Assembly (NCBI GenBank): GCA_036376135.1
Contig: DASVAW010000113.1
Span: 1-35,226 of the forward strand
Origin: Candidatus Polarisedimenticolaceae bacterium
Lineage (GTDB): Bacteria > Acidobacteriota > Polarisedimenticolia > Polarisedimenticolales > DASRJG01
Direction of reading: 5' to 3'
Length of the DNA: 35,226 nucleotides
In this document: positions 1 through 35,226 of the stretch, in pieces
Layout of the letters: every line of letters starts with the position of its first letter
How positions within the stretch are numbered: position 1 is the first letter of the stretch
Notes under the pieces: generated by a model
The model's input: only the letters and a program-made list of their open reading frames with translations
Databases searched by the model: none
Told to the model about the DNA's origin: nothing
Translations under genes and position numbers: made by a program

Positions 1-93
1 GAATTCCTTCAAGCTGAGCCCGCATCCTCGGCGGCCTTCCCCTCCCGTTGCAGTTCGGACATCGGGGCGGACGACGAGAACGCCCTCATGCGG

Positions 94-123
94 TTGACTC
101 CGGCGGGACGCGGTCCTTAACGT
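94..123 (+). promoter_or_regulatory. Candidate sigma-70-type promoter of the M23 peptidase gene
   Basis: TTGACT (94-99, one mismatch to TTGACA) is followed after 18 bases by TAACGT (118-123), which fits TANNNT. Transcription would start near 130, leaving a leader of about 34 bases with a GAGGAGG ribosome site (151-157) before the GTG at 164. The rest of 1-163 shows no gene. Confidence 0.45.
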
Positions 124-163
124 TGGTCCAGCTCCCCGCAAACCGTCCGGGAGGAGGTACCCC

Positions 164-2965
164 GTGAGGCCCTTGGTCGCCGTCGTGTTGTTGCTCACCT
201 GCGCGTGCGCGCGCTCGACGCACCCGCCGAAACTGCTGCCCGCCGCGGACCCGGAAGTTTCGGGGGCCGGCCCGGTGCTCGCGCCGTCCGACCGGCGCGC
301 GGAGCCCGTGGGCGCGCACGCCTCGGTGATCACCGAGCCCGCGGCATCGGACCTCGACGTGGTCGGCCACGGCCCCGAGGAGCGGGCGCTCATCGAGCAC
401 TACCCCCAGGCCAACGCCGCCGCCTTCCAGTTCCTCTTCCGTCGCGGCCGCTGCGCGGGGAACCCGGGAACCTGCCGCGGCGGCGCCGACGACGGTGCCT
501 CCTGCGCCTCCGACGCCGACTGCGCGTCGGGGCCGCTCACCTTCACGGGCGGCGAGACCGAATACTTCGACGCCGACGGCAACTCCCTCGGCGTGCAGGC
601 GTTCAACGCCGCCGAGTTCGACGAGGCCACCGGTCTCGACGACGTCGGCATCTGCAACGGCGACAACACGATCGCGTGCGCGAATCCCGGCGGCGACGAC
701 GCCGCCGCGTGCGGATCGACCGGCGACGACGCCTGCAACACGCGCCCCGCCGCGGGGTACGTCCCCGATCACGCCAGCTACCTCCTGCGAAACCCCAAGG
801 AGATCGTCGCGCACAATCTCGTGCCGGCCGAAGCGGAGATCCGCATCTGCTTCGCCGAGTTCGACACGATGTCGGGGTGCGACCCGCTGATCGTGCGACA
901 GGCCCTCGAGGAGTACCGCGTTCCGCCGGGCCAGACGTACGTCTACCCCCTGGGGAACCCCGACGAGGTGGGAGGCGTGATCCGCGTCAGCGTGGGGCAC
1001 GAGCCGCCCACCCACCACCGAGGCGTGAACAACCAGCGCCACGCGTACGACATCGGCGTACGCGTCGGGGGGGACTCCGGCGTGGCCACCTCCTGCGCCG
1101 GCGGCACCTGCTCGGGCGGCGCCCGCGACGGCGACGCGTGCGCGGAGAACGGCGACTGCGTCGACAACGCGAACGCCTTCGTCTACGACGAGCCGATCCT
1201 CGCGATGGCCGACGGAACGATCGTCGCCATCCTCCACGACTACCCCGAGAACCCGAACCCGCCGGACAAGCTCCCGGGGGTCAACGGCTGCGACGTGCGT
1301 GCCTGCGGCAACACGCCGGACTGCGACGACCCGGCGGAGATCCCCACGACGGGGAACTCGGTCTTCATCGAATACGCCAACGGCGAGATCTCGCACTACG
1401 CGCACACGATCCCGGGCACGAACAACCACCTGGAGTGCGGCGACCCCGTCTCGCAGGGGGACGTCGTGGGCAACGTGGGGAACTCAGGGAACTCGACCGG
1501 TCCGCACCTCCACCACGGCTCGCTGACGCTCGCGGAGTTCTGGGACGGCGACAACTACAGCCTCCCCTCCTACTTCACGAACGTGGTGTTCGCGGCCGGG
1601 CCCGACCCGACCCCGCGGCGACAGCTCGACGTGGGCCTGACGTCGGGGCTCGAGTTCACCGTCACCACCGCCCCGGCACCGCTTCCGCCGAACGCGCCGG
1701 TCGGGCCGGGCGCCGTCGCCGAGTCCGAGCCGAACGACACGCTCGCGGGCCACGACGCCCTCACCTACCCGGCGACCGTCTCCGCGACGCTCGAGACGGC
1801 CCACGTCGGCGACCTCGCGGTCCGCGGCGACGGGGTCGAGGACGTCTATCGCATCGACGTGGCTTCCGCCGACGAGCTCCGGGTCGAGCTGGGCTGGCAG
1901 GACGGGGCGAGAAACCTCGACGTCTACCTCCTCACCGAGGACCTGCGCGTGCTCAACGAGACCGGGCAGGGTACGCGGCGCGCGGGAACCGAGGAAGCCG
2001 TCTGCCCCACCCTCGATCCCGGCGCCTACTACGTCATGGTGACGAACCTCGACACGACCAAGAGCGGGGACGAGCCGTACGAGCTCGGCGTCGCGAGCGA
2101 CCCGCAGACGATCGCCGCGTCGATCACGAACGCGGTGCAGCCCGTCGAGGTCGACGGCTCGTGCGAGGCCGCCGTCGAGTTCAAGATCGCGATCCACGAC
2201 AACTGCTGCCTTTCGGCGGACACCCTCGAGCCGCTCGTCGGCGCCGCCAACCCGACGGACAACCTGACCCTCGGTCCGGTCGAGCTCGACCCGCCGGCGT
2301 TCCTCGGACCGCGCGACGCGGAGATCACCGGACGCGTGCGCGTCTCGGGGCTCACGAGTTGTCCGGCCCAGGTCGTGGTCTACGCGCAGGCGCACGACTG
2401 CTCGGGAAACCTCGTCGCCACCGGCGACCAGGGCACCGACGCCTTCACCACCGTCGTCGACCTCATCCCGCCGCAGGTCGCGCCCGGCGATGCGGACCTG
2501 TACTGCCTGTGGCCCCCGAATCACAAATACGTCTGCTTCGAGCAGTCCGCGTTCGCGCCGACGATCACCGACAACTGCACGCCGTCCCCGACGTGGTCGT
2601 TCGACGCGTGCACCTCCGACCAGCCCGACGACGCCCCGGGCGGCGGCGGGCCGAACGGCGACGGTCACACGCGCAACGACTGCGTCGTCGGCGCCGGGGA
2701 CGACGACGTCTGCGCCCGCGCGGAGCGGGCGGGAAGCGATCCGGAGGGGCGTCGGTACGCCCTCGACATCGCGTCCGCCGACGCCTGCGGGAACGTCTCG
2801 ACGCCGACGATCATGGGGAACCTGTACGTCCCCCACGACAATAGCCCGCAGCTGTCCTGCGCGGCGCCGTCCGGGGCGCGTGCAGAGGGACCGACGACGC
2901 GCCGTCCCGAAAGGACGGGACGGGCGGCGACGGGCCGACAGCCGGCGGTGCGCGGGACGCGCTAG
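164..2965 (+). CDS. Secreted M23-family (LytM-like) metallopeptidase with PPC and HYR-like domains
   Basis: A 933-residue exported protein. The GTG start is set by GAGGAGG six bases upstream. A short hydrophobic N-terminus with two cysteines (residues 13 and 15) looks like a signal peptide, perhaps of a lipoprotein, though the lipobox is poor. The M23 zinc site is visible: His293 and Asp296 in HAYD, His414 in SHYAH, and the HxH pair His448/His450 in GPHLHHG. M23 enzymes cut peptidoglycan cross-bridges or glycine-rich peptides. The zinc motifs are far apart because a Cys-rich insert follows Asp296; a similar Cys-rich unit lies near residues 96-122. Residues about 518-646 resemble a pre-peptidase C-terminal (PPC) domain, opening with ESEPNDT. 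An LWPPNHK motif near 781 marks an HYR-like immunoglobulin fold. The last 45 or so residues are basic and low-complexity. Function in cell-wall or matrix turnover is inferred. Confidence 0.85.
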   Translation: MRPLVAVVLLLTCACARSTHPPKLLPAADPEVSGAGPVLAPSDRRAEPVGAHASVITEPAASDLDVVGHGPEERALIEHYPQANAAAFQFLFRRGRCAGNPGTCRGGADDGASCASDADCASGPLTFTGGETEYFDADGNSLGVQAFNAAEFDEATGLDDVGICNGDNTIACANPGGDDAAACGSTGDDACNTRPAAGYVPDHASYLLRNPKEIVAHNLVPAEAEIRICFAEFDTMSGCDPLIVRQALEEYRVPPGQTYVYPLGNPDEVGGVIRVSVGHEPPTHHRGVNNQRHAYDIGVRVGGDSGVATSCAGGTCSGGARDGDACAENGDCVDNANAFVYDEPILAMADGTIVAILHDYPENPNPPDKLPGVNGCDVRACGNTPDCDDPAEIPTTGNSVFIEYANGEISHYAHTIPGTNNHLECGDPVSQGDVVGNVGNSGNSTGPHLHHGSLTLAEFWDGDNYSLPSYFTNVVFAAGPDPTPRRQLDVGLTSGLEFTVTTAPAPLPPNAPVGPGAVAESEPNDTLAGHDALTYPATVSATLETAHVGDLAVRGDGVEDVYRIDVASADELRVELGWQDGARNLDVYLLTEDLRVLNETGQGTRRAGTEEAVCPTLDPGAYYVMVTNLDTTKSGDEPYELGVASDPQTIAASITNAVQPVEVDGSCEAAVEFKIAIHDNCCLSADTLEPLVGAANPTDNLTLGPVELDPPAFLGPRDAEITGRVRVSGLTSCPAQVVVYAQAHDCSGNLVATGDQGTDAFTTVVDLIPPQVAPGDADLYCLWPPNHKYVCFEQSAFAPTITDNCTPSPTWSFDACTSDQPDDAPGGGGPNGDGHTRNDCVVGAGDDDVCARAERAGSDPEGRRYALDIASADACGNVSTPTIMGNLYVPHDNSPQLSCAAPSGARAEGPTTRRPERTGRAATGRQPAVRGTR

Positions 2966-2987
2966 ACCGTTCCCGGAAGGGATCGAG

Positions 2988-5900
2988 TCACGGGCACGGA
3001 TGGTCGTTGGGGCGGGGACCGAGCGTTCCCGACCCCAGCGACCCTTCGCCGCCGCTCGCGACGCCGGTCACGAGCGAAAACGCGACCTCGCCGGGCGTCG
3101 GCTCGCTCGCCTCGGTTTCGGACGTCGAGGTGAGGCCGCAGCGACGGTCCGCGAGCGCATTCGATCCGGGCTCCTGCGTGTAGACGCCGGTCGCTTTCAA
3201 CACGCCCAGGTCTCCGAGGTAGAGATTCCAGGACGTCGCGCCCTGTTCCGCCTGCCATTGGACGAGGTCCTTCGCCTCCCGCCACTCCCAGATGACGCCG
3301 TCGTCGAGGTCGCAGGCATCCCCCTCGTCGTCGCCGTCGCCGTCGGATTGGGGCGCGTTGGCATCGTAGGGGCAGTTGTCGCAGGCACCGGCGACGAGGT
3401 CGGCGTCCACGTCCACCCCCGCGGCCGTTTCGTCGACGCCGCCGCCGCAGTTGTCGTCGCGACCGTTGCAGACCTCGTTCGCGCCGGGATGGACGCTCGC
3501 GTCGCCGTCGTCGCAGTCGGCCGGGGCGGAGACGTACCCCGGCCGAATCGAGCCGTCACAACTCGGAAGGCTGTCGCCGGAATCCCCGAACCCGTCCCCG
3601 TCGGCGTCGCGGTAGAGGAGCCGTCCGTCGGGACACGCGCAGTACTCGCCACCGCTGTTCAGCGGATGGGCCCCGCCGGCGGTGCCTCCCCAGACGATCA
3701 TCGTCGAGCCGGTCCACACCACCGTGTGCTCGGAACGCCCGGGCGGAATGTTGGCCGCCGTCGAGATCGGCGCCCACGCGTCGGTCGCGGGGTCGTAGCG
3801 ACCGCCGCCGTTGGAGTAATACGGAGCGCCGTCGAGGCTCCCTCCCCAGACGATCATCTCCGAGCCCGTCCAGATCGCGGTGTGGTCGTGGCGCGCCGAA
3901 GGGGCGTTGGCGCCGCTCGAAACCGGTGTCCACGTGTCCGCGTCGGGGGAGTAGCAGCCGCCGTCCCCCAGTTCGACGTTGGGGTACGGGGTTCCCCTTC
4001 CGCCCCAGACGATCATCTCGGAACCGGTCCAGACCGCCGTGTGATATCGACGCGCCACGGGGACGTTGGCGCCCGTCGCCGTCGGCGTCCACGAATCGCC
4101 GGCCGGGTCGTAACGTCCGCCGGAGTCGAGGTAGTGACCGAAGTCGGCGTCCTCGCCGCCCCAGACGATCATCTCCGAGCCCGTCCATACCGCGGAATGG
4201 GCGTGGCGGGGCGCCGGCACGCCCGCCGCCGTGGACGTCGGAATCCATGCGTCGGTCGACGGGTTGTACCGGGCGCCGGAGTTCGACGGGACGTAGGCCG
4301 AGTCCCGCCCGCCCCAGACGACCATTTCGGAGCCTGTCCACACGGCGGAGTGCGCGCGACGCGCCGTCGGTGCGGCGTCGATCGGCACGGGGCGCCAGGC
4401 GTCGGTCATCGGGTCGTAGCGGGCACCCGTGGCAAGCACCTCCGCGACCGGCCAATCGGCGTACCCGCCCCACACGATCATCTCGGTTCCGCTCCACACG
4501 GCCGCGTGATCGGTGCGTAAGCTCGGCGCGTTCGCCCCCGAGGACGTGGGCACCCAGTTGGCGGTGGCAGGGTCGAAGCGACCGCCGTTGCCCAGGACGG
4601 AACTCCCCTGCCCTCCCCAGACGATCATCTCGGAGCCGGTCCAGACGGCCGACTGCCCGTAACGCTCCTGAGGCACCGAAGCGGCGGTCGACGTCGGGAT
4701 CCACGAGTCCGTGGAGGGAGCGTAGCGGCCGCCCGTATTCGTGTGCCCGCTGCCGCCCCAGACGATCAGCTCCCGACCTGTCCAGACGGCGGTGTGGGAG
4801 CGACGCGCGGTGGGCGTTCCCTGCCCCGTCGAAGTCGGCGTCCAGGCGTCGAGGACGGGGTCGTAGCCCCCCCCGGAGTTGGTCGCGGTGTTGCTCGCGA
4901 CCTCTCCGCCCCAGACGAGCATCTCCGAGCCGGTCCACGCCGCGACGTGGGCATAGCGGGCGGACGGGAGATTCGCTCCCGTCGACGTTGCGGTCCAGGT
5001 ATCGGAGGCCGGATCGTAGCGCGCTCCGCTGTTCAGGTTGGGCCCGTTGAATCCCCCCCACACGATCATCCGGGAACCCGTCCAGACGGCGGTGTGGAAC
5101 GCTCGAGCGGCGGGTGCTCCCGCGGCCGAGGAGGTCGCGATCCACGTGTCGGTCGTCGGGTCGTAGCGGCCGCCCGATCGCTCGTAAACGCTCGCCGTGC
5201 TCCTGCCGCCCCAGACGATCATCTCGGAGCCGGTCCACACCGCCGTATGGAGGGTGCGTTGGATCGGTGCTCCCACCGTCGACGTCGCGGCCCACGTGTT
5301 GGTCGAGGGGTCGTAGCGACCGCCGCTGTTCGCGTACGACGTGGCACCGATCTCCCCGCCCCAAACGATCATCTCGGAGCCGGTCCAGACGGCGCTGTGA
5401 CGGCTCCGGCCCGCAGGAAGGCCGGCCCCCATCGCCGTCGGGGTCCAGGTCTCGGTCGTCGGGTTGTAGCGACCGCCGGTATTGAGGTAGTAGGGCGAGT
5501 TTCTGCCGTACCCACCCCAGACGATCATCTCCGTCCCCGTCCACACGGCCGTCGCGTCCTCCCGCCCCTGAGGGGTGAGGACCCCGATCGGCGTCGGAAC
5601 CCACGTGTCGGTCGACGGGTTGTAGCGGCCACCGGCCTGCACGTGGGAGGTCCCGGTGGAGCCTCCCCAGACGATCAGTTCCGAGCCGGTCCACACCGCC
5701 ACATGCGAGATCCGTCCCGTCGGGACGTTGCCGCCGGTGCCGATCCACGTGTCGGGCTCGCAGGCGCCGCTGGCGAGCGCGGGGAGGGTGTACGCGAACG
5801 AGGGGACTTCGAGTTCGAACGAGGCGTCGGGTGAACGACCGATCGCGTCGCCTGCGCTCCACTCCCGGAACAATCGATCCACCAGCGTCGGCCGCGCGAG

Positions 5901-6278
5901 TGTTTCCGCGATGCGGGCCGGGTCGTTGCCCAACGCTTCGAACAGAGCCCGCAGCGTCTCCGGCGCGCGCGAGTCCCTCGCCATCCGATCCATCTCCGCC
6001 TGGAGCTGCTCGCCCGTGATCGGCCGCTGCCAGCGCGTCGCAAGGGCGGACGACTTTCGAAGGTAGTCCTCCACGCGCGCCCGTATCGCGGCATCGGAGA
6101 GGACCGCGGCAAGCGGCGGCTTGGGTAGGGGGTTCTCGGCCGGCCAGATCCGCCGGCTCCAGTAGACCTGCTCGATGGCCCGCTGCGCGGCGACACGGTC
6201 CTCGACGGTGATTTCCGCCGCCGATGCGCCGAAAGACAGGGCGAAGCACCCGACGGCCGCCAGGAACGGGGGGGTCAT
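2988..6278 (-). CDS. Secreted 14-repeat kelch protein with MopE-type and thrombospondin-3-like calcium motifs
   Basis: About 1096 residues. I start at the ATG at 6278, which opens a clean signal peptide (MTPPFLAAV...GASA). A TTG at 6314 is in frame but coincides with the -35 box. After the signal peptide comes a helical domain of about 130 residues (IWPAENP and PITGEQLQAEMDRMA blocks) that I recall from other acidobacterial exoproteins. Fourteen near-identical kelch-like repeats follow, each with AVWTGSEMIVWGG, then GGRYDP and TDTWxPTST, and should form one or two beta-propellers. Next are a MopE-type metal-binding motif (DCDDGD...PGANEVCNGRDDNC) and a thrombospondin-3-type Asp-rich repeat (DSDGDGDDEGDACD-like). 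The C-terminus is a fibronectin-III-like module ending in NDHPCP, related to the end of the protein at 31125-35226. Probably surface-bound or released; its ligand is unknown. Confidence 0.85.
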   Translation of the reverse strand: MTPPFLAAVGCFALSFGASAAEITVEDRVAAQRAIEQVYWSRRIWPAENPLPKPPLAAVLSDAAIRARVEDYLRKSSALATRWQRPITGEQLQAEMDRMARDSRAPETLRALFEALGNDPARIAETLARPTLVDRLFREWSAGDAIGRSPDASFELEVPSFAYTLPALASGACEPDTWIGTGGNVPTGRISHVAVWTGSELIVWGGSTGTSHVQAGGRYNPSTDTWVPTPIGVLTPQGREDATAVWTGTEMIVWGGYGRNSPYYLNTGGRYNPTTETWTPTAMGAGLPAGRSRHSAVWTGSEMIVWGGEIGATSYANSGGRYDPSTNTWAATSTVGAPIQRTLHTAVWTGSEMIVWGGRSTASVYERSGGRYDPTTDTWIATSSAAGAPAARAFHTAVWTGSRMIVWGGFNGPNLNSGARYDPASDTWTATSTGANLPSARYAHVAAWTGSEMLVWGGEVASNTATNSGGGYDPVLDAWTPTSTGQGTPTARRSHTAVWTGRELIVWGGSGHTNTGGRYAPSTDSWIPTSTAASVPQERYGQSAVWTGSEMIVWGGQGSSVLGNGGRFDPATANWVPTSSGANAPSLRTDHAAVWSGTEMIVWGGYADWPVAEVLATGARYDPMTDAWRPVPIDAAPTARRAHSAVWTGSEMVVWGGRDSAYVPSNSGARYNPSTDAWIPTSTAAGVPAPRHAHSAVWTGSEMIVWGGEDADFGHYLDSGGRYDPAGDSWTPTATGANVPVARRYHTAVWTGSEMIVWGGRGTPYPNVELGDGGCYSPDADTWTPVSSGANAPSARHDHTAIWTGSEMIVWGGSLDGAPYYSNGGGRYDPATDAWAPISTAANIPPGRSEHTVVWTGSTMIVWGGTAGGAHPLNSGGEYCACPDGRLLYRDADGDGFGDSGDSLPSCDGSIRPGYVSAPADCDDGDASVHPGANEVCNGRDDNCGGGVDETAAGVDVDADLVAGACDNCPYDANAPQSDGDGDDEGDACDLDDGVIWEWREAKDLVQWQAEQGATSWNLYLGDLGVLKATGVYTQEPGSNALADRRCGLTSTSETEASEPTPGEVAFSLVTGVASGGEGSLGSGTLGPRPNDHPCP
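3650..5715 (-). repeat. Tandem coding repeat: 14 kelch units
   Basis: The segment encodes 14 consecutive units averaging about 49 residues (about 147 bases). All carry [AV]VWTG, IVWGG and (in most) a GGRYDP core. Identity is high at DNA level too: the strings encoding VWTGSEMIVWGG recur almost unchanged. This suggests recent expansion or gene conversion, and the segment is prone to copy-number change and misassembly. Confidence 0.9.
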
Positions 6279-6285
6279 GCCATGG

Positions 6286-6314
6286 AATATTCGCTGGGGC
6301 TCGAGGAGTGTCAA
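6286..6314 (-). promoter_or_regulatory. Promoter of the kelch gene, predicted leaderless
   Basis: On the minus strand, a perfect TTGACA (6314-6309) is followed after 17 bases by AATATT (6291-6286, four of six to TATAAT). The start ATG begins seven bases beyond the hexamer, at 6278. Transcription is predicted at about 6279, so the mRNA would begin at or next to the start codon. No Shine-Dalgarno sequence is present. The rest of 6279-6398 shows no gene. Confidence 0.6.
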
Positions 6315-6398
6315 CGAACACTGCTCAAGCCGGTGCGCTCCGGCGCATTGGCGGGCAAGTACACTCGATCGAGGCTCAGGAGCGCGCCCGACTCCCCC

Positions 6399-8975
6399 TC
6401 AGCGCAACCCGCCGACGACGTACAGATCGGTCAGCAGCTTGGAGGTGGAGAGCGCCCAGTACTTCCCGTTCGGCGTGATCGTCGGGGCGACGATGCGAAC
6501 CCCCGCGGCGTCGTTTGGGGCGATGGTGGTCCAGGGGACCCGGCGCCCGGTCGCGAGATCGAGCTTTTCGATCTCGATCGGAATGCCGGGCGCGCTCACG
6601 AACAGCCCCGTTCCGTCTTCGGTGAAGGCGAGGGGCTGGTCCCCCGCGCGCCAGCCGGGGATCGCGATCGGCTCGCCGCCGTCGACGGGCCAGCGCATCG
6701 GTGTTCCGCCGGCGTCCTGCAGCACGACGAGCCGGCCGTCCGGCGACACCGGCGGACAGCCGAAGTACTCCGACTGGATCCCGGGACGTCCGAACGGGTG
6801 CGAGGCGCCGGTGGTCACGTCGATCACGAAGGCGCGGGTCGGCTCGTCGCCGCGGCGCGCGACGGTCACGATCCGCCGTCCGTCGCGAAGCCAGGCCGGG
6901 AGCCCCTCGTAGCGCAGCCCCTCGGGATTCGGGATCGCGCGCGTCGCTCCCATGCCCACCGGAGAGACCGACAACACCCGCGCGTCGGCCGAGGACACGA
7001 GGGCCTCCGTTCCGTCCGGGGAGAGCTGAAGCACGTCCCCCGTGCTGAGCCGGAGCGCCCCCGCGCGATCGGCGCGAACGGCGAACCCTTCGTATTCCTT
7101 GGTCGCGTGGCTCGCGACCGCGGCGACGCGACCGTCGTCGGAGATGGAGCGGGACAACGAGGCCTCGGCGGGGACGATCAGCGCCCGAGGCTGGCTCCAT
7201 CCGGACAGCAGCGCGTCCACGCCGCGCTCGTTCCGGTGGCTTCCGATCAGGACGCGTCCGTCGGCGGCGATGTCGAAGAGCTCGATCGGCGTCAGGCTCG
7301 TCCATACGACGCGTTTCCCGCCGTCGAGGGTGCAGGCGCCCAACACCAGCCCCTCGTCCCCGGGAACGCCGGTGTACCAGACCTCCCGACCGGCGGGAGT
7401 CCACGCCACCCCACGGATCGAGGCGAAGTCGGAAGCCAGCGTCGTCTTCTTCCCGGCGCGGTCCACGACGGCGAGGTCCCCGCGGTCGTCGGCCCAGACG
7501 GGATGGTCCGTGAACGCGACCCGCGCTCCGTCGGGGGAGATGCGGATGTCCGCGATGTACCCGGCGGTCTTGTACAGCACGTTGCCGACCGGGTACTCCA
7601 GCTGCTCCAGCCCTTCGACGCGCCGCACGATCGCGAGCTCCGAGCCGTCCGGAGACCAGTCCGCCGCGCGCACGCGCTCGACGAGCTCGCGCGGCGTCCC
7701 GCCGAGGAGCGCCGTTCGGGCGAGCGTCCCCTCCCCCATCCACCCGCTGTAGGCGAGGCCGAGCGCGATCGCGAGCTCCCCCGACTTCGAGACCGAGAGG
7801 AGCTCGGCGGGAGCGACCGCGATGGGGGTCGACTCCGGGGAGTCGGTCCGCGCGAGGTAGAGCGCGACCGGCGGGCCTCCCCACGCGGCGCCGTAGACGA
7901 TCGTCCGGCCGTCGGAGGTGAACCGCGCGGAACGCATCATCCCGCGTGCGAAGGTGACGCGCTGGAAGGTCAGCTCCGCCTCGGTCGCGGGGGCCGCGCC
8001 CCGTCGCGCGGCGAGGAACCCGCCGACCGCGGCGAGCGCGATCGCGACGACGGCGATCGCCGCGAGGAGCGGCAGGCGCGAGCGACGCCCGGAGGGGACG
8101 GGCCGCACCGGGCCGGTGCGGGCGTCCTCCGGATTGTCGTCGAGCAGCAGGCTCGCGTCCCCCGCGTCGCGCAGCCGCCGGCGCGCGTCCTTCTCGAGGC
8201 AGCGGCGCAGGAGCCTGCGCACGGGGACCGGACACGACGCGGGGAGTTTCTCCCAGTCGGGCTCGCCGGTCACGATCGCCGCGAGGACGTCGGTGACGGT
8301 CGGGCCGTCGAAGGCCTTCCGGCCCGAGAGCATCTCGAACAGGACGCAGCCGAAGGCCCAGAGGTCGGTGCGGCGGTCGACGGCCTGGCCTCGCGCCTGC
8401 TCGGGGCTCATGTACGACGCGGTGCCGAGGATCATCCCCGCTTCGCTTCCCGCCGACGTGACGGTCGCCGTCTGCCCGGAGACCGGCCCGGAGCTCTCGA
8501 GCGCCTTGGCCAGGCCGAAGTCGAGGACCTTGATCTGGCCCTCGGGGGTGCGCTTGACGTTGGCGGGCTTGAGGTCGCGATGCACGACGCCGCGGTCGTG
8601 CGCCGCTTCGAGGGCGGCGGCGATCTGCCGCGCCGCGTCGAGCGCCTCGCGCGCGGGGAGCGGCCCCCGTTTCAGGATCGCCGCGAGGTCCTCCCCCTCG
8701 ACCATCTCCATCGCCAGGAAGCGGACGCCGTCCACGTCGTGGAAGCCGTAGATCGCCGCGATGTTCGGGTGGTTGAGCGAGGCCAGGACCTTGGCCTCGC
8801 GCTCGAACCGCGCGACGCGGTCCGGGTCCCGCTCGAAGGCGGGCGGCAGCACCTTGATCGCGACCTCGCGGTCGAGCGTGGTGTCCGTCGCCCGCCACAC
8901 CTCACCCATCCCTCCCTCGCCGATCGGCTCGACGAGGCGGAACTGGAGGAGCGGGAGTCCGGGTGCGAGCGGCAC
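6399..8975 (-). CDS. Membrane Ser/Thr protein kinase with C-terminal TolB/WD40-like beta-propeller
   Basis: 858 residues from the GTG at 8975. The open frame continues upstream to 10682, but that part overlaps the aldo/keto reductase and AraC genes in another frame. The kinase domain (residues about 12-270) has the glycine loop GEGGMGEV (19-26), Lys41, the catalytic loop HRDLKPAN (132-139) and DFG (152-154), so it should be active. Next come a basic stretch, one membrane helix (LLAAIAVVAIALAAVGGFLAA) and an outer region of TolB/WD40-type blades with FTSDGRTI, WSPDGSEL and ISPDGARV. This is the usual acidobacterial receptor-kinase design: a cytoplasmic Hanks-type kinase and an extracytoplasmic propeller that may sense a ligand. 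It starts 29 bases after the aldo/keto reductase stop and may be co-transcribed, but it also has its own TAGACT box. Substrates are unknown. Confidence 0.88.
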   Translation of the reverse strand: MPLAPGLPLLQFRLVEPIGEGGMGEVWRATDTTLDREVAIKVLPPAFERDPDRVARFEREAKVLASLNHPNIAAIYGFHDVDGVRFLAMEMVEGEDLAAILKRGPLPAREALDAARQIAAALEAAHDRGVVHRDLKPANVKRTPEGQIKVLDFGLAKALESSGPVSGQTATVTSAGSEAGMILGTASYMSPEQARGQAVDRRTDLWAFGCVLFEMLSGRKAFDGPTVTDVLAAIVTGEPDWEKLPASCPVPVRRLLRRCLEKDARRRLRDAGDASLLLDDNPEDARTGPVRPVPSGRRSRLPLLAAIAVVAIALAAVGGFLAARRGAAPATEAELTFQRVTFARGMMRSARFTSDGRTIVYGAAWGGPPVALYLARTDSPESTPIAVAPAELLSVSKSGELAIALGLAYSGWMGEGTLARTALLGGTPRELVERVRAADWSPDGSELAIVRRVEGLEQLEYPVGNVLYKTAGYIADIRISPDGARVAFTDHPVWADDRGDLAVVDRAGKKTTLASDFASIRGVAWTPAGREVWYTGVPGDEGLVLGACTLDGGKRVVWTSLTPIELFDIAADGRVLIGSHRNERGVDALLSGWSQPRALIVPAEASLSRSISDDGRVAAVASHATKEYEGFAVRADRAGALRLSTGDVLQLSPDGTEALVSSADARVLSVSPVGMGATRAIPNPEGLRYEGLPAWLRDGRRIVTVARRGDEPTRAFVIDVTTGASHPFGRPGIQSEYFGCPPVSPDGRLVVLQDAGGTPMRWPVDGGEPIAIPGWRAGDQPLAFTEDGTGLFVSAPGIPIEIEKLDLATGRRVPWTTIAPNDAAGVRIVAPTITPNGKYWALSTSKLLTDLYVVGGLR

Positions 8976-8983
8976 GACGGCGG

Positions 8984-8989
8984 AGTCTA
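8984..8989 (-). promoter_or_regulatory. -10-like box for a leaderless kinase transcript
   Basis: TAGACT lies on the minus strand in the short gap after the aldo/keto reductase stop. The bases CCGCCGTC separate it from the kinase GTG at 8975. No Shine-Dalgarno sequence precedes this GTG and no -35 is visible. The same eight bases separate the -10-like box and start codon of the ECF sigma gene at 23868. Confidence 0.4.
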
Positions 8990-8990
8990 A

Positions 8991-10009
<1,019 letters not shown>

Positions 10010-11032
10010 TTACGGGGTCGCGCCCCGTGAGCGCGCCGGGCGGGCATGCCTTGCACGCCAGGCGCCCGGCGAGCTGCCTTCCCAATGCTGGAACGCCCGG
10101 AAGAACGAATGGGCGTCCTCGTAACCGAGCAGATAGGCGGTTTCGTTCAGCTCCAGCTTCGACTGCGAGAGATAGTGGCGGGCCAGCTCGCGGCGCGACT
10201 CCCGGACCAGCTGCTGGAACGTCTTGTTCTCCTCGCCCAGCCTGCGCTGCAGCGTCCGGGCGCTCAGGCGCAGTTCCCGCGCGACGTCGCCGATCCCCGG
10301 CCGCTTCCCGGCGAGCAGTCGTTTCAGGACTCCCTTGACCTGGTCGCCGATCGCCTCCCCGGCGAGGTCTTGCGACAGCTCCCGCTCGAGCTGGGGCGCG
10401 ATCGACGCGAACAGGTCCGCGTTGTGGGTGAGAAAGGGCCGGTCGAGGTCCGCCTTGGCGAACACGATCGCGTTCCGGCGGGCCCCGAACTCCACCGGGC
10501 AGCCGAAATGCTGCTCGTACATCCGGCGGTTTCGGACGGCCCCCTGCAGCTCGATCCGCTTCGGGCGGACGAGCCCGCCGGTTCCCCGCCGGGCGATCCC
10601 CACGACCCACGCGAAGCAGACGTCCACCAGGATCGGCGGCTCCGACTCCTCGGCGAGCAGGAACCGGAACCGCACACGGCACTCTTCTCCCCGCGTGACC
10701 GCGTCGATCGCCTCCGGGCAGGTCAGCTGCTTGTAACGCGCCAGGCGCTCCAGCGCGTCCCGGAACGAGCGCGCCGACACGGCGGCGAGGGCGATCGGGT
10801 CGTACCGCTCGACACGATCCTCGGTCCCGAGCCGGAGCCCGATCGCCGGATCGCGGCTGGACTCCGCGATCCCCCGGTAGAGCGCGAAGAACTCCTCCGT
10901 GCTCACCAGCGCCTTCTCCTGGCGGAGGGTCTGCGGCGGAAGTCCGGCGCGGCGCGCCAGCTCCGCGGGGGCCACCCCGATCTCCTCGAGCTTGCGCGCG
11001 AGATTGCCGGAGACGCGGAACCGCCGGATCAC
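10010..11032 (-). CDS. AraC-family transcriptional regulator with arabinose-binding-like N-terminal domain
   Basis: 340 residues from the GTG at 11032, seven bases after the alcohol dehydrogenase stop, so translation is likely coupled. The N-terminal two thirds match the OruR/ArgR-type sensor half (Pfam Arabinose_bd style): LARRAGLPPQTL, DPAIGLRLG and the FGCPVEFGA segment before the linker. The C-terminal 100 or so residues are an AraC double helix-turn-helix (DVARELRLSARTLQRRL and ETAYLLGYEDAHSFFRAFQHW). It sits between two carbonyl/alcohol oxidoreductases and most likely controls them in response to a small hydrophobic or amino-acid-like effector. That role is inferred from position. No clear binding site was found upstream of 12116. 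Confidence 0.9.
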   Translation of the reverse strand: MIRRFRVSGNLARKLEEIGVAPAELARRAGLPPQTLRQEKALVSTEEFFALYRGIAESSRDPAIGLRLGTEDRVERYDPIALAAVSARSFRDALERLARYKQLTCPEAIDAVTRGEECRVRFRFLLAEESEPPILVDVCFAWVVGIARRGTGGLVRPKRIELQGAVRNRRMYEQHFGCPVEFGARRNAIVFAKADLDRPFLTHNADLFASIAPQLERELSQDLAGEAIGDQVKGVLKRLLAGKRPGIGDVARELRLSARTLQRRLGEENKTFQQLVRESRRELARHYLSQSKLELNETAYLLGYEDAHSFFRAFQHWEGSSPGAWRARHARPARSRGATP

Positions 11033-11039
11033 GGCGCGC

Positions 11040-12116
11040 CTACCGGAGGGTCGCCATGTCGATGACGAAGCGGTACTTCACGTCCCCCTTCAGCATCCTC
11101 TCGTAGGCCTCGTTGATCTTCTGGATGGGGATGACCTCGACGTCGGAGGTGATCCCGCGCTCCGCGCAGAAGTCCAACATCTCCTGGGTCTCCCGGATGC
11201 CGCCGATGAGCGAGCCCGCGAGGCGCTTGCGCCCGAAGATGAGGTCGATCGCCCCGACCGGAAGCGGCGTCTCGGGCGCACCCACGAGAGTCATCGTCGC
11301 GTCGCGCTTGAGGAGGCCGAGGTACGGATTCACTTCATAGGGCGCCGACACGGTCCCCAGGATGAAGTCGAACGTCCCCGCGTGTTTCGCCATCGCCTCG
11401 GCGTCCCTGGACACCACGACCTCGTGCGCGCCCAGCCGGATCGCGTCCTGCGTCTTCCCGGGCGACGTCGTGAAGACCACGACCCGCGCGCCGAAGGCGT
11501 TCGCGAACTTCACCGCCATGTGTCCCAGCCCGCCCAGGCCGACGATCCCGACCTTCTGTCCCTCGCGGACGTTCCAGTGCCGCAGGGGCGAATACGTCGT
11601 GATGCCCGCGCAAAGGAGCGGCGCGACCCCGGCCAGGTTCGTGCGGTCCGACACCCGCAGGACGAAGTCCTCGTCCACGACGACGCTGTTGGAGTAACCG
11701 CCGTAGGTCGTCCCCCCCAGAACCACGTCGGGGGCGTTGTACGTGAAGGTCGCCGGACCCTGGCAGAACTGCTCCAATCCGTCGCGGCACGAGGGGCAGG
11801 TGCGGCAGGAATCGACGAGGCAGCCGACCGCCGCGAGATCCCCTTCCTTGAATCGGCCGACGGCGCTCCCCGCCTTCGTGACCCGGCCGACGATCTCGTG
11901 CCCCGGCACGCAGGGGTAGGTGGTCGGCATGTGCCCTTCCCACTCGTTGCGGACCTGGTGCAGGTCGGAGTGGCAGACCCCGCAGTAGAGGATCTCGATC
12001 CGAACGTCCCTGGGCCCCGGCTCGCGGCGCGGGATCGTCACCCGGGCCAGCGGAGAGCGTGCGTCGGCGGCGGCATACGCTCCGGTTTCGTACGATTTCG
12101 GCGCGGTCGTGCTCAT
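11040..12116 (-). CDS. Zinc-dependent NAD(P) alcohol dehydrogenase (YahK/CAD-like)
   Basis: 358 residues. I choose the ATG at 12116, preceded by AAGGAGG; the in-frame extension to 12170 has no ribosome site and no family match. This is a medium-chain dehydrogenase/reductase that interconverts alcohols and aldehydes. Catalytic zinc ligands are Cys48 (CGVCHSDLH) and His73-Glu74 (PGHE), with a third Cys in LLCAGITTYSPL. The structural zinc site is Cys104, 107, 110 and 118. The Rossmann motif is GLGGLGHMA. The segment from AGITTYSPL to GLGGLGHMAVKFA is typical of the cinnamyl-alcohol-dehydrogenase-like YahK/AdhC branch, usually NADPH-dependent aldehyde reductases. First gene of a same-strand series with an AraC regulator and an aldo/keto reductase. 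Confidence 0.94.
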   Translation of the reverse strand: MSTTAPKSYETGAYAAADARSPLARVTIPRREPGPRDVRIEILYCGVCHSDLHQVRNEWEGHMPTTYPCVPGHEIVGRVTKAGSAVGRFKEGDLAAVGCLVDSCRTCPSCRDGLEQFCQGPATFTYNAPDVVLGGTTYGGYSNSVVVDEDFVLRVSDRTNLAGVAPLLCAGITTYSPLRHWNVREGQKVGIVGLGGLGHMAVKFANAFGARVVVFTTSPGKTQDAIRLGAHEVVVSRDAEAMAKHAGTFDFILGTVSAPYEVNPYLGLLKRDATMTLVGAPETPLPVGAIDLIFGRKRLAGSLIGGIRETQEMLDFCAERGITSDVEVIPIQKINEAYERMLKGDVKYRFVIDMATLR

Positions 12117-12210
12117 CGCGGTCCTCCTTGAAGTCGCAGGGATTGTGGACCTCGGGAGGGAGCCCGGCATTAGCAGAACGCGCCAATGTGGTGGCAGAAG
12201 GCGCCACGGC

Positions 12211-12630
12211 TCAACCGGGCCGGTCCCCGCGGGCCTCCAGGTGACTCAGCAACAGGGCGAGCGCCCGATGGTCCGAGCCGGACGCGGGGGTGAACTCCGC
12301 TCCGCAGACCGTCCCCGCGGCGAATTCGCTCGTGACGTGAGCCACCCGGAGACTTCCCGTGACGCACGCGTCACCGACCTGAAGCCTCGCGCCGTCGATG
12401 GTCATTCCGACCGTGACGGACGGTTCCTCGTTCTCGAGACCGAAGCAGATGCCGCCGTTGCTGAGCTCGAGCAGGCTCAGGCGCCAGCGAGAACCGTCCG
12501 CGAGACCGAACTCGACGTACGCCTGCTCCGCGTGCCCGGGCCGATAACGCACCGCGCGGCGTTTGCAGGAGTTGGCGAACTGTGGCCCGCGGTTCAACGA
12601 AGGGCCCCCTTTCGGCCTCCACGACGCCAC
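12211..12630 (-). CDS. PilZ-like domain protein (probable cyclic-di-GMP effector)
   Basis: Up to 139 residues, covering little more than one domain. PilZ domains bind cyclic di-GMP through an RxxxR motif and a [D/N]xSxxG motif. Here RRAVRYR supplies the first and ELSNGG the second, with Glu in place of Asp/Asn. The rest follows PilZ strand order (VEFGLADGSRW, GICFGL, VGMTIDGARL, GTVCGAEF, then a closing helix). The GTG at 12630 gives the longest form, 16 bases after the stop of the upstream kinase gene. A TTG about 13 codons later has GGGGG before it and could be the true start. Co-transcription with the kinase and a GGDEF gene on the other side support a cyclic-di-GMP role. PilZ assignment is by motif only. 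Confidence 0.65.
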   Translation of the reverse strand: MASWRPKGGPSLNRGPQFANSCKRRAVRYRPGHAEQAYVEFGLADGSRWRLSLLELSNGGICFGLENEEPSVTVGMTIDGARLQVGDACVTGSLRVAHVTSEFAAGTVCGAEFTPASGSDHRALALLLSHLEARGDRPG

Positions 12631-12646
12631 CGCGCCGATGCGGCGG

Positions 12647-14026
12647 CTACTCCGAGCCTTCCTCGAACGTCAGCGCGTCGCCCTTGAATCGGATGCGGAA
12701 CTCGATCCCCTCGGCGCGAGGGAGCCTGACGGTCCAGGGGTCCGAACGGTAGATCCGGCCGTCCTCTCCGATCACCCTCGCCCGGAGCGTGTGCTGGCCG
12801 GCCGGGGCCTCCAGGGGATCCCACGTCGTCGTCTGCAGGATGGTGACTCTCGATTTCGAGAATTCCTCGTCGAGGATCGGCGCACCGTCCAGGGAGACGA
12901 CGAGCCGGCCCCGGCGCACGCGGTGGACGAGGCTGATCGTGACCTTCGCCTTGGGGACGGACGGCCGGGTCGAGGGGACGACCGGAACGGGGTTCGGAAC
13001 GGGTGCCGGAACGGGGGTCGCGAGCGGAACCGCCGGACGGGACGACGGCCCCTCGACGACCGGCGCGCCCCGTTCTCCGTTCGAATCGTTCAGGAAGGCC
13101 AGGGCGACGAGCGCGGTCGCGCCGAGGACTCCCCAGGGAGCGAGTTGCCGTCCGCTCCAGGCGCGGACCCGCGCGGGGGAGCGGGCACGGCCTGCGCCCG
13201 TGAGACATGCCGCCAACGCCTCGTGGAATTCCCTTCCACTCGCGAAACGGTCGGCGGGCTCCTTGGCCAGTGCCCGTTCCGCCACGGCGTCGAGCGCCTG
13301 GGGCAACCTCGGGTTGACCTTGCTGATCGGCAGGGGCTGCGCATAGGCGATGGCGTGCGCCAGCGTCACCGCATCCGTCCCTTCGAACGGCTTCCTGCCC
13401 GCGAGAATCTCGTAACTCAGCACGCCCAGGGAGAACACGTCGGCTCTCGCATCGAGAGTCCTGCCGTTCACCTGCTCGGGCGACATGTAGGCGGGCGTGC
13501 CGACGTCTCTCATGTCCTGGGTCAGCGTCGAGGTGGCGACGTGCGTGATGCCGAAGTCGACGAGCTTGACGGTGCCTTTGTCGGTCAGAAGGACGTTCGA
13601 GGGCTTGACGTCCCGGTGAATGAGGCCCTGGGCGTGCGCGGCATCCAGACCCGAGGCGATCTGACCGATGATCTCGACCGCTCGCTCGACCTCGAGACCG
13701 TCGCCGCCCAGCAGGCTCTCGAGACTCGGGCCGGAGACGTACTCCATGACGATGTACATCTCGCCGGTGTCGTAGTCCTCCCCGACGTCGAAGATCCGGA
13801 TGATGTTCGGATGATCGATGCTGCCCGCGCTCTCGGCCTCACGTCGGAATCGCTCGCGGGCGACCGCGACCTGCTGCGGGGTCATCGCCCGGGTCGCATG
13901 GAGGACTTTGACCGCGACGGTCCGCTGGATGAGGGGGTCTTCCGCGCGGTAGACGATGCCCATCGCTCCCCGCCCGACGGGGTCGTGGAGTACGTAGCGG
14001 CCGATCCTCCGTTCCGTCGTCGGCAC
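12647..14026 (-). CDS. Membrane Ser/Thr protein kinase with small C-terminal extracytoplasmic domain
   Basis: 459 residues from the GTG at 14026; GGAGGG lies about 12 bases upstream. The open frame runs further back but overlaps the divergent GGDEF gene. The kinase domain has GRGAMGIV (18-25), Lys40, HRDVKPSN (137-144) and DFG (157-159), plus the MSPEQ activation-loop end. A single membrane helix (WGVLGATALVALAFL) near residues 310-325 leads to a Pro-rich spacer (PVPAPVPNPVPVVPS) and a compact beta-rich tail of about 110 residues with no match I recognise. It is followed 16 bases later by the PilZ-like gene and faces a diguanylate cyclase. A link between phosphorylation and cyclic-di-GMP signalling is therefore plausible; the target is unknown. 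Confidence 0.87.
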   Translation of the reverse strand: MPTTERRIGRYVLHDPVGRGAMGIVYRAEDPLIQRTVAVKVLHATRAMTPQQVAVARERFRREAESAGSIDHPNIIRIFDVGEDYDTGEMYIVMEYVSGPSLESLLGGDGLEVERAVEIIGQIASGLDAAHAQGLIHRDVKPSNVLLTDKGTVKLVDFGITHVATSTLTQDMRDVGTPAYMSPEQVNGRTLDARADVFSLGVLSYEILAGRKPFEGTDAVTLAHAIAYAQPLPISKVNPRLPQALDAVAERALAKEPADRFASGREFHEALAACLTGAGRARSPARVRAWSGRQLAPWGVLGATALVALAFLNDSNGERGAPVVEGPSSRPAVPLATPVPAPVPNPVPVVPSTRPSVPKAKVTISLVHRVRRGRLVVSLDGAPILDEEFSKSRVTILQTTTWDPLEAPAGQHTLRARVIGEDGRIYRSDPWTVRLPRAEGIEFRIRFKGDALTFEEGSE

Positions 14027-14070
14027 TTTCGTTACGTCCCTCCGGATTCCGCTGCTGAAATATGGGCGCA

Positions 14071-14090
14071 CGGGTAAAAAAACCCACCCG
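14071..14090. promoter_or_regulatory. A-tract and inverted repeat between divergent kinase and GGDEF genes
   Basis: CGGGT (14071-14075) and ACCCG (14086-14090) form an inverted repeat around a run of seven A residues. An alternative pairing is GGGT/ACCC directly around the run. In this GC-rich window an A7 tract is rare and would bend DNA. It lies between the starts of two divergent signalling genes and could be an operator; no regulator is identified. Confidence 0.3.
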
Positions 14091-14133
14091 CACGCCGGCG
14101 GTGCGACACCCGAACCACCCCGCAACCCCCGGT

Positions 14134-14162
14134 TTGACGAAGGCGGCCCTCGGATCCAGATT
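14134..14162 (+). promoter_or_regulatory. Candidate promoter of the GGDEF gene
   Basis: TTGACG (14134-14139, five of six) is followed after 17 bases by CAGATT (14157-14162, three of six). The ATG at 14173 follows ten bases later, giving a leader of only about four bases. This supports the ATG at 14173 over the in-frame ATG at 14062. Confidence 0.4.
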
Positions 14163-14172
14163 CCGTCCCGCC

Positions 14173-14967
14173 ATGAACGAAGCGAGGTCGTCGCTGCTTC
14201 CCGTGCCGGTCGGGGCGCTGGTCGGCGTGGTGCCCGCCCTGCTCGCGGCCGGTTTCGCGCCGGGCGCGTGGACGTTCCTGGCGCTCGCGGGCACCACGAT
14301 CGCGACGACGACGTTCCTGTCCGGCGCTCGGCGTCGCGCCCGCCAGCTGGCCGCGACGGAGGGCCGTGCCCTGCACCTTCAATCGGCCACATCGTCCGCC
14401 GAGGCCCGAATGGCCATGCTGGAAGCGAAGCTGCGCGAGACGGCGAGCCATGACGAGACGACGGGCGTTCTCAACCGGCGCACGTTCCTGACCCGCCTGG
14501 ACGAGGCGATCCAGCGCGACGCGCGCCTGCAGAAGCCGATGGCCCTCCTCCTGATCGACATCGACGGCTTCCGGAAGATCAACGCCGAAGGCGGGCGGCT
14601 GATCGGGGACCGGGTGCTGCGCGCGGTGGGACGGTCGATCCAGGCCTCGACTCGCGGTACCGACTTCGTCGGCCGGGTCGGTGGCGACGAGTTCGCGGTC
14701 CTGCTCGCGGAGTGTCTCGATCCGGGCCCCGCGGTCGATCGGCTGTTCGTGGCGCTCCACGGCGAGACGACCGTCGAAGAGGCACCCCTGCCGATCCGGG
14801 TCAGCGTCGGCACGGTGACGATCGAGGAGCCGCACTTCGGCGTGGACCCGGTCGAGTTGTTCCGCCTCGCGGAGGAAGCGCTCTCGTCCGTGCGCGTTGC
14901 GGGCGGCGGCCTGTGCGGCAGGCGCGACTACCGGCCCGCGAGTCGTCGACCGGTCGTGACGACCTAG
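14173..14967 (+). CDS. Membrane-anchored GGDEF diguanylate cyclase
   Basis: 264 residues. GGDEF enzymes condense two GTP into cyclic di-GMP. The N-terminus has two closely spaced hydrophobic segments (VGALVGVVPALLAAGF and WTFLALAGTTIATTTFL), followed by an Arg-rich, probably coiled linker of about 45 residues. The catalytic domain has LLIDIDGFRKIN and an intact GGDEF (170-174). Arg161-x-x-Asp164 lies exactly five residues before GGDEF, the position of the allosteric I-site, so product inhibition is expected. No separate sensory domain is visible. Its input may come through the membrane segment or from the divergent kinase gene next door, whose operon carries a PilZ-like effector. An ATG at 14062 is in frame but would add an unfolded Pro/Arg-rich segment. 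Confidence 0.88.
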   Translation: MNEARSSLLPVPVGALVGVVPALLAAGFAPGAWTFLALAGTTIATTTFLSGARRRARQLAATEGRALHLQSATSSAEARMAMLEAKLRETASHDETTGVLNRRTFLTRLDEAIQRDARLQKPMALLLIDIDGFRKINAEGGRLIGDRVLRAVGRSIQASTRGTDFVGRVGGDEFAVLLAECLDPGPAVDRLFVALHGETTVEEAPLPIRVSVGTVTIEEPHFGVDPVELFRLAEEALSSVRVAGGGLCGRRDYRPASRRPVVTT

Positions 14968-14974
14968 CGCCGCC

Positions 14975-15014
14975 GCCCTCGCACCCGCCCGATGCCCGTC
15001 AGGGCGGCGAGGGC
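14975..15014. terminator. Stem-loop between convergent GGDEF and sigma-54 activator genes
   Basis: GCCCTCGC (14975-14982) pairs with GCGAGGGC (15007-15014). An inner CGCCC/GGGCG stem continues it after a small bulge. It starts eight bases after the GGDEF stop and has no U-run, so it is at best a non-canonical terminator or RNA-stabilising hairpin. The rest of 14968-15126 shows no convincing gene. Confidence 0.4.
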
Positions 15015-15126
15015 CAGCAGATCCGCCCAGATCAGCACGTCCCCGGTGCGCGCGCGGTGCGCCTCGACGTCGCCGCGGCGAGAAGGGCGCGGGAGAGCGC
15101 CTGATCCGCGTCCCCCTCCCGGGCGG

Positions 15127-17043
15127 TCAGCCTTTGCCGGGACGAACGATGGCGAGCGCCTTCATCCGCGACTTGAACGTCGAAGGGCTGACGGCGAGTA
15201 GCTCCGCCGCCCCGTTTGCGCCGCCGATGCGCCAGCCGGCGCGGTGGAGCGCGGCGATCATGTTGTCGCGCTCGACCCGGCGCATCTGCGTCTCGGTGAG
15301 GATCTCCTCCGGAACCGCCGGCACGTCGCGCCGGGCGCCGGCGGCCGGCTCGGCCGCGCCGGGAAGCGTCTCCTGGAGTCGCAGCCCCCCGTCCGGGGAG
15401 GTGATGAGCGCACGCTCGATCACGTTGCGCAGCTCGCGCACGTTCCCGGGCCAGGCATACGACTTGAGCGCGCTCGCATCCGCCTGGGACAGGGGCGCGA
15501 CCCGCTTTCCCAGATCGCGCGCCAGTTTCCGCGCCATCGTCTCGGCGAGCACGAGCACGTCGTCGCCGCGCTCGCGCAGCGACGGCAGTCGCAGCGGAAA
15601 CACGTTCAGCCTGTAGAACAGGTCCTCGCGGAACGTGCCGTCGCGCACGTCGCGCTCCAGGTCGCGGTTCGTGGCTGCCACCACGCGGACGTCGACCTTG
15701 CGTACGCGCGAGGCTCCGACCGGCTCGAACTCCCCCTCCTGGAGCACGCGCAGGAGCTTCCCCTGAAGCTCGAGCGGCAGTTCGCCGATCTCGTCGAGGA
15801 AGATCGTCCCCCCGTCGGCGAGCGCGAATCGCCCGTCGCGCCGCTGCGTCGCCCCGGTGAACGCTCCCCTCTCGTGTCCGAAGAACTCGCTCTCCATGAG
15901 CGTCGCGGGGATCGCCGCGCAATTGACCTTGATGAGCGGCTTCGCCGCGCGGGCGCTGCGCTTGTGGATCGCCCGCGCGAAGAGCTCCTTGCCGGTCCCG
16001 GTCTCGCCGAGGATCAGGACCGTCGCGTCCGTGGGCCCCACCTGCGCGACCCCCTTGAGCGCGGCGCGCAGGGCCGGGCTCGTGCCGATGATCTCGTCGA
16101 AGCCGTGGTCGGCCTCGATCTCCTGCCGCAGGTACTCCGCCTCGGCGGCGAGGGATCGAATCGTCCGCTCCGCCTCGACGCGATCGTCGATGTTGCGCAG
16201 GATGAGCGTGTAGAACGGCTTGCCCCCCATCTCGAAGCGGGAGAGCGTCGCCTCCGCGGGGAACGGGTTCCTTCCCAAAGGCTCGGCGGTGAGTCCGTCC
16301 GGAATCCACAGATGGCGCTCGCCCCCCTGGCGGCGCGCCAGCTCCTGCGCGAGCGTCTCGAGCTTCCGGGTCGCCGCGCCCCCGAGCAGCCGCTCCACCC
16401 CGTGTCCGCGCAGGCGCTCGGCCGGCTCCCGGAACGTCCTCTCGGTCGCCGCGTTGACCAGCGTGATGCGCATGTCGCCGTCGAGCTCGACGATGGCGTC
16501 CATCGCGCTGTCGATGAGCCGGCTCAGCTTCTCCTGCCGGTCCCTGAGGTCGTTCTCGAGACGCAGCCGACGCATCTCCGCGAGCGCGCGATTGGCGAAG
16601 ATCTCGAAGAGCGGCACGAGCCCCTTCTCGGCGGGCATCGGTCGCACGTCCACCACCGCGACGTGTCCGAGCACCTTGCGCTCGGTGGAAAGCAGCGGCG
16701 CGCCCAGGTAGCTGACGACCCCCGCTCCCCGTATGGGCTCCGCATTGGGATAGAGGCCGAGGATCCGGTCCGGGATGTGGACGAGACGGGTTTCCTTGAT
16801 CGCCGTTTCGCACGGCGTCCCCGCGATGGCGTACTGGAAGTCCTCGATCCACGTTCCGCCGAACCAGAACGCGAGCGCTCGGAGGCGCTCGGTGTCCTCG
16901 TCGTACGCCGTCACCCACGCGCCGTGCGTGTCGAGCGCCCGGGCCAGATTCTGGGACAGCGCCCGGAAGAACGCGGTCCCGGTCTCGGACGCGGTCCCCT
17001 CGACGACGGCGCGCAGCGTGCTTTCCTCGTCGAGCCGCCGCAT
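15127..17043 (-). CDS. Sigma-54-dependent enhancer-binding protein with GAF and PAS sensor domains
   Basis: 638 residues from the ATG at 17043. A GAF-like domain fills residues about 15-165 (with [18 protein letters not shown]). A PAS domain follows ([18 protein letters not shown]...[12 protein letters not shown]). The AAA+ core has Walker A GETGTGKE (346-353), the sigma-54 contact loop GAFTGA (393-398), Walker [12 protein letters not shown] and the arginine-finger region. A Fis-type helix-turn-helix ([21 protein letters not shown]) ends the protein. Such activators bind upstream palindromes and use ATP to open sigma-54 promoters. It is divergent from the RND pump operon. The gap holds three related palindromes and a sigma-54-like promoter facing the pump, so pump control is the natural inference. 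Palindrome 1 overlaps where this gene's own -35 would lie, which suggests autoregulation. Confidence 0.93.
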
Positions 17044-17050
17044 TCGTCGG

Positions 17051-17056
17051 ATCCTA
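17051..17056 (-). promoter_or_regulatory. -10-like box of the sigma-54 activator gene
   Basis: TAGGAT on the minus strand lies seven bases before the ATG at 17043. It could instead be read as a weak ribosome site (AGGA). As a promoter it predicts a leaderless mRNA, with a -35 region at about 17074-17079 overlapping the first 16-bp palindrome. Confidence 0.4.
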
Positions 17057-17074
17057 CCAGAACGCCCGTTCCAG

Positions 17075-17090
17075 CGACGAAATCTCGTCG
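17075..17090. promoter_or_regulatory. Palindromic operator 1 (candidate activator site)
   Basis: CGACGAAATCTCGTCG: seven of eight base pairs are symmetric. It matches operator 2 at 14 of 16 positions. It is about 122 bases upstream of the candidate -24 box (17197). Confidence 0.65.
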
Positions 17091-17096
17091 AATCCG

Positions 17097-17112
17097 CGTC
17101 GAGATCTCGTCG
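17097..17112. promoter_or_regulatory. Palindromic operator 2 (candidate activator site)
   Basis: CGTCGAGATCTCGTCG: seven of eight pairs are symmetric. Its centre is 22 bases from that of operator 1, about two helical turns, so the two would face the same side of the DNA. Confidence 0.65.
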
Positions 17113-17113
17113 C

Positions 17114-17129
17114 CGACGGGTTCCCGTCG
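17114..17129. promoter_or_regulatory. Palindromic operator 3 (candidate activator site)
   Basis: CGACGGGTTCCCGTCG: seven of eight pairs are symmetric, with the same CGACG/CGTCG ends as operators 1 and 2. Its centre is 17 bases from that of operator 2. It sits about 68 bases upstream of the candidate -24 box, a normal distance for an enhancer. Confidence 0.6.
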
Positions 17130-17195
17130 CCGGATCCCACCTCGCCACTCGTCACGAAGTCCCGTGTTCCCAAGGTCTTGCCCGGGACGTGCCCG

Positions 17196-17212
17196 CTGGC
17201 ACGCGTCGTGAC
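17196..17212 (+). promoter_or_regulatory. Candidate sigma-54 promoter of the efflux operon
   Basis: CTGGCACG (17196-17203) is a perfect -24 element. At the required spacing the -12 element reads GTGAC instead of TTGCA; its second and third bases match, but the key GC is GA. The predicted start is near 17223, 22 bases before the ATG at 17245. The orientation, distance and neighbouring sigma-54 activator argue for it; the broken -12 argues against. Confidence 0.45.
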
Positions 17213-17244
17213 CCTGCGTGGACCCGGCGCGAAGGGAGAGGAAG

Positions 17245-18645
17245 ATGAGCGAAGCCACCACGAGATCGACGAGGAAGGGACCTTCCGGGACGCTCTCCGC
17301 CCTGGCCGTCGGCGCGCTCGTGCTCGCGGGCACGGCGCGGGCCCAGCAGCCCCTGAGCCTCGACGAGGCGGTCCGGGTGGCGCTCGACCACAACCCCGCG
17401 CTGCGCGCGAGCGCGGAAGAAGCCGAGGCGGCGCGCTCGCGGCTGGACCAGGCGAAGGCGGCCCGGTACCCGCGGTTGGATCTCTCGCAAGGGTTCACGC
17501 GCGGGAACAACCCGGTGTACGCCTTCAGCTCCCTCCTTCTGCAGCAGCGCTTCACGGCGGCGCACTTCGCGTTGCCGGGGCTGAACGCGCCCGCGCCGAT
17601 CGACAACCTCCAGACCCGGCTCGAGGGGCGGATGCTGCTGTTCGACTCGCGGCGCACGGCGTTGCGCGTGAGCGGAGCGGAGGCCCTGCTGTCCGCCGCG
17701 CGGCTCGAGACCGAGCAGGAGCGGCAGGACCTGATCCTGCGGGTGGTGCGGACGTACTACGCCGTCGTCGTCTCGCGCGAGCACCTGGCGGCGGCGACCG
17801 AGACGCTGCGCAGCGCGGAGGCGAACGAGCGACGCATCCGGACGATGGTCGAGGCCGGGGAGGTCGTCCCGTCCGATCTCCTGAGCGCGCAGGTGCAGCG
17901 GGCGCAGATGCGCGAGCGCGTCATCCGCGCGCAGAACGCCCTGGACCTCGCGCGGCTGGCGCTGGGCCACGAGATGGGACTCGGGACCGACGCGCTGCGC
18001 GAGCCGACCGGCGCGCTGGCCGAACCGGCGGGCTCGCCGCTGAGCGTCGACGATTGGGAGCGCACGGCGCTGGAGGAGCGCCCGGCCCTTCTCGCGGCGG
18101 AGAGGCATCGACGCGCCGCGGAGGCGGGCCGCAGGCGCTCCCGCGCGGAGTTCGGGCCCACGGTCGACGTCTTCGCCGACATCGAGCGGGACGCGGAAGG
18201 TCCCGGCGGCCCTTCCGGAACCCACTGGACCGCGGGCGCGCGGCTGAACCTGAACCTGTTCGCGGGCGGTGCGAACCGGCACCACGCGGCCGAAACGCGG
18301 GCCCGGGAGCGACAGGCGTCCGACCGGCTGGAGTCGCTCCGGTCGAGCGTGCGGCTGGAGACGCGCCAGGCCTACCTCGAGACGATCGCGGCACGCCATC
18401 GCGCCGAGGCCGCGCGCGACGCGGTCGAGCAGGCGCGCGAGAGCCTGCGCATCGTGCAGAACCGCTACGAGACCTCGCTGACCACGATCACCGAGCTGCT
18501 GCGCGCGCAGGCGGCGCGGCTCGAGGCGCAAACCACCTACCTGAGCGCGTTGCACGACGCGCAGGTGGCGCGGGCGCAGCTGGAACGCGCCGCCGGCCGA
18601 CTGACCCACGCTTCGGAGTTGATTCGCGGAGGAGCACGCCCATGA
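17245..18645 (+). CDS. TolC-family outer-membrane efflux channel
   Basis: 466 residues. The ATG at 17245 follows GGGAGAGGAAG. A signal peptide ends near ARAQQ. The mature part opens with the family's [18 protein letters not shown]. It has the duplicated outer-membrane-efflux layout: two long helical hairpins rich in Ala, Glu and Arg, each with a strand pair ([20 protein letters not shown] and [14 protein letters not shown]). A Phe/Asn/Leu strand ([11 protein letters not shown]) precedes the second helical hairpin, and [21 protein letters not shown] ends it. TolC trimers form the outer-membrane exit duct of tripartite pumps. First gene of the operon; its stop overlaps the next start by four bases (ATGA). 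Confidence 0.93.
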
Positions 18646-19837
18646 GAAGCACGTTCGGAACGGGGATTCGACCGCTCGCGGCGACCTTTGCGCTCGCCGC
18701 GGCGCTGACGCTGACGGCGTGCGGGAGCACCCCCGAGCCCCGCGAGGCCGCGGCGCGGGCCGTGTCGGGAATGAGCGTCGAGACGGCACGGCTCGCGACG
18801 CTGCCCGACGAGCGCCAGGCTCCGGGGGTGGTGCGCTCCGTCGCGACCGCGACGCTCTCGGCCCGCACGACGGGAACGGCGATCGAGGTCCGGGCGCGGG
18901 AAGGTGCTCCCGTCCGGCGCGGCCAGCTGCTCGCGCGGCTCGACGAACGCGAGCTCGAGGCCGGACGGAGCGCCGCGCTCGCCGCGCTTCGCGAGACGGA
19001 GGCGGGGCGCGAGGAGGCCACGCGCGGGGTGGCCGCCGCGCGAGCGCAGGCGGAGCTGATGGAGAAGACGCACGCGCGCTTCCTCTTCCTGCGGGACCGG
19101 GACTCGGTGAGCCCGCAGGAGTTCGACGAGGCCGAAGCGCGCCACCGCTCGGCGCAGGCCCAACTCGCGGCGGCGCAGGCGCGCCGGCGGCAGGCGGAGG
19201 CGACCTACGCGCGCGTGGAGTCGGAAGCCCGCGCCGCGGAGACGGTGGCGAGCTACGCGCGCGTCACCGCGCCGTTCGACGGCGTGGTGGTGCGGCGATA
19301 CGTCGAGCCGGGAACGATGGTGACCCCGGGCATGCCGCTGTTCGTGGTGGAGGACACCTCGCGCTACCGGATCGAGGTCACGGTGGACGCGAGCGACGCC
19401 CGTTCGGCGGAGCCCGGCGCGAGGGCGAGGGTGCGGATCGACACGCAGCCCGCCGTGGAGCTGGACGGAACGATCGTCGAGGTCGAGGCGGGTGCGGACC
19501 CGGGCACGCAGACCGTGCGCGCCAGGATCGATCTGCCGCGGCATCCGGCGCTGCGCTCGGGGTTGTTCGGACGGGCTTGGCTCCGGCGCGGCGAGCGGCA
19601 CGTGCTGGCGGTGCCGCGCGAGAGCGTGGTCGAGCGCGGGCAGCTGCGCGGCGTCTACGTGGTGGACTCGGAGCAGCTGGCGCATTGGCGCTTGGTCACG
19701 CTCGGCGACGCGATCGGCGAAGGGTTCGAAGTGCTCTCCGGGTTCGGCGAAGGCGAGCGGTACGTGGTCGAACCGGCGGGACGCGATCTGGGCGGGACGA
19801 GAATCGACACGGCGCTGGCGCGTGCGGAGGATCGGCC

Positions 19838-19841
<4 letters not shown>
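18642..19841 (+). CDS. RND membrane-fusion (periplasmic adaptor) lipoprotein
   Basis: 399 residues, ATG overlapping the TolC-like stop as ATGA. The signal peptide ends in a good lipobox, LTAC, with Cys27 as the lipidated residue. The order is that of HlyD/AcrA-type adaptors: a beta-barrel/lipoyl half ([26 protein letters not shown], split here by description only), a long Arg/Glu/Ala helical hairpin (about residues 100-195), the second lipoyl half ([21 protein letters not shown]), a barrel domain and a membrane-proximal domain ([19 protein letters not shown]). The adaptor bridges the inner-membrane pump and the TolC-like channel. Its stop overlaps the pump start by four bases, so the three proteins should be made in fixed proportion. 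Confidence 0.93.
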
Positions 19842-23011
<3,170 letters not shown>

Positions 23012-23035
23012 GACCGGCGGCGCGCCCGCGGGCCT

Positions 23036-23776
23036 TCAGCGCGGAAGTTCCGCGGCGCCGAAGATGTCGGCGTACACCCGCGCCATGCGGCGCAACGCCC
23101 CCGCGCCGTCCCCGGAGAACGACGAGCCGTGCATGATCGCGAGCGTGCGCGGCTCGAAGGCCGCCAGCTCGTGCAGCAGTCGCTCGGTATTCGGCGTGTA
23201 CGGCACGTAGTCCATCAGCGGGCCGGCCTGCATGGCCAGCGCCGCATCGCGCGAACGTTCCACCACGTCCTCGGAGGTCAACGGCTCGCGTCGGCCGTTG
23301 TGGTGGAACAGATCGGAGACGAACATCGTCCCCTGCGCCTGCTCGATCAGCACCCCGGCGTCCCAGCCGTGCGGCAGATGGGGCGTCGGGTGGTAGCGGA
23401 ACCGGTACTTGCCGGTCTCGAGCACCTCCCCCTTCTCGAGACCGCGGGCGGGACGGTCGGCGTAGTCCGAGAGATTGACCATCGCGCCGATCTGCCCCGA
23501 GACGGCCTGCGCCCGCGGGGCGACCTGCAGCCACTCGTTCAGGGCCCCGCTTTCGTCGACCTCGAAGTGGCTGTAGCCGATCCAGCGCAGCGTGGCGGGG
23601 TCGATCAGCCTGGACACCGCCTCCTTCAGCGCCGGGAACATGCGCCGCATCCCCGTGTGGTAGAGCAGCGGTTCTTCGTCGCGGACCAGGAAGTGGTTGA
23701 ACTCGAGGTCGAATTCGGGGACGTAGACCGAGATCCGGTGCACGTCGGGGGCGATTTCGGCGATTCGTGCGTCCAT
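23036..23776 (-). CDS. Metallo-beta-lactamase-fold protein, flavodiiron/ODP-like
   Basis: 246 residues. The ATG at 23776 has GGGAGGAC upstream; the longer frame to 23938 would overlap the divergent sigma gene. It matches the stand-alone diiron oxygen-binding relatives of flavodiiron proteins: FNHFLVRDEEPLLYHTG at the N-terminus, the metal motif His70-x-Glu72-x-Asp74 (SHFEVDESG), His133/His136 in TPHLPHGWD, Asp155 (FVSDLF) and a final His in IMHGSS. In the usual HxExDH motif the last His is Glu75 here, a variation that may alter or weaken one iron site. No flavodoxin domain is present, so electron transfer would need a partner or the protein may be a sensor. It is divergent from a sigma factor and a redox-type anti-sigma factor. 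Confidence 0.8.
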   Translation of the reverse strand: MDARIAEIAPDVHRISVYVPEFDLEFNHFLVRDEEPLLYHTGMRRMFPALKEAVSRLIDPATLRWIGYSHFEVDESGALNEWLQVAPRAQAVSGQIGAMVNLSDYADRPARGLEKGEVLETGKYRFRYHPTPHLPHGWDAGVLIEQAQGTMFVSDLFHHNGRREPLTSEDVVERSRDAALAMQAGPLMDYVPYTPNTERLLHELAAFEPRTLAIMHGSSFSGDGAGALRRMARVYADIFGAAELPR

Positions 23777-23801
23777 GCGCGTGTGTCCTCCCGCGGGGGA
23801 G

Positions 23802-23828
23802 GTGTAACGACGGGCGGGGTCGTTACAC
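23802..23828. promoter_or_regulatory. Perfect 10-bp inverted repeat between MBL and ECF sigma genes
   Basis: GTGTAACGAC (23802-23811) and GTCGTTACAC (23819-23828) are exact inverse complements with a 7-base GGGCGGG spacer. It lies 26 bases upstream of the MBL start on one side and 40 bases upstream of the sigma start on the other. A related half-site, GTGTTACC, occurs at 23850-23857. Best read as an operator controlling one or both genes. Confidence 0.65.
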
Positions 23829-23853
23829 GTCCGGTGCGAGGAACCGAACGTGT

Positions 23854-23859
23854 TACCTT
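23854..23859 (+). promoter_or_regulatory. -10-like box of the ECF sigma gene
   Basis: TACCTT is followed by CCGCCGTC and then the ATG at 23868. There is no ribosome site, so a leaderless mRNA is predicted. The -35 region would lie just after the inverted repeat. No standard GGAAC/CGTC ECF promoter is found at correct spacing. Confidence 0.35.
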
Positions 23860-23867
23860 CCGCCGTC

Positions 23868-24464
23868 ATGACCGGCAGTGCGAAAGCGGGCCCTCCGGAG
23901 CCGGCGAGCGACGTTCTGGCCGGCCTCGCGCGGGCCATCGCCGCCGCTCCACCCGGCGGCGCCGCCGACGAGGAGGCCCGCCTCGTCCGGGCGCTCGCCC
24001 CCCGGGTCCGGCTCTACGGCCTCAAGCACCTGCGCGACGCCGCGCGGGCCGACGACCTCGCCCAGGAAGTCCTGCTGACGACCCTCGAGCGGCTGCGCGC
24101 GGGGAAGATCCGTGATCCCGAGCGGATCGTCTCGTTCGTCCTCGGAACGAGCCGGGCGATGGTGATCGACCTTCTGCGCGGGGAGCGGCGGCGCCGGGAG
24201 CTCGGCGAGCTCTTCCTCCCCGGCCTCGGCGTGACGCAGGCCCCGCGGGAGCCCCTCGATCTCGATCGCCTGGCGGGCTGTCTCGACCGGCTGAGCGCGC
24301 GCGCCCGGGCGGTGGTGACGATGACCTTCTACGCGGAGCGCGACGCCGCGCAGATCGCGCAGGAGCTGACCCTCTCGCCGGGAAACGTGCGCGTCCTGCG
24401 CCACCGCGCGCTCGAACATCTGCGTGGGTGCATGGAAGGCGCGAGCGACGAGGTGCCCTCGTGA
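23868..24464 (+). CDS. ECF-type RNA polymerase sigma factor
   Basis: 198 residues from the ATG at 23868. Region 2 is recognisable by LKHLRDAARADDLAQEVLLTTLERLR and the -10-recognition part SFVLGTSRAMVIDLLRGERRRRE. Region 4 is LSARARAVVTMTFYAERDAAQIAQELTLSP (described in two parts) with the -35-binding helix-turn-helix and RHRALEHLR. The length fits group-4 sigma factors, which switch on a small regulon when freed from an anti-sigma factor. That partner is encoded immediately downstream with a four-base GTGA overlap. The divergent diiron MBL gene is a likely regulon member. The signal may be redox or oxygen related, judged from the partner's ZAS motif; this is inference. Confidence 0.9.
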   Translation: MTGSAKAGPPEPASDVLAGLARAIAAAPPGGAADEEARLVRALAPRVRLYGLKHLRDAARADDLAQEVLLTTLERLRAGKIRDPERIVSFVLGTSRAMVIDLLRGERRRRELGELFLPGLGVTQAPREPLDLDRLAGCLDRLSARARAVVTMTFYAERDAAQIAQELTLSPGNVRVLRHRALEHLRGCMEGASDEVPS

Positions 24465-25030
24465 GACCGGACCGCTGCCCGCGGCCGATTCCCTTCGCGG
24501 CCCTCGTCGATTACTGGGTCGACGATCGGCCGCCCGCCGACCCCGCGGATCTCGAGGAGCACCTGCTCGGCTGCGCGCAGTGTTCCTCGGCTCTCGAGGC
24601 CGTCGCGGCGATCGGCGAGGCGGTGGGGCGGCTCGGGCGGGAAGGCCGGCTGCGCGGGGGGCTGGCCCCTTCGCTCCTCGACCGGCTGGAGCGCGACGGC
24701 CGCGTGATCCGACGTTACCGGGCCGCGGACGGCGGCCACATCCACTGCACCGCCGGGGCCGACGACGACCTGGTCGTGCTGGAGCTCGCGGCCGACTTCT
24801 CCGACGTCGACCGCGTCGATCTGATCCACGTCGGGGCGGACGGCACGATGCTCCAGAGGGTGCCGGCGTTGCCCGTGATCGCGGGTCGCGAGGTCGTGTG
24901 GGCCTCGCCCGGCGACGTGATCCGGTCCCTGCCGACCTGCGTCATGTTCGTCCGACTGATGGCCGTGAAACCGGAGGGCGAGCGCCAGGTCGGCGAGTAC
25001 ACGCTCCATCACACGGCCTATCGTCCCTGA
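24461..25030 (+). CDS. ZAS-motif soluble anti-sigma factor
   Basis: 189 residues. The GTG at 24461 overlaps the sigma stop as GTGA, a better choice than the frame start at 24428. Residues 34-41 (HLLGCAQC) form the zinc anti-sigma motif His-x3-Cys-x2-Cys, inside the N-terminal sigma-binding helical domain. No membrane helix is visible, so it should be cytoplasmic like RsrA-type redox-sensing anti-sigma factors rather than a membrane-spanning one. The C-terminal 110 or so residues are beta-rich (GHIHCTAGADDDLVVLELAADF), include another Cys, and look like a globular sensor I cannot name. Thiol oxidation and zinc loss would free the sigma factor; that mechanism is known for RsrA and only inferred here. 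Confidence 0.8.
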   Translation: MRPDRCPRPIPFAALVDYWVDDRPPADPADLEEHLLGCAQCSSALEAVAAIGEAVGRLGREGRLRGGLAPSLLDRLERDGRVIRRYRAADGGHIHCTAGADDDLVVLELAADFSDVDRVDLIHVGADGTMLQRVPALPVIAGREVVWASPGDVIRSLPTCVMFVRLMAVKPEGERQVGEYTLHHTAYRP

Positions 25031-25054
25031 CGCGGCGAGGAACGGGCGGGAGCG

Positions 25055-27658
25055 TCAGCGCCCTGCCGCCAGCGCGTCGAACTCCGGGTCGCCCCGCAAC
25101 GCGTCGAAGACCGGCGAGAGGCGAAGCAACGCCGCCGAGACCTGGTCGGAAGGCTGCTCGAGCAGCTCGCGCAGGTGCCCGATCGCGGCGGCGCGTTCGC
25201 CCACGACCGCCTCGACGACGGCGAGGTCGAGCTTCCGGTACTGGAGCAGCCACGCGTCGTTCGACGCGGGGCGGAGGGTGAGCGCCCGCCGCGCCGCCTC
25301 GAGCGCCGGCTGCTTCTCCCCGAGCTCCGCGAAAACCATCCCGAGCATGGAGTGGTAGTTCGAGTCGGGGACGTGGTTTTTCCCGTAGGCGACCAGCTCC
25401 CGCTTCGCGCGCTCGAACTCGGCGCGCGCGCCGGCTTCGTCCCCCTGGAACTTACGGATCCAGCCGCGGCCCGCCGCACGGCATTCGAACTGGAACTGCG
25501 CGTTGCCGACCTCGGGAAGCAGCTCGGCGATCTTCGACGCCAGGTCCCAGTCGCGGCAGCCGACCGCCGTCCAGAACCCGGCCTGGCGCGACTCGGTGTT
25601 GGCGGCGGTCTCGACGATGGAGCGCACCGACGCGCACGCGGCGTCGGCGTCGCCCGCGAGCATCGCCGTGCGGCCCAGGCCCGCCGACTGCGCCGTGGAG
25701 TTCGGGTCGAGCGCGATCGCCCGCTCGTAGCTGCGCCGGCCCTCGTCGTACCGGCGGAGGACCGTGAGCGTCTCGCCCCTGGTGTAGTGCGTGAGCGCGT
25801 TGCGGGGATCGAGCGCCGCCGATCGCTCGATGAGCTCGGCGGCTTCCTGGAACCGCCCCTGGCGGCGGCGCACGAAGGCCATGCCGTTGATCGCCTCGAC
25901 CGAGCTCGGAAGCCCCGCCTTCGCCTTCGTGAAGGCCTGGTAGGCGGGCTCGTAGTCCTTGCGGCCCCAGTAGTGGTAGTAGCCGAGCGCCAGCTGCGCC
26001 CACGGCGAAGCCGGGTCGAGCTCGAGCGCGCGGTCGACGGCGCGTTTCGAGCGCGCGACGCGCTCGTCCGAGCGGTCCCAGGCGAAGTGCACGAACCCCG
26101 CGTGCACCTGCGCGAGCTCGGCGAAGGCGCGCAGGAACTTCGGGTCCCGCGAGCAGGCCTCCTCGAGCTCCACGGCGGCGCGTTCCCAGGCCTCGCGCGC
26201 GAAGACGGTGCTCGCGACGATCGCATGGGCGCGCAGGTACGCGTGGTACGCCTCGACGTCGGAGGTGGGGGCGGCCTCGAGCGCCTCGCGCTCCTTCCCG
26301 CCGATCGCGACCCCGAGCCTGTCCACGACCTCCCCCGCGATCTCCGACTGGATCGTGAAGATCTGGTCCATCGCGCGGTCGTAACTCGACGACCAGACCT
26401 GGCGGTCCTCGCGCGCGCGGACGAGTTGGGGGGTGACGCGGACCGCGCTTTTCCCGGAGGCGTCGCGCGCCCACCGCACCGTCCCGTCGAGGACGTAGTC
26501 CACGCCGAGATCCTCCGCGATCTGCGGCATCGTCCTGCCGGTCCGGTCGTAGCGCAGCGCGCTCGTCCGCGAGAGGACGCCGAGGTCCTTCAACGCCGAA
26601 AGGCGGCTCGTGATCTCGTCGGCGATCCCCGCCGCGAAGTACTCGTCCGCGGCGGGGCCGAGGTTCTCGAAGGGGAAGACGACGATCATCGGCCGCTCGG
26701 CGATCGGCGCCGGCGACGGGCGGTCCCGGCCGAGGTACCACCCCGTTCCGAGGACCGCGAGGACGAGCGCTCCCAGGCCGATCGCGAGCGGCACTCCGCT
26801 CCGCCGCCGCGGGGTCGCCCCCGCCCGCAGCGCCTGGAGGTCGTCCCGAAGCTCGCGCGCGGTCGGATAACGCTCCGCCGGATTCTTCGCGAGGCAGCGC
26901 TGCACGATCCGGTCGACGGCTCTCGCGACCGTCGGCTTGCGTTCGTGGACCGGCTTCGCCGGATCGCGGAGGATCGCGGTCAGCGTCGAGATCGAGTTCG
27001 TTCCCTGGAACGGACGCGCGCCGGTGATCATCTCGTAGAGCACGATCCCGAGCGAGAAGACGTCCGATCGCGCGTCGACGGGCCTGCCTTCGGCCTGCTC
27101 CGGGGACATGTAGCTGACCGTGCCGAGGATCCTGCCGTGTTCGGTGGCGTGCGAGAGCGACGTCACCGTCCGGTCGCCGACGGGCTCCGCCTCGACGAGC
27201 TTCGCGAGCCCGAAGTCGAGGACCTTCACCCGCCCCTCGTCGTCGAGCATCACGTTGTCGGGTTTCAGGTCGCGGTGCGTGATCCCCCGGGCGTGCGCCG
27301 CGGCGACGGCGTCGCACAGCGGGATCGCGATCTCGAGGAACCGGTCGAGCGGCAACCCGTCCGGCGGGAGGCGCTTCGTCAGCGTCTGCCCCTCGACCAG
27401 CTCCATCGCCAGGAAGCGCAGGCCGTCCCGCTGGTCGACGTCGTGGATGGTGACGATGTTCGGATGGCGCAGCGCCGCAACGGCCCGCGCCTCGCGTTCG
27501 AAGCGCGCGGCGCGCTCGGGGTCGGCATCGGCCGCGGGCAGGACCTTGAGCGCGACGTCCCGGTCCAGGCGCGTGTCGCGCGCGCGGTACACCTCGCCCA
27601 TGCCGCCCTGGCCGAGCTTCTCCAGGATCTCGTAGTGGCCGAGGCGGCTTCCGATCAT
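25055..27658 (-). CDS. Membrane Ser/Thr protein kinase with TolB-N-like domain and TPR tail
   Basis: 867 residues, ATG at 27658. The kinase domain has GQGGMGEV (16-23), Lys38, HRDLKPDN (128-135), DFG (148-150) and MSPEQAEGR. One membrane helix (VPLAIGLGALVLAVLGTGWYLG) lies at about 290-312. After it comes a domain of the type found in TPR-bearing adenylate cyclases and FlgO/TolB-N proteins: VVFPFENLGPAADEYFAAGI, then LGVDYVLDGTVRW and a WSSSYDR block. The last 370 or so residues are TPR-like helical repeats (SPWAQLALGYYHYWG, DPRNALTHYTRGETL, DPNSTAQSAGLGRTAM). This kinase/TPR architecture is common in acidobacteria; the TPRs probably bind partner proteins. It stands alone as a transcription unit, convergent with the sigma/anti-sigma pair. 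Confidence 0.9.
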   Translation of the reverse strand: MIGSRLGHYEILEKLGQGGMGEVYRARDTRLDRDVALKVLPAADADPERAARFEREARAVAALRHPNIVTIHDVDQRDGLRFLAMELVEGQTLTKRLPPDGLPLDRFLEIAIPLCDAVAAAHARGITHRDLKPDNVMLDDEGRVKVLDFGLAKLVEAEPVGDRTVTSLSHATEHGRILGTVSYMSPEQAEGRPVDARSDVFSLGIVLYEMITGARPFQGTNSISTLTAILRDPAKPVHERKPTVARAVDRIVQRCLAKNPAERYPTARELRDDLQALRAGATPRRRSGVPLAIGLGALVLAVLGTGWYLGRDRPSPAPIAERPMIVVFPFENLGPAADEYFAAGIADEITSRLSALKDLGVLSRTSALRYDRTGRTMPQIAEDLGVDYVLDGTVRWARDASGKSAVRVTPQLVRAREDRQVWSSSYDRAMDQIFTIQSEIAGEVVDRLGVAIGGKEREALEAAPTSDVEAYHAYLRAHAIVASTVFAREAWERAAVELEEACSRDPKFLRAFAELAQVHAGFVHFAWDRSDERVARSKRAVDRALELDPASPWAQLALGYYHYWGRKDYEPAYQAFTKAKAGLPSSVEAINGMAFVRRRQGRFQEAAELIERSAALDPRNALTHYTRGETLTVLRRYDEGRRSYERAIALDPNSTAQSAGLGRTAMLAGDADAACASVRSIVETAANTESRQAGFWTAVGCRDWDLASKIAELLPEVGNAQFQFECRAAGRGWIRKFQGDEAGARAEFERAKRELVAYGKNHVPDSNYHSMLGMVFAELGEKQPALEAARRALTLRPASNDAWLLQYRKLDLAVVEAVVGERAAAIGHLRELLEQPSDQVSAALLRLSPVFDALRGDPEFDALAAGR

Positions 27659-27666
27659 GCCCGCGG

Positions 27667-27672
27667 ATCATA
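27667..27672 (-). promoter_or_regulatory. -10 box of the TPR kinase gene, predicted leaderless
   Basis: TATGAT (five of six to TATAAT) on the minus strand is eight bases before the ATG at 27658. There is no Shine-Dalgarno sequence and no -35 match at 17 bases. Confidence 0.5.
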
Positions 27673-27710
27673 GCAGCGGGATGCGGGGGCTCCGGGGCGA
27701 GGCTTGCGCC

Positions 27711-27716
27711 TAGGAT
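27711..27716 (+). promoter_or_regulatory. -10-like box of the DUF1801 gene, predicted leaderless
   Basis: TAGGAT is seven bases before the ATG at 27724, with no ribosome site between. The same hexamer at the same distance precedes the sigma-54 activator gene. Confidence 0.45.
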
Positions 27717-27723
27717 ACGCGCC

Positions 27724-28095
27724 ATGAGCACCAACCCGATCGACGCCTACCTCGCCAAGACCCCTCAACCTCAGAGAAAGACGTTGACCGCGCTCCGCGC
27801 GACCCTCCGCACCCTGCTTCCGCGCGCGGAGGAGACCCTTTCGTACGGCATGCCCTGTTTCAAGGTGGACGGGAAGGGCGTCGCCGGATTCGCCGCCTTC
27901 AAGGCGCACTGCACCTACTTCCCGATGAGCGGGTCGGTCGTGAGCGCCTTGAAGGGCGACCTCGCGCGCTACGAGGTCTCCAAGGGCGGCGTCCGGTTCG
28001 CCGCGGACACTCCCCTCCCGCCGGCGCTCGTGAAGAAGCTCGTCCGGGCGCGTCTCGCGGAGCTGTCGACCCCTCCCTCGAGCGGGGGAAGGTGA
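27724..28095 (+). CDS. DUF1801 / YdhG-like small protein
   Basis: 123 residues. The fold family is recognised from IDAYLAKTPQPQRKTLTALR, ETLSYGMPCFKVDGKGVAGFA, the CTYFPMSGSVV strand and KGGVRFAADTPLPPALVKKLV. This matches the DUF1801/YdhG group of compact alpha-beta proteins. Some members are proposed iron-binding chaperones like frataxin-related Fra, but the biochemical role is not settled. It is a single short gene with its own promoter-like TAGGAT, divergent from the TPR kinase and 95 bases before the ammonia-lyase gene. Nothing in the context fixes its function. Confidence 0.85.
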   Translation: MSTNPIDAYLAKTPQPQRKTLTALRATLRTLLPRAEETLSYGMPCFKVDGKGVAGFAAFKAHCTYFPMSGSVVSALKGDLARYEVSKGGVRFAADTPLPPALVKKLVRARLAELSTPPSSGGR

Positions 28096-28127
28096 ACGGG
28101 ACGAGGTTCCCGACTTGGAGGGTGTCG

Positions 28128-28133
28128 CATAAT
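28128..28133 (+). promoter_or_regulatory. -10 box of the ammonia-lyase gene
   Basis: CATAAT matches TATAAT at five of six positions, about 57 bases before the ATG at 28191. No clear -35 is seen at 16-18 bases. The leader of about 50 bases has AGGAGAGG just before the start. Confidence 0.4.
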
Positions 28134-28190
28134 TCTCCCGTCGAGCGGGCTTGCACGGCCCCGGCCGGCCCTTCGCCAAAAGGAGAGGGT

Positions 28191-29714
28191 ATGGCCATCG
28201 TCCTCGACGGATCCTCGCTCACGGTCCCCGATCTCGTCCGCATCGCCCGCGACGGCGAGAGGGTGGAGCTCGCCCCACGGGCGCTGGAGCGGATCCGCGC
28301 CTGCCGCGCCGTGCTCGAGGAGAAGATCGACGCGCACGAGATCATGTACGGCGTCAACACCGGGATCGGCGAGTTCTCGGAGGTCGTGCTCACCGACGCG
28401 CAGGTCCGGGACTTCCAGCGGTACCTGATCTACAACCACGCGGCCGGAATCGGCGACCCGGCGCCCGAGGAGTACGTGCGCGGAGCGATGGCCGGGCGCG
28501 TGAACGTCCATGCCCACGGCAACTCCGGGTGCCGGCCGGAGATCACGCAGACGCTCGTCGAGATGCTCAATCGCCGCGTGACGCCCGTCGTCTGCCAGAA
28601 GGGCTCCGTCGGCGCCTGCGGCGACCTCGCGCCGATGTCGCAGATCGCGCTGCTGCTCATGGGAGAGGGCGAAGCCACGTTCCGCGGGGAGCGCCTTCCG
28701 GGCGCCGTCGCGATGGAACGGGCCGGCATCCCGATTCCGGGCCTCAAGGCGAGGGACGGCCTGGCGACGATCAACGGCTCGAACCTCCTCACCGCGATGA
28801 GCGCGATCCACATCCACGACATCGAGCGATGGCTCCGGCAGGCCGAGATCGCCTGCGCCATGTCGCTCGAGGCGCTCTTCGCCAACTTCAAGCCCTACGA
28901 CGTCAGGCTGCACCGGCTGCGGGGCTTCCCGGGGGCGGTGCGCTCGGCGCAGTCGATCATGCGATGCGTCGAGGGGAGCGACCTCCTGACCGGAAAGCTC
29001 AAGACCAAGGTGCAGGACGCGTACTCGATGCGCTCGACCCCGCAGGTGATCGGCGCCGCGCGGGACGCCACCGCCTTCGCCCGCGCCCAGGTCGAGATCG
29101 AGCTCAACGGCGTCGGCGACAACCCGATCTTCCTTCCGGAGGAGCGTCTCACCCTCACCGGCGCCAACTTCCAGGGCACGCCGGTGTCGCTGCCGATGGA
29201 CATGGTCGGGGCCGCGGTGACGATGGTCTGCGTGTTGTCCGAGCGACGCCTCAACCGCCTCAACCATCCCGCGCTGTCGGTCGGGCTCCCGGCGTTCCTG
29301 ACGAAGGGGGCGGGGATGTTCTCCGGGCTCATGCTCTCGCAGTACACCGCCGACGCGCTGATCGTCGAGCAGCGGATCCTGTCGATGCCGGCCTCGATCC
29401 AGTCGATCCCCGCCGCCGCAGACCAGGAGGACTTCGTCTCGATGGGAATGAACACCGCCATCAAGAACGGCCAGATCCTCGACAACGCCTACGGCGTGCT
29501 CGGGATCGAGCTGATGGCCGCGGCGCAGGCGCTCGACTTCCGCGAGTTCACCCCCGGGCGCGGCGTCCAGGCGGCGCGGCGGGTCGTGCGCTCGGTCGTC
29601 GAGCACCTCGACGTCGACCGCCCGCTCTACCCCGACCACACGCGGATGAAGGAGCTCGTCCGCGGCTGCGCGATCCTCGAGGCGGTCGAGAGGGAGATCG
29701 GCCCGCTGGAGTGA
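28191..29714 (+). CDS. MIO-type ammonia-lyase, histidine ammonia-lyase-like, with an Ala-Cys-Gly cofactor triad
   Basis: 507 residues from the ATG at 28191, set by AGGAGAGG. Family enzymes build the MIO electrophile from an internal Ala-Ser-Gly and remove ammonia from His, Phe or Tyr, or shift the amino group. Here GSVGACGDLAP shows Ala142-Cys143-Gly144, so Cys (codon TGC, 28617-28619) replaces the usual Ser. Other landmarks fall at Pseudomonas HutH numbering: Tyr53 in YGVNTG, His83 in YNHAAGIG, and Glu413 in DQEDFVSM, close to HutH Glu414. His and Glu at these places favour histidine over phenylalanine. However, the HutH QEDH block reads QEDF, and no hutU, hutI or hutG lies nearby. A tyrosine lyase or aminomutase role remains possible. 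The protein lacks a signal peptide and is cytoplasmic. Confidence 0.88.
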   Translation: MAIVLDGSSLTVPDLVRIARDGERVELAPRALERIRACRAVLEEKIDAHEIMYGVNTGIGEFSEVVLTDAQVRDFQRYLIYNHAAGIGDPAPEEYVRGAMAGRVNVHAHGNSGCRPEITQTLVEMLNRRVTPVVCQKGSVGACGDLAPMSQIALLLMGEGEATFRGERLPGAVAMERAGIPIPGLKARDGLATINGSNLLTAMSAIHIHDIERWLRQAEIACAMSLEALFANFKPYDVRLHRLRGFPGAVRSAQSIMRCVEGSDLLTGKLKTKVQDAYSMRSTPQVIGAARDATAFARAQVEIELNGVGDNPIFLPEERLTLTGANFQGTPVSLPMDMVGAAVTMVCVLSERRLNRLNHPALSVGLPAFLTKGAGMFSGLMLSQYTADALIVEQRILSMPASIQSIPAAADQEDFVSMGMNTAIKNGQILDNAYGVLGIELMAAAQALDFREFTPGRGVQAARRVVRSVVEHLDVDRPLYPDHTRMKELVRGCAILEAVEREIGPLE

Positions 29715-29725
29715 GCAGCCGGGTC

Positions 29726-29739
29726 GGGCGGTTGCGCCC
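29726..29739. terminator. Short GC hairpin after the ammonia-lyase gene
   Basis: GGGCG (29726-29730), loop GTTG and CGCCC (29735-29739) follow the stop by eleven bases and sit between convergent genes. There is no U-run; termination activity is uncertain. Confidence 0.3.
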
Positions 29740-29771
29740 CCCGCGCGATGCGATGCACGCGACCGCTCCCG

Positions 29772-30272
29772 TCAGGAGTGGGACTTCCCGTGGCTTCCGC
29801 CCTGCGGTTCCTTCCTCATCTTCTGTTCGTGCTTCTGCTTGGCTTTGGCGGTGGAGTTCATGTACTCGAGGGATCCCTTCGCGTCCCGCTTCAGCCGATG
29901 GAACTCGGCGGAGCCGGGTTTGATCCCCAAGTCCTGCGCCAGCGCGCCCCACCCCTTCCCCTGCCCCAGCGTGAAACCCCGCGCGACGTAGTCCACGGAG
30001 CGGCGGGATTCCCTGGCGAGCGTCGTGGCCATGAACAGGTCCCCACCGCCGAGGCCGTACGCGTCCCTGGCCTGTCGGAGCTCCAGTTCCGGGAAGCCGT
30101 GCATCGAGCTGAGCCGCCGGACGAAACCGTCCGGATCCGCACCGGCGGCGACGTTGAGCTGATCGAGCGTGGAATCGAGCCTCCTGTCGCCGGTGCCGAA
30201 CGAGGGATCCATGCCGTGGGCGAGGCCGACTGCGACCAGCAGGCCCAGAGAAGCTGCAAGAAACGATTTCAT
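29772..30272 (-). CDS. Small secreted helical protein of unknown function
   Basis: 166 residues. The ATG at 30272 has GGAGG five bases upstream and opens a signal peptide (MKSFLAASLGLLVAVGLAHG). The longer frame to 30371 has no ribosome site. The mature part is mostly helical: LDSTLDQLNVAAGADPDGFV, a GGGDLFMATTLARESRRSV segment, then GKGWGALAQDLGIKPGSAEFHRLK and a Lys/Glu/Gln/His-rich tail. I recall the GWGxxAxxLGxxPGSxEFHxLK pattern from uncharacterised periplasmic proteins of delta-proteobacteria and acidobacteria, but know no function. It is divergent from an outer-membrane barrel gene and may share its control region. Confidence 0.75.
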   Translation of the reverse strand: MKSFLAASLGLLVAVGLAHGMDPSFGTGDRRLDSTLDQLNVAAGADPDGFVRRLSSMHGFPELELRQARDAYGLGGGDLFMATTLARESRRSVDYVARGFTLGQGKGWGALAQDLGIKPGSAEFHRLKRDAKGSLEYMNSTAKAKQKHEQKMRKEPQGGSHGKSHS

Positions 30273-30366
30273 GTCCGCCTCCACCTGACGTGCTTCGACA
30301 TCCCGAGATTGGTACTTCCGGTGGCCTGTCACGCGACACCTGGAACTACGGTACGCGCGGCGTCGG

Positions 30367-30380
30367 CCCATCTCGATGGG
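30367..30380 (+). promoter_or_regulatory. Small hairpin in the leader region of the barrel gene
   Basis: CCCAT (30367-30371), loop CTCG, ATGGG (30376-30380). It lies six bases before a much stronger hairpin and may be part of the same structured element. Confidence 0.3.
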
Positions 30381-30386
30381 GCGTAA

Positions 30387-30418
30387 CCCTACCGAGCCCG
30401 GGGGCGGCCTCGGTAGGG
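30387..30418 (+). promoter_or_regulatory. Strong hairpin upstream of the outer-membrane barrel gene
   Basis: CCCTACCGAG (30387-30396) and CTCGGTAGGG (30409-30418) form a perfect 10-bp stem with a 12-base GC loop, ending 87 bases before the ATG at 30506. It may be an operator, a structured 5-prime leader or part of a small RNA. No riboswitch family is recognised. The rest of 30273-30505 shows no gene. Confidence 0.5.
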
Positions 30419-30505
30419 ACTCACCCCATGGAAGCGCTTTCGGCCGGCGACATACGCTCCGGGTTCAGTGTGTTTCGCGGAAGTTCTCTTTTCGCAGGAG
30501 GTTTC

Positions 30506-31096
30506 ATGAAGGACTCGCTCTTGAAAGGTCTGTGGGTGACGCTCGCCGTCGTGCTCCTGTCCAGCGCGCCCGCATCGGCCGGCACCTTCGCCGCGTACGG
30601 GACTTGGTGGGACACGGACGACGCAGGCGATGCCGCAGGGATCGGCCTCAACTACGCCTGGGACCTGGGCGAGGTGATCGATCTCGAGGTACGGGGAGCC
30701 TGGTACGAGGAGTTGACCGACAAACCTCTCGACGATTTCTTCAGCGGCGACAGCCCCATCGCGACGGGCCTCACGGTGATTCCGGTCGAGCTGGGCCTCC
30801 GATTCAACTTCGCCCGTGACCTGACGTTCTGGAACCCGTGGGTGGGCGCCGGCCTGGCCTACTACGCGCTCGACACGGATGCGGGCAACGTGGACGACGA
30901 GATCGGCTACTACGCGACCCTGGGCTCGATGTTCGGAGACGGCAAGGGCGCGGACTTCTACGCGGAGGTCGGTTATCGATTCGTCGAAGGCGAGGTCAGC
31001 GACCTCGGGGACCTCGACGGCGATGGACTGGACGACGCCTTCGACGTCAGCCTGAACGGTCCCTTCGTGAGCGCGGGGGTCGCCTGGAGGTGGTAG
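30506..31096 (+). CDS. Outer-membrane beta-barrel protein
   Basis: 196 residues. The ATG at 30506 has GCAGGAGG upstream. The signal peptide is MKDSLLKGLWVTLAVVLLSSAPASA. The mature protein alternates polar and aromatic residues as in eight-stranded barrels: TFAAYGTWWDT, GIGLNYAWDLG, IDLEVRGAWYEEL, VIPVELGLRFNF, FWNPWVGAGLAYYAL, EIGYYATLGSMF, FYAEVGYRFVEGEV. It ends in GVAWRW, a final aromatic typical of the BAM recognition signal. An acidic DLDGDGLDDAF turn resembles a calcium-binding loop. Probably a structural or small-solute barrel of the OmpA/OmpW size class. It is divergent from a secreted protein of unknown role, with a strong hairpin in its leader region. Confidence 0.82.
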   Translation: MKDSLLKGLWVTLAVVLLSSAPASAGTFAAYGTWWDTDDAGDAAGIGLNYAWDLGEVIDLEVRGAWYEELTDKPLDDFFSGDSPIATGLTVIPVELGLRFNFARDLTFWNPWVGAGLAYYALDTDAGNVDDEIGYYATLGSMFGDGKGADFYAEVGYRFVEGEVSDLGDLDGDGLDDAFDVSLNGPFVSAGVAWRW

Positions 31097-31099
31097 GCG

Positions 31100-31126
31100 G
31101 AGCCCCGAGCGCACCCCTCGAGGCTC
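31100..31126. terminator. Bidirectional hairpin between convergent barrel and exoprotein genes
   Basis: GAGCCCCGAG (31100-31109) and CTCGAGGCTC (31117-31126) pair at nine of ten positions around a 7-base loop. It begins three bases after the barrel gene's stop and overlaps the last bases of the opposing gene. No U-run is present on either strand. Confidence 0.5.
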
Positions 31127-34100
31127 ACGGACACGCGCCGCTCTCATTGGCGATCCGCGCCCCCCCCGCCGGCCCGTCGTCGTTCCCGTTGGTCCCCACC
31201 ACCAGATACCAGTAGAAGCGGACCGCCGCGGACGCGGGGTCCTCGCCCAGGACCGGCCCCGTCGTGAGGTTCGCGGTGGTCAGGCGCGTGCACGAATCGA
31301 GATCGGTGTCGAGCAGTTCGGGGAGCGACGCCGGATCGCCGCGGATCACGCGGTAGGAGGTCGCTCCCACGGCAGGTGACCAGGTCAACTCCGTCTTCGA
31401 CGTCCACGTCACGCCGAGCACCTCCGCGATCGGACTCGGCCCGACCGCCGCGCACGCCGAGAACTCCGAGGTGTTCCCCGAGGGGGAGGTGGCGGTCGCC
31501 GTCACCACCCCCGAGGCCGGGACGGGGACGAGGACGTCGAACGCGCCGACGCAGCTCCCGTCGGTGGTCACGTTGGTCGAACCGAGCCAGGTGGTCCCTT
31601 CGCCGAAGCCGTATGCATCGCACGCCGGACTCGCGTAGAAGTCCACCGTGAACGTCGTTCCCGCGTTGCTGTTCAAGGTCCCGGTGACGCGAGTCGAGGA
31701 GCCCGACCGGTACGTCGACGTCAGAGCGGGGAAGTTCTGGACGCCGTTCGGGCCGGTGTCGGGGTCGCAGGGATCGTTGGGGAAGGCGGCGCCGGTCCAG
31801 TGGAGGTCGATCCCCAGCCCGGTGTTGGAGAACATTCGGTTCGCGCGGATGGTCACGCCGGTCGCGCCCCCCTGGACCTGAATCCCGGCCCAGTTGGTGC
31901 CGCCGTCGGGCCGCGAGTTGAACGCGATCACGTTCCCTTCGCCGGCTCCGGTTCCGCCGATCGTGCAGGGCTGCGGGGAGGTCGCGTAGATCCCCGACCA
32001 GGTGTTCCGCAGGTTCAGCGTCCCCGAGGGGTCGGTCCCGATCGAGTTCCCCTGAATCGTGAACGATCCCTGATTCATGCTGATCCCGTTCAGCGCGTTG
32101 CCGCCGATGACGTTCCCCAGAATCTGCGCCGTCCCGCTGATCGACCCGAGGATCCCCTCGCCGTTGTTTCCCAGGGGCGCGGTCCCGGCGGCGTTCGTGC
32201 CGATCCGGTTCCCCTGGATCACCACCCCCGACGTCGTGAATCCGAAGGAGTAATGCCAGACCCCGTGCCCCGCGGTGGAGGCCGACAGGACGTTCCCCGC
32301 GATCATGGTGTCCGTGACGTACTCCATGTGGATCCCCATCGCGTTCCCCAGGGCCGCGGTGCCGGTGGCGTCGGTCCCCACGTAGTTCCCCTGGATCACG
32401 GTCCCGGCGCAGGAGTTCCCCACCGTGCCCCCCGCCATGTAGATTCCCGTGCCGTTGTTCCCGGAGATCACGTTGCGTGCGGCCGACGTGGCTCCACCGA
32501 TCAGGGTGTTCTGCGCTCGGATGATGCTGATTCCATTGAGGCCGTTCCCCAGGTCCGCGGTCCCCGTCGCGTTCGTGCCGATGAGGTTCCCGTGGATCAC
32601 GGCTCCCGAGGCCGGGCTTTCGGCGATCTCGATCCCGTGGTGACTGCTGGCGGAGATCACGTTGCCGGCGCCTTGAGCGGTGCCCCCGATCACGTTGTTT
32701 CCGCCGCCGCGCAGGGTGATCCCGTGGGGGATGTTCCCCAGTGGGAACATCCCCGTGACGTCGGTTCCGATGTAGTTCCCCTGGATCACGGCCCCGCTGG
32801 AGCCGTTGGCCGACCAGACGCCACCGTAGTCGTTGTTCCCCGAGATCACGTTGCGGGCCGCGGGCGCGGTGCCGCCGATCTGCACCCCGTGCGCGTTCTC
32901 GAGGTAGACGCCCGCCCCGCGGCAGCCGCGGTCCAGCGTCCCCGTGGCGTCGGTCCCGAGGAAGTTCCCCTGGATCACCGCGCCCGTGGCCGAGGCCCCC
33001 TGCACGAGGATGCAATGCGCGGCGTGGTAGTTGATCGTACCGTCGTCGCCGACGACGTTGCGGGCGCCGGCGGCGGTCCCGCCGACGAGGGTGTTCGGGG
33101 CGTCCACGATCCGGATCCCGCCGACGGTGTTGTAGAGCGGCGTCGTTCCCGCGGCGTCGAGGCCGATGATGTTCGAGCGGATCGAGGTACCCGACGCCGT
33201 GGCGCCGCTGACGTCGATCGCTTCGGCGTAACGGTTCACGAACCCGTTGAGGACGGTTCCGTTCCCGGAGATCAGATTCCCCTCCCCGGGCTGGCCGACG
33301 ATCGTGTTCGGGGCCCCGACGATCCGCACCCCGTCGTCGAGGTTGGGGATCCGGACGGTCCCCGTGGCGTCGGTGCCGATCTTGTTCTGCAGCAACGCGT
33401 TCCCGTTGGCGGACGCGCCGTTGATCGTGACCCCGACCTGGTTTCCGGAGATCACGTTCCGGGAGACGACGTTCCGGTAGAGCGGGTCGGGGTAACCGCC
33501 GTCGATCAGGATCCCGCTCCTGCCGTTGCCGGCCGCGGCCGTGCCCGCGGCGTCGGTCCCCACGTAGCTGTTCTGGATCAGGTTGGCGTAGGCCCCGGCC
33601 CCGCGCAGCACGATCCCGTTGCCGGCGAAGTTCCGGACGACGAGTCCGTTGATGAAGCCGTTGTCCCCCTGCACGACGAGGCCGTCGCAGGGAACGCCGA
33701 ACTGGGGATCGGGGCAGTTCGACCCCACGAGCTCGAGCAGCGGCGGCCCCACGTATTCGGGACCTCCGAGCTCCCAGCCGTCGATGGCCACCGGCTTCAG
33801 GATCGTGGGGAGCTGCGAGAGGACCTGGATCGTGCGCACGCCGCTGCCGGGAATCTCGAGGGGGATCGTCGCCCCGGTCGGCCAGTCGTTGGCGTCCAGG
33901 ATCGCCTGCCGGAGCGACCCCCGGCCGCCGTCGTTGGTGTTGGCCACCCGCAGCGGATCGATCGTGAACCCCTCCGAGACGTCGTAGAAGATGTTCCCGA
34001 CCGCCTCGATCTTGATCCGCGCGATCGCCGTGGTGGCGAACGGGAGCGTCACCGTCTCCGCGCCGTCGTTGGGGGTGCTCGACGCCAGGAGGTACGGCCA

Positions 34101-35226
34101 CGTGGATCCCCCGTCGGTCGAGAGCAGGATCCGCACGTTCGAGCAGCTCACGGGCGGATTCTGCGTGTTGGCCGAGTTCCAGGTGACCGTCTTGCGCGTT
34201 CCTTGGGTCCAGTACGTCGTGCTCGTGGGCTGCGTCACGGCGAAGGGGCCGCTCCCGCCGTCCACCGTGATCGTCGCGCCGGTGAAGGTCACCCCGTCCA
34301 CGTTGTCGCGCAGGACCACCGTCCAGTCCATCACGCGCGAGGTCGTCGGAAGGCTCTCCCCGGTGAGGCACGTCGCGGTGCCGCAGGTGTAGGTCGCCGG
34401 GGGATTGTTGGAGTTGAACAGGACGTCGCTGAAGCGCGGGAGGTACCGCAGGTTGGAACCGCTCGGCGCATAGGCTCGGAAGATCGGGCGGGACCCGTCG
34501 TCCCCCTCGGGGGGGGAGGCCGTCCCGGTGTCCGACTCCTCGAACGAATAGGTGACCGGGTCGTCGTTGGGATCGTAGGCCTGCAACGTCAGCACAAACG
34601 GTGTCCGGGCCGGGATGGTGTGGTCGCCGGGGTGAACCTGCACGATCGGGCCGTAGTTCCCGCTGAACGCCTGGTCCGCGCAGACCGTGGCGTTGCCGGC
34701 CAGCACGAACCCCAGCGTCTCGCGGATGTTGTCGCCGTGGAACGCGAGGTCCCGGGAGTTCTGGAGGTTCGCGGAGTCGCAGGTCCCCGCGTAGGACATC
34801 AGGGTCGAGCCGCTCGCCGGCTCGTAGGCCCACGACGCGTCCCGCTGGTTGGCGTTGCCGCACGATCCGTTGGTCCCGTCGTTGAACGTGTGGCGGCCGC
34901 CGAACATGTGCCCGATCTCGTGAGCCGCCAGCGCGATCGACGTTCCGCCCGTGGTCCCGCGCCCCTTGTTGAGCGGGTCGCACACCGCGTAGAGGTCCGC
35001 GGCCCCCGCGGCGCTGCCGTCGGGGTTGGCAGCGTCGAAGATGACCCCGACGTCGTAGTTGTCCGTTCCGATGGTCCCGTCGAGAAGGCACTGGTTCCCG
35101 TCCTGAAGGCAGTCGGGAGACAGACAGTCCACCGCTCCCTCGCAGGTCCGATCCCCGGACGGGAGATAAGACGACGGCGCGGTCTGGATGACCTGCTCGG
35201 ACTCCTCGATGAGCTCGAGGTGAACC
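31125..35226 (-). CDS. Secreted reprolysin-like metallopeptidase with beta-helix repeats (5-prime end beyond window)
   Basis: About 1366 residues are visible. The frame stays open to the right edge, so the GTG at 35132 is not the true start and the signal peptide lies outside. A metzincin domain comes first: HEIGHMFGGRH (34890-34922) is the zinc motif and TLMSYAG the Met-turn, as in M12B-type enzymes. Ig/cadherin-like segments follow (VHPGDHTIPARTPFVLTLQA, VTWNSANTQNPPVSCSNV). Then comes a right-handed parallel beta-helix with nine [IL]GTDATGT-like units alternating with RNVISGN and NTLIGG blocks. A fibronectin-III-like C-terminal module (LTWSPAVGATSYRVIRGD) ends in NESGACP and resembles the end of the kelch protein at 2988. 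Likely an exported protease that binds polysaccharide or matrix through its helix; targets are unknown. Confidence 0.88.
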   Translation of the reverse strand, partial: VHLELIEESEQVIQTAPSSYLPSGDRTCEGAVDCLSPDCLQDGNQCLLDGTIGTDNYDVGVIFDAANPDGSAAGAADLYAVCDPLNKGRGTTGGTSIALAAHEIGHMFGGRHTFNDGTNGSCGNANQRDASWAYEPASGSTLMSYAGTCDSANLQNSRDLAFHGDNIRETLGFVLAGNATVCADQAFSGNYGPIVQVHPGDHTIPARTPFVLTLQAYDPNDDPVTYSFEESDTGTASPPEGDDGSRPIFRAYAPSGSNLRYLPRFSDVLFNSNNPPATYTCGTATCLTGESLPTTSRVMDWTVVLRDNVDGVTFTGATITVDGGSGPFAVTQPTSTTYWTQGTRKTVTWNSANTQNPPVSCSNVRILLSTDGGSTWPYLLASSTPNDGAETVTLPFATTAIARIKIEAVGNIFYDVSEGFTIDPLRVANTNDGGRGSLRQAILDANDWPTGATIPLEIPGSGVRTIQVLSQLPTILKPVAIDGWELGGPEYVGPPLLELVGSNCPDPQFGVPCDGLVVQGDNGFINGLVVRNFAGNGIVLRGAGAYANLIQNSYVGTDAAGTAAAGNGRSGILIDGGYPDPLYRNVVSRNVISGNQVGVTINGASANGNALLQNKIGTDATGTVRIPNLDDGVRIVGAPNTIVGQPGEGNLISGNGTVLNGFVNRYAEAIDVSGATASGTSIRSNIIGLDAAGTTPLYNTVGGIRIVDAPNTLVGGTAAGARNVVGDDGTINYHAAHCILVQGASATGAVIQGNFLGTDATGTLDRGCRGAGVYLENAHGVQIGGTAPAARNVISGNNDYGGVWSANGSSGAVIQGNYIGTDVTGMFPLGNIPHGITLRGGGNNVIGGTAQGAGNVISASSHHGIEIAESPASGAVIHGNLIGTNATGTADLGNGLNGISIIRAQNTLIGGATSAARNVISGNNGTGIYMAGGTVGNSCAGTVIQGNYVGTDATGTAALGNAMGIHMEYVTDTMIAGNVLSASTAGHGVWHYSFGFTTSGVVIQGNRIGTNAAGTAPLGNNGEGILGSISGTAQILGNVIGGNALNGISMNQGSFTIQGNSIGTDPSGTLNLRNTWSGIYATSPQPCTIGGTGAGEGNVIAFNSRPDGGTNWAGIQVQGGATGVTIRANRMFSNTGLGIDLHWTGAAFPNDPCDPDTGPNGVQNFPALTSTYRSGSSTRVTGTLNSNAGTTFTVDFYASPACDAYGFGEGTTWLGSTNVTTDGSCVGAFDVLVPVPASGVVTATATSPSGNTSEFSACAAVGPSPIAEVLGVTWTSKTELTWSPAVGATSYRVIRGDPASLPELLDTDLDSCTRLTTANLTTGPVLGEDPASAAVRFYWYLVVGTNGNDDGPAGGARIANESGACP
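31950..33660 (-). repeat. Coding repeats of the beta-helix region
   Basis: Nine units share the core [YI]xG[TL][DN]xxGT and mostly end LGN, spaced irregularly at about 45-75 residues. NVISGN and IQGN blocks lie between. DNA similarity is clear, with the strings encoding VIQGN and GTDATGT recurring, but lower than in the kelch gene, so the expansion is probably older. Confidence 0.75.

Follow-up and report, generated by a model that had tools for sequence, protein, structure and literature searches.

A predicted Fn3-type domain recurs at the C-terminus of exported proteins in one class of Acidobacteriota

Results

Two exoproteins of the window end in related domains

We analyzed a window of 35,226 nucleotides (the whole stretch of DNA under study), which is contig 113 of a 4.38 Mb genome of 179 contigs, named G000. 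Two of its genes encode proteins with different bodies and similar ends, and their relevant features are as follows.

2988..6278, minus strand: gene call for a kelch-repeat exoprotein, tail carrier (Pfam PF24681, PF13415, PF11617)
2988-2990, minus strand: stop codon of the kelch gene
2991..3299, minus strand: kelch tail domain, C-terminal, predicted Fn3-type, ending NDHPCP (jackknifed family HMM, i-E 3.1e-14)
2994..2996, minus strand: terminal Cys codon of the kelch tail (alignment column 191)
3138..3140, minus strand: mid-domain Cys codon of the kelch tail, proposed disulfide partner (alignment column 94)
31125..35225, minus strand: reprolysin-type metzincin with beta-helix repeats, tail carrier (Pfam PF13583, E 4e-17; repeats from the translation)
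31125-31127, minus strand: stop codon of the metzincin/beta-helix gene
31128..31427, minus strand: metzincin/beta-helix tail domain, C-terminal, predicted Fn3-type, ending NESGACP (jackknifed family HMM, i-E 2.6e-11)
31131..31133, minus strand: terminal Cys codon of the metzincin tail (family alignment)
31290..31292, minus strand: mid-domain Cys codon of the metzincin tail (family alignment)

The kelch exoprotein starts with the signal peptide MTPPFLAAVGCFALSFGASAA and carries a MopE metal-binding motif ahead of its tail; the signal peptide of the metzincin is not visible because the 5' end of its gene is cut off at the contig end. Taken alone, the two tails would suggest kinship only weakly, being 23% identical, with just 30 residues aligned by BLASTP (E 0.003). 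As an independent check, a profile was built without the two window tails, from 39 other G000 copies, and this profile recovers the kelch tail (i-E 3.1e-14) as well as the metzincin tail (2.6e-11). The kinship that an earlier note had read from the letters of the window is thus real, and both tails lie where it had placed them. When searched against the 238 six-frame ORFs of the window, the 39-copy profile found no third tail.

The M23 peptidase encoded at 164-2965 is exported, with a lipoprotein-like signal and without the tail, which is therefore not found on every exported protein. At 30290-31096 lies an outer-membrane beta-barrel gene (PF13505, weak), convergent with the metzincin gene. 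Type B C-terminal domain (CTD) genes of the type IX secretion system (T9SS) often adjoin a barrel shuttle gene; here, the gene orientation disfavors an operon of the barrel and the metzincin. Three serine/threonine kinase genes are also present in the 35 kb, at 6399-10682, 12647-14392, and 25055-27658, of which one has PD40 and another TPR repeats.

Predicted fold and cysteine pair of the tail domain

Neither window tail is covered by any Pfam or NCBIfam model, and 41 members of the family, compared with both libraries at E up to 1, gave no fn3 (PF00041), T9SS tail, or other convincing match. The family consensus reads roughly P.EV..L......TLSW....GA..YDV.RGDL..L...G.....CL..D...TS..D...P..G.GF.YLVR..N.CG.GTYG..S.G..R.....CP. 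Two motifs proposed in the earlier note can be placed on it: the Cys followed by Leu agrees with the consensus CLxxD, but the window tails themselves read C-G-L and C-T-R-L, and the FS/FYW-LV.G strand is a real strand that corresponds to the FYYLVR strand of the family.

The Cys at column 94 and that at column 191 are each present in 130 of 135 copies. Both occur together in 129 copies, as expected from the paired Cys that had been noticed in the window, both are absent from four, and two copies are mixed. Such joint retention or loss (Fisher P 2e-6, a value that is indicative only, the sequences being related to each other) argues for a disulfide bond between the mid-domain and the terminal Cys. 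Among the non-terminal copies of the alignment, 17 of 19 keep both residues, so the terminal Cys belongs to the domain and is not a free end signal.

Given an alignment of 41 copies, AlphaFold2 modeled the metzincin tail at a pLDDT of 81.6 and a pTM of 0.74, and the top solved structures matched by this model in Foldseek are fn3 domains, with a probability up to 1.0 and an E of 5e-3 at best. Among solved structures, the family profile best matches the Fn3 domains of C. thermocellum 3mpc (E 3e-5) and CtXyl5A (5g56, E 5e-4). These matches point to an Fn3-type fold, a seven-stranded beta-sandwich, in line with the Fn3-like domain that the earlier note had offered as an equal option; of the two window tails, the metzincin tail is the one modeled well, the kelch tail folded without an alignment giving an uninformative pLDDT of 37. 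The conserved positions are mainly those of the fold core, the helix, and the Cys pair, as any Fn3 family would show. The tail shares with Fn3 domains (PF00041; 3mpc, CtXyl5A) the fold, as predicted, and the W...Y.V.R...YY.V core. Unlike canonical Fn3, it has an additional RGDLxxL helix, two paired Cys that would close the C-terminus, and an end strand of the form GxYGxxSxGxxR; it is terminal rather than tandem, and PF00041 does not detect it. No description of the domain was found in open-access papers.

The domain is mostly, not always, C-terminal

The position of the domain was scored on the gene copies of G000 and most of those of G059, a complete single-contig genome of 6 Mb from the same order, 157 copies having a visible end. 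The stop codon lies within 25 residues of the domain in 137 of them; of these terminal copies, 127 have a Cys among the final four residues, and Cys-Pro forms the exact end of 93. In other genomes, a stop follows the copy directly or after no more than four residues in 28 of 29 cases. As a control in the same two genomes, the stop is at most 25 residues away from one of 22 canonical fn3 domains (PF00041) and from none of seven PPC domains; the terminal bias of the tail over ordinary fn3 has a Fisher P of 4e-15, with 10 of the 22 fn3 matches sitting in one protein. With the final part of the domain removed from the profile, 120 terminal and 20 non-terminal copies were obtained, which rules out the bias as a detection artefact of the Cys-Pro end.

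The remaining 20 of 157 copies (~13%) are internal or N-terminal, and most have intact motifs. They comprise copies that precede thrombospondin type 3 (TSP3) repeats, with or without a second, terminal copy; copies followed by a recurrent domain of ~140 residues, termed LEHRWTF; N-terminal copies directly behind the signal peptide; and a few weak Fn3-like matches. The LEHRWTF domain (LEHRWTF...DHLFLRV) was seen as a second C-terminal domain after the Fn3-type tail in both genomes, at L064, L208 (two genes), and L210. Two YD/RHS-like proteins of G059 (L185 and L192, at ~1.88 Mb and ~2.32 Mb of contig C1) carry the domain N-terminally, directly after the signal peptide.

The terminal Cys-Pro was also considered as a stand-alone signal and rejected: it ends only one of 131 domain-less signal-peptide proteins of G000, and internal copies of the domain keep their Cys-Pro. 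One exported protein of G000 (L152, 17610-19778) ends in GRTCP after a dockerin-like EF-hand repeat, and so has a Cys-Pro end without the Fn3-type domain. Pairs of tail-bearing genes that converge tail to tail were observed at G000:C163:10295-10883 and G000:C165:15842-16490, the two tail matches of the C163 pair overlapping by 17 bases.

Carriers mostly have signal-peptide-like N-termini and unrelated bodies

Among carriers with an intact 5' end, signal-peptide-like N-termini were recognized by a heuristic in 77 of 85 in G059 and in 45 of 55 in G000, several of the misses looking like signal peptides just below the threshold. The background rate is ~27% of the other called genes, obtained with a similar but not identical rule that makes the contrast a rough one. 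In 583 kb of G000, from contigs chosen by number, ten tail genes were found, and all eight with an intact start have a signal peptide. Thus the recurrence on diverse signal-peptide proteins that had been foreseen from two tails is borne out, with 137 of 157 copies terminal; of the stricter expectations, a signal peptide on every carrier holds for most carriers but not for each of them by the heuristic, and a strictly C-terminal location fails for ~13% of copies, whose Cys pair is mostly intact. Matches in mid-protein, which the earlier note took to count against its reading, therefore do occur, in part of the family.

The carrier bodies include TSP3, FG-GAP, S8 subtilase, MopE motifs, kelch, BNR, beta-helix, PD40, penicillin amidase, and glucose/sorbosone dehydrogenase (GSDH). 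They are unrelated to one another, with a mean column identity of 9% over 44 bodies, and the tail mostly occurs once per protein. One protein (L065) consists of a signal peptide and the tail domain only, with no cargo. A few carriers are lipoprotein-like and would already own an anchor.

The family is multiplied in one class

The two-tail profile matched many further copies across the rest of G000, in which we count 60-70 copies of the family, and ~70 at E below 1e-3 after a second profile round; G059 has ~137. The range was surveyed in 396 genomes of the phylum Acidobacteriota, which is the scope of the distribution given here. In the class of the window, the tail is present in all 41 sampled genomes with at least seven matches each, 12 candidates per genome having been scored. 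Outside this class, 73 of 355 Acidobacteriota genomes have any match, usually one or two that are weak; a few families (f14, f21, f39, and f46) are stronger. Within the phylum, the tail is thus restricted by lineage, occurring in every sampled genome of one class and sparsely elsewhere. A scan of genome contigs located five named loci in GTDB genomes, all Acidobacteria MAGs; four of these genomes, searched with the profile, have 12 to 78 copies each at E below 1e-6.

Discussion

Comparison with known C-terminal tails

The CTD of the T9SS is a C-terminal beta-sandwich of ~100 residues carried by unrelated Sec-exported proteins and of low mutual identity (PMC12618676, PMC4804311), the signal lying in the last 22 residues of the protein (PMC4804311). 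The tail resembles the type A CTD (TIGR04183) in its ~100 residues, C-terminal location, predicted beta-sandwich, unrelated Sec cargo, and many copies per genome. Unlike it, the acidobacterial tail ends in a paired Cys-Pro, has internal and N-terminal copies, and gives no profile match: none of the 41 members matches TIGR04183, TIGR04131, or the Pfam T9SS tail models at E up to 1. Recognized TIGR04183 tails occur in three of the 41 class genomes, whereas the 24 good-quality genomes among them have none, the control genomes being positive. SprA_N was not found in the 41 class genomes or in 297 genomes of the phylum, the control genomes being likewise negative. Membership in the type IX CTD, to which the earlier note had likened the tail, is rejected on the profile results and on the absence of TIGR04183 tails from the good class genomes; the CTD is still the best analogy for the deployment of the tail, not its family.

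Co-occurrence with a particular secretion machinery, another suggestion of the earlier note, did not emerge, as no machinery among those searched for co-varies with the tail. The type II secretion system was rejected as a partner: each of the 105 good genomes of the phylum has GspD-type secretins, whose presence is thus uninformative and does not explain the restriction of the tail.

PEP-CTERM, GlyGly-CTERM, and MYXO-CTERM are lineage-specific C-terminal tails found on many unrelated exported proteins; each consists of a short motif, a transmembrane segment, and a basic tail. The acidobacterial tail, in contrast, is a soluble domain with a predicted fold: the 41 members have no NCBIfam match of the PEP-CTERM type, and no hydrophobic stretch was found at the protein ends.

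Possible roles of the tail

We propose that one class of Acidobacteriota expanded an Fn3 domain of ~100 residues as a standard end module of its Sec-exported proteins. The mid-domain Cys would bond to the Cys at the very end and close the beta-sandwich; after export, the folded tail would bind a shared component of the envelope or surface, whereby unrelated enzymes, propellers, and beta-helix proteins would be displayed or retained at the surface. Neither a receptor nor a translocon or ligand was found, and the attachment of carriers to the surface or envelope is therefore a role that we infer, and the most likely one; for the proposal as a whole, a disulfide-closed Fn3-type family multiplied for Sec exports and most likely serving attachment, we see an even chance. 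A free C-terminus is seemingly not needed, since motif-complete copies are also found at the N-terminus or before TSP3 repeats, and a module for binding or display that can act at either end of a protein would fit best. Against attachment speak L065, which has no cargo, the lipoprotein-like carriers with their own presumed anchor, and a pattern of conservation that any Fn3 family would show. More specifically, and tentatively, the class may have a sorting and display system of its own, unrelated to T9SS, in which a putative outer-membrane or surface receptor recognizes the disulfide-closed Fn3 tail on dozens to more than 100 proteins per genome.

The main alternative to such a binding module, which we consider rather unlikely, is a passive cap that involves no partner, the Fn3 disulfide stapling the C-terminus and keeping exoproteins folded and safe from proteolysis. 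A cap would be consistent with a Cys pair that extends to the final residues, whose two members are retained or lost together and which internal copies also have, and with conserved positions that lie mostly in the core. It does not readily explain why the domain expanded in one class, why most carriers have a single copy, or why some copies sit N-terminally beside a signal peptide. It is unlikely, too, that the tail is an outer-membrane export signal, recognized in its folded state by a putative periplasm-facing translocon as the CTD is by T9SS. The shared architecture (Sec signal peptide, unrelated cargo, C-terminal beta-sandwich of ~100 residues, low identity) invites this reading; against it, internal and N-terminal copies keep their motifs, in contrast to a T9SS signal confined to the last 22 residues (PMC4804311), the T9SS CTD models do not match the tail, no machinery co-varies with it while secretins are universal in the phylum, and L065 has no cargo to export. 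A strict C-terminal signal of the T9SS kind is disfavored by the motif-complete internal and N-terminal copies, by L065, and by the lipoprotein-like carriers. Finally, the similarity in predicted fold and profile to Fn3 domains might mean that the tail is an ordinary accessory Fn3, merely common and with no meaning in its end position. We regard this as highly improbable and already disfavored: in the same genomes only one of 22 canonical fn3 domains is terminal, these domains number 9 and 13 per genome as against ~70 and ~137 tails, and PF00041 matches none of 41 members even at an E of 1.

Use of the tail as a marker

We found no account in the open-access literature of how these acidobacteria place their extracellular proteins. 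The tail profile marks a candidate extracellular proteome for a class that is mainly known through draft genomes, labels hundreds of proteins now without a C-terminal annotation, and gives the hunt for a receptor or translocon a concrete starting point. Should the tail act as an address, beta-sandwich tails would have been put to this use a second time, independently of T9SS. One protein that the profile did not detect (L160, 11138-13096), with the end ...VYLVRAAG...VSCP, is probably a divergent carrier.

Follow-up and report, generated by a model that had tools for sequence, protein, structure and literature searches.

A soluble ECF sigma/anti-sigma pair, an MBL-fold neighbour and a mirror-image predicted promoter in Acidobacteriota

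What purpose could a perfect inverted repeat serve between an ECF-type sigma gene, followed by its anti-sigma partner, and a divergent gene for an MBL-fold protein? The three genes occupy part of a window of 35,226 nucleotides, the whole stretch of DNA that was analysed (Table 1). We consider it likely that they form a self-contained cytoplasmic module with a symmetric two-way promoter, the MBL protein being its output and the sigma/anti-sigma pair its loop. Literature searches turned up no description of this gene/promoter combination among the titles and abstract openings examined.

Table 1 Features of the module in the window.
Feature	Positions	Strand	Remarks
MBL-fold ODP/flavodiiron-type protein	23036-23776	minus	ATG 23776, 246 aa; predicted switch target
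Shine-Dalgarno-like GGGAGGA ahead of MBL start codon	23786-23792	minus	Read from sequence
35-bp mirror-image (palindromic) element	23798-23832		Two superposed predicted promoters; 12/13 arm positions symmetric
Predicted sigma-dependent promoter towards MBL gene	23798-23827	minus	-35 TGTAAC 23827-23822, N17, -10 CACCTCC 23804-23798
Predicted sigma-dependent promoter towards sigma/anti-sigma	23803-23832	plus	-35 TGTAAC 23803-23808, N17, -10 CACGTCC 23826-23832
Possible housekeeping -10 TTACCT ahead of sigma gene	23853-23858	plus	By eye in upstream regions
ECF-type sigma gene	23868-24464	plus	198 aa from ATG 23868; alternative GTG 23850 gives 204 aa
Soluble anti-sigma gene	24461-25030	plus	GTG 24461, 189 aa; N-terminal ZAS domain and C-terminal domain
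ZAS residues of anti-sigma	C6, H34, C38, C41

Proteins encoded by the module

The sigma protein has the ECF architecture of regions 2 and 4 only, in about 200 residues. In its 204-aa reading it matches Sigma70_r2 with 27.7 bits (cut-off 24) and Sigma70_r4 with 42.2 bits (cut-off 24.1), and at 198-204 aa it ends after region 4, with no fused C-terminal extension of the ECF41 type. By eye, the possible housekeeping -10 ahead of its gene has TATGCT/TAGAAT-like counterparts in relatives.

A preliminary description had seen a four-base overlap between the sigma and anti-sigma genes, and the GTG at 24461 against the sigma end at 24464 agrees with it. It had also described the anti-sigma as a protein with HxxxCxxC and no membrane segment, and both points hold: the window protein reads HLLGCAQC, its highest 19-residue Kyte-Doolittle mean is 1.25, and H-x3-C-x2-C occurs in 22 of 22 anti-sigmas compared. 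The motif lies downstream of a further Cys or His in a gene adjoining the sigma gene, as in ZAS proteins. Against the window protein alone zf-HC2 stays below its cut-off (E 0.011), and it matches at E <= 1 in 10 of 11 anti-sigma family members, window included (best 2e-7). The best PDB match of the ZAS domain is ChrR (2q1z, E 8e-4); the zinc motif first called RsrA-like is of the RsrA/ChrR type. The remaining domain of about 110 residues, already noted as unassigned, matches no Pfam family, and sequence search detected no cupin domain at E <= 1 in the 11 members, in all of which C96, D102, R175 and H184 are invariant. A single-sequence structure model of the anti-sigma reached a pLDDT of 48. 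The C-terminal domain is offered as a candidate new sensory domain.

The divergent gene encodes, as proposed, an MBL protein with HxExDE: the 246-aa product of the minus strand reads HFEVDE and matches the Pfam ODP profile (PF19583; 33.6 bits, cut-off 27.2). The top structural matches of its AF2 model (pLDDT 93.9) are flavodiiron proteins and ODP, with Z 25.3 for 6qwo and 26.6 for 1vme. Judged by this model, the protein looks like a flavodiiron/ODP domain in which the metal ligand positions are kept, except that the last His of HxExDH is Glu. H70, E72, D74, E75, H136, D155 and H216 are invariant in 39 aligned sequences, window included, and HxExDE stands in place of the ODP-family HxExDH in the window and throughout this alignment; retrieval of the relatives relied in part on the pattern SHFE[AV]DE[CS], which by construction favours invariance of that stretch. 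The Glu aligns with H90 of the T. maritima flavodiiron protein, for which structures of the H90A, H90N and H90D variants have been solved. ODP and flavodiiron proteins share the fold and, by alignment, the six ligand positions (H, E, D, H, D and H); they have DH where the window protein has DE, and the window protein, being an MBL domain only, lacks the flavodoxin fusion that is the flavodiiron hallmark.

A conserved neighbourhood with changing targets

We compared 22 sigma/anti-sigma pairs, 20 from Acidobacteriota and two near-identical ones (L211, L212) from another phylum. Left out were G472, whose incomplete anti-sigma lies at the end of a contig; a second partial copy in G055 (one internal stop); L028 and L029, with weak matches or none; and, out of 130 genomes, 115 whose match is weak and mostly N-terminal. 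Conservation of the neighbourhood, whose absence would have told against the preliminary description, is evident: an MBL gene adjoins sigma or lies one gene off in 18 of the 22 pairs, and 16 of these 18 MBLs pass the Pfam ODP cut-off. Among the 20 phylum loci, all full-length, twelve have an MBL of the same family (divergent in nine, co-directional upstream in L026, L027 and L167) and four have a divergent MBL that is more remotely related, separated from sigma by a DinB gene at L023 and L161; all 16 pass the ODP cut-off. L211 and L212 have the order MBL-sigma-anti. The three genes hold together as a set across families. The other four pairs carry cupin or cupin-SnoaL genes; one such MBL-less locus belongs to G125, where a further module does include an MBL. 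Related bacteria keep the sigma/anti-sigma switch and pair it with different enzymes.

Could a stand-alone MBL have come to lie beside an ECF pair by chance? The MBL family is widespread (at least 562 of 592 candidate stretches), and its best 80 relatives all lack an anti-sigma in the fetched stretch, some stretches being short, with no neighbour recurring in more than five of them. Yet the position of the MBL in 18 of 22 pairs and the shared, module-specific element described below make chance extremely improbable.

The MBL might instead be part of the input, binding oxygen or a ligand and talking to the anti-sigma, rather than output alone. PDB titles call ODP a chemotaxis sensor, and MBLs of different origin adjoin the sigma/anti-sigma pair. 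However, the fetched stretch lacks an MBL at four of the 22 loci, so a local MBL is no prerequisite for the input, and the predicted promoter would make the MBL a product of the switch; we regard an input role as quite unlikely. The MBL is the likely product of the switch, as the preliminary description had already suggested.

A purely vertical history is disfavoured: the family's one other genome, G001, lacks the module, and the 40 other genomes of the class give no full-length match. The MBL tree has three changes and may reflect one gain and two losses. Viral contigs gave no relative and plasmids no match.

The palindrome and its predicted promoters

The perfect 10-bp inverted repeat reported between the divergent genes is indeed present, as GTGTAACGAC-N7-GTCGTTACAC at 23802-23811 and 23819-23828, and extends to 14-nt arms that are 93% complementary. 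When it was sought elsewhere, as had been proposed, the exact core GTGTMACG-N11-CGTKACAC turned up in 6 of the phylum's 396 genomes, always at the module, with 0 for the reversed-pattern control among the matches listed. The palindrome is more than chance, and its sites usually number one per genome.

The assignment of -35 and -10 was inferred from one-way copies at other loci. At loci where sigma and target do not diverge, the target gene is faced by an oriented element, TGTAAC-N17/18-CACTTCC or CACATGG: a one-way TGTAAC/CGTAAC-N17/18-CAC is aimed at the MBL in L026, L027 and L167, at a cupin in L020 and at cupin-SnoaL in L022, L162 and L163. At divergent loci, two copies of the element stand face to face and make up the palindrome. 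The L168 element fits only loosely (CGTAAC-N17-CACGTG). In L211 and L212 alike, two one-way copies stand back to back, the first preceding a DUF3237 gene and the second MBL-sigma-anti; these two loci are the sole test made after the rule was formed and, being near-identical, count as one case. The TGTMAC-type elements standing at the targets were looked at as AAC-type ECF -35 elements, their recognition being a prediction. The -10 CACTTCC does not resemble CGTC, which is common among ECF promoters. Dividing the repeat in another way, with GGARGT as -35 and CGTKAC as -10, was considered and dropped; co-directional loci keep TGTAAC...CACTTCC, not GGA...CGT.

With a promoter rule read by eye from the very loci on which it was counted, a relaxed pattern gave 32 matches in 242.6 kb, 29 of them in module promoter regions at 19 of 20 loci, against 3.9 in all in mononucleotide shuffles. 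Strict TGTMAC-N17-CACWTCC occurs at 13 places in 19 module genomes, 12 of them at the module (reversed control, 3); the matches fall in 11 of the 19, and the window's own CACGTCC and CACCTCC copies do not fit. Extra sites comprise one-mismatch palindromes at G187:C34 and G491:C56 and a one-way match at G099:C163. G187:C34, the one site given a close look, precedes an amidohydrolase-like gene (by eye) and has a poor -10 part; none of the three is claimed as a further target.

The repeat could instead be an operator, which would belong to a separate dimeric transcription factor repressing or activating both divergent genes. Near-perfect two-fold symmetry, at 126 of 143 arm positions across 11 palindromic sites, is typical of dimeric factors. 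L161 has two element copies in one intergenic region, and the one adjoining sigma keeps its symmetry though the second lies nearer the divergent genes; the one-way copy of L022 is also nearly symmetric in its core (one mismatch). In contrast, L020, L026, L027, L162, L163, L167, L211 and L212 carry target-oriented one-way elements with no inverted repeat, and one site per genome is the usual number. No gene cluster besides sigma, anti-sigma, MBL and overlapping frames occurs in more than four of the 22 loci, so that no other common regulator was seen, though one could be encoded at a distance. Because loci with co-directional targets carry the oriented element, the operator was not our first choice; we consider it quite unlikely. 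Superposed promoters fit the repeat better: it is probably a promoter firing in both directions with the sigma of the module itself, whose regulon would be nearly single-target.

Symmetry is kept even where the arms vary. Arm position 9 is A/T in eight sites and C/G in three, a paired change, and the three C/G sites (L018, L165, L166) belong to one sigma clade (87/97). In the alignment of 20 sigmas, window included, these three alone carry ENVR[AT] in the region-4 helix, and the -35/helix change may have been a single event.

Proposed switch and comparison with known systems

Across the loci compared, the genes, the element and the element's link to whichever target is present are conserved. 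We infer recognition of the element by this sigma, binding of the sigma by the anti-sigma, and a feedback loop between the two. With its zinc-binding ZAS domain the soluble anti-sigma would keep the ECF sigma bound, and a signal sensed at the zinc site, in the C-terminal domain or in both would weaken that hold. Released sigma would then bring RNA polymerase to one symmetric intergenic promoter, two TGTMAC-N17-CACNTCC copies superposed face to face, where polymerase could sit in either orientation and never in both simultaneously. Leftward transcription would yield the ODP/flavodiiron-type MBL, which may counter the cause of the stress; rightward transcription would yield more sigma, amplifying the response, and more anti-sigma, resetting it.

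Targets differ between loci and do not name the signal; our tentative guess would be redox or electrophile stress of some kind, such as oxygen, NO or peroxide. As a special case, the proposed module might be a thiol/oxygen switch, joining an RsrA-like disulfide sensor to an oxygen- or NO-reducing diiron MBL. The C6/H34/C38/C41 spacing resembles that of RsrA; the N-terminal Cys needed for an RsrA-like disulfide is present in 19 of 22 anti-sigmas; the MBL has the flavodiiron fold and ligands; and ChrR, the closest solved ZAS relative, is the anti-sigma of a singlet-oxygen response. Yet the other 3 of the 22 have a nearby N-terminal His for this Cys, the MBL has no flavodoxin part to supply electrons, and at other loci the same predicted promoter stands at cupin, cupin-SnoaL, DinB or DUF3237 genes, which leaves this special case somewhat unlikely.

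More broadly, and with a confidence a little short of even, we propose that a candidate undescribed ECF group, found in Acidobacteriota and also carried by some Planctomycetota, acts as a portable switch. It would combine a soluble anti-sigma, equipped with a new Cys/Asp/His sensory domain, a dedicated promoter, and a one-target socket refilled several times, mostly with a diiron MBL. Its divergent form would be a merged mirror promoter at which each binding event chooses effector or regulator. The promoter logic of the circuit can be read from sequence alone, and a single ECF sigma should suffice for one 35-bp mirror promoter to drive transcription in both directions. The module offers a compact, possibly orthogonal regulator, and opens a way to the function of a widespread MBL family for which conserved neighbours are usually lacking.

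RpoE-ChrR of Rhodobacter sphaeroides (ECF11) likewise has a soluble ZAS anti-sigma, whereas the cupin that forms the C-terminal domain of ChrR has no counterpart in the 11 members searched here. At L020 the target is a free cupin gene matching Pfam 'ChrR Cupin-like'. Streptomyces RsrA, like the anti-sigma here, is soluble, belongs to the ZAS proteins and has Cys and His residues grouped about H-x3-C-x2-C; the anti-sigmas here differ in their extra C-terminal domain and in having the N-terminal Cys in 19 of 22 members, and in contrast to the large SigR regulon there is nearly one target.

The ECF41 group, for which we know of no anti-sigma gene, is another point of comparison. ECF41 has a near-single-target local regulon, with the specific promoter located at the target gene (-35 TGTCACA, -10 CGTC, spacer of 16 +/- 1 bp), and a sigma with a large fused C-terminal extension (PMC3426412). 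The near-single-target regulon is alike, and TGTCACA resembles TGTMAC; the -10, the spacer and the fused extension differ.

Bidirectional promoters of E. coli have symmetric DNA with a shared symmetric -10, and polymerase binds in two mutually exclusive orientations (PMC12825309). In the present module the whole predicted promoter is mirrored, so that the -35 of either copy adjoins the -10 of its counterpart; the polymerase presumably carries an ECF sigma. In hrpL/hrpJ, an ECF sigma gene is divergent from its target across a shared intergenic region with negative feedback via the target promoter, and transcription of hrpL relies on sigma-54 (PMC5263251). The promoter elements described there are adjacent, whereas those of the present module would be superposed.

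The module and its conservation

The preliminary description placed an MBL gene, an ECF sigma gene and an anti-sigma gene in the window, which spans all of contig C113 in a draft genome of 4.38 Mb. All three are present, with the overlap of sigma and anti-sigma genes that it had described. We refer to the sigma/anti-sigma pair, its promoter element and the adjoining target gene, usually an MBL gene, as the module.

Coordinates of the features discussed (window positions unless a locus, L, is named)
Feature	Position	Strand	Remark
MBL gene	23036-23776	minus	
ECF-type sigma gene	23868-24464	plus	
Anti-sigma gene	24461-25030	plus	four-base overlap with sigma gene
RND-type efflux pump frame	18719-23011		convergent with MBL gene, stops 24 bases apart; by eye from translation, start codon uncertain
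Ser/Thr protein kinase gene, TPR-like C-terminal part	25055-27658		by eye; convergent with anti-sigma gene, 24 bases apart
Gene resembling aromatic amino acid ammonia-lyase	28092-29714		by eye
Partial second anti-sigma copy	L023:12435-12716		internal stop; ~3 kb from intact copy
MBL gene divergent from ECF sigma gene of another kind	L030:5054-6076		Planctomycetota record; SigK/RskA-like anti-sigma by eye
One-mismatch palindrome	L213:3076-3102		module genome G187; between cation-efflux-like and amidohydrolase-like genes (by eye); -10 part poor

A search of the 396 genomes of the window's phylum with the anti-sigma protein gave 14 matches at E <= 0.001, ten of them above 80 bits. The anti-sigma profile reported 18 of the 41 genomes of the window's own class, with a full-length match in the window only, and gave 130 reports, 15 above 70 bits, in the 193 genomes of the class of genome G125. 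With one anti-sigma relative as query, 9 of 148 genomes in the class of genome G056 were reported, three of them with full-length matches. From these searches, 20 full-length sigma/anti-sigma loci were retained.

Conservation of the neighbourhood, the check proposed earlier, was borne out: an MBL of the window's family occurs at 12 of the 20 loci and a more distant one at four, and all 16 pass the cut-off of the Pfam family ODP (PF19583; 27.2 bits, window MBL 33.6 bits). The MBL gene is divergent at nine of the 12 and at all four, and L026, L027 and L167 have the order MBL-sigma-anti in one direction. In L023 and L161 a gene that Pfam identifies as DinB lies between sigma and MBL. No MBL was found in the fetched stretches of the remaining four loci, where Pfam identifies sigma's upstream neighbour as a cupin in L020 and as a cupin-SnoaL fusion in L022, L162 and L163. 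Two further MBL loci come from a near-identical pair, L211 and L212, contributed by two of the 294 genomes searched in L030's phylum (Planctomycetota by its record); both have the order MBL-sigma-anti with a divergent DUF3237 gene, and their MBLs score above the Lactamase_B cut-off and below that of ODP (25.2 and 23.1 versus 27.2 bits). No match at E <= 1e-10 came from 297 genomes in the phylum of locus L108, and none from 22 genomes with a stand-alone MBL; as the larger searches scored just each genome's best candidates and these two were run without a positive control, they do not prove absence.

L023 holds a partial anti-sigma copy with an internal stop besides the intact one, and the module therefore seems to duplicate and decay. 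G125 carries two modules with unlike targets, L022 (cupin-SnoaL, DinB neighbour) and L027 (MBL). In L160, a relative of the window's kinase gene lies 3' of the anti-sigma gene; the kinase cluster occurs in 4 of the 22 loci.

The MBL and anti-sigma proteins

The MBL structure model, built from 39 sequences (pLDDT 93.9), is consistent with the flavodiiron-like fold claimed before, as it matches the flavodiiron proteins 1e5d (E 1.7e-14) and 1vme (Z 26.6 over 234 residues, rmsd 2.8) and the ODP structure 6qwo (Z 25.3). Unlike flavodiiron proteins, the window MBL has no flavodoxin part. H70, E72, D74, H136, D155 and H216 are invariant in the 39 aligned sequences; their assignment as ligands comes from alignments and from ligand numbers that we take to be correct. 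HxExDE in place of HxExDH had been pointed out, and E75 indeed stands at the last His position in 39/39, an invariance favoured by the search, since relatives were found partly through a pattern containing this stretch.

The MBL family extends far beyond the module, with relatives in at least 562 of 592 candidate stretches. The best 80 relatives span many phyla; the anti-sigma is absent from all 80 fetched stretches, three, L030 among them, have a weak ECF match, and, overlapping MBL frames aside, any one neighbour is seen in five of them at most. The L030 MBL, nearest relative of the window's, adjoins an ECF pair of another kind, and its upstream region lacks a promoter element like the one described below. 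On a tree of the module's 12 family MBLs and 38 others, with the distant MBLs left out, the module label needs three changes, all forced by well-supported branches: the window groups with L030 (98/91), L026, L027 and L167 form a second set, and the remaining eight make up a third, deep clade. From this topology, MBLs may have joined the module three separate times, which is our reading; one gain and two losses fits too.

For the anti-sigma, the closest PDB match of its ZAS (zinc-binding anti-sigma) domain is ChrR (E 8e-4). The HxxxCxxC motif noted earlier is present in 22/22 relatives, accompanied by an N-terminal Cys in 19 (His in the other three) and by a Cys in the C-terminal domain (C96) in 21. 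Hydropathy does not exceed 1.4 in 20/22, and reaches 1.9-2.0 in an alanine-rich stretch of L211 and L212. As had been described, the C-terminal domain belongs to no evident family: among 11 members, no Pfam family covered it convincingly.

A proposed mirror-image promoter element

The perfect 10-bp inverted repeat reported between the MBL and sigma genes is present and forms a portion of 14-nt arms with 93% complementarity. Eleven loci share a symmetric 35-bp plan with fixed arm spacing, approximately GGARG-TGTMACG-N11-CGTKACA-CYTCC. At loci whose target gene and sigma gene are not divergent, a single oriented element precedes the target gene: TGTAAC-N17-CACTTCC before MBL in L026 and L167 and before the cupin in L020, CGTAAC-N17-CACTTCC before MBL in L027, TGTAAC-N17-CACATGG before the cupin-SnoaL gene in L022 (DinB is divergent there, and the core is symmetric except for one base), and TGTAAC-N18-CACATGG in L162 and L163. 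In this light, the palindrome can be read as two one-way elements face to face, each predicted -35 abutting the other's -10. The predicted -35 is ECF-like (AAC) and the predicted -10 unusual. A TATGCT/TAGAAT-like element, seen by eye closer to the sigma gene, may give basal sigma expression.

A relaxed pattern, derived by eye from the same loci on which it was counted, matched 32 times in 242.6 kb of the 20 loci (3.9 expected from mononucleotide shuffles), 29 times in module promoter regions, covering 19/20 loci, and three times elsewhere; L168 fits the element only loosely. The single later test of the rule is the near-identical pair L211/L212, where each locus carries a pair of one-way copies set back to back (TGTAAC or CGTAAC-N17-CACATCC), the first in front of DUF3237, the second in front of MBL-sigma-anti; L211 has one more match elsewhere. 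A stricter one-way pattern hits 11 of 19 module genomes, at 13 places in total, of which 12 lie at the module (reversed control, 3), and misses the window site because its -10s read CACGTCC and CACCTCC. A search for the repeat elsewhere, also proposed earlier, found the exact symmetric core in 6 of the phylum's 396 genomes, always at the module, with zero in the listed controls; when one mismatch is tolerated, 14 of 19 module genomes have the core, at 15 places in all, of which 13 belong to module loci. Upstream of stand-alone MBLs, a loose match was seen in 1 of 38 loci.

The module's own sigma would be the natural reader of the element, because the site is nearly unique per genome and no gene cluster other than those of sigma, anti-sigma, MBL and overlapping frames is common to more than 4 of the 22 loci, several of which are cut by contig ends. 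L018, L165 and L166 have TGTCAC for TGTAAC in both arms and, alone among the 20, ENVR[AT] in the sigma region-4 helix. With all three in a single sigma clade (87/97), the arm and helix changes may have arisen in one event.

Proposed mechanism and known systems

The module probably works through release of sigma and a two-way promoter. A signal would free sigma from its soluble anti-sigma, and sigma-polymerase would then sit on the mirror-image promoter either way round, one orientation leading to MBL and the other to more sigma and anti-sigma; the MBL would deal with the cause. Our guess is that the signal is redox or electrophile stress; we base it on the ODP fold of the MBL, on the anti-sigma's zinc-thiol site and on the presence of cupin, DinB and SnoaL genes nearby.

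Soluble ZAS anti-sigmas paired with ECF sigma factors are already known. Two published accounts describe local single-target ECF regulons for ECF41 (PMC3426412) and symmetric bidirectional promoters in E. coli (PMC12825309). A literature search of titles and abstract beginnings, with the ECF reclassification paper outside it, found no account of the present combination.
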